The notes under the pieces were generated by a model, which was not told where the DNA came from, did not search any database, and saw only the letters and a program-made list of their open reading frames with translations. The position numbers were made by a program, and so were the translations under genes. From positions 12,630,869 to 12,694,868 of the forward strand of contig OU452209.1 in NCBI GenBank assembly GCA_911728435.2: a DNA stretch of 64,000 nt, read 5' to 3'. Shown here piece after piece: positions 1 through 64,000 of the stretch; positions within the stretch are counted from its first letter, which is position 1; the number at the start of each line of letters is the position of its first letter. This DNA comes from Apoderus coryli. Lineage: Eukaryota; Arthropoda; Insecta; Coleoptera; Attelabidae.

Positions 1-687
1 CCATGAAGATATAGGATGAGTTTATAAAAATATAATCATTAAATAATAAGAAGCGTATACAGGGTGTCCCAAATTTTTTGCCTTATTATTAAGGGCAAAT
101 AGAAAAACTTTTTGATTTTTTTAGTTTTTTAGAATGGTTTCATGAAATTATTGCACACGGTGGCTCAAAAATATTTCATAACAATTTTAATTTGAATTTT
201 TTTTACATATTTTTTTAATTACAGTACAATGGGGTCATAAATTTTTTATACAGGGTGTATGTGTATGGTTATCTACGGGTTAACTCAAAACATTTCCCAC
301 TCGTTTATTAATGCTCTTAATAAATTTATGGATGTAGGAAGCAAAAAATTGATTTCTTTGATATTTTACAGAATTTCACTATATACAGAGAGGTTTTTTT
401 AGTTATACAATTTAGATACAAGGGAACTCCAAAACGTTTTAATTTATTTTTTAAGATTTTTGGGCACGGCAAAATCTAATTAATAGTAAATCTGTTGAGT
501 TTTCTGAGTTTGTTAGAATGGTCTCATAAAATTTATTTATATACAGGGTGTCTGAAATGTAATTTTATTTATTTGATTAAGTTTTCAATCCATATTTTCA
601 GTTTTTTTTTATATATAACCCTCAATGACTTTCGTCATAGATAAGACTACCATTAAACAACTGGGAAATCCCTCAAGGGATTTCTGT
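1..687. other. AT-rich DNA with three ACAGGGTGT motifs
   Basis: I see no coding signal here. Three copies of a TACAGGGTGT-type motif occur near 57-70, 249-258 and 541-551. ACAGGGTGTCCCAAA-like strings are common at the termini of Tc1/mariner-type DNA transposons, so these may be decayed ends. No matching inverted partner was found within this stretch. A related string on the opposite strand lies near 21763-21776. Confidence 0.4.
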
Positions 688-758
688 TGGGTCATTGGTA
701 GGGAGTTCGCTTCGCATTCGGAAGGTTATGGGTTCGAGTCGTAGCTCTAGCAATACTT
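688..758 (+). repeat. tRNA-like module (SINE-head-like)
   Basis: A tRNA-like stretch has an A-box-like segment near 691-702 and a clear B box (GGTTCGAGTC) at 731-740, about 40 bases apart, the geometry of an internal RNA polymerase III promoter. A T-arm can be drawn around the B box, but no good acceptor stem is visible, so a functional tRNA gene is unlikely. It resembles the module at 14428-14490. SINE head or decayed tRNA pseudogene are the likely readings. Confidence 0.4.
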
Positions 759-1869
759 TTTCTTTTCTAATTTTTGAATAACGTAGTTAGTTTGTTACGT
801 TACCAAAGTTTACTTACTAGTAATGTGATACTTTGGAATCTTATTGTCGTTAATATAAACATCGATTATGTGACTATTTTGTTGAGATAAATATTTTGTA
901 CGCCTGAATACGAGCATTACGTATTTCCAAACAAACAACTCGTTTTTACGAATAATATGTTACTTAATAAAATAAAGGTGGAAGTGTCTTTTGTAAGAAT
1001 TATTACTATTAATAAATTCAGCTGGATTTATGGGTAAGTAACTGTTTTATTTGTTTCTGATTCTTGCAGACAACAAAGAATTTTTTTTTCCAAGTATAAT
1101 TATTTGGCTATTGAAATGGTAGCCTCTATAATATATTCCGCAAGAATATTTTAATATTTTTATATTTAAATTGTGTTTTAATTATTATGTTCCCTACAGT
1201 CTAAAATACAGCAACTATTACAAGACCATATTGGAACTTTGATGTACATAAATATTCATGTTGGTCAATATTAGCCGTAACGAATATAAAAGAGTATAGC
1301 AAATAAACAAAAATGCCTGCTACAATTATTATTAACGTGGATATACACACAAAAAAATATTTCCCGTATGTAGCGAAACATTAAATTTAGAAAAATATTG
1401 TTCCGTCATCAGCGGCAATGAATATAACATTTTGTAGGCCTTTGTTATTGGTATGAAAAACTGTTTGGTTAGTCAATATCATATTTCATGTTGCTGCAAG
1501 GTAATTTCAGTGCGGTTGGTCGTTTAAAATATGCGTTACATTTGAAAAAGTGGTGTAGTTTATGTAATTTTTACTTTTCCGCGCTAAAAAAAAATTGAGA
1601 AAAAAGTTTGTTGAGGAACGGGTAATGGGCTGGAATATTTTTGTTGTGAAATTACCAAAAAAAGTTTGGCAACACAGCATATTTTGTATGCTAAAGAAAT
1701 TTTACGGTGTCATTTAAATGCACTGTCACCGACTTAATGTCGAACCGACGAGAAAAATAAATAAATGAATTCTTAAAACTAAGTAAATGCAAAAAACGCA
1801 AAAAACGTGTTGTCATCAAGAACCAACAAGTCCATTGTTCGACTAGAAAGGTCGACTACAGCTTACGAG
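759..1869. other. AT-rich, no feature recognised
   Basis: No reading frame, RNA gene or repeat could be assigned. It separates the tRNA-like module from the first LINE remnant. Confidence 0.4.
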
Positions 1870-2152
1870 TTCAGAATACGGATTACACCTACACCTTGTG
1901 CAGAGAGGTTCAGTGAGATTCTTGGGTGTTGAGAGCGCCTCACACTTAAGTTGGTACGGGCAGATTGAGGCTGTTTCGAAGAAGCTCTACAGCCTGTCAT
2001 TTTTGATATGGAAACTCAGGGTCTTTGTTAGTCTTGATGTGTTATTATATTTTTATTTTGCACATGTCCATTCTCTATTGACCTGCAGTGTTAAAAACTG
2101 GCTTTTGGAATACAGTTTTTATTCGTTGAGTGAATATTTTAGCCAGAATTAA
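1870..2152 (+). pseudogene. LINE reverse transcriptase 3' remnant, internally deleted
   Basis: The frame reads VRFLGVE, a motif typical of the thumb region just after the RT catalytic core of jockey/CR1-like LINEs. It then continues to FAHVHSLL, where homology jumps to a C-terminal FYSLSEYF. The same ending (FYSLSEY) closes the larger LINE fragment at 9262-10250, so the two are related. Compared with that copy, most of the segment between thumb and C-terminus is missing. It is a dead, 5'-truncated and internally deleted copy. Confidence 0.6.
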
Positions 2153-2868
2153 TTGTAGTGATTGTAGATTTCAAGCGTGCTTTTGATAACATTAACCACA
2201 TATTGCTCTGCATGGCAAAAGCTACATCGTGTTGGCATTAGCACAAAAATTATTAGATGGATAGATGCGTGTAAGATCCAATTCAGCAACTTCTAAGCCT
2301 TTTGATATTACTGAGGGTGTCCTCTAGGGGGAATGTTTAAGCCCTTCACTGTTTTCTATGTTTTTGTCGGATATCGAACGATTCTTTGCTTCTAAAGGAA
2401 TAGCCGGTGTGAATATTGATGCGGTGGCCACAGTCTGTTGATGCTTCTTCCGCTGTTATATTGAGCGACTCACAAACCGACATGAATAGAAAGTTGAAAG
2501 CCCTATATGAATATAATAAAGATAACTGTCTGACAGTGATTCCGTCAAAAACGAAGATTGTGATTTTTAGTAGAGGCAGGTATCATCACAATTATATGAC
2601 TTATAAATTTTATTTTGATTCTATGCCTATGGAAATCGTAATAAACTACACATACCTGGGGGTTGACTTCTCTTCATCATCACTATTTCACGAGATATCA
2701 AACAAAGCGGTCGCGAGGTGTAGGCAGGCTGTGGGCTCCGTTATTGATGTAATGGCTCGTTCGAAATTAAACTCATGGGGCTCGGTGAATATTATTTATT
2801 TTGTAGATTGTGAATGTAAAAATATTAGTTACCTTTGTAAAATGATTATCTGCAATGAAAGTTGCTAA
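2153..2868 (+). pseudogene. LINE reverse transcriptase remnant (RT core start)
   Basis: A second LINE remnant starts directly after the previous one. With frame changes it reads VVIVDFKRAFDNINH (RT motif A with its catalytic Asp), then a broken GVL.GECLSPSLFS motif and ILSDSQTDMNRKLKALYEY, followed by thumb sequence containing YTYLGVDF. The YADD box is not visible: it reads NIDAV, then frameshifts. Stops and frameshifts between about 2200 and 2440 show long decay. It is 5'-truncated inside the RT domain. Confidence 0.65.
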
Positions 2869-2889
2869 TTGCTGCTTGGTTAGGTATGT

Positions 2890-4795
2890 TATTTTATAAT
2901 AATAATGATTTATTGTGAAAATGTAGAATATATACAATTGCACAAAAAGGATAGAGATTTGGCCAATGCCACTCTTCCACTCTTCCTTAAAAAAGCATAT
3001 ACAAATAAAGAAAGAATGTACAAAACAAAAACTCTTAAAACTAGAATAAACAAATTTTCATTTTAAATTAATGTAAAAAGTTAATCACACTATGAATAAA
3101 TTCTGAGCTTCAATTGTCTCTGAAATAATTCCAATGGCAAATCAATTATATCAATACATTTATTTAGCAGTAGTGAGGCCATATACGAGAAACTGCCCTC
3201 AAATTTTGCTGTCATATGCTTAGGGATAGTAAAGGAATCAATACGTACATTAACATCATGAACATTAGAACGTCTACACAACAACTTATACAAATATTGA
3301 GGGTCACGAGCATGGTATATCTTATGTAGCAATGAAGTATATAAATACTCATATCTCACATCCAACTTTGGCTCACCCAATCTCCCAAAAAAAGGAGTGA
3401 CATGTGCAGCAAAAGGAACCGTGCAAACAAACCTTATACAAGAATTCTGCACTCTCTGCAACTTCATTTTATTGTAATGAAACAAAAAATAAAAATATAC
3501 CGGAAAACAATAATCCAAATGCGGATAAATAAGAGCTTTAACCAATTTAAGTTTAGTAGGCTCATCAACCAGGTGTTTAAGATGGTATATCGAACGCAAT
3601 TTAAAAAGTGAATTCCTGCATACATTGCCACAATGCTCGTTAAAATTTAGCTCAGAATCCACGATTACTCCTAGATCTCGAGCTTTATGCATCCAGGGGA
3701 TAACATCATTGTTAATCTTAACATTAAACTCTTGAGTAACAAAACTACCGTGGCGCTCGTTGCCAATGCACATTGCCACCGTCTTCCTAGAGTTCAGGAG
3801 CAAACCATTGTTTACACACCAACAAGAAAACTGAGACAGCTCTCCATTTATTACATCAATTGCAGTCTCAGCACTGGCTAGGGGAAAAGACAAGTATACC
3901 TGGATATCGTCCGCATAGAGGTGTATGGTAGAGAGCTGGAATGACCCCACAATGTCAAATACATAAACAGAAAACAACAATGGTCCAAGAATACTCCCTT
4001 GTGGAACACCACTATTGGTCACCAAAAAATCTGAACATTTGCCATGCAATTTCACCCGCTGTCTTCGACCACACAGATAACTTCTGAACCATGTCAACGA
4101 CACACCATCAAATCCAAGGTATTTAAGCTTGGCAAGCAATAATTCAAAATTAACACGATCGAAAGCTTTACTTTGATCCAGCAGAACAAGTATCGTTAAC
4201 ATGGATCTGTCCATGGCGGTAGCAAGGTCACTCATGACGCTCAGAAGCGCGGTGATTGTGCTGTGCTTCTCCCGAAAGCCTGATTGAATAGACGGCAAAA
4301 TGCTATTCTCACGTATATAGTCTAAAACTTGACGACCAATTATTCGCTCAAATATCTTCGACATTGCGGGAAGTATGCTAATTGGTCGCAAATCATTACA
4401 AGTTACAGGAGACCGAACTTTAGGTAGTGGAATCACATCCGCCATCTTCCAAACATTAGGAAATGTCCCTGAACTGACAGAGTCATTAAAAATATTGCAA
4501 ATTATATCCGCACAATGTGGTATAACTAAGCGTATCATTTTTATGTTAATACCATCAACACCATAACACTCAGATTTAATTCTGCTAACACATCTCATAA
4601 TATCCTGACAGTCGATCTCCTTAATCCGAAAAGCTAAGCCGTTCCGAAATTGATTATTATTAAAAAAATTTAAAACTTCATCACTCGCCTGTGACTGACC
4701 GACAACATTTAAAAAATAGTTGTTAATTTGATCCGGGTCCTGAAACTCATCCGGTAAGTCATTTTGACGCGTTCTATGTACCACTGTTGTACCTG
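2890..4795 (-). mobile_element. 5'-truncated LINE with an intact RT core
   Basis: The element lies on the minus strand, from a truncated 5' end near 4795 to an A/T-rich 3' end with a short TTA-type repeat near 2893-2912. It holds the open frame at 3090-4784 plus about 200 bases of 3' untranslated DNA. The 5' endonuclease part is absent, as is usual for truncated LINE insertions. A (TTA)n run at 4808-4820 lies just beyond its 5' end. Confidence 0.8.
3090..4784 (-). CDS. LINE reverse transcriptase (partial ORF2)
   Basis: The open frame is 564 codons and starts with GTG, so it is the remainder of a longer polyprotein. Visible RT blocks in order are: LRPISILPAMSKIFER (about residues 132-147), QSGFREKHST (167-176), the motif A Asp in LLDQSKAFDR (near 203), SGVPQGSILGPLLF (258-271) and YADD (290-293), followed by the LGVIVD thumb motif. 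Motif A and YADD residues needed for catalysis are present, and no stop interrupts the frame, so this copy decayed little after insertion. The N-terminal endonuclease and gag-like ORF1 are missing. The clade is jockey/CR1-like by motif style only. Confidence 0.85.
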   Translation of the reverse strand: MVHRTRQNDLPDEFQDPDQINNYFLNVVGQSQASDEVLNFFNNNQFRNGLAFRIKEIDCQDIMRCVSRIKSECYGVDGINIKMIRLVIPHCADIICNIFNDSVSSGTFPNVWKMADVIPLPKVRSPVTCNDLRPISILPAMSKIFERIIGRQVLDYIRENSILPSIQSGFREKHSTITALLSVMSDLATAMDRSMLTILVLLDQSKAFDRVNFELLLAKLKYLGFDGVSLTWFRSYLCGRRQRVKLHGKCSDFLVTNSGVPQGSILGPLLFSVYVFDIVGSFQLSTIHLYADDIQVYLSFPLASAETAIDVINGELSQFSCWCVNNGLLLNSRKTVAMCIGNERHGSFVTQEFNVKINNDVIPWMHKARDLGVIVDSELNFNEHCGNVCRNSLFKLRSIYHLKHLVDEPTKLKLVKALIYPHLDYCFPVYFYFLFHYNKMKLQRVQNSCIRFVCTVPFAAHVTPFFGRLGEPKLDVRYEYLYTSLLHKIYHARDPQYLYKLLCRRSNVHDVNVRIDSFTIPKHMTAKFEGSFSYMASLLLNKCIDIIDLPLELFQRQLKLRIYS

Positions 4796-6839
4796 ATAAA
4801 TAAAATTTATTATTATTATTGTTAAGTCTCAGTGGTCAATTGGGAAGCTAGTGAGTTTATACGAGGAGTTGGTACACATTATTTTTAGCGATCCATCGCT
4901 AGAGGGCTATACTACTCGAATTAACTTTTGATTTGGAGTCGAAATATAGATAGCATCGCCCTCTAGATGTGAATGGGTAAAACAAATTTTCTGTCTGGCT
5001 ACGTTCTGTCCCTACAGAGGTCTCTTGGACGTTCTAGCGCGAAGTTATGAATGCAGGCAGACCTCGTATATTTTTTTAAAAATAATTTATTGGAACTTTT
5101 TTTGTTTTTTGATCTACTGATTTCAGGTCTGTTGCAAGGCTTTATAAAAACACTAACCATGAAATACAACAACTTGTAGCAAAATTTAATATTTCTAGTC
5201 ACAAATTACATTGTTAGTTATATTGTTTGTGTGGCAATAAACATACAAAAACAAAAGTGGATCTCATTGTGACAATGTCTGAATACGGAAGCTGTGTTTC
5301 ATACGAAGAAGTTGATTAATACAGCAAACAGGATATTGCTCGGAGCTATTGTGACACCGTGCGGAATAATTTGTAATAAAATACGAAGGCTTTTATTTTT
5401 AATTAATTACAATCAAGAATAATTGTACTTTTAAGTATACATGGTGTAAAATTAGGTCGGTCGGTAAAGTTATACTACGCCCTTGCTGTCATATTTATGG
5501 AAACATAATATTTTGTAAAGGGTTTTTTGTATGTTTATTGTTATTTATTTGTTGAATTCCAAAGTAAATAGCATAGAGTTATTTATGAAATAAGGCATCG
5601 GGCAAATGGCTCTCACGATTTTGCTGGCACATAAGTTTGACCATTGTGCATAAATTATGGATATAATTATTATAAATGTGGTTAAATTTCGTTTATTGGG
5701 GGATGTGGGCTTCTTGACATACACTGTTCAGGGGGGTGATAGTACTTGGTGTGCAACCTAATACATTGAAGATTATTTTGCTCTGAATACGGATTGGTTG
5801 AGAACAGCGGTTGTTGATTATTTTCTCTCCACTCGTTTTGTTACGGTGAAGGAGAAGGATTTGCTAGTAGTGTTTAGGAGAAATCTGGGCACTGGTCGAC
5901 CAGATTTATGTAGGTCTTGTTTTAGGATAAATCTGGCCACTAGACAAGCAGCATTACGTAGTGGGACACAATACCAGTTTACATATGACCTATGAACAAT
6001 AATTTCAATATAAATTTCAATCTTCATTTTATGGTTTTCGTTATTAGATCACACTCTCTAAGTTACTGATGTCCAATGCTTAAGCAAAATGAGCACAAGC
6101 TGTTTGGGCCCCAGTACGGACTCAATTTTACTCAAGATATCATCTCTTTGGTTAAAGCTCGAACAAGCAAAATTCATATTTATATGAGGATCCATAGGAA
6201 GTCCTAGATATGCCACTGCCTCCTTACCGATTGATGTAGTTTTTTGGGGTTTTTATATTATTATTTTCATTTTATTAATCTACAGACAACAGTCCATTAT
6301 TACAGCGTACATACAATATATAATAATAACAATTTAATTATAAATAAACTTGACCACATCTTTTATGCACATTACACAAAATTAATAATTTGGTAAACCC
6401 AGCAAAAATCAAACGTTGAATTTTACAATAATTTAAACAGTAACTTAAACAGAATAACAATCTAAAACATCCTCGAGCCGTTCGCAAGACCCATGCAAGA
6501 ACCAGAAAGAAAGACACCCGGAGAACAACAGAACAGCCATCGGCCAATCACACCGAACCGTCACGACAACGTCCACATCTCAAGCGTGGCAAAAACTCAC
6601 CGATAGGTTCAAAGAAATCGGTATCTAGCGAGCGACAATGGCTAGTCTCGTCACTGTAGGGATAATATTATGTCGTCGGTAGTTTGTACGGTGGAATCCC
6701 TCATGGAACAGAGGAGAGGCTCTATTGTTCCTAGACGGTACATGGAAATTAATATTTGCAAACAGTTAAGAAGATAACACCAAATTATTCAATAGCCTAT
6801 ATAAAATTTAATGTTATTAGTGCCGACTTCCTTCAGATT
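4796..6839. other. AT-rich DNA with small hairpins, no gene
   Basis: No coding region was recognised. A short (TTA)n run sits at 4808-4820. A small inverted motif (AAATCTGG ... CCAGATTT) lies at 5881-5907, with a partial repeat of it near 5931. The open frames near 5800-6030 and 6338-6547 show no known family. Confidence 0.4.
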
Positions 6840-7452
6840 ACGTTGTACATCTCGAGGTACGTGAGGTCTGGCATTATCGTGCATTAATATAAATTCTTCT
6901 CCCACATATGCGCAAATACTACTTGGTTATCTAAGATGTCGAGTATGTACCTTTCGCCTGTAAGGTTTTCATTATTTAGGAAAACAAGTTCCGTGCAACC
7001 GGTCAAAGAAATCCCTGCCCAGACCATCACAGATACCAAATAATATTGTATTAGAAAAATTGCACTGAGCATAACTTTCATTGGGACGTCCGTATATACG
7101 GAGTCGTCTATCATTATTGTACAGACAAAATCTGGACTCCTCTGTAAATGACACACGTTCCCATTGTGCCTCTGGCTAGTCAACATGTAATCTGGAAAAA
7201 TTCAGCTCTTTAGTTAAGTTGGACCCCTAGCAGCAACTCTAGGTCTCAGATTGCATGCTCTAAGTCGCTGTCGAATGGTTTCCCCACTAATTTGTAGATT
7301 TCGAACTGTTGCAAAATGATATCGTAGAGCTAAAAGTCTCAAATATCGATCATCAATTGGGGTTGATTTCCTATTCCTTCCTTGCCCTGGTCTGCGATTA
7401 TGATTTCTATTCTCCCTATATCTTTGTATTACTCGGAAGACAACTATTAAAA
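6840..7452 (-). pseudogene. Tc1-like transposase, decayed
   Basis: Read on the minus strand with frame changes, this shows a Tc1-type transposase in order: VIQRYREN..NHNRRPGQGR (second helix-turn-helix linker), TPIDDRYLRLLALR, RPRVAARGP, VSFTEESRFCLYN, SVMVWAGISLTG, NLTGERYILDILD and MHDNARPHVPRDVQ. FTEESRF replaces the usual FTDESRF, so the first catalytic Asp is Glu. The second Asp (HDNARPH) is intact. The PNPIEHIWD-type third acidic block was not found. N-terminal DNA-binding residues are missing. The fragment at 41505-41636 carries the matching N-terminus of this family. Confidence 0.75.
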
Positions 7453-8569
7453 CATTATTTTATGTAAAAAAGCTGTTAGTTTATACTTATTTTTATTTTA
7501 CTACTATTCACATGAACTAAATCTGGCTGAATTGTTTTTAAATGACACATGTTGACACATTTGGCATTCGAATATTGATTTTTTACCGTCCTCACTAGAC
7601 GGGCTACAATTTCCATAATACGAGTAATAATAGATAGAGATGCAACAAATGTATCGATATATTCTTTCTTTCATTATTAGAGATGCAAGAAACGTATTGG
7701 TATATTCCATTCGATCTCAATTTCTATTTAAGGTTGAACTATTGCCTCGAGGATTGCAGCTGAGTCTAGTAGCCGCTTGTAGGGTTGATAAAACTAGACT
7801 TCCATGCAAGGAAAATAACCTGAGCGAAGAGATAACTTGCAAATAAATTGGACAGGAATAGCAAGAGAGTAAGCACACTCAGTGAGGAACAACGGGGGAA
7901 TTCCTGAAGATTTCCCTGTATTCAGTTTAGTTTATCAATCCATTCAACTTGTAAGATCACGATGCTGTTCATTGTTCACTACTTAAATAATAAGTTTGGG
8001 AAAAATTGGATGGAAACAAACGGTCCGAAAAGATTTGCTCGACAAATATCATTCAATTGATTTGAATTCCTTTATTCCGATGCAAAGTGTGGCTGAGAGT
8101 TTATTGTCGTACGCGATGTCAAGGAACTTAAGTATCTTGCACAGCTACAGTGCAGTGACCCAATATACGAAGCTGTTTGAAGTGAGTCTGTAGTGTAATG
8201 CAAAACAACGACAGTTCCCGTTTGTGATTAATTGCACGGCTTCACAAATAATGACGCTAAAGATGTAATTGCTTGGGCCATTATCCCTAACCGCCTTCTA
8301 TATGTTTTGCTTAAATAGGTCGTAGGGTGTGTGAGTTCGTATATTTATGTAAATAGCTTTTCCGAAATTAAACGAATATATGTGTCTTGAATAAATAGGT
8401 GGAAAATGAATAGGGAAATTTCTGATGGTATGTGCTATTCGTATAAATGTAAGCGAGAAATTTTACTATGTAGATTAGATATGTAGATAAAAGTATTTGA
8501 TATGCATTAGAACGACATGTTTCATAATAAAAGGAACTTTGATATGCCGTTACAAATTAGTTTAATGGT
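7453..8569. other. Non-coding DNA with a 45-base local duplication
   Basis: No gene was recognised. A local duplication of AGAGATGCAA..AA.GTAT starts at 7636 and again near 7680. The open frame at 7996-8193 has no recognisable motif. Confidence 0.4.
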
Positions 8570-9261
8570 TTCATAAAAAACTAAAACGTACTATTCATTG
8601 TGAGGAAATTAAAACTATTAACATAATCTGTTTCCCTCAAAGCATGAATAGCTCTTCTACATATTCAAGTGTAAAAGTGATGTCTTTGTGAGCTTTTGGT
8701 GACAAGCTATACTTCCAAATATTTTTTTTTATTGTAGACATCAGCTATTTTTTTTCTCAAGGACGTCTAGACTTTTTTGGCGTGTATATTTAACACCAAT
8801 TCACCTACCTACTTAAAAGGCGAAATATATCATTTTTACAGTATAATTTTTGTGACCTTTTTTCCAACTATTCTTGAACGCCTATGTAAACAAGTTTTTT
8901 CATGCTACTAACTATCTTTTATAATTAGCCAATTTTTCTGATATACTTTTTACCTCTTTTTACACTATTTGTGAACGCTTATGTAAACCAATTCTGCTAT
9001 GCAAGATTTTTTAGGTTATATTGTATCACAGTCATCAAAAATTACTCCATATTTCGCAGAAGTTTATATAGGAAATATTTTTTTAGATTGACTCCTTTTA
9101 CACAATTACGAACGCTTATGTAAGCAAGTTTTTTATTCTATCAAAGCTAGTCGATATTCCTGCTATATTTTTTTAAGTATTTAACCCCTTTTTACACTCT
9201 TTTCGAACACCAATGTGATATATTTTTTTTTATGGTTAATTTTTTAGGATATACTCTATCA
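8570..9261 (+). repeat. Diverged tandem repeat (RepC, copy 1)
   Basis: A motif reading TTTTTACAC.-TTTGTGAACGC-TTATGTAA recurs near 8865, 8965, 9100 and 9190, in units of roughly 90-130 bases separated by diverged AT-rich spacer. The TTTTTTAGG.TATA.T.TATCA segment recurs near 9010 and 9238. An inverted, diverged counterpart lies at 15481-15790. The following LINE fragment begins where the repeat stops. Confidence 0.55.
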
Positions 9262-10251
9262 AACTGGTGCACTCAAAACAAACTGATGATCAATCATGAT
9301 AAGACTGTCGTTCTGCAGTTTAGTAGGTATCATACAGTGCTGAATTACGACTTGGTGTTTGAGGGCCATCGGCTGGAGTGGGCTACGTCTTCGAGGATTT
9401 TGGGAGTGACCTTCGATCGGCGGCTGCAGTGGGCTGATCATTTGGAGTCCGTCAGTCGTAAACTGAACAGCCAGGCTTACGTGATTTACACTCTCAGAAG
9501 TCACATGAATACTGGCGCTCTACTTAATATTTATTACTCTTTCGTGTATGCTACTATTGCCTACAACATTATCGTCTGGGGACGATCCAGTGACATATCC
9601 AGGGTGTTCATCATCCAAAAAAGAATTTTACGCACTATGTTTCGCCTGCCCTACAATTTCTCGTGTAGGGAGACATTTAGACGATGGCGTTTACTCACGG
9701 TTGCTTGTATATACTTACTTAAAACCCTGACGTATATTTTTAAAAACATCTGCAGGTTTCGGCGTAATGGCTCCTTGCACGACTATGCGACTAGGGGCAG
9801 AGAGAGGATGCTTTTATCTAGGTCTCGACATGAGTTTTTTAAAAAGTCACCAGATTACTCTGGACTACTTTATTTTAATATGTTGCCTGAATCTATTAGG
9901 AATTCGAGAAATATTCATCAATTTAGTAGAAATTTAAAGGAATTCCTTATACTACACTCTTTTTACAGTCTGAGCGAGTATGTTGAGCACTGCTCTTAAT
10001 GATCCTGCTTTATTGTGTTTTGACCTCTTGTGTGGTGACAAACTGTTGTTTTTGTTTGACTGTCTTGTTCTGACGTTATATGTTTGTGGTTTAATGGACA
10101 TATACAGGTATTTTTGTGTATAAGTTTTAGCTATATGTTGATACCATTGAATTTGTGTTTATAGTTTGTATTGTTTATTTACTTGACATGCCTATGTACT
10201 ATTAGATTTTTATACTAACTCAAGGCTAATAAAGTTATTATTATTATTATT
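9262..10251 (+). mobile_element. 5'-truncated LINE, RT thumb to 3' end
   Basis: The open frame to 9999 begins within the RT, just past the catalytic box. It reads NWCTQNKLMINHDKTVVLQF, then RILGVTFDRRLQWADHLE, YATIAYNIIVWG and QKRILRTMFRLP, the usual downstream order in jockey/CR1-like LINE ORF2. It ends with FYSLSEYVEHCS. A 3' untranslated region of about 230 bases ends in AATAAAG followed by a (TTA)n tail at 10235-10251. No catalytic residues remain. The remaining frame is uninterrupted, suggesting a fairly recent insertion. It is related to the remnant at 1870-2152. Confidence 0.8.
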
Positions 10252-10959
10252 AAACCAATTAGAAATTATTCAATAATTTGTCCATACCTAGTGGAGTTCT
10301 AAATGTTTAGTCAAATCAAAGATCTACAAAAATAAACTTAATAGAACATAAAATTACAAATATAATGATGAAATAGCGTTTTTTAATTTTACTAACCAAC
10401 GAGGATGGTGACTGGAGCTCCGAAACATGTTTGGTTTAAGTACAATTTTTAGAGAATTTAAATTTGTTTCGTGAAGGTTGACTTTTATTTCAAGAACATA
10501 TTATTTTTGTTATTTTTCATATTCTTTTTGTAGTTCGTTATGGTTGATGAGAATTCGATTTCGGTCGACGTAAGTTGAAGAATAAGAATTCCAAATTAAG
10601 TAATCTTTAAAAACTATCATGACCTACAAAAACAAATTGAAAAAAATCAAAACTACTTGTTTACATATAAAAGACCGAAAACATGTATTGTTTGGCAAAT
10701 TGATCTGTAACAGCGCGGCGTCGGTAAGGGGAATGCAGTTGTAATAAACCATGGCTGATTTCATTCATAAAATTTGCAGCGGCATGCGTTGTAAAAGTTG
10801 GGTAATAATTATGTGTTACTAAAAAATTAAAATTAATGAAAAATTCTTCACGTGTTTGGTAGAAGCACCTACTGCTATTAAGCTGTAACACCCAAGAAGT
10901 ATTTTATTTATTTAATTAATTATTTATTTTATTTTAAATATGTACTAAAGTTTGCATAC
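10252..10959. other. Non-coding DNA with a Penelope/hammerhead-like relic
   Basis: No gene was recognised. At 10394-10436 a six-base arm (AACCAA/TTGGTT) encloses GAGGATGGTGACT, a GGAG/CTCC stem and CGAAAC, an order that recalls decayed hammerhead motifs in Penelope-like elements. The invariant CTGATGA is absent. A stretch near 10646-10690 resembles 15760-15800 in direct orientation. Confidence 0.3.
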
Positions 10960-12370
10960 CAAAAATGAAAACATTCTAAAACCACTTAACACTTATCGAG
11001 TAATAATTAAAATATCTTGGATCTTTTTGTTGCTTTAAGTCACGTTTAGAAACTATAATTAACTGTTTTAAATATTTCGATTAAATATAACGATCAAAAT
11101 TAGTATTACTTTATAGAAGGTGGCAATCTGTTAGATTTCGTCAACTTGAGCATCATCATTATCATCAGTATCGCTGTCGTCATCTTGTCCTAAAGTTATT
11201 ATAATGTGCTCAATTTCCTCCAAAATTCTTCTTCCAACTCCTTAACATGTCGGCAAAAACTATTCCAATCATTACTGGATATTAAAAACTTCTTTTAATG
11301 TAGTTAGGTTAAAATTTCCGGTTGTATTGAGGGTTGTTATATATTTAATTTAAGTTTTGCGTAAGTTAACTCTATTGGGTTTAACTCGCACATATACGGA
11401 GGCGTTCTAAGAGATGTTTTTTTAAATCGAACTACCCTGATTTTTTTAGCCAATAAAATTGCATATTTTTGTACCTTTTAAATGATATACGAGACTTAAT
11501 AGTTTTAGTTTTAGAAATATCAAAATTCGAGAACGATAATGAAGAATTTATTGTTCCGACACTCTGTAATTTTGGTATAGTGTTAACTTCTGTCACGACT
11601 ATGTTGTTAATCTTTAAAATACCAAAATTCTAAGTAGATTCAATAAAAATTTCCAGTTTTTATGCCTTACCATAAACCACAAACAATGTGTAAGCTTATA
11701 TTTCTACAAGAACAAAGAAAAATTGTTTTGAACCTAAAACACTAAAGTAACAGAACACTAAATGTACAATAATAATTTAATTTTAATAATTTTTTAGACG
11801 CAATCAATGTATCATTGTACCTTTTGAATAAAGAATATTATTATTATTATATAATATTTGATAATATTGCAAGTCATACACGAGAACAAAAGTATAAATA
11901 ATAACACCACTATGCCACTGGCTGATTCAATATTACTACGAGGGGCGGCAACAATTGCGGGGAAGAACTCAGTTTCCACCAATTGCGACTTGAACACCCG
12001 CATGGCGACAAGACGTGCGAGGGTCTACGCACCAATTAGGATCATTCAGGCCGCGTCTAACCACCTATTTCGCGTGGTATTGCCGATTTTACAGAAGATC
12101 GTAATTTCTTTTCCTTATTTTAATATTCAGTGGTAAAAATGTTATTTATTAAATCAAAATAAAACAAAGAACCACTTAAAAGTGCTGAGCTTTTTTCATT
12201 ATTATTATTTTTAATTGTAAAAACTCGATTTTCAAGTTAACACTACTTCTTTTCTAGAACTAGTGATTTTTTGTAGTTTAATTTGGCAATATAGGATTTT
12301 TTTGTCCGCATTCCTTTCGTTGTCACAGATTCGTTTGCCAGGCAATATTAGGTCATTCATCAGATTCATA
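10960..12370 (-). repeat. Dispersed repeat RepA, copy 1
   Basis: This stretch recurs in reverse order and orientation at 58650-59038 and 60180-60860. Shared blocks include the segment around 10990-11130 (matching 60720-60850), the acidic coding tail near 11140-11230 (matching 60640-60720), the block near 11750-11930 (matching 60190-60330) and 11985-12360 (matching 58660-59040). Copy 2 is interrupted by a LINE. A (TTA)n run lies at 11835-11850. The minus strand appears to be the coding strand. Terminal inverted repeats were not identified. Confidence 0.65.
11140..11292 (-). pseudogene. C-terminal tail of a pogo-like transposase
   Basis: The minus strand reads SNDWNSFCRHVKELEEEFWR and, after a one-base shift, LEEIEHIIITLGQDDDSD, then an aspartate-rich tail and a stop. 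A Trp-containing helix followed by an EEE.W segment and an acidic terminus is the style of pogo/Tigger/jerky transposase C-termini. The second RepA copy keeps the EEIEHIII.LGQD.DS tail in frame (about 60640-60715). The catalytic domain was not found, so the assignment is tentative. Confidence 0.4.
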
Positions 12371-13019
12371 GATGGCGTTACTAGAATGTTTTCCATATGA
12401 TTTTTATATAGTACTAACCTTCAAACGATATGTGTATAATTTGTTTAAACAATAATTGTAGCTTTTCATTTCATGGCACTTACTTTTTTCGCACATACCT
12501 ACATGCTGCGGTTTACCTAAAAACGTTTGTTCCTGACCTACTCCGTAATTAAGTCTGTGGCGCCGTAAGCGCTACTCTTCTTTTCTATGGGATTCTAGTT
12601 TCTGAGCTACTGGAGCTTTGTTTGCTACTACTCTCCGGCCACAACAGACTGAACAAGATCGACAATTCAACTTTGAAATAAAAGCAGCCCCCAAAGTAGC
12701 TATTAAGAGATCGATTGCCTCATGCTCTATATCCTGCAGAAAGGATTAGGCGTTTTATTCCATAACCATCCGGGCATATATACTAGAAGTATATTTCCCT
12801 GTTTACCAATATTGGAAAATATATTTTTACAGTTTGTTGTTGTTTTTATTGTGGAATGAGCTTGGCTTCGGGCATGCATAGCTTCGCTATGCTATGAATT
12901 TAGGTTGATACAACATAAACTATACTTATATATTGGTTTCCCATATGTCCAAAGCATATACTGAGATAACAATATAAATTAGTTAACTTAAAATTTTTAT
13001 TTTCCAAATAAACTAAACA
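12371..13019. other. No feature recognised
   Basis: AT-rich sequence without a supported gene or repeat. Confidence 0.4.
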
Positions 13020-13079
13020 TTAACATTATTAGAAACAAAGAAATTAAATAAACTAACTTGTACGAATTAAAACAAATTC

Positions 13080-13155
13080 GTGACACAAGTGGGATTTGAA
13101 CCCACATCTCCCGATTGCCGGTCAGGTGTTTTGACCAATTAAACTACCGTGACAC
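13080..13155 (-). tRNA. tRNA-like sequence, copy 1 (probable pseudogene)
   Basis: This is a 76-base tRNA-like fold. The acceptor ends are GTGTCAC and GTGTCAC, pairing at six of seven positions with a central U-U clash. The anticodon stem CCTGA/TCGGG pairs with one G-U, around the loop CCGGCAA. A GTGGG/CCCAC T-stem encloses TTCAAAT. Read literally the anticodon is GGC (Ala), but position 33 is C instead of the near-universal T, and GGC is not the usual eukaryotic Ala anticodon. The D-arm is weak. A tRNA-derived repeat is more likely than a working gene. Confidence 0.45.
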
Positions 13156-13476
13156 ATGTATGAAACCTCTTTAATTCGGACATGCCATGCTTACTATGTG
13201 CTGTGCTTCAAAGACAAAGACCCTTGTGTGACGAAATTTTTTTAATTCGTACAAGTTAGTTTATTTCATTTTTTTGTATATCGATGATATACTATACGCT
13301 GTCAAGTTAGTTGAATATCTTTGTTTGTTTATTTATATTTATTTGCGATGATCAAAAGAGAAATAACATTGCATTATGGCAGTGTGTAGTCTATTTTGTC
13401 TTTGAATTAAAGGCCGAGACGTATAGCACAGCACATAGGAAGCAAGGCATGTACGAATTAAAGAAGTTTCATACAT

Positions 13477-13552
13477 GTGCCACGATACTTTAATTGGTCA
13501 AAACACCTGACCGGCAATCGGGAGATGTGGGTTCAAATCCCACGTGTGTCAC
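13477..13552 (+). tRNA. tRNA-like sequence, copy 2 (probable pseudogene)
   Basis: It has the same length and the same anticodon arm and T-arm as copy 1 but lies on the opposite strand. The 5' acceptor is GTGCCAC and the 3' is GTGTCAC. The D-arm differs slightly (GATACTTTAATTGG against GGTAGTTTAATTGG). The anticodon loop CCGGCAA is unchanged, with C at position 33. Both copies keep the B box GGTTCAAATCC. Confidence 0.45.
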
Positions 13553-13640
13553 GAAATTTTTTTAACTCGTACAAGTTAGTTTATTTCATTTCTTATTATA
13601 TCGATGATATACTATACGCTGTCAACTTAGTTAAATATTA

Positions 13641-14427
13641 TCTTTGTTTGATTATTAGAAACATTACTAATTTTTACTTAAAAAACATTTCAGTTAGCAA
13701 AAATTCAATAAATTCTTGTTAATGTTATGTTTTGCTAAAGAGCTTTTGGATTTTTCTCGATGGTTTTGCTTAAAATATTAATTCTTCTACAGTGGATTTG
13801 TTTTTTTTTTTACTTTCTTGATCCATCGTGAAAGTACCTATTGTGAATGCGATAAAAATTTAAATAAAAACGAAAGTAACCATTTTGAGGTTCCCTGAGA
13901 TGATTAGGACCATTTCCAGATCGTGTGTCTGTATGTATTCTTCTACGATAACCGCCTAACACCTTTAAGCAATTGAGCCAAATTTTGGATTATGTGTTTT
14001 TGGGGGAGTCTTAGGATGAACATAAACTTATAAAAGAAATTATGAAGAACAAAGAGCGGGAAGAAAGAGATAGAGAAAGAATCTGCAACCCGAACCCCTA
14101 ATCATTTTAAAATGGAAGGGGGACGCAGGAAAGATCGAAATATGTAAATATCCAAGAATAAATGCCACAAAGAACGGCATAAATACATTAAAATAAAAAT
14201 AAAGACAGCCTGTGGAATAGAAGTTAGTTAGGATGAACACATTGGCCTGTATAGGGGTGGACAGGACCCCCAATTTTTCAGATAGCAGTAGGTGTGTGTG
14301 TGATACATGCTTTGAAAGCATTTTTTATCTGCTTTACAGCGAGAGGTAACTCGAGAAAATTGCGTTTAAAAGCTAGAAATATGTAGTATAACTTTAATGC
14401 AATTTGGTTTTATTTAGTTTACAGTTG
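13641..14427. other. Non-coding DNA with a shared dispersed repeat (RepD)
   Basis: The block at about 13855-13975 (GAATACATACAGACACA.. and ATCTCAGGGAAC.. on the complementary strand) has an inverted, diverged match near 57850-57960. The rest shows no supported gene. Confidence 0.45.
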
Positions 14428-14490
14428 ACCGTCGTTCAGTGATAGTCGGCATGGCTTTGGTTGAGGAAGGTCCTGGTTCGATCCGTGCTA
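14428..14490 (+). repeat. tRNA-like module joined to a LINE 3' part
   Basis: An A-box-like segment (GTTCAGTGATAG, 14434-14445) and a B box (GGTTCGATCC, 14475-14484) are spaced about 40 bases apart, as in RNA polymerase III promoters. The reading of the adjacent LINE begins within about 15 bases of its end. A tRNA head fused to a LINE 3' region is the architecture of many SINEs, though here the LINE part is nearly 1 kb. Confidence 0.5.
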
Positions 14491-15478
14491 GTTAATTATA
14501 TTATATTTGTTAATGATATTGTAAATGTTATAAATTGCAAAAGTCTTTTGTTCGCTGATGACCTGAAAATATATACAAGTGTCCGTAATTTGTCGGACTG
14601 TGTGAGGCTTCAGACGGATCTGGATTCGATTCAGGACTGGTGGGTCCGAAATTACTTGCCCCTAAACACCTCAAAATGTAAAATTGTCACTTATACTCGA
14701 CGATTAATATTCCACGATTATCATTACTCGATTGGGGATTGTGAACTATCTCGTATTTATTCCATGAGAGATCTTGGAGTAGTATTCGATTGTCGATTAA
14801 CTTTTGTTGATCATATAGCGAGTAAAGTTGCGGCTGCAATGAGGTCCTATGGTTTTATAGTCAGGAATTGTGCAAGTTTCACGGATATTGGATGCTTGAA
14901 GGCTCTATTCTTTGCGTTTGTGCGTTCCAACTTGGAGTATTGTAGTTTAGTTTGGAATCCTTATTATGTCAGTCATAAGTCGTCTGTAAAGCGTGTACAG
15001 AGAAGATTTCTTAAATACCTAGCTTATAAATGTGATAACGTATACCCTGCTAGAGGAATTGAGTATACCGATCTGACAAGTAGGTTCCATATTGAGTCCC
15101 TAGAATATCGTAGGGCGACTGTGGCTCTTACCTTCCTGCACGGACTGCTGAACAATAAAATAGATTGCACAGAGTTGTCCCAAATTAATGTTTGTATACC
15201 TCGTGTCCGGTAGGCATTGTAGGTCTTTTTACTGCCCGAGGGCTCGAACGAATCTAATGTTGAAGTCTCCAATATATTTTATGTTAAATTGTTATGTGAT
15301 GTGTGAATCGTGTGATGTACATTTCACCCCATTGAGGGGAATTTTAGATGAAGCTAAATTGTATTGTAATTTGTAAACTTGTAATGTTGTTAGTATTTGT
15401 CGAATTTATTTCCTGTTTAATGTATTGCTCTGTAAATGGATAGATTCTGTTGAGCAATAAAGCTTATTATTATTATTA
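14491..15478 (+). mobile_element. 5'-truncated LINE, RT catalytic box to 3' tail
   Basis: The frame enters at FVNDIVNVINCKSLLFADDLKIY, so truncation lies just upstream of the catalytic FADD box, which is intact. It then reads DLGVVFDCRLTFVDHI, SNLEYCSLVWNP and VQRRFLKYL in the expected order. The first frame ends at 15213 and homology continues in another frame (FYCPRARTNLMLKSP), so there is a frameshift near 15190. The 3' end is AATAAAGC plus a (TTA)n tail (15463-15478). RT motif A and the endonuclease are absent. The sequence style is close to the duplicated LINE at 39764-41316. Confidence 0.8.
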
Positions 15479-15800
15479 GAGCTTTGATAGAATATAACCT
15501 ACGAAATCTATCATAAAAAAGATGCTTACATAGGCGTTCTTAAATAGTGGAATAGGGGTCATAATAAAAAAAAATGTTAATGTGATTCGAAATATGGAAT
15601 AATTTAAATAAAAAATTGCTGAGGTCTTCAATGAAATTAAACACATAAATTATGCTTGTCACCTAGAGTCGAGAAAGATAAATGACAAAAAGGTCACAGA
15701 AATAATACTTTTACATTTAAATATTATAAATTCGTGTCTTGAGGGCAACAGTTAATTTAAAACTACTTATTTACGTGTAAAATGCCCGCAAACACGTATT
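15479..15800 (-). repeat. RepC, inverted copy
   Basis: On the minus strand this carries the same succession of blocks as 8570-9261. These are ACATAGGCGTTC-like, GCTGA.GTCT.CAAT, CTTGTCACC, CTTTTACA.TT.AATAT and TTGAGGG.AACAG, all in diverged form. Both copies lie next to a LINE end. Confidence 0.5.
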
Positions 15801-15937
15801 TCCTGTGAAATTAAACAACAAGGTCTCAAAATCTAGAACTTCCAAAAACACTAGCCTATTTCCGATAGTGCCATCTAAATGTCTTAAAAAAGTAGCAACA
15901 GCTTATGAAAACCATAAGAAAATTCTGTACTTACAAC

Positions 15938-16235
15938 GTCAAGAATTATTATTATTATTATTTGGGACACACTGTATACGAATTTACACCGAATCCTGTA
16001 TACCTTTGTTGCCACAGGTAAATGGATCTGATATAAGAAACCTTGCATTGATTTTTTGTCGAATAATTAAATACTCCGTAAAGCCTTTCTCTACTAACAA
16101 AGTCAAGAATTATTATTCTTAATTGGGACACAATGTATAAGAATTTACACCGAATCCTGTATACCTTTGTTGCCACAGATAAATGGATTTGATACAAGAA
16201 ACCTCGCATTGATTTTTTCTCGAAAAATCAATTAC
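15938..16235. repeat. Two-copy tandem duplication, about 163 bases
   Basis: The block GTCAAGAATTATTATT..TTGGGACACA.TGTATA.GAATTTACACCG.. occurs twice in tandem, starting near 15939 and 16101, with few differences. Both copies contain TTGTTGCCACAG.TAAATGGAT. No coding function is visible. Confidence 0.7.
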
Positions 16236-16459
16236 TCGGTGTTCGGTAGAGTAAAAAATGACGAAAGTCATTTACGCGACCATAGTTAAAATGTAATTAG
16301 AAGGCAAATGACATGCCAACAGGTAATTTATGTGACGTTTATGTTATTTTCTATAGCATTTTGGACACACAGTGAATTTTATTTAATATGAATAGCATCT
16401 TGATATTAAGCTAATTATATCAGTATACGTTCTCACATAAATATACTGATTGTAATTGT

Positions 16460-16600
16460 AAGTAAGTTTTATTATTTATTATTATTGTTTTATTATTTAT
16501 TATTATTGTTTTATTATTTATTATTATTGTTTTATTATTTATTATTATTGTTTTATTATTTATTATTATTATTTTATTATTTGTTATTACCTATATTGTG
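16460..16600. repeat. Minisatellite of TTATT/TGTTTTA units
   Basis: About five copies of a 21-base unit (TTATTATTTATTATTATTGT) run through this stretch. Open frames across it encode only low-complexity Leu/Tyr strings and are not genes. Confidence 0.75.
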
Positions 16601-16740
16601 TTTAGATATTATTTACTTTATATCAATCTTGTTTCTTTTATTTTTATTTATATATAAAGTGTCATTTTGTGCTTTAGATTTTCCTGTAAATGGGTGTGAC
16701 CTGTGGGAAATAAATGCTATTATTATTATTATTATTATTA
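16601..16740 (+). repeat. LINE-like 3' untranslated end with (TTA)n tail
   Basis: A GTGTGACCTGTGGGAAATAAATGC stretch followed by a (TTA)n tail (16712-16740) resembles the 3' ends of the LINE copies at 10235 and 15463. No coding part remains. Confidence 0.45.
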
Positions 16741-17765
16741 TATCAAAAAGGCAAAATTAGGCCCAGTCCAATAGTTTTCGCCAAGAGTTTATATTTATAA
16801 TGATATAAAATATCTGCTATGTATACATCCTTGGATATATCCATGAAGGCATATTTAAAGAAAGTCCTTCTCTGTGGGTTCTTAGGATATTCTCATTGAA
16901 ATAGTAAGTATAAATTTTTAGAGCGTTTAAAATGAAAAATATGTTGAAAATTCGTTGAATAAAAAGTTCTAAATAATTTTTGAGTGAATAATTACTGATG
17001 ATGTGATAAACACATTATTATATGTTATTTTACTCTAACCTGTAACGTCCAGTACCATCTATCGAATGATTTCGTGACTATAACACAAGCATCTTCAGTT
17101 GCTTTTACAGAATCCATTATAATCAGAGCCACTAAAGTTTTATAAATTTAATTGATTTCCACTATACCTAACAAAGAAAACTTTCGCTTGTTAAATAAAA
17201 CTTTCGATTTCCTTCCTGCAAAGAAGCTATGAACGAACACAAAGTTTCCTATGCAGACTACCGTGTAAAATCAATACAAGCTGCGCCCCGTTTACTTAGA
17301 GAATATACGAACAGATGGCGCCCAAATAATGATATATAGCTGGGCATACTTATCATTAATTATAATCAACCCGAAAGTAGAAGCTGATATTCTTTATTTG
17401 AGTTTGTTTTTGTAGGTACATAACATAATCCAAGTACGATATTAATATCTGTAATTTTTACGCTCTTTTGTAGCATAAACCTATTCATATTTCGGCCAGC
17501 AGCTTGATCTTCTAATCGCAGGTACCTAGACAGGAGGCTCATGTAGCTACAAGGGCCCTATTTTCGATTTTACAATACCTGGAACTATGTCCTGAAGGTC
17601 TATCTATCATCAATTTTTCCTCATCTCGTCAACTGCTTAATTTGACTGCTAAAGTTTTGTCGCTATGAAGCCCAGGGTTATACTAGATCGGCCAAAAGAA
17701 ATCACCCTATTAGAAGATGTTCTCATTTTTGCAAGTGGCCGCCAATGTCAAATCTGTTTTGACAT
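16741..17765. other. No gene recognised
   Basis: AT-rich sequence without a supported gene. ATCGGCCAAAAGAAATCACCC near 17687 could be part of a terminus of the transposase relic that follows, but no partner was found. Confidence 0.35.
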
Positions 17766-18510
17766 TTGTGGACTAGACAGAATACTCTCCTCAAGATCGC
17801 GGAATAATCGTGTCTATTTTTTTGCGTAACAATTCGTCTGTCGTGTAGACGTAGCGCGAATGCCGTTGCCGAACTCCCGGCCATCCGACACCGACTGCGC
17901 AAACACTGCGCCGTTTGGCCACCAACCTTGACGAGTATGGGACCACACGTGACGTTGTCAAGAGTGGCCGGCCCCGGAGTACCCGTTCTGCCGAGAATAT
18001 CCCCGCTGTTGCCGAGGATGTCGAGCTGTCGCCGGAAATATCTACCAGACACCGCAAGTAGCCATCAGCCGGACGTCACTAAGGCGAATTTTGGTCAAGG
18101 ACCTGCGCATGTTCCCGTACAAAATCCAGTCCGTGCATCAGCCGACCGCCAAGCCATCCTGAATCTCGAGGAAGGCGTGGACGATTTTTCGACCAAAATC
18201 ATAAAGAGCAATGAGGCTCATTTCCACCTCAGCGGGCACGTGAACAAGCAAAACGAGGAGCCATTACACCCGCTCAAAGTGACTGTATGGTTCACGATGG
18301 AGGAGTCATAGGGCCATTTTTTTTCGAGAATGCCGCTGACCAAACGACAACGGTGGACGGTGCCATGTTGACCAAGTTTTTTCGGCCGCAATTGAACGAA
18401 TTAGGACTGAGGGACATGTGGTTCCAACAGGACGGAGCAACGGCACACACTGCGCGAGCCACAACCGATATTCTGAAGGCAGCGTTCCCGGCTCAAGCGA
18501 CATAATAATA
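17766..18510 (+). pseudogene. DUF4817-type mariner-superfamily transposase relic A
   Basis: Reading with frame changes gives IIVSIFLRNNSSVV (first helix-turn-helix), TLRRLATNLDEYGTTRDV, SGRPRSTRSAENI, LRRILVKDLRMFPYKIQ, EAHFHLSGHVNKQN, GGVIGPFFFENA and MWFQQDGATAHTARATTDIL. This is the order seen in the intact transposase at 29908-30981. The first Asp (normally FSDEAHF) is replaced (KSNEAHF). The second Asp (QQDGATAH) is present. The sequence stops at KAAFPA, before the third Asp. GC-rich codon use differs from its AT-rich surroundings. Confidence 0.75.
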
Positions 18511-18739
18511 ATTTTAAATGCACTAGGAATAATAAGAAAAGTGTGTGAAACATGTTTTAGGCACAATGGGGAACAATTTTGAACAGCATTTTTAATGTAT
18601 TTAATATCTCTAGTGCTTATAATGGGTGGGCAAATTTGAGATTAGAAAGTAAATCGTCTGTCAAATGATGAAATGTAAAGAATTGAGTTGTCATCCTTTG
18701 AGATTTATTTAGTAAAAAGTTGGGAAATTTTAACCTGGA

Positions 18740-19090
18740 ATGGTACATTCTTGGACAAAAAATTTTAATTGTGAAAATTTACTATCAAAATGGTGAAAAT
18801 TTTACTGTCAATAATGTGTTGAGAAAGATCCTGGAACATTAACTCATCGACGTTCGCAACAATTGGGTCACCAGAGGCACTTTGAGCAACATTTTTCATA
18901 AAGTTGAACTCGATCAGGAATTAATTCCGGCCGACCATTGTTCGTCTAAAAACTAAACAAAAACAACGCATTTTCCAACAAAATCATCTTTTGTTATGTA
19001 AACAAACAAAATGGTATCATATGGGGCTCACAAAATCCACAAATAGTCCTCGAAAAACCATTGGAGGATTTCGTTGTTATTGCTGTTTAG
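18740..19090 (+). pseudogene. DUF4817-type transposase relic B
   Basis: One frame reads IVKIYYQNGENFTVNNVLRKI, matching the N-terminal helix-turn-helix of this family. Another frame further on reads SNKIIFCY, VNKQN, IIWGSQNPQIVLEKPL, the block around the first catalytic Asp. The Asp itself is not in place, and the rest is lost. This is a second, older copy from the same superfamily as relic A. Confidence 0.55.
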
Positions 19091-19475
19091 TTTAGTAACT
19101 TATTTTCTTTCGAACGGTGGTTAAATTTTAAGGGCCGATGTTGATTTTGAATAAAACACAAATTATGTAGGAAATTATTGTAATTTCTTTTTATTATTAT
19201 AATATTGGTATAGTTCAATTATGTATGGAACAAAATATCGGCCAAATGGCCGCGGCGACCTCGGCGGCACACCTCCATCCGATGGTCCAAATTTTCGATG
19301 ACGCTGAGGCATAATTGAGGTTCTATGCCGTTAATGTGCAGAATTATCTTTTTGAAATTAGCGGAATTATGTATATTCAGAAATAATACTAATGTTATAG
19401 CTCAGTCCGAATGAATCCCAATATGCTATTCCAAATTGTTATTGTTTGATACAAGTTTTACGAGCGGTTTCAAAT

Positions 19476-19515
19476 AAAGAAGAACAAACAACTTTTTAGT
19501 TGTTTGTTCTTCTTT
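19476..19515. repeat. Perfect 18-bp palindrome
   Basis: Arms 19476-19493 and 19498-19515 are exact inverted copies (AAAGAAGAACAAACAACT) around a four-T loop. In the second RepB locus the corresponding sequence occurs once, not inverted. Confidence 0.9.
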
Positions 19516-19524
19516 AGTAAATTC

Positions 19525-19608
19525 AGTAATTTTGCATTACTTTAATACAGAGTAATAAAGCTTATTTTTAAGCTTTATTACTCTGTATTGAAGTAATGCA
19601 AAATTACT
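19525..19608. repeat. 40-bp palindrome
   Basis: Arms 19525-19564 and 19569-19608 are inverted copies with one mismatch, around a four-base loop. The arm sequence (TTTTGCATTACTT..ATACAGA.TAATAAAGCTTA) exists in single copy at the RepB copy near 37945-37985. The two palindromes bracket a flipped segment. Confidence 0.9.
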
Positions 19609-20982
19609 TACCATTAGAATCTTGGATCCCTTTTATTTAAAAGAAAATATTTAATTGGTTGACCCTTTTGTCAATAATTTATCGAAAACTTTATTAGAAC
19701 TGCAACACAAAGTTTGTGGGCTAAAATCAACTAATTTAATAATTAAAACTAATTAAAGAAAATGAATAACCACAAGAAATAAATATGTATAAGTAAAAGA
19801 AAAAGAATAAAACAATTAAGCGATAATGAAAATTCAAAAGAAAATCTTATTCATTACTGGTACTACTTAAAAATAGGAAAAAAATGAACTTAGTCTTTAA
19901 ACAAAAACTAGAAAATAATTCTTAACTGAAAAATATACCAAGTCCAAAAAGAAATTAAAATATTTAATTTAACATTTTTATAATTAGAGAAAACACGATT
20001 TGACTGAACCAAGGCTAGAACGGATCTCATCTTAAAATCATAAAGCCTTTTGAAAATTCCTCATAAATGTTACATAGTAGGTAATACAAAATGAAAATAA
20101 GCCAATCAGAAAAAATGACATGTACAATGTACCCAAATACAGATACATCTACAGGGTGAGAACATTACAAAATAAGATACATTTTTATTTGTATGTCGAC
20201 TTTAATAAAGATTCTTGATTTTGGAGTTCGCGACTGGACAAAAACCCATAATTTTTTATGCGCCCGTTATATATATTATTTTGATATGGGAAACCGTGAC
20301 GCCTTCCAACTAGCTTGTGTATATAATAATAAATGTTCGACATTTAATTTACCTGAAGTTATATCGATAGTTTTGAGTGTTTAGATCCCGGGTATTTCCA
20401 ACATCTGGTTATCTTTCCCAAGAGTTGGACAAGAAAAATGACACAAATCATATATTTTTGTTTACCTACTTGTAGACGTATTTATTGCCTTGGAAGAACC
20501 TTTTTAATAGAAGATAAGATAAATAGAAAACAGACCCCTTAAATTTTATGACTCAAAAGGAGAGTTTAGAACATTTGTATACAATCTACTTAAATAATAT
20601 TCCCAAACTAATATAAACTATAAAACTCAGACATAAACACAGGGTAGGACAAAAGTAAGTTCCATTGCCCGTCCGTCTTATTAGAATCTCATCCAATAGC
20701 TCTTGAATTGTTACCGGCTTATCGACGTACACCTTTTCTTTCAAATAACCCCAAAGAAAGAAGTGCATGCATTGGTTTTTCGACAATCAGTATTGGATCA
20801 TCAATCGCCCCAATGCGGCAATTCTGCTTATTGACGAATCCACTGAGATGAAAATGTGCCTCATCACTGAAGATGATTCTCTTCGAAAATTGATCATCCA
20901 CGTTTGCCATTTTAGTTAAGTTCATTTTACAGTTAGGACGAGTTATTTATTAATTTATGTATTACCGCCTTGTAATTATTAA

Positions 20983-21521
20983 GATAAGGATCGAGAAGGC
21001 AAGATCAGCTTTCGTCAAAATGAAAAAAATCTTTAACAGCCACGATATAAAACTGGAAATAAAAGTTCGTTTACTAGAATGCTACGTGTTCTCCGTTCTT
21101 TTATATGGCGTGGAGACATGGACCTTAACTGAAGCGTCACTGGGAAGACTCGAGGTATTCGAAATGTGGTGCTATAGACGCATGTTGAGGATTTCCTGGA
21201 CAGACAGAGTCACCAACGAAGAAGTTCTACATAGAATGGGTAAAGAGCGCGAACTAGTCGTAACCATAAAACGTCGCAAACTGGAATACCTGGGCCATAT
21301 AATGCGTAATGAACAACGGTATGACCTGCTTCGGACAATACTTCAGGGTAAAGTGCATGGAAAAAGAGGTCCAGGACGAAGAAGAATATCCTGGCTGCAT
21401 AACCTGCGAAAATGGTTTAACTTAACCACTACCGGACTCTTCAGGGCAGCAGTCAACAAAGTAAGAATAGCCATCTTAGTGTCCAACATCCGCAACGGAT
21501 AGGAACCATAAGAAGAAGAAG
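20983..21521 (+). mobile_element. RTE-type LINE 3' end with 9-bp target duplication
   Basis: The frame reads IRIEKARSAFVKMKKIF, VRLLECYVFSVLLYGVETW, FEMWCYRRMLRISWTDRVTNEEVL, RRKLEYLGHIMRN and GKRGPGRRRISWLHNLRKWF, a hallmark C-terminus of RTE-clade LINEs (often annotated by similarity to craniofacial development protein 2). The stop is at 21500-21502 and the 3' end is an AAG repeat. AATTATTAA occurs directly before (20974-20982) and after (21522-21530), a 9-bp target site duplication. The RT catalytic core lies upstream and is absent. Confidence 0.85.
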
Positions 21522-21530
21522 AATTATTAA

Positions 21531-23259
21531 ATAGCTGTTATGGCCTACTAAAAAAAATAGATATTTCGTAAAATATTAGTTTAGAGCCTTAATATTTGAA
21601 TATTATATAGAGTGTTATATATTTTAGAAATGCTTACGACAAACCAAATTACAAAAAATGCAAGTTCCAAGATGCAACCTTCGCAAAAAGTAAAAGTCTT
21701 ATTTTAATTCTGATTATGCCATCTTAAGTTTGAGAAAAAACAAAGTAACAAAGTGCGAATTTGGGACACCCTGTACTGACGTAGATACTATTCTCCGTTT
21801 AAATGTCCAAAAATCCCAACAATAAAACTATTTTAACGCACTGTAGCCACTAAACGAAGCTGAAACTGACACAATCATTAAAAATTTAATAAAAATTGCA
21901 ACAGTTTTGACAATACAAAAAGGTTTGCTTAGTTAGACTCATCTTGTGTATAAAGACGACTAGTTAGATCCAGAATTTTCAAAGCAATATTCAAGTGACA
22001 CACTTACATAAAATATGTTGTGTTGTACGAAATCCATTAAATGTCAATTTTAATGCAAACATAACAACATGTACCTAATGCACTTTGGAACCGTGACCTT
22101 ATTTTTCTCTTCCAATCTCATGTAGGTGTAGCCTAGTTTCTCAGTAGAATAAAGTTTTCTATTCTGGCATCGTAAAAATCCGCCAGGTACAATTTGAATC
22201 TTAAAAACTTCGCTGTCGTCGTCGACAATGTCGCGTCGTCGTATATGTAGGAGAAATATGCAGAATAAACAATTTCGTTAGTCTTCTAGTATACAAAATA
22301 AAGAACAAGTTTGCAACGAATGGCAAGATGAAAGAAGAAACACAAAAAAGTAAGAGTTTTGAATCATGAGTGGAAAAAACATTGGTGGCGTTTCATTTTA
22401 AATCCTATTAAAGTAGGAAATATACAATTTGGAATTGCTTTTATGGGATTACAGTACGGAATGAAAAGTAATTTTGAATTTAAAGTACATAATTGCAAAC
22501 ACGGTTTTATTTTGCTGGGAGTTTGTGTCCAAGAAAATGTGCAAATTGTATAAAATTTATTTATTAACCTGTTTCTAGAAAATTATTTATTTATTAGTTT
22601 CATAAAAATAACCCAGTGTGAGACTTGAGCTATCTGTTTGTAGATTGCCAGAGGAAAAATCGCAAATTAGGACCTACCTTGTGAGTTGATAGATGTTCCC
22701 TTTCTTCTTTTTTGTGTCTACTGAAATTGGGTTGAACTTCTGTTATCACTTTTTTGTCGTCACCCAAAATGATCCTTTCGGACTGTAATCAGTTTTGTTA
22801 GCTGTTCCGTTAGTAAAATCTTCTGCAGGACTTTCAGTCGTTTTTTACAATCAACAATAAGCCCATGAGGCTGCAGTGAAAGCGGGGCCTCATGTCGAAC
22901 GGACTCTTACAAAAAAAAAAACAATCAAGGTGAGTTTATGCGTCAATGACCTGCCGTTTTTGTTTTTCGATAGAATCCACCTTGAATAGATACCTTCATA
23001 AATCGTTGTCGAGATTTTCAAATCAAGCGACGCTACATTTGCTTTTGTTCAAACGACGGATCAAAAAGAGTTTCGTGTGTCAATCAGAAAATTGTTATGC
23101 GCGGTCTAAACAAAAGTTGCCAGAAGCAGTTATCTCCGATATCGAAAAGCACCATGTTGAAATAATGTATGGAAATTTGGTTAGGAAAAATCTTTTTTTC
23201 AAGTAGGTTTAGATCACAGTGGAAGAAAAACAAGAACGAATGATGATTCGAAGGGCTCT
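21531..23259. other. Non-coding DNA; a possible transposon end
   Basis: TTTGGGACACCCTGTAC at about 21761-21777 looks like the inverted end of a Tc1/mariner-type element. A small hairpin (CATGAGGC/GCCTCATG) lies at about 22864-22894. The 64-codon frame at 22359-22553 and the 86-codon frame at 22946-23206 show no recognisable family. Confidence 0.35.
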
Positions 23260-23840
23260 TTACGTTGTATAAAAATGATTCATCACAACGGATGAAACAT
23301 AGATTCATTGCTATACGTTGGAGTCGAAAAGAAAATCAGTCGAGTGGACAGCAGATGGCGAAATCCAACCAAAAGGTCTGAAGACACAACAGTCAACAGG
23401 TATCTCTGTATTTAGGAGCACGCACGGAATTTTGTTCATCGAATTTCTTCCGTACCGCCAGGCGATTAACAGCGATTATTACATTGCGTTATTGGATTGA
23501 TTGGATGACGCAATCAAGCATATAAAGCCTCACATGGCTAAGCAAAAACCCGTGCTTCACAAGTCGATGAAAACGATATGGAAAGTCAAGGATTTTTGAT
23601 TAGAATTGCTTCCACACCCCCATATATAACAGATCAGGCACCATCTGGGTTCAATCTGTTCGTCGCTGATACCAGAAAAGGTGCTTCTTAATGAGGTTAT
23701 AGTGGCAACTCAAGCATAGTTTGAGGACAAAGACAAACCGTTTTATATATCCAAAGTCTGAAAAACGTTGGAATGGTTGTATCGCTATGATTATGAAGGA
23801 AGTTGAATTTTGCAAAGAAATGCGTTTTTACTGGTTTATT
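23260..23840 (+). pseudogene. Mariner (DD34D) transposase relic
   Basis: The sequence reads FITTDET.IHCYTLESKRKSVEW, then HGILFIEFLP, INSDYYIALLD, AIKHIKPHMAKQKPVLH, and LLPHPPYITDQAPSGFNLF. This is the mariner order around the first Asp (TDET), the central region, and the block normally reading YSPDLAPSDFFLF. The second Asp block (HQDNAPCH) is replaced by KSMKT, and the third Asp is changed (PSGF). Stops occur after TDET and after ALLD. It belongs to a different mariner group from the 53750-54686 element. Confidence 0.7.
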
Positions 23841-24429
23841 CCGAAACTTGCAGACCCATTACTTTTCTTTCGCCTTCACGGGTAGGAATTTTTCCATACT
23901 GCTTACGCATATGATAAAGCTTTTGATCACCAGTAGGCAATTTGCTTTTATTGTTAAACTACAGTAGCACAGCAGTGAGTGTTCGCGGCTGTTCTCTCAA
24001 TGTGTTTTTTGTCGGGCCTATGTTTAACTGGAAAGTTCGTTGCACTGTCCTTACACATAATTGTCTCTATCTCGTTAAACACAGGTTTTCGCATTGTCTT
24101 TAATCTAATTGGCAGGGAACTGCAGGTATGGGGTCTGAACACCGCACGGTTTTAGTCCCCATGTCTTTCTGTGAACACGTCTAAGTAACATAAGTGTTCT
24201 TTCCGCGTTTGTTCTTTTTAGACGAGCGTTTCAGATAAGCTTTGGATTTAAAATAACCTTTTCTTGCAGGTGTTAAAGTGGTCCTAGCATATCTGTTTTC
24301 ATCCTCCTAGTGGACGCGATTGTTGCTGACTTTGATGGTCTAATGTTTGTCCCTGTTCCAATGTCAAATTTGTTGACATACCAAGCGCCCGTTTCGTCCG
24401 TTCCCTAGAGTCTTCTTCTGCTCGTAAGG
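23841..24429. other. No gene recognised
   Basis: No supported coding or repeat feature was identified. Confidence 0.35.
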
Positions 24430-24730
24430 ACGACAAAGCCTTCACTGCCCGGGCCCATTAATCTAGCAAGTCGTCTATAACAAGGTTCCACGTGCCCATG
24501 TGGCTACCCTCGTACAGGCTTTCATATTACGCACAATGGTCTCTATTAGTGAGGTCTGCAATTTATCCACCTGCAGCAGAACGCATTAATGCGTCGATGA
24601 GTCAAAGCTGCTAGGATTGAGTTCGTTAAAACATTATCCAGAAAATTGCAAGTAGAACTCCCTTAGTCGACATGCCGCGTCTAAACGCATATCTGTTCGG
24701 TGGCATTGTTCCCAGATCCTCGTTCCTAAT
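24430..24730 (-). pseudogene. Possible LINE RT relic (R1-like)
   Basis: On the minus strand, near 24680-24640, the sequence reads RRGMSTKGVLLAIFW, which resembles the LINE motif RGCPQGGVLSPLLW. Downstream frames give ADLTN and GSHMGTWN. All other blocks are obscured by frameshifts, so this is a weak assignment. Confidence 0.35.
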
Positions 24731-25223
24731 GTGCCTATCTATTATTTTTTTATAGCCCCTTCAATAATAAAGGCGTCAGACATCTTGGTCGCAAAGCCTT
24801 TGTCCTTCCTGTCCCGTTATCTCAAGTTCCGGTATAAATGCTACTCAACTTATTTGCCATTTTTTTTTGTATGTAGTCCTACATTTTTTCACTGTCTTGG
24901 CGCACTGCCAGCTCTCTCTGTAGCCCTTACTTGGGTCCCAGATTTGTTTCTTGTCAGTTTCCCAGTGTTATGATGTTGGATCGGGGGAAGTGTACTCTGA
25001 AAAGTGTCTTTCCCGTGTTTTTAAAACACCATTTTCACCACTTATCGTCGTCGTAATGGTGTCTGCAGATCTCTGTGACAAGACATGGATTCCATGTCGA
25101 TGAATGATTTAACCAGTAAACTTATAGAAACTATTCTTGTACCTTTCGCATCTTGGTTTTGATCACTTTTCATTGCAAATTGTCTTTAAAAACTTTAAGT
25201 AATGAAGAAACTCTTAGTATTGT

Positions 25224-26833
25224 AGAATCATGACGGTAAAACAGTGTTGGTACCATTCACGAGAAAGAGAAAAGTGGACATTATTAACCCCACTCTCAGC
25301 GGTGAGCAAATTTGCCTTTCGGATAAAGTCAAATACCTGGGAGTAATCCTGGATAAGCGACTAATCTGGAATCAGCATATAGAGAAAACCATATCGAAAG
25401 CCACAGCGGCTATATGGACATGTCACAGGCTACTCGGTAGGACTTGGGAGCTAAAGCCAAAGCTCACATACTGGGTGTACCAAACAGTCATCAAACCCAT
25501 GGTTACATACGCCTCATTAGTATGGTGGCCAAAAGTTAATATTAAGCATACACAATGCCCTCTTCAAAAGTTGCAACGGCTTGCATGTTTAGGAATAACA
25601 GGGGCAATGCGAACTTGTCCCACAGCAGCGATGGAAACGTTGCTGCATGTAATACCTTTGCCTGTCCTAGTCAAAAAAGAGACAGCAATTAGCGCTCTGG
25701 CACAGGTAACGGAATACAAATCTGGCGATCTAGAGGGACAGATGGGAATCCTGAATCTAATACCTTTGGAGTCAGGAAGAAAACCGTCGGACGCTTTGCC
25801 ACGCAAACATGATTTTGAAATAACATTTGAAGTGGTCATTGGAGACCGTCAAAAACGGCTAAATGGGGAACCACGATTCGCAGAAAACACATCCGTCTGG
25901 TATACGGACGGTTCAATAGGAATAGAAGGGAACACAGGCATGGGAGTATACGGGCCTAACTGCAGGCTGTCTGAATCTCTCGGGAAAAGTCCCACTATAT
26001 TCCAAGCAGAGATCAACGCTATTAATCGTTGTGCTCAAGAATGCCTGCAGAGAGGCATCCCGGAACGGCAGATCAATATTATGTCAGATAGTCAAGCTGC
26101 GTTAAAAGCACTGAGGTCTTACACCTTCACGTCAAAGCTAGCATGGGAATGCAAACAGACCCTAAAGCAACTGGCAGCTCAGGGGAAAAACATTACTCTG
26201 ACATGGGTGCCAGGACATGAAGGCATAGAGGGGAACGAAGCGGCGGACCAACTTGCAAACGAGGGCGCACACGCTCCATTCTGCGGCCCGGAACCCATCT
26301 TTGGCCTTCCAAAAAGCCATATGATGGAAGAACTTCGGAGATGGGAAAAGGAACAACTTCAGTCCTACTGGAGAAACACTCCAGGCCTAAGACAATCAAA
26401 AAGGTTTATCAAACCTTCAGAGGCCAACGCAGGGAAGCTTATCCAACTGGAGAGAAGCGAGCTAAGGCAAATTACAGGCCTTTTTACGGGACACCACCCA
26501 GTGAAGTACCATCTCAAAAAGATGGGCCTAGCCGAGGACGACACTTGTCGATTTTGCGAAGACGCAACAGAGACAACAGAACACGTGCTCTGTAAATGCA
26601 TGGCACTTTTCTGCAAAAGGCTAAAACACCTTGGAGGGGTGACCCTAACACCCGACGAGGCAAGGAATTTAGCCCCCAGAGAAATCATCAACTTCATGAA
26701 AAGTGTGGGACAGCTGGGCAAGTCATAGATTAGAGTCATTCACGAAAGATCTTCTGCAGGTCGAAGTGAGGGGAGGCCAAACCGCCTAAACGACTCCGAT
26801 AAAACAATCTACAATCTACAGAATCATGACGGT
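25224..26833 (+). mobile_element. LINE 3' half with RNase H, flanked by a 14-bp target duplication
   Basis: AGAATCATGACGGT occurs at 25224-25237 and again at 26820-26833, bracketing a 1,582-bp insertion. The insertion begins inside the RT domain, contains one long frame, and ends in a short untranslated tail with a CAATCTACAATCTAC tandem terminus. This gives exact borders for a 5'-truncated, target-primed insertion. Confidence 0.9.
25244..26728 (+). CDS. LINE ORF2 C-terminal part: RT thumb, RNase H, zinc-binding tail
   Basis: The frame is 494 codons; its first codon is GTG, so the original start lies upstream and was lost. VKYLGVILDKRLIWNQHI (about residues 29-46) is the RT thumb. An RNase H domain spans about 215-345: Asp in YTDGS (222), Glu in FQAEINAI (256), Asp in SDSQAAL (282) and WVPGHEGIEGNEAADQLA with His 325 and Asp 335, so the full catalytic set is present. 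A cysteine/histidine tail follows (CRFCED..TTEHVLCKC). RNase H after RT is typical of I/R1/Loa-type LINEs. The RT active site is missing, so the copy cannot act alone. Confidence 0.85.
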   Translation: MLVPFTRKRKVDIINPTLSGEQICLSDKVKYLGVILDKRLIWNQHIEKTISKATAAIWTCHRLLGRTWELKPKLTYWVYQTVIKPMVTYASLVWWPKVNIKHTQCPLQKLQRLACLGITGAMRTCPTAAMETLLHVIPLPVLVKKETAISALAQVTEYKSGDLEGQMGILNLIPLESGRKPSDALPRKHDFEITFEVVIGDRQKRLNGEPRFAENTSVWYTDGSIGIEGNTGMGVYGPNCRLSESLGKSPTIFQAEINAINRCAQECLQRGIPERQINIMSDSQAALKALRSYTFTSKLAWECKQTLKQLAAQGKNITLTWVPGHEGIEGNEAADQLANEGAHAPFCGPEPIFGLPKSHMMEELRRWEKEQLQSYWRNTPGLRQSKRFIKPSEANAGKLIQLERSELRQITGLFTGHHPVKYHLKKMGLAEDDTCRFCEDATETTEHVLCKCMALFCKRLKHLGGVTLTPDEARNLAPREIINFMKSVGQLGKS

Positions 26834-27804
26834 GGAAAATCTTCAATTGTAACTTCTAAGGTTTTCATACTTACTCATTGTGGTGATGACTCCAAATTTC
26901 GTACTTTTCTCGTTACAAGCTTTCACTCAATTTCGAAATTCCTGTGGTTGTTTTTTCGACACCAAGGGATTTTCAGTTCCCGATTTTGCTTCATAAACTT
27001 TCAAATTGTTTCTTCGTTTATTTAGAAATTCCACCACTGACTTTAGGAAAAGTAAAAACAAACCTGCGACGCGACTGCTTTCACACAAACTTCTTTAACG
27101 AGGTTAAAGGCGGTGCGGGCTTCTTTCTATATGCCTTAATTCTGAGACGTCCCATGGTTGTACATTAATCTCTACAATAACAAGGGAGGTTAAAATAAGT
27201 TTTCGTATGGTGTTGAATTCAAAGAGTTTATTAAAATAAATTGGGTGCTAAATAGAATGGGACCGCAGACAATCAGAATATGTCTTGGAAATAACCGAAA
27301 CCGGAATGAACACTGAATATGGAAGAAAATGCTATATTAAAGCTTGAGGTTGTGGAAAATTTTTGATTTAGTATTTTATGGATAAAAAAAGATCATTAAA
27401 ATGTGACGACGGCAATAAGCAGGGAGAAGAAGTTTCTTTCGCTATTGCCTGCTTAATTTGAAACTTTTATGAATTAAAAGATAAATTTAATGGCTTAAGT
27501 TTCTGTAAATTTTTATGACAACCTGGTTGGTTTAATGTATAAGGCACTGGATACAATAAAAGTTTTTGCTATTACATATTATTATTATTACAAAAGTAGT
27601 GAGCTTGCTACTAAAGACGCTTTCTGTAATAAAAGCTCTAAATCATTTTTTTATGCTAACTTTTGGTTCGCACATTTTGTGCACGTTTAGGGTAGTGTAA
27701 GTCAGTTAACATACATATTTTGCTAAAATATCAATGTTGACGATTTTTTTTACTATTCTAAAGAATATCAAAGACAGTTTTCTATTAAAAATAACAACTT
27801 AAAA
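26834..27804. other. Pre-insertion sequence, no gene recognised
   Basis: This continues the locus interrupted by the LINE at 25238. A short AATAAAAG..(ATT)n stretch at 27555-27592 resembles a LINE 3' tail. Nothing else is supported. Confidence 0.35.
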
Positions 27805-28155
27805 TCGAAATGGTACACTAAACCCATCTTGTCAGGAAGATACACAAATTTCAACTCAAATCATCCAATATCACAAAAAAAGAGCGTAGTAATGGGACTG
27901 GCAGATAGAGTGATTAAACTCTCTGACTCGGAGTATCTTGATAAATGCATTAAAAAGGCTAAGAACGCGTTATTAAAGAATGACTACCCAAAAAACTTTA
28001 TTGAACAAATCTTCAAGGAACGATTTAACAAGCATTATAATGGCGAACAAAATGGACCTAAAATAGAATTAATCCAAAATACGTGTCCATTCCATACATC
28101 AGAGGGTTTTCAGAATAACATAATAATCTGTTCCAAAAGCTCAAACCCTAATTAA
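27805..28155 (+). pseudogene. Penelope-like element fragment (RT C-terminal/connector region)
   Basis: The frame reads WYTKPILSGRYTNFNSNHPISQKKSVVMGLADRVIKLSD, followed by YPKNFIEQIFKERFNKHYN. The GRY.NF.SNHP..QKK.V..GL.DR pattern is characteristic of the stretch between the RT and the GIY-YIG endonuclease in arthropod Penelope-like elements. Neither the RT catalytic box nor the GIY-YIG domain is present. It shows that this class of element has been active in this genome and gives context to the hammerhead ribozyme found elsewhere in the window. Confidence 0.7.
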
Positions 28156-28603
28156 GCCCCAAATTTTCACGAACATAAAAGCGTGGAAATTCAAAACCGT
28201 CTAAGTGCCAAAAAATGAATAAAACCAGTCAGTATATTGCAGTGAAAAGTATTTTATTAAACAGAGAAAAGGGTTAGAAGTACAAAACAATTCAAGAAAT
28301 TTGAAATAGGAGAAAAGTTTTGTTACAAAAAAATATCAAACTCGTGAAACCAAGAAACGGTACAAATACCAAATTAACATAGGTTTAAAAACGTCTATGT
28401 CCCAACTAAACATAGGTACATCCAAAATAAATTAAATTAAAATTAAACAGGAACTTACATTAAGTTAATACTTACTTTGGTTTCTTGGCGTCATCAATGA
28501 TTTTTCCAAATATCCTAAATATTGTAAAGATGTAGCATATCCTCAAAATTTTAAATTTTTTCAGCAGAGATTCGATTTTTGCAGTTTAGGAGAGGTAATT
28601 TTG

Positions 28604-29410
28604 TTAAAATGTTCTGTTCCTTTTTCCCTTCTTTAAAACATTGCACTCGGTCCATCCTTCCAGTTCACTAAAACTTGTCTTGGTTTTTACCATCATTGGA
28701 TTTTCTTTATTAACCTTCGTGGTATTCAACATTTCGTCGGAAAATTTCTGAAAGTCTTTGGATTGCATCGTTAAAGCTTTAAAAGGATTCTTATGACATG
28801 TATTCACTGTCATATCTTTTATATTATCTGGTGTGAAGGCTTTTGTTACTTTCTTTCGCTGTTCAATTTTAGCGAAATCTCGATCACAGCAGATGTATGA
28901 ATTACCAGATATCAACTTGCTATTATATTCCCAAAGCCACCATATTAATAACAAGAGCATCATCTTATTTTTATTTTGACCAATGCAGTTGTCGCTCCAT
29001 AAGACCAACTTTTTCATTCTTGGCAACTCCCCGTGTAATAAAGATTTCAGCAGACAGGAAGGAGTTTCATTCTCACCACGACCCGTTAACGACTCTTCCC
29101 ATAAACACCTCTAGGCATAGTCTGCATCAGACAAATGGACTCCTAAGTTTTAACAAGACAGCTTTCTGCTATAAAACATTTCTGAATGGGTTAATGTTGG
29201 AATGAATAAAATCTGTTCTAGGTCAACGAAAAATGTGTTAGTCAGGCTGAAAATTTTTTGAGAATCCGCCATATCTTCATTCATTGCTGTGCTTGCTTTT
29301 TCAGCTTTCCAATGATGCAACTGCAGCGCACTTTTAATATTCCTTTTTCTCCAGAGTTCGAAGCCAAACCTCTTTTGAAAAGTTGCTTCGACTGTAGTGG
29401 TTGTCTTGAA
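28604..29410 (-). pseudogene. DUF7869-like protein fragment
   Basis: The reading is ADSQKIFSLTNTFFVDLEQIL, then FYSRKLSCYNLGVHLSD, WEESLTGRGENE and KKLVLWSDNCIGQNKNKMM, then SYICCDRDFAKIEQRKK. The LSCYN.GVH, R(G)..E, WSDNC.GQN and DRDFA.IE.RKK pattern is shared by a large set of uncharacterised insect and other eukaryotic proteins that I recall as the DUF7869 family. The alternating acidic residues suggest a nuclease-like fold, which is inference. A stop splits the frame near 29110, so the copy is broken. The N-terminus was not found. Confidence 0.55.
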
Positions 29411-29463
29411 CAGACAAAAACAATAATATGATAATATTCTCAAAAATACCATACAGCAATATA

Positions 29464-29828
29464 CAGGGTGGTCCAACGAAAAGTTTGCACCTAGCTTTTC
29501 TCTTTTTTTTGTAGTCGAATGCGAAAATGCTCGGACACGTCGATTTTGCTTTTGAGGGGGACACATTTTAAACATATTTTTCGATCTGCGCCTTTAACCC
29601 CCTAGCGGGGGTGAGTAACAACCCTAAAATTTTAAATGGAAAGAGGGGTCTAATGACATATCATTTGAAAGGACACAAAATTGTCTTTCTAATGATACCC
29701 TATTTGTCGAATTTTACTAAAACAGTTAATACGAAAACGACTTTAAAGACATTAAGCCGATAATTTTGGTATTAATGAGAAATACAAATAAGTTTTAATT
29801 ATTGCGAGTGAAAACACCTGCAATCGTT
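29464..29828 (+). repeat. Left TIR of the DD41D transposon
   Basis: This is the 365-bp inverted counterpart of 31186-31550. It begins at CAGGGTGG after a TA target dinucleotide and lies downstream of the transposase gene. Confidence 0.92.
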
Positions 29829-29907
29829 AGTACATTCCAATGTTTGTTAGTTTTAACATTGCTTTGTAAAAAAAGTAAACAAGCTGTTAAATTGATTTAT
29901 TAAAACG

Positions 29908-30981
29908 TTACATTAACAAATGTTGAAAATGTGACCCATTTGATTCCATACAATAATACAGATTTTGTTCAAATCTATTTCTAACATTTTGTAGCATATC
30001 AGGTGTTATGTTTCTGCACTCTTCTGTAATGCGTTGGCGAAGATCTTCTATGGACTCGGGCTTCGTGGCAAAACATTTATTTTTTAAGTGCCCCCAAAGA
30101 AAAAAGTCTAAAGGCGATAAATCCGGTGACCTGGCAGGCCATTCAATTGGGCCCCTCCTTCCAATCCACCGTCCAGGGAACCGGTCATCTAAGAACTGTC
30201 TTACAGGAGCCACATAGTGCGGAGGTGCTCCATCTTGCTGGAAATAAAGCCGATCAGCAGTATGATTTTGGTCATCTTCTATTATTTGTGTTATTAAAGG
30301 ATCAATTGTGTCTTCAAGCATGTTTAGGTACACTTCACCAGTTAAATTTCCAGGAATAAAAAGTGGTCCTATAATATGATTTCCTAATATGCCACACCAG
30401 ACGTTTATTTTTTGAGGATACTGGGTATGAACCTCACGGAATAAATGTGGGTTACTGTCATCCCAGTAACGGCAATTGTGCCTATTTACAGCTCCATTCA
30501 AATAAAATGTGCATTCGTCGGAAAAACAAATGTTAAATAATAATTGCGGATCTTCAATTAAACGCTGGCTCATTGCTTCACAAAATTGCAGCCTTCTATC
30601 AGGATCATCCTCATTTAGTTCCTGTACTAATTTGATTTTGTACGGATGAAATTTGTACGCTTTTAAAATTCGTATTATGGACGAACGGGAGACACCTGAG
30701 GCTTCAGCTAGTTGACGGGTACTTTGACTATGATCCATTTCAACATGCCCTAAAACAGCGACTTCCACAGCTTCATTTCTGATCGGTTTCTGCGGCTGGT
30801 GTTTTACATTACAGACAGATCCGGTATCTACAAACTTTTTAACTAACTTGCCAACGTACACATCATTCACATTTTTATCGGGATGTCTCTCATTAAATAA
30901 GCGAGCCGTAAGTCTAGCACTACTATTATTTTGAAAATAAAGTTTAACAATTTCAACTCGTTCTAGAATGGAATAAATCAT
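29908..30981 (-). CDS. DD41D transposase (DUF4817-type N-terminus), intact
   Basis: The protein is 357 residues from the ATG at 30981. The frame stays open 13 codons further up, but the first codon there is TTG, so I chose the first ATG. An N-terminal helix-turn-helix reads ERVEIVKLYFQN..SARLTARLF (about residues 7-30). A second reads STRQLAEASGVSRSSIIRIL (87-106). Catalytic Asp residues are in FSDECTFYLNG (155), YFQQDGAPPHY (250) and SPDLSPLDFFLWG (292), with 41 residues between the second and third. It should bind the TIRs and cut and paste the element in the nucleus. No stop or frameshift is present. Confidence 0.92.
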   Translation of the reverse strand: MIYSILERVEIVKLYFQNNSSARLTARLFNERHPDKNVNDVYVGKLVKKFVDTGSVCNVKHQPQKPIRNEAVEVAVLGHVEMDHSQSTRQLAEASGVSRSSIIRILKAYKFHPYKIKLVQELNEDDPDRRLQFCEAMSQRLIEDPQLLFNICFSDECTFYLNGAVNRHNCRYWDDSNPHLFREVHTQYPQKINVWCGILGNHIIGPLFIPGNLTGEVYLNMLEDTIDPLITQIIEDDQNHTADRLYFQQDGAPPHYVAPVRQFLDDRFPGRWIGRRGPIEWPARSPDLSPLDFFLWGHLKNKCFATKPESIEDLRQRITEECRNITPDMLQNVRNRFEQNLYYCMESNGSHFQHLLM

Positions 30982-31185
30982 TTTGTACGGTAAAAGTAAA
31001 ATAACTTGAGAAGCAACCAAACTGAATCAATGAAAAGACTAAAATAAACGGTGTAAATTCTTTTCCTACACGTATCTGCAGTTTTTATTTCAACAAAAAA
31101 CGCAAACGATTAGTGAGGAATTTAGTTCTGATAAATAAGATAGTGTTTTTGAAATCCCGTTTTTCTTCAAAGTAAATAATTTAGA

Positions 31186-31550
31186 AATGATTGTAGTTGT
31201 TTTCAGTCGTAATAATTAAAACTTATTTGTATTTCTCATTAATACCAAAATTATCGGCTTAATGTCTTTAAAGTCGTTTTCGTATTAACTGTTTTAGTAA
31301 AATTCGACAAATAGGGTATCATTAGAAAGACAATTTTGTGTCCTTTCAAATGATATGTCATTAGACCCCTCTTTCCATTTAAAATTTTAGGGTTGTTACT
31401 CACCCCCGCTAGGGGGTTAAAGGCGCAGATCGAAAAATATGTTTAAAATGTGTCCCCCTCAAAAGCAAAATCGACGTGTCCGAGCATTTTCGCATTCGAC
31501 TACAAAAAAAAGAGAAAAGCTAGGTGCAAACTTTTCGTTGGACCACCCTG
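31186..31550 (-). repeat. Right TIR of the DD41D transposon
   Basis: This is the inverted counterpart of the left TIR. It lies upstream of the transposase, so it would be expected to contain the promoter. No obvious TATA box was singled out. Confidence 0.92.
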
Positions 31551-31655
31551 TATGTAACGAATTGGCACTTAGACGGTTTTCCCTGTAATTGTTTACCGAA
31601 ATTGAAAATATCAATTGAAGCGTGGAAACACCTTAGCCGGTCTTGAATTTCCACG

Positions 31656-32300
31656 CTGATGCTGTGCGCGAACTGATATTGCAAGACTGTCATTTGACCT
31701 ATCAAGAGATTGAGACAACTGTAGGCATTAGTGGGATTAGTGGGACATTCAATATTGCATAAACATTTGACTGTCAAACAAATTTGTTCGCGTTGGATCC
31801 CACACAATTTGTCAATCGCTCAAAAAAAGGCTCGTGTCGATTGGTCGAGAGAAATGCTCAAAAAATACGATCGCGGTGCTTCGAACCACGTCTATGACAT
31901 CGTGACAACCGCCAAAAGACGGATCACTCTCACCACGACAATGCGAACTCTCACACATCGGCTCAAACAACTGCATTTTTGAGCACCCAAAACATCGATT
32001 TGATGAGGCATCTGCCGTATAGTGCTGACTTGGCACCGAATGACTTCTTTTTATTCCTGTACTTAAAAAACAAACTGAGAGGTCAACGTTTTTCGACACC
32101 TGAAGATGCGGTTGCTGCACTCAGAATGCATGTTTTGGAAATACCTCAATCAGAGTGGCCAAAGTTCTTCGTCAATTAATTCAAAAGCATGCAAAAGGTG
32201 TATAGATCTTCATGGGGAATATTTTGAAAAACAATAAAGTGATTTTCCATGATTCATATTTGTTTTTGTTCTCTAATCCCGAAATATAAAAGGCCACCCT
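31656..32300 (+). pseudogene. Mariner (DD34D) transposase, internally deleted
   Basis: The sequence begins abruptly at AVRELILQDC and reads TYQEIETTVGISG, WIPHNLSIAQKKARVDWSREMLKKYDRGASNHVYDIVT. It then jumps directly to a disturbed HDNA..SHTSAQTTAFLSTQNIDLM and LAPNDFFLFLYLKNKLRGQRF. The segment with the first Asp (GDESW) is deleted. The second and third Asp positions are recognisable. The 3' end AATCCCGAAATATAAAAGGC lies at about 32277-32296 and matches the terminus of the element ending at 54686. The 5' TIR is missing. Confidence 0.8.
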
Positions 32301-32934
32301 ATCAATAAGTACGCGACGATGTCTCTATAATGTTTATAACGTTCCAGCTCAAATTAATTGAATCGTGTTGTATACTGAACGTTAAAATAATGATTACTGC
32401 ATCTTAGAATTTTCGAATACATTTCTCGAATTCCCGACTAATAATTAAGCATAGCTTAGGTACGTTGAAATCGAATTCCAATACATACACTTACATAACA
32501 GAGCAATCATCTCAAGCAGAAGGGAAACGATACAACGCATTGTCAACGACATTATTCAAGACAGAGTTATCAAATGTGTTCGGTTACGCTAATTCCATGT
32601 ACCCTAGCATGTTTCAACTCGATTTAAATGTAATGACATTACGGATTTTACGTTAATCTGTATTATCATAACAAATAGAAAGACTAGGCGTGTTGTTCTT
32701 GCTGAGAAAGGAATTGTATTAAATGGTGTGTGTTCACACAATTTCGATATTTAATTAAATTATATTACACATAGGTATAGCGCATCTCGCAGATAAACTA
32801 AGATTGTATCCCTACAGCGTGATACACGAGGTTGTGGGACTGAGTTTTGAGAACTAAATTTTGAAATTTGTGCCACTTTTAGCTAAATATTTTAAAACTG
32901 CCCTATACCCTATCTCCCCCTATTTTTGAATTCG
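32301..32934. other. No gene recognised
   Basis: No supported feature. The 63-codon frame at 32465-32656 has no recognisable family. Confidence 0.35.
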
Positions 32935-33560
32935 TTTGGTGTTTGCTCAATAACAAAAGTCGACGTTATTTATACGAATTTTACCGAAGGCTTTAGCCAC
33001 GGAATTCTGCTGCATAAGCTTTCGGAGTTTGGTTTATCTGTGAATCTTTAAACATTCCTGTCTACCGTGGTTTCAAGTCCGGTATTATCCGTGCAACATC
33101 TAGACTGCCGCAGGGTTCTGTGTTGTGTCCCCTCTTATTTATTTGTTTTATTAATGACAATGTTAATGGCCTGAAATGTCACTCCCTATTCTTTGCTGAT
33201 GATTTTAAGGTTTATTCACTGATTACCTTAACTTTTGACGAAATACAAAGCATTTTGGGTCACCTAAAACTCTTATTTTGCAGTATAATCCTCTGTTCGA
33301 TCGGAATTGGAATATACTCTGTTGTCTGGAGTCCTAGTTACGCGTTGCACTCGAATATTTTAAAGAGGAGTCAGAGAAGATTTGGTGAATATGGTGGAAT
33401 TTACACAAATAGTATTTGTTGTTTAAACCATTCTTATTTTAACTTTGTTTATTTTTTCTGGTTGTAATCATTCATAATTTTGATAGGTTATGTATTTATG
33501 TTAATTTTATCTTATTTATATATATTTAATTTTATTTACAAAAGAAAAATAAAAAAAAAA
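32935..33560 (+). pseudogene. LINE RT relic
   Basis: Reading with frame changes gives VDVIYTNFTEGFSHGILLHKL (RT motif A with the catalytic Asp changed to Asn), LPQGSVLCPLLFICFINDNVNGL, SLFFADDFKVYS (intact FADD) and VVWSPSYALHSNILKRSQRRF. Large internal deletions separate these blocks. The sequence style is closest to the LINEs at 14491 and 39764. The frame ends near 33467. Confidence 0.7.
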
Positions 33561-33747
33561 TGGGTTTCAGATTGTTCTTCAAAAACAAATAAATTATTAA
33601 ATTGAAGTGCAGTTCTCGGATGTGCTGGTTCTATTGTTTTTTATTTTTTCGCAAGGACTGAGAATGAGGTTGTAGAACTTAATAATAATAATAATATTAT
33701 TATTTTTTTTTCTGAAGTAATCCATCTATCGAGGAGTGAATGTTACT

Positions 33748-33812
33748 ATTTGGATAAAACGACATCTACTCCACACAATCATTTTGTGGAGTAGACGTCG
33801 TTTTATCCAAAT
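33748..33812. repeat. 28-bp palindrome
   Basis: Arms 33748-33775 and 33785-33812 are inverted copies with one mismatch around a 9-base loop; the arm begins ATTTGGATAAAACGAC. AT-rich (AAT)n DNA lies on both sides. It may be the joined ends of a decayed DNA element. Confidence 0.9.
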
Positions 33813-33839
33813 AATAATAATATTAATATGTTTATTTGC

Positions 33840-34520
33840 AGTTCAGAATAGTATATTCTGTAACAAGTGAGGAATGTGGCATATTCTGAACAAGTGGAAA
33901 CTTGTCATCCGAGCCGATAGGCGAGGGTGACGGTCCACGAGTTCAGAATAGCTGATTCCTCACGTGTTACAGACTATACTTTTTCTACGACTGTAACTTA
34001 ATTCCCTAATCTCAGGAGGAGTACCAATTATAGCTCTTCTTCGCTAGATATTATATTGAAACAGTTCTATAACAATTTATATAGGTAGGTACTTTTAAAA
34101 CTTCAAAACCAAGATAATATAATTAATAACTTACCTCAATGTGTATAAGTAGATATCTGATAAATAACATAAATAAAGAATTACACATAAGAGACTTTCA
34201 AATAATGACATATATGTCAAACAAATTCCACAATTTGTCCTTCTGTCAAAACTTAAATGTAAACACTTAAAAAAACTGCAATAAGATATTATATTGAAAA
34301 GTGAAACAGTTTATATATAGATTTTCAATATATCTGACCCATTTCTAGAGATACGAATATTAATTAATTACGCTAAAACACCGTTGTGTAATTATAAATT
34401 CCTCTAAAGTTATGGGCAACCCTTAATACGTCATTCTGTAACACTATTACGGAATATTCAATATTCTATAACAGTTATTGACATCAGAATATCTATATTC
34501 TAAAACAGTCGTCGAAAAAA
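33840..34520. repeat. Cluster of inverted TATTCTGTAACA-type repeats
   Basis: Arms 33850-33875 and 33955-33980 are inverted copies with few mismatches. TTCAGAATA occurs at 33842 and 33942, and its inverse at 33890. Further TATTCTGTAACA-like copies occur at 34433, 34462 and 34497. The middle contains GAGCCGATAGGCGAGGGTGACGG. This looks like a foldback-type non-autonomous DNA element, but ends and a target duplication were not identified. Confidence 0.5.
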
Positions 34521-34619
34521 TAAATTACAATACCGTACTTAATTTTATCTTAAACATAGAGCTACAAAATGGTCTAGATGGCAGTAAGACTGATTTCAAA
34601 ATCTAGGCCAGAGAAAGAA

Positions 34620-35020
34620 AAACATAAGTAGTTATATTATTTACAAAATAATAATAAAAAAAAACATGTATAAGTAATATATCATTCTTGTAGCTCCCTA
34701 TCACATTTAACAGAGAAAGAAACTATTGACAATATAACAATATTATAAAAATAATAACACATAATAACAATAATAATCAAAACAAAAAATTAAAAATCAG
34801 AAAAAAAAAATAAAATAAATCAGAGCGGATTAAGTATAATATTACGGAGTTTTTTTTTAAAGGAAAAGATACTTAGGCATTTCAGGTTATCTGGTATATT
34901 ATTATAAATTTTGCAAATCTGGTATGAAAAGGACCGTTCGAAACCCGAAGTTTTATGTGCTGGGGGAGACAGAAGATTTCTAAATATGCAAGGTACCAAC
35001 GCGCTATTATATAATTATAA
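34620..35020 (-). pseudogene. LINE C-terminal and 3' tail relic
   Basis: On the minus strand the sequence reads FRNLLSPPAHKTSGFERSFS, then YNNIPDNLKCLSIFSF. This matches the style of the C-terminus of the LINE at 3090-4784 (FEGSFSYMASLLLNK). An A/T-rich 3' part with ATT repeats follows towards 34620. No catalytic part remains. Confidence 0.55.
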
Positions 35021-35500
35021 TTATATAAATTACTCAATTTGTGGACTAGACTCGTTTTATTAAAGTAAAATAATTTCTCGGATTTAGAAACATATGAGCA
35101 TGATAAGCCAACTTAATAATTAATTCTATACAGTGACTGATTCGACAAAATGAAATTTTTAAGTCAATCACAGCAGATATATATAGGTGATTTGTATCAA
35201 TAATTGTTTCTAACACCTCATGGGTAACACAAGCTTTATTAGTTTCTTGGGTGAGTTAGTTTATACGCATTTATCTCTGTCTTTATATTTATTTGTCACT
35301 ATAGAGTTTTGTTTCCAACAGTAACTTTTCTTAAAGTTTTTGTTGGCGTTAAAGGATTACCTTTTAAAGTTTTGAAAGTTCAGCTGTTATTCTTTGGGTG
35401 CTGTTGTCCTTTTCTGTGCTATTTACCTGTAGGATAATACATATGGGATAATATAGAAATTATCCGCATGCAAATTGTTTGGTTTTTAATCATTACAAAA

Positions 35501-35533
35501 CTGCGACGTTTCACAAGCTTGCTTTATCGGCAC
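35501..35533 (-). other. Hammerhead-like relic (Penelope-style motif)
   Basis: On the minus strand the order is TGC, CCGATAA, AAGCAAGCTTG, TGAAAC, GTC, GCA. This matches the hammerhead layout (CTGATGA, stem II, GAAAC, GTC) with two changes in the invariant box and no stem III. The copy in unit 2 is at 44697-44729. I regard it as a decayed or lineage-variant motif only. Confidence 0.3.
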
Positions 35534-36483
35534 TTCTTCAAACATTTGTTTATTTAAGATTTGTGGAAAAATTAGAACTATAAGAAATACAAAATGTCTA
35601 GCTGTTTACTATTAATAATAATAATGAAAATTATTATAATTTTGTGGCGTAGCGCACAAATAATAATAATAATCATGGTACCTGATGTCTGATGAACCTA
35701 GGCAAATCGTTCGTCGTCTTAAATCTAGTTATTTAAAGCTCCCAAATTCGAAAATTGTAGGTCATTTGTATCCATTGCCTCCAACGATGTTTCTTCAGAG
35801 TATTATAATAATAATAGTTACTCATTATAATTTTGATCTAGTTAGGGACATTTAAGCTCCCTAATTCAAGCAACAACGCTGCTAAATTTCAAAGAAATCG
35901 GTAATGAAATATTTGACTTACACAAAAAAAAACTTTTACACCTTGTATCTTGGAGAAACAATGCATTTCCGGACATATGTTTATGGGAACTTGTTTTCGT
36001 AAAATGACCTGAGAAATAATCCTGTTAAATATTGCCGCGTCTTTTTTAGCCACCCTGATTTCATGGCGTCTCTAATGATGCTGCAGCTTCGATATTCGCC
36101 AGGCATGATCTTGAGTACCTTTCTCTGTTCCCACAAAATTAAGAAAACCTTAAACAGTTGCCCTTGTACAAGTATCATAAATTAATGATTTCGAGGATTG
36201 GAAGATGCATGAGCATACGTATCTTCTAATAACGTTGTATTAAAACGGACGAGCAATGGAATTTACTGTTGTCCGGCCCTGTGGCTATGTCTGAGTTTTA
36301 TGGTTTATATTAGTTTGGGAATATTATTTAAGTAGATTGTACACAAATGTTCTAAACTCAGTCATAAAATTCAAGGGTATGTTTTCTATTTATCTTATCT
36401 TCCTTTGATATGGGTTTTACAACATCTACAAGTATTATCTTTGCCTAAACGAATTGTTAGGTACCTAAAAAAAAAACAACCTT

Positions 36484-36905
36484 GAGAGAGAGATGTTTTT
36501 GGCGACACCTAGCGTGAACAGGCAATATGCCGGGTGAAACACAGTTCACAAACGATGGCCGGACAAGAAGTAACAACTCCATTATATCCTATTGCCAACA
36601 CTAGATGCGCCCGAATCCCCAAGCAGGGAGGCTCTATTTAAGAATTGCTTGTTACATAAAGCAACAAGACTTTAAGTTATGTTGGAAATTTGTTTCACAC
36701 TACCTTCTACCACTAAACTTAAGAATCAATTCTCGTGCTAGTATAAGCTCTTTGTAAATGTTGGAAATTTGGGTCACACTGCCTGCCGATCACCACTGAT
36801 GAGTCGTGGATCGACGAAACGGCCGTCTGGTGAAAGCATGGTAGTGTGAAACAAATTTCCAACATAACTTAAAATCTTGTTGCTTTATGTAACAAGCAAT
36901 TCTTA
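36484..36905 (+). mobile_element. 422-bp insertion with a hammerhead ribozyme and 66-bp inverted arms
   Basis: AAAACAACCTT flanks both sides (36473-36483 and 36906-36916), an 11-bp target duplication. Inside are about 155 bp of unique sequence, an arm at 36639-36704, about 135 bp of core, and an inverted arm at 36840-36905 with one mismatch. A third, direct partial copy of the arm lies at 36757-36783. The core holds the ribozyme. RepB copy 1 near 20395 lacks this insertion, giving an approximate empty-site comparison. Variable target duplications, inverted partial terminal copies and hammerheads are known in Penelope-like elements, so a non-autonomous relative is the best guess. Confidence 0.85.
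36791..36832 (+). ncRNA. Type I hammerhead ribozyme, copy 1
   Basis: Every conserved part is present: stem I CACCA (36791-36795) with TGGTG (36828-36832), CTGATGA (36796-36802), stem II GTCG/CGAC (36803-36806 and 36812-36815) with loop TGGAT, GAAA (36816-36819), stem III within the self-complementary ACGGCCGT (36819-36826), and cleavage after GTC at 36827. A second stem I helix (TGC/GCA) follows beyond an internal loop. A further pairing of about 25 bases (36757-36781 with 36842-36867) extends it. Stem III is too short for a stable monomer but would pair perfectly between two copies, as known for minimal hammerheads of Penelope-like elements and retrozymes. It should self-cleave the element's RNA. 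Confidence 0.9.
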
Positions 36906-38469
36906 AAAACAACCTTTTTTATTATTCGAAGAATGACATGTTGGAAATACCGGGTGGTCTAAACACTCAAAACCATCGATATATCTTCATGCAACATTTT
37001 TTATTATATACAAAAAGCTAGTTGGAAGGCGTCACGGTTTCCCATATCAAAATAATATATATAACGGGCGCATAAAAAATTATGGGTTTTTGTCCAGTCG
37101 CGTACTCCAAACTTAAGAATCTTTATTAAAGTCGACATACAAATAAAAATGTATCTTATTTTGTAATGTTCTCACCCTGTAAATGTATTTGGGTATATAT
37201 TGTAAATACCTTTTTTTTTCTGATTGGTTTATTTTTATTTTGTATTGCCTACAATGTAACTTTTATGAGGCAATTCTGGAAAGGCAAAAGGACTTTGAGA
37301 TTAGAATGGTTCTAGCCTTGATTGAGTAACGTCGTGCTTTCTCTAGTTGTAAAAAGGTTAAATGAAATATTTTAATTTGTTTTTGGACTTGGTATAATTT
37401 TCAGTCAAGAATTATTTTCTAGTTTTTTTTCATGTTTTAAAGTATCTGTATAAAGACTGAGTCCATTGCTTTCTCATTCTGAAGTAGTAAATTGTATAAA
37501 GTTCCGTAAGTTTTGATATTCTTTTAATTGAAGGCCTTTTTGTTTAATCAGTTTTTATTATATAAAGTTTAAAGTTATTTCTTTTAGTAATTGAAATAAA
37601 TTCCGTTTTCAATAGTATATTAAAGTTTCGTATTATTATTAATTAATATAATTATTCAATATTATATTAATTTTCCTATTTTTAAGTAGTACAAGTAATA
37701 ACTACGATTTTCTTCTAAATTTCCATTATCGCTTAATTGTTATTCTCTTTCTTTAATTTATACATATTTATTTCTTGTTGTTATTCATTTTCTTTAATTA
37801 GTTTTAATTATTCAATTAGTTGATTTTAGCCCACAAACTTTGTGTTTTATTTCTAATAAAGTTTTCGATAAATTATTGACAAAAGGGTCAACCAATTAAA
37901 TATTTTCTTTTAAATAAAAGTGATTCAAGATTATAATGGTAAGTAATTTTGCATTACTTCAATACAGATTAATAAAGCTTATTTTAGTTGTTTGTTTGTT
38001 TCATATAATAATTTGATTCTGTTATTATTCAAGATGATATTCTTTGTTTGTTCTTCTTTATTTGAAACCGCTCGTAAAACTTGAAGCGAACCCGTAACAA
38101 TTTGAATAGCATATTGGGGTTCATTCGGATTGAGCTATAACATTAGTATTAGTAGTAGTACATAACACCCGCTAATTCCGAAATGGTTACAACGTTATTA
38201 ATAACGCATACGTATTTATCGACACAGAATAACTATTGTTCGAACCCTGAGGAGCCTCACATTACCAATGACATTTTGTGAGTGATGTCTATGATATGGC
38301 CAGTGAGATACATTTCTACAAACATTATAAATAATATAAAACACAATGTTATAATAATCTCCCAATGAAAATCCGGACCGATAGTACTAAAAGTTACAGA
38401 AACCTAGGCATAGAATAAACTGGTTTTTCTTATAATTTGTTTAGAACCCACCAGTATCATCCCTATTAT

Positions 38470-38660
38470 ATTAAAAAAATAGTATATCATTATTAATCGG
38501 CCATAAAAAGTTGGTTATCATCGATCTATACCGCTCTCCATTTACAGTAACGGTGTTACCATCATCATTTTGAAAGAAGTACGGACCGATGATGCCACCA
38601 GTCCAAAAACCAGACCAAACTGTCAATTTAGGTGAATATAAGGGTTTTTCACGAATAATT
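38470..38660 (-). pseudogene. DUF4817-type transposase relic D
   Basis: The minus strand reads LTVWSGFWTGGIIGPYFFQ, then NDDGNTVTVNGERYRSMITN and FLWP. This is the block between the first and second catalytic Asp in this family, and relic A shows a variant of it (GGVIGPFFFENA). Neither Asp is included. Unit 2 counterpart: 47667-47857. Confidence 0.65.
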
Positions 38661-39763
38661 TACGAGTATGAGCGTTTGCAGTATGAGACGCAGTCCAGCA
38701 ACAACTAGTGGGAAAGAAAAATCCGCATTACAATGTACTACATTTTCAAATTATGATTGACCAATATAATAAAGGCATTTAAAGACAGTCGTAGATAAAA
38801 TAAATTTTTGTTATTTGTTAAGCACACCTCGTAAGTCGTAAGGAATTTTCATCTATCCACATCAAATCAATTTTAGTAATGAATAATATCCTAAAAAACT
38901 TATGAGAGAACACATATTTTTCCCTCAAAGTTACACCAATTCTCTATTGGATTCTATCACTGCTTGGCAATCTTTTTATGATTCAATTTCGCTAGAATTG
39001 GCAAATACAATCAATGACTTAAAGAAGTGGATTGCTCTTCCATGTGGAAAATACAAATTAAATTTTATGTAGTCGATTCAGACGATTACACGAAAAATCA
39101 TTTTAACCAGTTAATTGGCTATCAGACAACGTCGCCTGTTTAAATTTCACTATAATTTATAGTGACAATTTAAGACCAGAGTAATTGGGAATTACCACGG
39201 TAAATTAATTTTATGCAGATTGTTGCTTTCCGTTAGTTGCTACAATAGCTGCACTAAATTACACAATAGGAAATACACAGGCTTCATTTGCATCGGTGGA
39301 ATTGAAGTATAAATCAAAAAATTATGAATCCGTTATTGTTTCTGGAGATTAAAGTATCACAAACTCTCATGAACTTAAATCCAGTTATTCTGATCCAGTA
39401 CAAAAATTAAAAATTTCTCAATATCCAAACTATGTCATGGAAAGAAGTAATATTAATAATAATAATTCAGTACATCAGTTTGTACATTGGCACTTCAGAC
39501 TTCACAAAGTTTAAAATCTAGTAAGATCCAAATCGGGATCTACATATAGGTAATATGTTAAAATAAAACAGAAAACTTGCACAGTGCATTTACATTTAAA
39601 AAAATACTGAGTAATGTTGACGTATACAAAAGTTAAAGAGCTGAGCAATGGTCAACGAACTCATCAACTGAGTAGAAACAGTTGGTAATCAAAAAAGATT
39701 TGAGTTTCCTCTTGAAGATGCTCAACGCCTGCTCAGATCTAATGAACCGTGGTAGAATGTTAT
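38661..39763. other. Unassigned DNA with one short open segment
   Basis: The frame around 38902-39069 reads REHIFFPQSYTNSLLDSITA, then WQSFYDSISLELANTINDLK, and stops. It looks protein-like but I cannot assign it. The rest shows no gene. Unit 2 counterpart: 47858-48960. Confidence 0.3.
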
Positions 39764-41316
39764 AATAATAATAATCTCTTTATTGTCTAACAGGTATTTC
39801 TACCCAATAACAAGACAAAATCTTACATAAACAAAAACAATTGCCTAACATTAGCATACAAAAATACCCAACTTAGAACTAACATAAAACTAACTGAAAA
39901 ATAGAAAAAAGGAAATACACGCACCAAAACGAAAGAAAATTGGGAGGATTACAAGAACAATTAATAATAACAATAAATAATTAACACATGAACATAATTC
40001 ATCAACACAAATCCAAATCAGTATCCCACAAACATGTCTCTAAACTTTTCTTAAAAGAACCAAGCGATACATTAAAAAAATCAACGTTTTCATTAATAAC
40101 TAATCGGTTGCTGTACTTACACGCCCGAAATAGCGGTGCTTAGATTCATAATTAGAACGAATCTGTGGCACCCAAAATAAACTAGCGCTTCTAGACAGAA
40201 CCCTAGGGACACGAAACCATAGCTGCTGAAGCAACCGAGGACAATCCAACATATTGTTGACCAACTTAAAAAGAAAGATCTCAGACGCGAAGATGCGTCT
40301 CTCGGCTAACGGCCGTAATTCGAACTTTGTCAGTAACAGGTCGTGATCACACCCACGAGGAGGAAAATATCCATCAATTTTAAATGACAAATATTTTCAA
40401 AACTTACGTTGGATACTCTCCAATCTTCTGTATATGAACACGGTAGATCGGCGACCAAATGATTGTAGCGAATTCCAAAATAGACACAACGAAGGCGAAA
40501 TAGAGACTTTTCAGGCAGTCCATGTTGTTGAGTTCTCTGGTCTGTCTAAAAATAAATCCTAACATTCGCAAAGCATTAGCAGAAACTTGCTCAATGTGGT
40601 AGTTGAAAGATAAATCACCATCCAAGTATACACCAAGATCTTTGATTAAAGCGCAGCGTTCCAAATTTGACTTATCGATGGTGTAGTTTCGCAAAAACGG
40701 ATCTTGACGTCTTGTAAATGTCACCGACTTACAATTGTTCAGATTTAGAGGAAGTCTATTTAGAAAACACCATTCTGAGAGCCGACACAGATCTGTTTGA
40801 AGCTGTGCGCAATTGTTCTCACAAACAACAGTGATATAAAATTTTAAATCAGACGCAAACAACAAATAATTGCTATTGAAACCAGAGCCAATATCGTTTA
40901 CGAATATTGCAACGAGAAGAGGAGCCAACGTACGGCCCTGCGGAGTTCCACTTGAGGCTGTGAATGAATTTGAACTGAATCCATTGTATTCAACAAATTG
41001 TTGCCTTGCTCCCAGATAGGACTGAAAAAAAGATATCAGATTCCTGCCGAAGCCAATGTCGCACATCTTCTGTTGAATCAGGGAATGAGCAATCTTATCG
41101 AACGCCTTGGAAAAGTCAGTATAGATTGCGTCGACTTGCAAACCTCGACCGACAGCTGGAATTACATCCTGCAGGAAAGTGGTTAGATTGGTCACCGTAG
41201 AACGACCCTTAATGAACCCATGTTGCTGGTAAACTAGCCTACGTTTTATTTGCCCAAATAATTTATTGTGCAGAGCAATTTCAAAAACCTTTGCGAAATT
41301 AGGAAGAATTGATTAT
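39764..41316 (-). mobile_element. LINE with altered RT box (FASD), unit 1
   Basis: This is a minus-strand LINE, 5'-truncated at about 41316. It reads ILPNFAKVFEIALHNKLF and YQQHGFIKGRST before the RT core. Motif A is AIYTDFSKAFDK, then SSGTPQGRTLAPLLVAIFVNDI. The catalytic box is FASD instead of F/YADD (113-116 of the frame at 40404-41195), which should abolish polymerase activity. The thumb and LEFATIIWSPIYRVHIQKI follow. A frameshift near 40395 moves the C-terminus into another frame (40100-40390). The 3' end is a (TTA)n tail at 39764. The unit 2 copy is the same apart from a C/T change. Confidence 0.85.
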
Positions 41317-41504
41317 AATAATATAAGCGCGCCTCATGCCGAGGCCTAGGCAGAAGGAGTTGGATGTGAGTTGAATGTGTTTACAAACAAAAACAGTTGA
41401 TTATGATACAGACTGACACTTTTTCATTAAGCGGTGCTTATTTTACCGTTAATAGTTGTAAAATTGTCAGTTGAAGTAAACAATTGTTTTATTTTATATT
41501 TAAA
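41317..41504. other. Short flank between LINE and Tc1 fragment
   Basis: No gene was recognised. It is probably the 5' untranslated part of the Tc1 fragment that follows. Confidence 0.3.
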
Positions 41505-41636
41505 ATGCCTTATGTGGGGTTATCCGACATCCAAAGGGGAAGAGTAGCTGCTGTGGACGAGCAAGGTATGCCACAGAGGGAGATCGCAATGATTGTAGAT
41601 GTTTCACAAGGGGTCGTTTCGAAAACTTTTTTTTAG
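41505..41636 (+). pseudogene. Tc1-like transposase N-terminus
   Basis: A 43-codon frame reads MPYVGLSDIQRGRVAAVDEQ, GMPQREIAMIVDVSQGVVSK, then a stop. This is the first helix-turn-helix of Tc1-family transposases. It is the N-terminal counterpart of the relic at 6840-7452. The catalytic domain is missing. Unit 2 counterpart: 50702-50833. Confidence 0.75.
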
Positions 41637-41999
41637 AGCTACAAACTTTCAAAAGTAGGCCGAGGAAAAGTAGGCATGGAATATCAGGATAGATTTCTAG
41701 CCCAAATCGTATATGAAAAGCAGCATGTAGTAGTCATTTGGAAAAATATAAAAGGTGATTCTTTTAAGCCGCGCTCGCCTTCCCGTCCGCAATGACTATT
41801 CTGCAAAATTCGCGAATGCACAGCTCGGACGCAGGGTGGACGCGCCTTTACGTGTCAAAATTAGATCTATAGGAATAGCCTATAAATGACAACCAATCTG
41901 AGGTGAGCAGTCGTTGCAAATTAGGTTGTTTACGTATTCGATTAACCTATAAATTATACCCAAAATGACTTAATTTACATCACTTTTACAGAGCGAAAT

Positions 42000-42490
42000 G
42001 ATGAATCTTCTCCACAACACTGAGCTTACTACAACAACGTTGAGACCTGTCCATCAAGCAGCTGCTGATCAGCCTGGATGTTCCCATTGGAATATACAGC
42101 AAACAGTAGAAGTCCGTGTTTTCAACTAATTCAACGGGAATACAAAAAACCAAGAATCTTCCGAAGAAAAGTCATGTCTTCGCAACACCGAAAAAGAAGA
42201 CATAACTCCTGCAAAAATTTTAGACTTAATATGCCCAGTCCCCAAGATTACACACATTGCCAAGAGGAAACTGCAGAGCAGTAGGGATAGAAAACCAGGT
42301 TACAACAAGCATAAAGAATGAAAATAAATGCAGGAACAAAAGTCAGGTGGAAAAAAAAACACCACCACACCATAGAAGAATGGGAAGAGACTGATTGTGC
42401 TGGCTGTGGGGAGAATTTTAACATCACAAACAAGGCAGATGATTGGATTCAATGTAGGTATTCGAAGTTCCCGATAGCTCAATGAATCAT
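42000..42490 (+). pseudogene. Pogo-like transposase C-terminus
   Basis: With frame changes the region reads EKEDITPAKILDLICPVPKI, AKRKLQSSRDRKPGY, then EEWEETDCAGCGENFNITNK and DDWIQCRYSKF. A serine/proline-rich linker with an ITP..I...PVPK motif, a basic stretch and a terminal CxxC...W.QC zinc motif is the usual tail of pogo/Tigger-type transposases in insects. The last zinc ligands (W.HE.C) are lost. No catalytic domain remains. Unit 2 counterpart: 51197-51687. Confidence 0.6.
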
Positions 42491-42766
42491 ACTTAAAATA
42501 TGAAAATATGCGCGAAAGATATGGAAGAAAGGCATCCAACAACTGTTCATCTCTCCCATAGTGGTCCATCTATACCGCATATAAAGGGAAAGTTTTATAA
42601 CGAATTTCTTATAATTTTATATATTTTTGTATATAGTTACCATTAGTATATATTTATTAAAATGTTTGTAATGTCAACTCTTTTATTTCAACCGATCGAT
42701 TCTTAAAGAATTTGTAGTCAAATCTAAAAAGGAGGTCCATCTCTTCCGGAGTTACCCTACCTTGTA

Positions 42767-43096
42767 AGAGGGTTGCCTTTTATATTTCGGGATTTGGTAA
42801 CCCTGGTGTTGCAATCTGGCAACTGACAGCTCTATCGTAAAGTTGGACATTTTTGAGGTTACACGTACTCAGAACGTTTTGACATACGAGCGCTATTTGT
42901 GTTGTTTACAGTAACTTAAAAGATTCATCTCGGCCCAAAATGGAATTAAATCGTGAACATTTTCGTGCGATTATTTTATACAACTTTCGACATCAATTAA
43001 CTCAGCAACAGTGCATGGATGAACTTAATTCAATTTTTGGCGATGAAGCTCCATCAAGGACCAGTGTTTATCGATGATGTAACGAAGTTACTAAAT
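42767..43096 (+). pseudogene. Mariner (DD34D) 5' part, interrupted by an LTR element
   Basis: The 5' TIR begins at 42767 after TA, with GAGGGTTGCCTTTTATATTT, the inverse of the 3' end at 54659-54686. The start codon at 42940 opens MELNREHFRAIILYNFRHQL and FGDEAPSRTSVYR, the mariner N-terminal helix-turn-helix. The next codon, normally Trp, is TGA (43075). Mariner sequence stops at 43096, where an LTR begins. The rest of a mariner of the same family starts near 53750. Unit 2 counterpart: 51964-52293. Confidence 0.75.
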
Positions 43097-43195
43097 TGTA
43101 TATATTTTATTATTTGCCCCGGCCGACTTAACGACATAGTGGGTATTTGCTCCGTCCTGCTAGCGTTCATAACAGGCCCCACTCCCGCGGTGGGG

Positions 43196-43203
43196 TATAA
43201 AAG
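43196..43203 (+). promoter_or_regulatory. TATA box of the LTR
   Basis: TATAAAAG lies in a short GC-rich context. A TTCAATG start-like motif lies about 17-20 bases downstream of its end, at a spacing compatible with transcription start. Unit 2 counterpart: 52393-52400. Confidence 0.6.
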
Positions 43204-43321
43204 AGCCAGCCGTTCAATGCAAACGGGACTCTGCACTCGAGCGCCGAACAGAGAACATCTACCTACAGCAGTAGTAGAGTAAGTTCACAGTCAGTGCAGT
43301 GTCGTACCAGTGTAGGTAGCG

Positions 43322-44235
43322 GTGGGAAGCCCTGCGTAGGCGGACATCTCACCCCTGCTTAATACACGCCAAACTCCGGTATCGGTTGGGAGCCCTGCGT
43401 AGGCGGACACCCAGCTTATGCTGTCAGTGGCGTACTGGTGTACCGAACCGGTGTGATACCAGTGTGGGTAGCGGTGGGAAGCCCTGCGTAGGCGGACATC
43501 TCACCCCTGCTTAATACAAGCCGAACTCCGGTATCGGTTGGGAGCCCTGCGTAGGCCGACACCCAGCCTATGCTGGCAGTGGTGCACTGGTTGTTCACCC
43601 TGTAGTACCGAACCAGTGTGGGTAGCGGTGGGAGGCCCTGCGTAGGCGGACGTCTCACCCCTGCTTAATACACACCGAACTCCGGTATCGGTTGGGAGCC
43701 CTGCGTAGGCGGACACCCGGCCTATGCTGGCAGTGGTGCACTGGTTGTTCCCCCTGTAGTACCGAACCAGTGTGGGTAGCGGTGGGAGGCCCTGCGTAGG
43801 CGGACACCCAGCCTGTGCTGGCAGTGGTGCACTGGTTGTTTCACCCTGTACCGAACCAGCGTGGGTAGCGGTGGGAAGCCCTGCGTAGGCGGACATCTCA
43901 CCCCTGCTTAATACACGCCGAACTCCGGTATCGGTTGGGAGCCCTGCGTAGGCGGACACCCAGCCTATGCTGGCAGTGGTGCACTGGTTGTTTCACCCTG
44001 TACCGGACCAGTGTGGTAGCAGTGGGAAGCCCTGCGTAGGCGGACAAACGTCAAACTGCGGTATTGGTGGGGAGCCCTGCGTAGGCGGACACCCGACCTC
44101 TACTGCCAGTGGCGTACCTGGTCATTCTGCGGTAGCGGTGGGAAGCCACGCGTAGGCGGACATTTCACTCCTGCTGCAGAGCGCCGAACTTGAGGATCTG
44201 GTGGAGAGCCCTGCGTAGGCGGACGCTTCACCTTT
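43322..44235 (+). repeat. Array of about 13 GCCCTGCGTAGGCGGAC cores
   Basis: The 17-base core GCCCTGCGTAGGCGGAC, with one or two changes in a few copies, occurs near 43328, 43391, 43480, 43544, 43632, 43697, 43790, 43875, 43945, 44028, 44072, 44149 and 44210. It is preceded by GG(T)GGGA. Two spacer classes alternate: one with CTCACCCCTGCTTAATACA and one with CCTATGCTGGCAGTGG. Spacers vary in length and sequence more than the core. Unit 2 has lost one copy by a 46-bp deletion. Long open frames across the array are by-products. Confidence 0.9.
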
Positions 44236-45680
44236 TCTGCCAGTAGCGTGACTCCCGTCCGAAAGTAGACCGTATCTTAGTATATAGAAAGGCCGAGTTC
44301 TCAGAGGTTTCCGCAAATCACACCGTCACCCCCTTATATTGTTCCCGTTTATATTGTTCATTTATAATTATTTATTTTACTTTTCTTTATTGTATATATT
44401 AGAGTAAATAAATGAAAGTTTAATTTGTACCGACTCTGTTATTCAACCAGCTCTCAAAACTTGACCCCTGGTATAATAATTTCTTCGGCTAACTGCCCGG
44501 AGCAATACAGTGTTGTGTAACTTTTCTTAAAGTTTTTGTTGGCGTTAAAGGATTACCTTTTAAAGTTTTGAAAGTTCAGCTGTTATTCTTTGGGTGCTGT
44601 TGTCCTTTTCTGTGCTATTTACCTGTAGGATAATACATATGGGATAATATAGAAATTATCCGCATGCAAATTGTTTGGTTTTTAATCATTACAAAACTGC
44701 GACGTTTCACAAGCTTGCTTTATCGGCACTTCTTCAAACATTTGTTTATTTAAGATTTGTGGAAAAATTAGAACTATAAGAAATACAAAATGTCTAGCTG
44801 TTTACTATTAATAATAATAATGAAAATTATTATAATTTTGTGGCGTAGCGCACAAATAATAATAATAATCATGGTACCTGATGTCTGATGAACCTAGGCA
44901 AATCGTTCGTCGTCTTAAATCTAGTTATTTAAAGCTCCCAAATTCGAAAATTGTAGGTCATTTGTATCCATTGCCTCCAACGATGTTTCTTCAGAGTATT
45001 ATAATAATAATAGTTACTCATTATAATTTTGATCTAGTTAGGGACATTTAAGCTCCCTAATTCAAGCAACAACGCTGCTAAATTTCAAAGAAATCGGTAA
45101 TGAAATATTTGACTTACACAAAAAAAAAACTTTTACACCTTGTATCTTGGAGAAACAATGCATTTCCGGACATATGTTTATGGGAACTTGTTTTCGTAAA
45201 ATGACCTGAGAAATAATCCTGTTAAATATTGCCGCGTCTTTTTTAGCCACCCTGATTTCATGGCGTCTCTAATGATGCTGCAGCTTCGATATTCGCCAGG
45301 CATGATCTTGAGTACCTTTCTCTGTTCCCACAAAATTAAGAAAACCTTAAACAGTTGCCCTTGTACAAGTATCATAAATTAATGATTTCGAGGATTGGAA
45401 GATGCATGAGCATACGTATCTTCTAATAACGTTGTATTAAAACGGACGAGCAATGGAATTTACTGTTGTCCGGCCCTGTGGCTATGTCTGAGTTTTATGG
45501 TTTATATTAGTTTGGGAATATTATTTAAGTAGATTGTACACAAATGTTCTAAACTCAGTCATAAAATTCAAGGGTATGTTTTCTATTTATCTTATCTTCC
45601 TTTGATATGGGTTTTACAACATCTACAAGTATTATCTTTGCCTAAACGAATTGTTAGGTACCTAAAAAAAAAACAACCTT

Positions 45681-46102
45681 GAGAGAGAGATGTTTTTGGC
45701 GACACCTAGCGTGAACAGGCAATATGCCGGGTGAAACACAGTTCACAAACGATGGCCGGACAAGAAGTAACAACTCCATTATATCCTATTGCCAACACTA
45801 GATGCGCCCGAATCCCCAAGCAGGGAGGCTCTATTTAAGAATTGCTTGTTACATAAAGCAACAAGACTTTAAGTTATGTTGGAAATTTGTTTCACACTAC
45901 CTTCTACCACTAAACTTAAGAATCAATTCTCGTGCTAGTATAAGCTCTTTGTAAATGTTGGAAATTTGGGTCACACTGCCTGCCGATCACCACTGATGAG
46001 TCGTGGATCGACGAAACGGCCGTCTGGTGAAAGCATGGTAGTGTGAAACAAATTTCCAACATAACTTAAAATCTTGTTGCTTTATGTAACAAGCAATTCT
46101 TA
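45681..46102 (+). mobile_element. 422-bp ribozyme insertion, unit 2 copy
   Basis: Identical as far as I can see to 36484-36905, with the same flanking AAAACAACCTT repeats. It arose through the segmental duplication, not by a new insertion. Confidence 0.85.
45988..46029 (+). ncRNA. Type I hammerhead ribozyme, copy 2
   Basis: Same sequence and fold as the copy at 36791-36832; all invariant bases are kept. The cleavage site is after position 46024. Confidence 0.9.
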
Positions 46103-48960
46103 AAAACAACCTTTTTTATTATTCGAAGAATGACATGTTGGAAATACCGGGTGGTCTAAACACTCAAAACCATCGATATATCTTCATGCAACATTTTTTA
46201 TTATATACAAAAAGCTAGTTGGAAGGCGTCACGGTTTCCCATATCAAAATAATATATATAACGGGCGCATAAAAAATTATGGGTTTTTGTCCAGTCGCGT
46301 ACTCCAAACTTAAGAATCTTTATTAAAGTCGACATACAAATAAAAATGTATCTTATTTTGTAATGTTCTCACCCTGTAAATGTATTTGGGTATATATTGT
46401 AAATACCTTTTTTTTTCTGATTGGTTTATTTTTATTTTGTATTGCCTACAATGTAACTTTTATGAGGCAATTCTGGAAAGGCAAAAGGACTTTGAGATTA
46501 GAATGGTTCTAGCCTTGATTGAGTAACGTCGTGCTTTCTCTAGTTGTAAAAAGGTTAAATGAAATATTTTAATTTGTTTTTGGACTTGGTATAATTTTCA
46601 GTCAAGAATTATTTTCTAGTTTTTTTTCATGTTTTAAAGTATCTGTATAAAGACTGAGTCCATTGCTTTCTCATTCTGAAGTAGTAAATTGTATAAAGTT
46701 CCGTAAGTTTTGATATTCTTTTAATTGAAGGCCTTTTTGTTTAATCAGTTTTTATTATATAAAGTTTAAAGTTATTTCTTTTAGTAATTGAAATAAATTC
46801 CGTTTTCAATAGTATATTAAAGTTTCGTATTATTATTAATTAATATAATTATTCAATATTATATTAATTTTCCTATTTTTAAGTAGTACAAGTAATAACT
46901 ACGATTTTCTTCTAAATTTCCATTATCGCTTAATTGTTATTCTCTTTCTTTAATTTATACATATTTATTTCTTGTTGTTATTCATTTTCTTTAATTAGTT
47001 TTAATTATTCAATTAGTTGATTTTAGCCCACAAACTTTGTGTTTTATTTCTAATAAAGTTTTCGATAAATTATTGACAAAAGGGTCAACCAATTAAATAT
47101 TTTCTTTTAAATAAAAGTGATTCAAGATTATAATGGTAAGTAATTTTGCATTACTTCAATACAGATTAATAAAGCTTATTTTAGTTGTTTGTTTGTTTCA
47201 TATAATAATTTGATTCTGTTATTATTCAAGATGATATTCTTTGTTTGTTCTTCTTTATTTGAAACCGCTCGTAAAACTTGAAGCGAACCCGTAACAATTT
47301 GAATAGCATATTGGGGTTCATTCGGATTGAGCTATAACATTAGTATTAGTAGTAGTACATAACACCCGCTAATTCCGAAATGGTTACAACGTTATTAATA
47401 ACGCATACGTATTTATCGACACAGAATAACTATTGTTCGAACCCTGAGGAGCCTCACATTACCAATGACATTTTGTGAGTGATGTCTATGATATGGCCAG
47501 TGAGATACATTTCTACAAACATTATAAATAATATAAAACACAATGTTATAATAATCTCCCAATGAAAATCCGGACCGATAGTACTAAAAGTTACAGAAAC
47601 CTAGGCATAGAATAAACTGGTTTTTCTTATAATTTGTTTAGAACCCACCAGTATCATCCCTATTATATTAAAAAAATAGTATATCATTATTAATCGGCCA
47701 TAAAAAGTTGGTTATCATCGATCTATACCGCTCTCCATTTACAGTAACGGTGTTACCATCATCATTTTGAAAGAAGTACGGACCGATGATGCCACCAGTC
47801 CAAAAACCAGACCAAACTGTCAATTTAGGTGAATATAAGGGTTTTTCACGAATAATTTACGAGTATGAGCGTTTGCAGTATGAGACGCAGTCCAGCAACA
47901 ACTAGTGGGAAAGAAAAATCCGCATTACAATGTACTACATTTTCAAATTATGATTGACCAATATAATAAAGGCATTTAAAGACAGTCGTAGATAAAATAA
48001 ATTTTTGTTATTTGTTAAGCACACCTCGTAAGTCGTAAGGAATTTTCATCTATCCACATCAAATCAATTTTAGTAATGAATAATATCCTAAAAAACTTAT
48101 GAGAGAACACATATTTTTCCCTCAAAGTTACACCAATTCTCTATTGGATTCTATCACTGCTTGGCAATCTTTTTATGATTCAATTTCGCTAGAATTGGCA
48201 AATACAATCAATGACTTAAAGAAGTGGATTGCTCTTCCATGTGGAAAATACAAATTAAATTTTATGTAGTCGATTCAGACGATTACACGAAAAATCATTT
48301 TAACCAGTTAATTGGCTATCAGACAACGTCGCCTGTTTAAATTTCACTATAATTTATAGTGACAATTTAAGACCAGAGTAATTGGGAATTACCACGGTAA
48401 ATTAATTTTATGCAGATTGTTGCTTTCCGTTAGTTGCTACAATAGCTGCACTAAATTACACAATAGGAAATACACAGGCTTCATTTGCATCGGTGGAATT
48501 GAAGTATAAATCAAAAAATTATGAATCCGTTATTGTTTCTGGAGATTAAAGTATCACAAACTCTCATGAACTTAAATCCAGTTATTCTGATCCAGTACAA
48601 AAATTAAAAATTTCTCAATATCCAAACTATGTCATGGAAAGAAGTAATATTAATAATAATAATTCAGTACATCAGTTTGTACATTGGCACTTCAGACTTC
48701 ACAAAGTTTAAAATCTAGTAAGATCCAAATCGGGATCTACATATAGGTAATATGTTAAAATAAAACAGAAAACTTGCACAGTGCATTTACATTTAAAAAA
48801 ATACTGAGTAATGTTGACGTATACAAAAGTTAAAGAGCTGAGCAATGGTCAACGAACTCATCAACTGAGTAGAAACAGTTGGTAATCAAAAAAGATTTGA
48901 GTTTCCTCTTGAAGATGCTCAACGCCTGCTCAGATCTAATGAACCGTGGTAGAATGTTAT

Positions 48961-50513
48961 AATAATAATAATCTCTTTATTGTCTAACAGGTATTTCTAC
49001 CCAATAACAAGACAAAATCTTACATAAACAAAAACAATTGCCTAACATTAGCATACAAAAATACCCAACTTAGAACTAACATAAAACTAACTGAAAAATA
49101 GAAAAAAGGAAATACACGCATCAAAACGAAAGAAAATTGGGAGGATTACAAGAACAATTAATAATAACAATAAATAATTAACACATGAACATAATTCATC
49201 AACACAAATCCAAATCAGTATCCCACAAACATGTCTCTAAACTTTTCTTAAAAGAACCAAGCGATACATTAAAAAAATCAACGTTTTCATTAATAACTAA
49301 TCGGTTGCTGTACTTACACGCCCGAAATAGCGGTGCTTAGATTCATAATTAGAACGAATCTGTGGCACCCAAAATAAACTAGCGCTTCTAGACAGAACCC
49401 TAGGGACACGAAACCATAGCTGCTGAAGCAACCGAGGACAATCCAACATATTGTTGACCAACTTAAAAAGAAAGATCTCAGACGCGAAGATGCGTCTCTC
49501 GGCTAACGGCCGTAATTCGAACTTTGTCAGTAACAGGTCGTGATCACACCCACGAGGAGGAAAATATCCATCAATTTTAAATGACAAATATTTTCAAAAC
49601 TTACGTTGGATACTCTCCAATCTTCTGTATATGAACACGGTAGATCGGCGACCAAATGATTGTAGCGAATTCCAAAATAGACACAACGAAGGCGAAATAG
49701 AGACTTTTCAGGCAGTCCATGTTGTTGAGTTCTCTGGTCTGTCTAAAAATAAATCCTAACATTCGCAAAGCATTAGCAGAAACTTGCTCAATGTGGTAGT
49801 TGAAAGATAAATCACCATCCAAGTATACACCAAGATCTTTGATTAAAGCGCAGCGTTCCAAATTTGACTTATCGATGGTGTAGTTTCGCAAAAACGGATC
49901 TTGACGTCTTGTAAATGTCACCGACTTACAATTGTTCAGATTTAGAGGAAGTCTATTTAGAAAACACCATTCTGAGAGCCGACACAGATCTGTTTGAAGC
50001 TGTGCGCAATTGTTCTCACAAACAACAGTGATATAAAATTTTAAATCAGACGCAAACAACAAATAATTGCTATTGAAACCAGAGCCAATATCGTTTACGA
50101 ATATTGCAACGAGAAGAGGAGCCAACGTACGGCCCTGCGGAGTTCCACTTGAGGCTGTGAATGAATTTGAACTGAATCCATTGTATTCAACAAATTGTTG
50201 CCTTGCTCCCAGATAGGACTGAAAAAAAGATATCAGATTCCTGCCGAAGCCAATGTCGCACATCTTCTGTTGAATCAGGGAATGAGCAATCTTATCGAAC
50301 GCCTTGGAAAAGTCAGTATAGATTGCGTCGACTTGCAAACCTCGACCGACAGCTGGAATTACATCCTGCAGGAAAGTGGTTAGATTGGTCACCGTAGAAC
50401 GACCCTTAATGAACCCATGTTGCTGGTAAACTAGCCTACGTTTTATTTGCCCAAATAATTTATTGTGCAGAGCAATTTCAAAAACCTTTGCGAAATTAGG
50501 AAGAATTGATTAT
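48961..50513 (-). mobile_element. LINE with altered RT box (FASD), unit 2
   Basis: Copy of 39764-41316 including the FASD box, the frameshift near 49592 and the (TTA)n tail. One base differs in the 3' untranslated part. Confidence 0.85.
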
Positions 50514-52293
50514 AATAATATAAGCGCGCCTCATGCCGAGGCCTAGGCAGAAGGAGTTGGATGTGAGTTGAATGTGTTTACAAACAAAAACAGTTGATTA
50601 TGATACAGACTGACACTTTTTCATTAAGCGGTGCTTATTTTACCGTTAATAGTTGTAAAATTGTCAGTTGAAGTAAACAATTGTTTTATTTTATATTTAA
50701 AATGCCTTATGTGGGGTTATCCGACATCCAAAGGGGAAGAGTAGCTGCTGTGGACGAGCAAGGTATGCCACAGAGGGAGATCGCAATGATTGTAGATGTT
50801 TCACAAGGGGTCGTTTCGAAAACTTTTTTTTAGAGCTACAAACTTTCAAAAGTAGGCCGAGGAAAAGTAGGCATGGAATATCAGGATAGATTTCTAGCCC
50901 AAATCGTATATGAAAAGCAGCATGTAGTAGTCATTTGGAAAAATATAAAAGGTGATTCTTTTAAGCCGCGCTCGCCTTCCCGTCCGCAATGACTATTCTG
51001 CAAAATTCGCGAATGCACAGCTCGGACGCAGGGTGGACGCGCCTTTACGTGTCAAAATTAGATCTATAGGAATAGCCTATAAATGACAACCAATCTGAGG
51101 TGAGCAGTCGTTGCAAATTAGGTTGTTTACGTATTCGATTAACCTATAAATTATACCCAAAATGACTTAATTTACATCACTTTTACAGAGCGAAATGATG
51201 AATCTTCTCCACAACACTGAGCTTACTACAACAACGTTGAGACCTGTCCATCAAGCAGCTGCTGATCAGCCTGGATGTTCCCATTGGAATATACAGCAAA
51301 CAGTAGAAGTCCGTGTTTTCAACTAATTCAACGGGAATACAAAAAACCAAGAATCTTCCGAAGAAAAGTCATGTCTTCGCAACACCGAAAAAGAAGACAT
51401 AACTCCTGCAAAAATTTTAGACTTAATATGCCCAGTCCCCAAGATTACACACATTGCCAAGAGGAAACTGCAGAGCAGTAGGGATAGAAAACCAGGTTAC
51501 AACAAGCATAAAGAATGAAAATAAATGCAGGAACAAAAGTCAGGTGGAAAAAAAAACACCACCACACCATAGAAGAATGGGAAGAGACTGATTGTGCTGG
51601 CTGTGGGGAGAATTTTAACATCACAAACAAGGCAGATGATTGGATTCAATGTAGGTATTCGAAGTTCCCGATAGCTCAATGAATCATACTTAAAATATGA
51701 AAATATGCGCGAAAGATATGGAAGAAAGGCATCCAACAACTGTTCATCTCTCCCATAGTGGTCCATCTATACCGCATATAAAGGGAAAGTTTTATAACGA
51801 ATTTCTTATAATTTTATATATTTTTGTATATAGTTACCATTAGTATATATTTATTAAAATGTTTGTAATGTCAACTCTTTTATTTCAACCGATCGATTCT
51901 TAAAGAATTTGTAGTCAAATCTAAAAAGGAGGTCCATCTCTTCCGGAGTTACCCTACCTTGTAAGAGGGTTGCCTTTTATATTTCGGGATTTGGTAACCC
52001 TGGTGTTGCAATCTGGCAACTGACAGCTCTATCGTAAAGTTGGACATTTTTGAGGTTACACGTACTCAGAACGTTTTGACATACGAGCGCTATTTGTGTT
52101 GTTTACAGTAACTTAAAAGATTCATCTCGGCCCAAAATGGAATTAAATCGTGAACATTTTCGTGCGATTATTTTATACAACTTTCGACATCAATTAACTC
52201 AGCAACAGTGCATGGATGAACTTAATTCAATTTTTGGCGATGAAGCTCCATCAAGGACCAGTGTTTATCGATGATGTAACGAAGTTACTAAAT

Positions 52294-53660
52294 TGTATAT
52301 ATTTTATTATTTGCCCCGGCCGACTTAACGACATAGTGGGTATTTGCTCCGTCCTGCTAGCGTTCATAACAGGCCCCACTCCCGCGGTGGGGTATAAAAG
52401 AGCCAGCCGTTCAATGCAAACGGGACTCTGCACTCGAGCGCCGAACAGAGAACATCTACCTACAGCAGTAGTAGAGTAAGTTCACAGTCAGTGCAGTGTC
52501 GTACCAGTGTAGGTACACGCCAAACTCCGGTATCGGTTGGGAGCCCTGCGTAGGCGGACACCCAGCTTATGCTTTCAGTGGCGTACTGGTGTACCGAACC
52601 GGTGTGATACCAGTGTGGGTAGCGGTGGGAAGCCCTGCGTAGGCGGACATCTCACCCCTGCTTAATACAAGCCGAACTCCGGTATCGGTTGGGAGCCCTG
52701 CGTAGGCCGACACCCAGCCTATGCTGGCAGTGGTGCACTGGTTGTTCACCCTGTAGTACCGAACCAGTGTGGGTAGCGGTGGGAGGCCCTGCGTAGGCGG
52801 ACGTCTCACCCCTGCTTAATACACACCGAACTCCGGTATCGGTTGGGAGCCCTGCGTAGGCGGACACCCGGCCTATGCTGGCAGTGGTGCACTGGTTGTT
52901 CCCCCTGTAGTACCGAACCAGTGTGGGTAGCGGTGGGAGGCCCTGCGTAGGCGGACACCCAGCCTGTGCTGGCAGTGGTGCACTGGTTGTTTCACCCTGT
53001 ACCGAACCAGCGTGGGTAGCGGTGGGAAGCCCTGCGTAGGCGGACATCTCACCCCTGCTTAATACACGCCGAACTCCGGTATCGGTTGGGAGCCCTGCGT
53101 AGGCGGACACCCAGCCTATGCTGGCAGTGGTGCACTGGTTGTTTCACCCTGTACCGGACCAGTGTGGTAGCAGTGGGAAGCCCTGCGTAGGCGGACAAAC
53201 GTCAAACTGCGGTATTGGTGGGGAGCCCTGCGTAGGCGGACACCCGACCTCTACTGCCAGTGGCGTACCTGGTCATTCTGCGGTAGCGGTGGGAAGCCAC
53301 GCGTAGGCGGACATTTCACTCCTGCTGCAGAGCGCCGAACTTGAGGATCTGGTGGAGAGCCCTGCGTAGGCGGACGCTTCACCTTTTCTGCCAGTAGCGT
53401 GACTCCCGTCCGAAAGTAGACCGTATCTTAGTATATAGAAAGGCCGAGTTCTCAGAGGTTTCCGCAAATCACACCGTCACCCCCTTATATTGTTCCCGTT
53501 TATATTGTTCATTTATAATTATTTATTTTACTTTTCTTTATTGTATATATTAGAGTAAATAAATGAAAGTTTAATTTGTACCGACTCTGTTATTCAACCA
53601 GCTCTCAAAACTTGACCCCTGGTATAATAATTTCTTCGGCTAACTGCCCGGAGCAATACA
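52294..53660 (+). mobile_element. LTR of a retrotransposon, unit 2 (1,367 bp)
   Basis: Same termini (TGTAT..ATACA), TATA box and polyadenylation signal as the unit 1 LTR. One core repeat is missing through a 46-bp deletion. It is followed by leader sequence with a primer-binding-like site. Confidence 0.75.
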
Positions 53661-53749
53661 GTGTTGTCCTTTACACTTTAAAATAAAGGACTGGCGCCCG
53701 AGAAAACCGAACAGCACCGAAACCGACACTCAAGAAAGTAAAGCGCCAT
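53661..53749 (+). promoter_or_regulatory. LTR retrotransposon leader with primer-binding-like site
   Basis: Directly after the LTR comes a perfect 8-bp hairpin (GTCCTTTA / TAAAGGAC, 53666-53690), then TGGCGCCCGAG (53692-53702). TGGCGCCC is the complement of the 3' end of tRNA-Lys-type primers used by many LTR elements. The gap of 31 bases between LTR end and site is longer than usual. After about 90 bases the sequence turns into mariner DNA, so the internal region and second LTR appear to be deleted. Confidence 0.5.
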
Positions 53750-54686
53750 TACAATGATATGGTGAATTCAATCGTGGTCGTAGTTGTTGTTCCGAAAACC
53801 ATTGATGCTGTGCGCGAACTGATATTGCAAGACCGTCCTGTGACCTATCAAGAGATTGAGACAACCTTAGGCATTAGTGGGACCAGCAGACATTCAATAT
53901 TGCATAAACATTTGACTGTCAAAAAAGTTTGTTCGCGTTGGATCCCAAACAATTTGTCAATTGCTCACTAAAAGGCTCGTGTCGATTGGTCGAAAGAAAT
54001 GCTCAAAAAATACGATCACGGTGCTTCGAAACACGTCTATGACATCGTGACAGGTGATGAATCGTGGATTTACGCGTATGAGCCCGAAAGTAAACAGCAG
54101 TCGACGGTATGGGTCTTTCAAGATGAGCCAAATCCAACAAAAGTTGTTTGCGCACGAGGCACTTCCAAGCAAATGGTCGCCTGTTTTTTCGGAAAAACTG
54201 GACATGTCGCAACTGTACCACTATAACAACGCAGAACAGTCAATTCTGAGTGGTACACAACCATTTGTTTGCCAGTTGTTTTCCAAGAAATCAGGAAAAC
54301 CAACCGCCTAAGACAGATCATTCTTCACCACGACAATGCGAGCTCTCACACATCGGCTCAAACAACTGCATTTTTGAGCACCCAAAACATCGATTTGATG
54401 AGTCATCCGCTGTATAGTCCTGACTTGGCACCGAATTTATTCCCGTACATAAAAAACAAACTGAGAGGTCAACGTTTTTCGACACCTGAAAAAACGGTTG
54501 CTGCATTCGGAATGCATGTTTTGGAGATACCAGTATCAGAGAGGCAAAAGTGCTTCGACAATTGGTTCAAACGCATGCAAAAGTGTACAAATCTTCATGG
54601 GAAATATTTTGAAAAATATAAAGTGATTTTCGATGAATAATATTTGTCTTTGTTCTCTAATCCCGAAATATAAAAGGCAACCCTCG
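53750..54686 (+). pseudogene. Mariner (DD34D) transposase, 3' part
   Basis: The sequence reads GEFNRGRS, PKTIDAVRELILQDRPVTYQ, SILHKHLTVKKVCSRWIPNN, a stop, then KEMLKKYDHGASKHVYDIVT. GDESWIYAYEPESKQQSTVW (first Asp) and FFGKTGHVATVPL follow, then after a frameshift LHHDNASSHTSAQTTAF (second Asp). The third Asp block is deleted (LAPNLFPYIKNKLRGQRF instead of LAPNDFFLF). The element ends at 54686 before TA. Its TIR is the inverse of the one at 42767, so the two parts probably come from one mariner split by the LTR element and later duplication. Confidence 0.8.
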
Positions 54687-55559
54687 TATAGTAAATGATT
54701 TTGTATATCATATCACTGTGCGTAGTAATGCAGTAGGGCTGATACTCATCACATATATATTATGGTTTCATGCATTCACATATCACTGTTTACAACACTA
54801 TATATGGTTTTTGCATTACCTAAATTGAAAACGACGTACGCTGAAGGCATTAATTAACACAATATTCCGACAATAATCCGTGAGTGAACTTTGCTGCATT
54901 TTTATTGCCTCCACGGGTATTTGAGAGTTTGTTCTATTGGTTGACACATGTAATAATTACAAGGTTTGGAGGTATTTATAATAACGAGTATAACAGGGAC
55001 TCTTTTTGAAGAAAACATCGTTAATTTTAATTGTTAAAATTTTGTCTAATTAAATTATTGAAATGTCTTATAATATTTTGTACGAACTGAATTCAGCGGT
55101 TCACAAACTGTATGGGGCGACCGCCTGGGGAGGCGCCACAGAGAGCCAAGGGATGAAAAAAGCAACAGCATCATTTTGATTCCAAAAAAATGGCAAACTA
55201 AATACAGCGTAAGTCAGGAAATCTTATAACTAAAATTGGTCATTTTTATCAAATAAATAAACAGAGCATCTAGTAAGAAGTAGGACATACATCTATTGGG
55301 TAATATGTGCCTGCTTTAAATTACACAAAGTCTGTCCTAGTTTGATTTAATATTCGAGATAGTTACTCTGGAAAAGGTAAAAGTATCCGAAATGCTTTCG
55401 AATTAATAGGGGAATAGGTGGAATCCAGAAAGTTGTTGATGACTTCTTAGCAAATGTAATTTTTGGGAGACACTTGAAGAAAGATCTATCATTTTCAATA
55501 ACTCACTGTTTAAAACTAGTGTTTAAGTGTTTTACAATAACATTCTTTTATGACTCCCT
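54687..55559. other. No gene recognised
   Basis: AT-rich sequence, no supported feature. A GC-rich patch (GGGGCGACCGCCTGGGGAGGCGCC) near 55113 stands out but has no assignment. Confidence 0.35.
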
Positions 55560-55619
55560 TCCAGCGGATAAGTCTGGATAAATTCACAAGTTATAGGAAA
55601 CCTTTTTAATATATTTTCT

Positions 55620-55970
55620 GGCAAAATTAAGTGCTCCGCAATTTTTCTACGAAAAAATCATGTGGCTTATTGACATATTCTTTGTGCTGAATTTTTGAAA
55701 GCCCCTTCAATTTATTGGGCCTCATGCCTTTGGTAGCCAAAATTTTGAGGGAAATAACACATTGTGGTGTTCCTTCAAGACTTAAATCATTAATTGTCAA
55801 CCGCAGTTCAAATACGTTTGGTCATATTTTCGTGTTTTTGCTTTTATGACACGAATAGCAAAATTACTGGACGTTTCTGATGAAGTAGAAGCCTCCTCGC
55901 CATCAAGCTTACGTTCGCCACCAATTAAAAATCTGTCCCTATTCACTGTGAGTAATATCCAACAATTATA
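55620..55970 (-). pseudogene. ZBED/hAT-type transposase N-terminus (BED zinc finger)
   Basis: The minus strand reads DRFLIGGERKLDGEEASTSS, ATRKYD-like KTRKYDQTYLNCG, then TPQCVISLKILATKGMRPNK, LKGLSKIQHKEYVNKPHDFF and VEKLRS. This is the N-terminal arrangement of ZBED5-like hAT transposases. The expected zinc ligands C..C and H....H are only partly kept: the second Cys reads Ser/Leu and the first His is lost. The finger is therefore broken. The catalytic domain downstream (towards 55380) is not readable. Confidence 0.65.
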
Positions 55971-56214
55971 AATGAAATTTGGTAATTTGTAATGTAGCAA
56001 TAGCAGGTTCCGTTGAATGGTCCACTCCTCCTTATCACGGAAGAAATAATCATCTCCCATTTATGGTTTCAGTTCCTAAAGATGGTGAGCAAAGAGTTCA
56101 AGGAGAACCTGGACGCCTTAATACTAAAAGGGCTGATTGGGTTTCGTATAAGGAATGTTGTTGAGCTAAAATTATAGATGATTTGTGGATTTTAATATAT
56201 TGATTCATCAAGTA

Positions 56215-57425
56215 GCTGATCGATCAATTCCTCGATGTAAGGGTCAAAAAACGATAGGTGGGATGATGAATGTTCTAATTTTGTTACTCGTAAGAAGGAA
56301 GCTTCAATACATATAAGTGGACCGCGTTATGGATAACATGACCAAGCGCCATTTCGTTAATTTTGAGATAATATCGCCATCTAATGTCTAAAGGTGTAAT
56401 CTAACTATACAAAATTAATGGGCATATAGAGACCTTTATTTTACAAGAAATAATTAAAAACGCTAAACGCCAAATTATGCATTTACTTATTGTCATTACG
56501 CATTATACGACCAAGTCCATGTTGTAAGAAGAGATTCAAAGATGTCAATACGAGAGTTTAGCAAAACATGACCAACCGCCAATATGCCGTTATTTTGTCG
56601 CTTGGTCAAATTATGTTTAATCATTATTAAATTAGCATAATTTGACTAAACGCCAAAAATGGCATGTAGTTAAAATATGTAAAACTAAAAATGCAGCCCG
56701 AATTTAGCATAACAAGACTAAGCGCCAAAAATGGCATATAGTCAAAGTATGCAAAACTAAAAACATGCAGGAATGCATAAAACCAATAAGCGACCAAACG
56801 GCTTTTTTGTTCACAAAACCTATATTTTTTGTATTATCATGATAAAACTGCGAATCTAGTTTCTCTTTAGTACTTTTGATCTCCATATAAAATTTGAACT
56901 CAATCTGATGGACAGTTTTTTTTAGAAAGCTTAGTAACTAGAAGTCATTCATCTATATTCGTTAAAATGGCGCTTGGTCATGTTATGCATAACGCGGTCC
57001 AAGTTACACCCTACTATAGAGAATTTTATAAGCTTTAAAAAGGCTCGGGCACAGTGTAGAAAAGTATTTAGGGAGAAAAGTAAACATAGATTTAGATGTT
57101 TCTACGAAAATCTCTCATCTGAACATCACGTGACCAAGGTGCGGAGAAATGTTAGGCGTTCTGGGGTCCAAATTGCGGACGTTTGGTCATCGTGCTATAT
57201 TACAAGGCTTACTTGATGAACGTGAAATGGATTTAAGGATGATATCTTTGGATATGATATAAGCTTTCCCATTACTTTGGATGAATTATGGATGGTTCTA
57301 GTTCGGACGAAGGATGCAACCTGCAGCTTTAACTTAGTCCTATAGACCCATTAGTCTCTGTTCATGTGTTCGGAAAGCGTTTGAAGGTACTATTAAAAAC
57401 AGAATTGAATGGTATTTGTTAACGG
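56215..57425 (+). pseudogene. LINE ORF2 linker and RT start, interrupted by a MITE
   Basis: Before the insertion the frame reads WDDECSNFVTRKKEA. After it, with the target repeat counted once, the sequence reads YKLHPTIENFISFKKARAQC and REKSKHRFRCFYENLSS, the usual endonuclease-to-RT linker of jockey/R1-like LINEs. Then follow FTLDELWMVLVRTKDAT and SYRPISLCSCVRKAFEGTIK. The copy ends at about 57425, before the catalytic box. One frameshift lies just before the insertion. Confidence 0.7.
56319..57000. mobile_element. 682-bp MITE with 37-bp TIRs and 4-bp target duplication
   Basis: Both ends carry GGACCGCGTTATG.ATAACA then TGACCAAGCGCCATTT in inverted orientation, with one mismatch in about 37 bp. 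AAGT occurs on both sides (56315-56318 and 57001-57004), and removing one copy restores the LINE frame downstream. The motif TGACCAAGCGCCA recurs in both orientations inside, near 56338, 56568, 56600 (inverted), 56642, 56706 and 56790, in diverged forms. No coding capacity is visible. A 4-bp target duplication excludes Tc1/mariner (2 bp) and hAT (8 bp). Confidence 0.85.
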
Positions 57426-58649
57426 TGTACACTTTGAGCAATTGCTCTAGGTAGTCCTCCCAAAAACACAAAGTTTATTAGGAATTTTGGTTATTTCATC
57501 AATGACAAAGTAACACTTCCAAAAGTGGATAAAGGAGCAAAAACCTGCCCTTTCTAATACATTTCTCATGTTACCCCCTACATGTGGCACACCATTGTAC
57601 TCAGGACGACAGCAGTAACTAGCACCTTTGCCCAAGAATTAGGGGTTGAAATTTGAAACGAACATGACCTAGCTGGGGCAGATTTTGGATTAAATAAGTT
57701 TGTAAATTGCTAGATATAAATCACAACTCACGTAACTCGGCTTTTCTTTTAAATTTTTATCATTTTGTGTGTACTTACGTCTATCACAGGTTAAAGGGAT
57801 TTTAACCAAAATCTAAAGGGTTCATCCTACGATTCCCTCAAACTCGTTTACCAAAATTTAACTCAATAGGTTGAGGCGTTTAGGCGCTATCATGGACGAA
57901 TACATACAGACACAGACTTCCATCTGGACATGGTCTTAGTCATCTCAGGGAACTCCAAAATTGTTATATCCATCTTTATCTCAAACTTCTTTCTACCACG
58001 TTCCCATTACTTTCCCTGGGTTGTGAAAGTATCTACGACGCTGTTGTCGATATCCAATGTTAATGAGTTTTGCAAACTTTATAATAGAGTAAATAAAAAA
58101 GCGAAATCAAGCAAATTAAAACCATACAAATACAGTAACAATAAAAAGAGTTTACATTAACCAGAAAGTTAGCTGATTCATAATAAAAAAAAAAACAAAA
58201 AACCCGTAAAACTTTTACGGATTTTTTGAACTTTTTAATGTCCCACTTTCGGCATTTGCATAACAAAATAAAAAAGCAAGCATAAAAATTAACATTTTTA
58301 AGTTTGCATGATTTACATACTGTACTTTGGGCTAATTGTTAATTCGGACATATGTAAATTACCACTCGGAAAATGTCGTAGCAGACAGAATTTATATTGA
58401 CATAGAGGTAGAAAGTTTTACGCATAAAACTGTTTATGGTGCACTCGGAGCTTTCGGTATGGCTAACAAAGATATAGGGTTTTTGTACCTAAACGGGGGG
58501 TGCTCACATTGTTTTATTTTAGTTATGACTTTGGGACTACTATCACTCTCTGATGGAGCCAAGTTGACTTACCTCGTAAGAAAGAAAGATATTTCCCGGG
58601 CAATCGCGCGGGAAGTGAGTAATTTGCGATCTCAACACAGTCCGCGAAA
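57426..58649. other. Unassigned DNA with the second RepD copy
   Basis: The segment at about 57840-57960 is the inverted, diverged counterpart of 13855-13975. A hairpin (CCGCGAAATT / AATTTCGCGG) lies at 58643-58663. The other frames, including 58336-58653, have no recognisable family. Confidence 0.4.
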
Positions 58650-60860
58650 TTAAATTTCGCGGGCATTACCGATAGCAAGTTATATTTAGTGTGGCAAACG
58701 AATCTGTAACAGCGAAAGGAATTCGGACAAAAAAAATCGATATTGCCAATTTTAACCACAAAAAAGCACTAGTTCTAAAGAAAAAGTAGTATTCATTTGA
58801 AAATCGATTTTTTACAATTACAAATAATAATAATGAAAAAAGCTCCACATTTTTAAGTGGTTGTTAGTTTTATTTTTAATTAATAACTAAAATTTTTACC
58901 ACTGAATATTAAAATAGGGAAAATAAATTATGATGTTCCGTAAAATCAGCAATACCACGCGAAATGGGTGTTTAGCCGGAGCTTGAACGATCCTAATTGG
59001 TGCGTAGACCCTCGCACGTTTTGTCGCCATGCGGGTGTTGGAATATCGAAGCAGAAGCGCAGATAAACCGTGATCTGGGGGCCCTGGTAGATCTTTTAAA
59101 GCGTCATAACCTTGTTGTTAATCCTTCGAAATCAACTGCTTTGTTTTTTGGACTCCCTGTTGAATCTGACATGTGCTTGTCACTGGATGGTGTGGCCATT
59201 CAAATCTCCGATCATGCCAAGAGCTTGGGATTAAGTATTGACAATGGGCTTCGATTTACTCAGCATATAACATCAAAGCTTCAAATTGGCTATGCCAATC
59301 TTAAGAGTATCTATGCCACTAGGAAATTGTAACCTTTATATCTCTATCTATTATTATGTTTAGTGTTTTCGATGTAGATATTTGTTAGCATAATAATTAT
59401 AATGTATTATAGGGCCCTTGCTAAAAATTAGCTTTGCTGAGCTTGCGCCTTTTTGGCATCTGATTTTTCTTAGTTTATTTGCTCTCCATTTTTGTATGTA
59501 TGTAATTTTTTATGCCAATAAAGTTGTAGAAATAGAGGGAGGTTCATTTGTAGAGGTTATTCTTGGCGTTGTCCATCTTCCACATTCACAATGAATTTAA
59601 ATAAAACGAGATTATGTTTTATTTTACTTATAGCTAATTTATTTACAATCTATACAATCTGTGACTACGTCACCACACACAATCAACACAAAAACACAAA
59701 AAGAATTGTTCAATAAACTTTATAACTAACAACAATGTTTTTGGTAATTACAGTACAAGTAGGTACAACGCAATATACCGAGAAAGTTTACTTTTTATTA
59801 ATGGTACGAAACACACGAACTTATTATGCGTAATTACTATGTAATATACGCGAAAGAATTATATGAAAAGAAACTAAAAATTTATATTATGCGTTACGTA
59901 CAACGCGAACACATTTAATTAGAATAGGAAACTATTAGAAAGTGTGAGTTTTCATTTACAAAAGAGAAGAGACGGCCGTGCGCACTACTCTCTTCCAATT
60001 ATACATGCCAACTGAACTTCAGCGCCCCGAGGCGGTATATTTCAACCACTAAAACTGTCGGCGGCGGCAGTCTGTCAAAGAAGAAAGCGCTCAAGGCTAA
60101 GCAATCTTTCGTGCAGCTGCAATATTTAGAGGGAATATAAAGTTGACTATATTTAATAAAATAAAAATAAACAGAATTCCAACAAAAGTCATTTATTATT
60201 ATTATTATATTATTAAATATTGAATCATCCAGTGGCAGAGTGGTGTTATCAATACCTTTGCTGTCGTGTATCAGTTGCAATATTATCAAATATATCAAAT
60301 TATTATTGTATATTTAGTGTTCTGTTACTTTAGTGTTTTGTGATTTTGAACAATTTGCTGTTTTGCTACTTTGTTTCTTTGTTTGCTAGTTCTTACTAGT
60401 TTTATTATTTATTTTTTCAAATTAACAAATTTACTCACAGAAAAACGCTTAACAAGAGAAGTGATATCTAATGTATAAAAGCAAAGAAAAAATTAACCAA
60501 CAAACACAAAAAAAAAAATGAGCATTTAGTACCAAAGTCGCCTCGTTTGTTTTACTTAACTACCTGTTGTTTTTTTTTCGTGAAATACGGAGGGAGATAT
60601 CGTCAATAGGGCGAAATATTGTTTATCTGGAAATTGACTAAGTTTTGGAGGAAATTGAGCACATTATAATATCTTTAGGACAAGATGCCGACAGCGAGAC
60701 TCATGATTTTGATGGTTAAGTTGGCGAAATCTAACAGATTGCCACCTATTTAATCAAAATATTTAAAACAGTTAATTATAGTTCCTAAACGCAACACAAA
60801 GCAACAAAAAGATCCAAGATATTTTAATTATTTTCGATAAGTTGTTTTAGATTTTTTTTT
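58650..60860 (-). repeat. RepA, copy 2, interrupted by a LINE
   Basis: The parts 58650-59038 and 60180-60860 correspond in inverted order to RepA copy 1 (12370-11985 and 11925-10960). The acidic tail EEIEHIII.LGQD.DSE is readable on the plus strand near 60645-60715. The interval 59039-60179 is not in copy 1; its first 500 bases are a LINE end and the rest is unassigned. Confidence 0.6.
59039..59540 (+). pseudogene. LINE RT thumb and 3' end
   Basis: The frame reads AQINRDLGALVDLLKRHNLV, VNPSKSTALFFG, then GVAIQISDHAKSLGLSIDNG and LRFTQHITSKLQIGYANLKS. This is the segment just after the RT catalytic box. It ends at 59332 and is followed by 200 bases with a polyadenylation-like AATAAAG near 59517. 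It is 5'-truncated and lacks the C-terminal part. Homology of RepA breaks off exactly where the LINE begins. Confidence 0.7.
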
Positions 60861-61860
60861 GTTTAAATCAAGCAAGATTACCAAAATATTTAATTTATTT
60901 CGTTAAGTTGTTTTAGAATTTGTTTTTCATAAGAACGTTTTATTTTTATTTTTGGTATGCAACCTTTATTACAGTTTTTTGTCGAAGATCTGCAGATAAA
61001 TTATTATGATATCAATATTAGTAACAGTGAAAACGCGTTTCTTCTCCGGTTTGGTATGAGAAACAGTCACTATCTCTACCTGAATCTTCATTCGACATTT
61101 TTACTATTTATTCATCTCGTCGCAAGAGACCTGATATTTCCCATTATTAAAAGAATAAGTAGGTACCTATGTTCATCATCAGCTTCTTTTAAGAATGAAT
61201 CAATTTACTCATGCGTAAAAACTTTTGATTTCTTAAGGCAAAGATTTATGTTGTGTAAATCTTTGCTTAACCTATTTTTTTTTTGTAGTGCTATCAAAAC
61301 TTCCTCTAATGTGATCTATGCACCGGATCCGTCCCGTTATATTAAAACTCGTCATGTGTAACCGGAGCAAAATCCGTTTTGTTTAATTTTTAGATTACGA
61401 GACTGCAGACGATTGGAGTGGAAAAGTGGCGCACAATCAGGACTATATATAACTATATATTCCAGCTACATGAGTAAGTTCTGAAAACAAATAAACTAGA
61501 GGGAAAATTACACTAAAAAAATTGTGAGAGAACAGCAGTCGATAATGAAAAAAATAGTATCAACAACGTTCCTGTGGCAGGTGTGTTAGTGTGCTAAACA
61601 CATACGCTTTTAATTTGGATTGCGACCATAGGGAGTTTAATTTATCAATTTTAGCAACTCATGAGGTTTTATACACAACATTTATCTTGACCAGTTCGAG
61701 TAATTCAGAGAGCTTTTTTTGTCCTTATTCGCTATCATGGAGATATTGGGTAGTATGAATAAAACCGAGGTATTTACTTGAGGTAAACAGTTAAAGCAAA
61801 ACCATATTCTTCTTTTCATACGAATAAGCAAATGCTATTACTCTGTAGTAAATGCTCCAT
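60861..61860. other. One uncharacterised open frame, otherwise nothing
   Basis: The frame at 60957-61361 (134 codons) is rich in Leu, Phe and Ser and begins MQPLLQFFVEDLQINYYDIN. I cannot assign it and see no homologue in the window. It could be chance in AT-rich DNA. Confidence 0.3.
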
Positions 61861-61869
61861 ATCGAGATA

Positions 61870-62820
61870 GTATACAGTGTCGAAAACAAAAATCTCCACC
61901 CATTGGGAGTATAATCTACGACCAAAAATAAGACGAAAATCACTTATCTCAAAATTTCGACCTTTGAAATTATGATCATTTTGAATATTAAAATGAAGCA
62001 ATTTTCGAAAATTCAATTCATTCATTAACTAAACACATAATAAAACAAAAACATTTGAATTTACAAAGGCAAGTGCTCGAAATGGCGAATACAATTTTTT
62101 TTCTACAGCACGACTTATTGTTTTGTTTGTAATTTATATTAAATTTCCATAAATGCGAATAATAACATTGTCTTCAGTGTTAGAGTAGGACATGGTAAAC
62201 CGAATTTTTCAGATAACCCCAAAGCCAAAAGTCTATTGGGTTGATATCCGGAGTCCTAGAAGGCCAAGAAATAGGTCCTCCACGACCGATCCATTGGTGG
62301 ACTTCGATTTAATATCTCTCGAACATTTTGAGAATAATGGACAGGTGCACCATCATGTTGGAACACAATATTTGGCCAGCAGGTAATATGTTATTGCAAA
62401 AATGGGTATAGTTTTCGACTTAAAGTATCCTAGGTAGAAACTGTGGTTCCATTATCCTATTTCCCAAAAGACCAATCCACACGTTTAAGCTGCAGCGTGT
62501 TTGCTTATGTGATTCTCTAATTTGGTGCGGATTTTCCTAATTCCAAACAATGCAAGTTGTGCTGATTGAACACTTCTTTCTGGTTAAAATGAGCTTTATC
62601 ACTGCGTAGTTTGTAAAAGTCTTTAAAATCTACAAAATCGTAAGCGCAACTCATATCCCCAGGATGCAATTCTTGTACCAGCTTTAGATGATAAGGATGC
62701 AGATTTTCTCTTTGCATGCTCGTAAGAACGATACGAAACGCAGAGTGTTCAATCAGAAGAGCCAAAAGAAAAAACCAATTCTCTGCATTCTTGTACATTT
62801 TGACAGATTCCCAAAGTTTT
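61870..62820 (-). pseudogene. DUF4817-type transposase relic E
   Basis: On the minus strand the region reads MQRENLHPYHLKLVQELHPG, then RSDKAHFNQKEVFNQHNLHC around the first Asp (SDKAHF for SDEAHF). IVFQHDGAPVHYSQNVREIL follows with the second Asp, then PDINPIDFWLWGYL-like sequence with the third Asp after frame changes. The succession parallels the intact protein at 29908-30981 (FHPYKIKLVQELN, FSDECTF, FQQDGAPPHY). CAGTGTCGAAAACAAAAATC near 61876 may be one terminus. Multiple frameshifts make it inactive. Confidence 0.65.
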
Positions 62821-63439
62821 GTTTGGATTTATAAGGGGATATGCAGAGCCTCCTCAAGTTTCAGCTAAAAATCCAGATGGGATATTAGCTTACTGAAATT
62901 ACAACTTTGCCGCAAACGACTAAATCCTAGTGAACCTCACCAATATCACTCATGTAACAAAAACAAAATTGGATTTCGAAAGCATGATGAGGGTATTATA
63001 ATGGACTGGACGAGTGTTACTTGAGCCTCATTTGTTTTGAATCTGTAACATCGTTGGGTATAAAAAAATAAACTAATTCATCCAAAATTCAATTAAGTTT
63101 ATTTAAAGCTATAAAATAATATAAAAAAGAGTGGAAACACAAGTATCTTTCATTAGGTTTCAAGGATTTCCTTTTTATATTATGTATTTATGCTTTTGGC
63201 ATTCTCCAGATTTTTATCTAACGGTTCGTGAGAAAGCTCATCGAGAAAGCGCCTATATTTCGAAACAAACGTATTAGATATTAATCCAATGGACAGGCGT
63301 AGTGACGCCCCACTATCTAGATACAGGCTGGAACCAAGAAAATCGCACTTTCAAACTATTTGGAAATAAATTGAAATAAAAAAAGCTCCATTTTGTTTAA
63401 GCAATGAATCAATGAAAGATGCGCATATCGTTTTGCTCT
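62821..63439. other. No gene recognised
   Basis: No supported coding or repeat feature. Confidence 0.35.
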
Positions 63440-63960
63440 ATGAATAAAGGCTATCACACAACTTGGAAAACCGTTGAATTACTCAAATCAGATTTTTATT
63501 CCAAAGTCAATGAACTCAATTATTTTGCTGGGTGTGCTTTCTTCAATACAAGAACACAATACATGTTGTGTCGTCTCATCATCTTCCAGGCACAATCGGC
63601 ATTCACAATTTTTCAAAAGGTCCAGTCTCGAGAGATGATGATTTAAACGACAGTAACATCTACTCATATCTATATATAACGAATGTATCCAACCTGAATA
63701 ATTCTGGAAAAAGTTCTGAACTTTTGTCCTCATCCAGGTTTTAAGATTTGACAGTGATAAATGCTATGCCAGTGGCGGGTTCTGGTCCGATAAATTCTCC
63801 TTCAGACCATTCTCTTGCCAGAGAGCGTCTAAACTAGCGCGGCCGGGGATCCAGAGTCAGAGTATTGTTTACCCCAATATTAGAGAGTCTGTTTTGAGAA
63901 TTCCATACTGTTCTTGATGTTTGTCTGGATGAACCTCAAAATCGATATAAATTGCTCACT
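63440..63960 (-). pseudogene. LINE ORF2 C-terminal relic with zinc tail
   Basis: On the minus strand the sequence reads MRTKVQNFFQNYSGWIHSLY, CYCRLNHHLSRLDLLKNCEC, and RLCLEDDETTQHVLCSC. The C..C......H...C tail matches the end of the RNase H-bearing LINE at 25244-26728 (CRFCED..TTEHVLCKC), so the two are related families. RNase H residues upstream (towards 63960) are not readable. Confidence 0.65.
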
Positions 63961-64000
63961 GCGTTCAATGTATTCTCTTGTTACTAATAAAATCAATATT

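Follow-up and report, generated by a model that had tools for sequence, protein, structure and literature searches.

Retrozyme insertions of Apoderus coryli end at two fixed sites and probably reflect a Penelope-type insertion reaction

Introduction

Why does a hammerhead ribozyme lie twice within one stretch of a beetle genome, and which machinery brought it there? The window analysed here (64,000 bp of contig OU452209.1 from Apoderus coryli) raises both questions. A first-pass annotation had placed a canonical hammerhead with a palindromic stem III at 36791-36832 and a second copy at 45988-46029, and had connected the motif with Penelope-like elements (PLEs) and retrozymes.

Metazoan non-LTR retrozymes carry type I hammerheads with a short stem III in tandem monomers of 170-400 bp, are low in GC and lack LTRs (Cervera and de la Pena 2020, PMC7229834). 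Their RNA is predicted to be highly self-paired, and insects are among the named hosts (PMC7229834). Their repeats are described as having no conserved motif that reveals an autonomous mover, with PLEs or Terminons named as likely candidates (PMC7761336). For the PLE of the lizard Anolis, the purified protein PAc has been reported to cut and extend both strands, starting at two adjacent internal RNA sites; the tail of these elements corresponds to the sequence between the two start sites (PMC11167929). In the bdelloid Adineta vaga, PLEs form head-to-head copies with a tail on one of the two inverted ends (PMC3846280).

Results

The hammerhead and its second copy

Every piece of the hammerhead is present where it had been placed. 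Stem I pairs CACCA (36791-36795) with TGGTG (36828-36832) and is followed outward by a further helix, TCACACTGCC/GGTAGTGTGA. CTGATGA occupies 36796-36802, stem II is formed by GTCG/CGAC around the loop TGGAT, GAAA lies at 36816-36819, ACGGCCGT at 36819-36826 and the cleavage triplet GTC at 36825-36827, with cleavage predicted after C36827. A covariance-model search, which the first-pass annotation had suggested as a check, aligns Rfam Hammerhead_1 (RF00163) to 36790-36833 on the plus strand with 33.8 bits (E 9.6e-7). This is just below the gathering score of 34, which is why the hammerhead is not listed in a scan of the whole window at gathering scores. The core pattern occurs twice in the window and not once in 100 shuffles, and chance is thereby excluded. 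With the conserved core CUGANGA...GAAA...UH and three helices, open at stem I, the motif has the make-up of type I at a score 0.2 bits under the curated cut-off. Judged by its sequence, 36791-36832 is a real type I hammerhead, for which self-cleavage is predicted.

Stem III can form 2 bp (AC/GU) closed by a GGCC loop. In an axolotl ribozyme with an identical stem III and a weaker stem II, only 22% of the monomer was cut within an hour and the dimer performed better. The first-pass view of this stem as too short for a monomer hairpin, which would make the ribozyme work as a dimer, may or may not apply here. The minimum-energy fold of the 97-nt hammerhead region, as well as circular folds, yield a competing structure instead of the hammerhead; these predictions carry little weight, as such models are blind to tertiary contacts.

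The second hammerhead is likewise present on the plus strand (core 45993-46024, with limits of 45987-46030 taken from identity with the first). It lies in the second unit of a 9.2-kb tandem duplication (35321-53667; units 35321-44516 and 44517-53667), with a length difference of about 45 bp between its units, located in GC-rich repeats. Over 7,999 bp, 35321-43318 and 44517-52515 are arranged head-to-tail and 99.975% identical, and the element and its target duplications are identical letter for letter between both units. The two hammerheads are therefore not independent evidence. The pair is one insertion copied by segmental duplication (or an assembly artefact) and not a ribozyme dimer. Thus, the existence of the second copy stood up, while its independence and a dimer arrangement did not.

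The duplication, which looks recent, also includes a reverse transcriptase (RT) ORF on the minus strand (40404-41312 and 49601-50509) and GC-rich tandem repeats of 91/154/243 bp (43306-44046 and 52514-53197). Elsewhere in the window, 29461-31553 looks like a young DNA transposon: inverted repeats of ∼365 bp, 98.6-98.9% identical, enclose a stop-free, transposase-like ORF of 372 aa (29908-31026, minus) that has a DUF4817 helix-turn-helix match. This ORF and the RT ORFs, the transposon genes of the window, appear to be of insect type. Two inverted tRNA-like sequences, 13038-13207 and 13425-13594, are 93% alike over 170 bp including their flanks and possibly represent a tRNA-derived element; ARAGORN predicts one tRNA-Ala GGC at 13080-13153.

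Retrozyme families in the genome

We searched the genome (428 Mb in 129 contigs) for related sequences. The hammerhead pattern occurs 6,915 times, compared with 12 for the reversed pattern, and the 32-nt ribozyme of the window has 3,014 matches with at most three mismatches, compared with 0 for its reversed pattern. The surrounding unit, which we call family A1, is non-coding and 336 bp long. A second family, A2, has a unit of 333 bp and shares the ribozyme with A1 (∼93% over 60 nt), the remainder being 62-71% alike in matched pieces. Retrozyme units measure 333-340 bp and are often arranged in tandem, with measured periods of 333, 336, 338 and 340; one locus (L026) has four head-to-tail copies with an inverted piece on their 5' side.

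Several sequence hallmarks of animal retrozymes are found here. Type I hammerheads in tandem repeats of the ∼170-400-bp range occur in the genome, the window copy itself being a single unit. The GC content, determined for one genomic monomer per family, is 0.443 in A1 and 0.444 in A2, below the <45-50% typical of retrozymes. Target duplications exceed 4 bp, measuring 9-16 bp in 31 insertions (mostly 12-13 bp), and the targets are AT-rich. The insertions that were read are without direct long terminal repeats. In contrast, a unit of 333-340 bp is too short for the telomerase-like RT and GIY-YIG ORF that define a PLE. By these sequence features, the element is an animal-type (metazoan) non-LTR retrozyme and not itself a PLE; only its insertion reaction would be PLE-like. 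It resembles published metazoan non-LTR retrozymes in its type I hammerhead, short stem III, tandem monomers, low GC, predicted high self-pairing of the RNA and, in the insertions read, the absence of direct long terminal repeats. Plant LTR retrozymes share the hammerhead-processed circular RNA as a proposed transposition intermediate, but differ in having type III hammerheads, LTRs, 4-bp target duplications and Gypsy machinery (PMC4918200, PMC7229834).

A second ribozyme family, B, was sampled only. It reads CTGATGATGG...CCGAAACATGTC with ACATGT as stem III and one additional base separating CTGATGA from stem II (L002, L004, L005, L047). L005 has two such hammerheads, one per arm of an inverted repeat (1434-1879, 95%), and L047 contains a relative within the 3' portion of a PLE fragment (704-735, minus).

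Anatomy of the window insertion

Unit position 1 is taken as the first C of CTGATGA, which places the predicted cleavage after position 32. The retrozyme copy of the window is an insertion of 421 bp (36484-36904, minus) flanked by 12-bp target duplications, AAAAACAACCTT, at 36472-36483 and 36905-36916. It consists of two head-to-head arms. The left arm (36484-36704) has its sense strand on minus and runs from unit position 266 back to 45, with the outer end ...CTCTCTCTC(AA), here called P2. The right arm (36724-36904), with its sense on plus, runs from unit position 265 through the ribozyme to ∼110 and has the outer end ...CAAGCAATTCTT, here called P1. At the 5'-5' junction between them, 19 bp (36705-36723) have no match to the monomer. 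By identity of letters, the same insertion recurs at 45681-46101 (minus) in the second unit of the duplication, with target duplications at 45669-45680 and 46102-46113.

Together, the two arms span the retrozyme unit once, and the lone ribozyme sits in the plus-strand arm. Since one ribozyme cannot free a monomer from a longer transcript, the window copy looks unable to form circles on its own. A candidate empty site is found in a paralogous repeat (20331-20540, minus), which has 106 bp in place of the 536 bp of the window; removal of the element and one target duplication would leave 103 bp, and the aligned stretch is only 64% alike. The two paralogous repeats, 19384-20686 and 36235-38151, are ∼86% alike in matched pieces, and the former is without a retrozyme insertion.

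Insertions end once at P1 and once at P2

The two outer ends of the window copy recur in other insertions of the genome. P1 lies at ∼110 in A1 and 106 in A2, P2 at ∼266 and 262, respectively. In A1, this is 78 nt and 234 nt past the predicted cut; the two sites lie inside the 336-nt unit and away from the cut. P1 and P2 are both sense 3' ends that point outward, the arms being joined head-to-head by their 5' parts, and arms that bear the ribozyme continue straight through the cleavage site.

Each of the 32 insertions that are clearly double-armed and have target duplications of 9 bp or more (31 from one count and L094 from a further one) has one end at P1 and the other at P2, and family A2 agrees with this pattern as well. 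If each end were chosen independently, the probability of obtaining 31 out of 31 would be at most 4.7e-10. A broader tally, made by reading, covers 69 main insertions, with 38 double-armed copies bearing P1 and P2, 19 single-armed and 12 unclear. In the same order, the window contributes 1/0/0, the 28 loci picked by similarity to the window 20/4/4, a first sample of 20 insertions from contig C1 8/8/4 and a second sample of 20 loci from C1 9/7/4. Both C1 samples were taken from the lists of hammerhead-pattern and ribozyme matches in order along the contig; the first omitted loci with a variant loop, and the second omitted four multi-ribozyme clusters and one further locus. Among these 40 insertions picked without regard to similarity, 17 are double-armed and 15 single-armed, the latter kind being uninformative for the pairing of ends. 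L065, a near copy of L064, was dropped from the first C1 sample, and partial pieces in L013, L017, L026 and L030 were left uncounted. L031 (with a 7-nt arm), L037 and L038 (with low-complexity flanks) fit P1/P2 and were kept out of the 32.

Some copies sit less well with the rule. In L022 the ends are at 107 and 92, in L030 at 248 and 267; flanked by no target duplication of 8 bp or more, these two possibly have both ends near one and the same site and would then be exceptions. L084 fits poorly: its 11-nt left arm ends at P1, and an 11-bp flanking repeat would place the right end in sequence without a match, 50 nt beyond P1. The P2-side end of L096 is at 250, 12 nt short; in L024 and L027 only one end coincides with a site, the other having been eroded; and the P1 side of L064, which was counted as unclear, is ∼10 nt short.

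Both sites can also be seen in genome-wide counts of exact 16-nt A1 anchors. At P1, 816 of 1,540 anchors continue for 8 more bases into the monomer, and at P2, where long tandem arrays inflate the number, 422 of 680 do so. For comparison, 1,466 of 1,609 continue at a control site just 5' of P1. Among the first 100 listed of the 3,014 ribozyme matches, neighbours within 1 kb are oriented -+ in 13 pairs and +- in none, with 19 pairs on the same strand.

In an array of ∼12.6 kb on contig C1 (19,274,656-19,287,208), known from its pattern positions alone, 19 P2 anchors on minus are followed by 19 on plus, spaced by 340 in both arms. All of these anchors continue except the rightmost, and the right end of the array therefore lies at P2. 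Only in the leftmost unit is the P1 anchor matched exactly, and there it is without continuation, which probably puts the left end at P1. That the two arms have this odd period in common suggests a single template circle or several circles of the same kind.

In 25 A1 insertions, the arms of one insertion differ at 2.7% of 3,681 shared positions, compared with 3.9% between insertions, and none of 2,000 shuffles was as low; 35 minority bases are common to both arms and 100 are not. The lower difference within insertions fits the copying of one RNA, and gene conversion within the inverted repeat would have the same effect.

Penelope-like elements of the same genome share the asymmetry

GIY-YIG domains abound in this genome. 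Among 150 listed matches of 1,260 GIY-YIG candidates, all 18 pairs of neighbours within 5 kb are head-to-head (-+). We read five PLE insertions, all from head-to-head pairs: L077 and L078 in full, and three further copies of the L078 family at their ends only. The target duplications measure 14 bp in L077 and 12 bp in L078, and in each of the two a single end carries additional sequence, 25 or 34 nt long. The three family copies have a 33-35-nt tail at one end and none at the other, with duplications of 14, 13 and 14 bp. All five insertions thus have a tail of 25-35 nt at exactly one end and duplications of 12-14 bp. The protein encoded by L078 (element PLE78) contains RT and GIY-YIG domains; the frame of L077 gave no Pfam match at 0.001, though it spans a GIY-YIG match.

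L078 and its three family copies carry CTGAGGATGCTAACATTGTTAGCGAAACGCGCGTC, a sequence that resembles a hammerhead core and includes a palindromic stem III; in L078 it lies 49 nt before the tailless start site. The order of parts is comparable, with ribozyme, first start site, tail and second start site in the PLE, and ribozyme, P1, folded domain and P2 in the retrozyme. CGCCAAA precedes P2 in most retrozyme copies and also occurs in the PLE78 tail, a possible connection that we regard as a lead only. No autonomous PLE with a start-site sequence clearly matching P1 or P2 was found, CGCCAAA being all that the PLE78 tail and the P2 box have in common, and BLAST returned no match between the retrozyme monomer and 20 GIY-YIG loci.

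Hammerhead-like cores of the form CTGAGGA...GAAACGCGCGTC lie at PLE 3' ends (L078 1058-1092 and 5763-5797; L099-L104), and CTGAGGA...GAAACGTC was seen by eye at the 3' ends of L077. Rfam reports none of the hammerhead-like PLE motifs at E<=1.

A hairpin between the two sites

The domain between P1 and P2 is predicted to fold into a branched hairpin (unit positions 138-247 in A1). Over 29 copies of A1 and A2, 98.6% of cells are consistent with the 28 pairs of this structure, and five pairs are changed on both sides. The covariation score is 0.231, compared with 0.156 in shuffles and at most 0.121 when the structure is slid along the alignment. Two controls speak less in its favour: five doubly changed pairs are also found in 36 of 500 shuffles, and further pair types number 16, fewer than the 19.5 of the shuffles. 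Most changes represent one difference each between the two families. In circular folds, P1 and P2 are unpaired and flank the hairpin in A1, and are partly paired in A2. The distance from P1 to P2 is ∼156 nt, or 46 nt with the hairpin left out; if the predicted fold forms, this spacing would be closer to the 25-35-nt tails of the PLEs.

Discussion

The window feature is, with a probability of roughly 0.8, a retrozyme copy inserted by a Penelope-type reaction in which each strand was primed at a different RNA site. Head-to-head copies with two internal start sites, one per end, were found in 32 of 32 retrozymes and in all five PLEs read. The connection drawn early on with PLEs and retrozymes thus held in both its parts: the hammerhead is the type I ribozyme of a retrozyme, and the insertions bear a Penelope-type signature.

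Could the inverted arms instead stem from a single cDNA that primed itself or switched template, and not from priming at both nicks? PLEs are mostly head-to-head with palindromes at their junctions, which have been read as self-priming (PMC3846280). However, a folded-back cDNA would be expected to copy the same end on both sides, and the outer ends differ in every double-armed retrozyme and PLE counted above. One tailed and one tailless end per PLE copy fits two-nick priming better, and we consider self-priming improbable.

Slightly less probable still is that a LINE moved the retrozyme and that the head-to-head copies reflect ordinary LINE twin priming. In twin priming, one end lies at the 3' end of the RNA or its poly(A), and the second start is at a variable internal site. 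The retrozyme ends are both fixed and internal and form a pair of one each, and no poly(A) tail is seen at them. The five PLE copies, to which the comparison of ends with other elements of this genome was confined, have the same asymmetry. What speaks for a LINE is that twin priming yields inverted, truncated copies with flanking target duplications (PMC2837659), and that some RT ORFs of the window lack a GIY-YIG match.

A foldback DNA transposon or MITE with a captured hammerhead is very unlikely: the window arms do form a 68-bp inverted repeat at 98.5%, and the insertion is flanked by a target duplication, but the outer ends are two different sequences and not terminal inverted repeats, the target duplications vary from 9 to 16 bp, the junctions differ between copies, and many copies are head-to-tail tandems of 333-340 bp.

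For the Penelope-type reaction, we propose the following course. Tandem copies would be transcribed, the hammerhead would cleave the RNA in which it lies, and the product would circularise at ∼336 nt, by analogy with published retrozymes (PMC7229834). We infer that the ribozyme is active. Both strands of an AT-rich target would be nicked 9-16 bp apart, as the target duplications suggest. One strand end would then prime at P1 and the other at P2 of the retrozyme RNA, in keeping with the end pairs, and the two cDNAs would be joined head-to-head by their 5' parts. Arms that cross the cleavage site and the constant periods of arrays point to the circle as the template, although uncut tandem RNA would also give arms crossing the cleavage site. 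The shared architecture suggests that the enzyme would be a PLE protein.

The likeness to PAc and to the PLEs of Adineta vaga covers the cutting and extension of both strands, internal start sites, a tail on one inverted end, AT-rich targets, short target duplications and a hammerhead near the start sites. The retrozyme differs from PLEs in having no ORF, in start sites ∼156 nt apart (25-35 nt in PLEs) with a folded domain between them, and in a ribozyme that scores as canonical type I, whereas PLE hammerheads are described as a minimal form. The greater spacing counts against a PLE-type reading, as do the single-armed copies (19 of 69 sampled, and 15 of 40 of those not chosen by similarity). 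In vitro, the start sites of PAc did not differ between the strands, and ribozyme mutants inserted normally, cleavage being unneeded there (PMC11167929). Moreover, two PLE types of one host showed no cross-mobilisation (PMC3846280).

Metazoan retrozymes have been published as head-to-tail dimers to multimers, and the word 'inverted' is absent from the accessible text of PMC7229834; here, 38 of 69 copies are head-to-head with two fixed ends. This two-end rule is the part of our findings that is new to us. We found no statement of it for retrozymes in literature listings or in the accessible parts of PMC7229834, PMC7761336, PMC11167929 and PMC3846280, a search with most subscription literature outside its scope.

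A more specific model, which we put forward tentatively and hold to be somewhat less likely than not to be correct in full, is that a dimer of the PLE enzyme would hold one retrozyme circle by the hairpin at 138-247, with P1 and P2 flanking its base. Each subunit would extend one target strand from its own site, so that the circle would be copied outward in both directions, sometimes for many rounds.

Taken together, the two-end rule provides a signature that bears on which machinery moves animal retrozymes and that is applicable to any genome with retrozymes. P1 and P2 are two RNA positions that can be checked directly in vitro. If the model is true, two-site, two-strand priming would be the normal reaction of PLEs, and retrozymes would be its minimal natural substrates.
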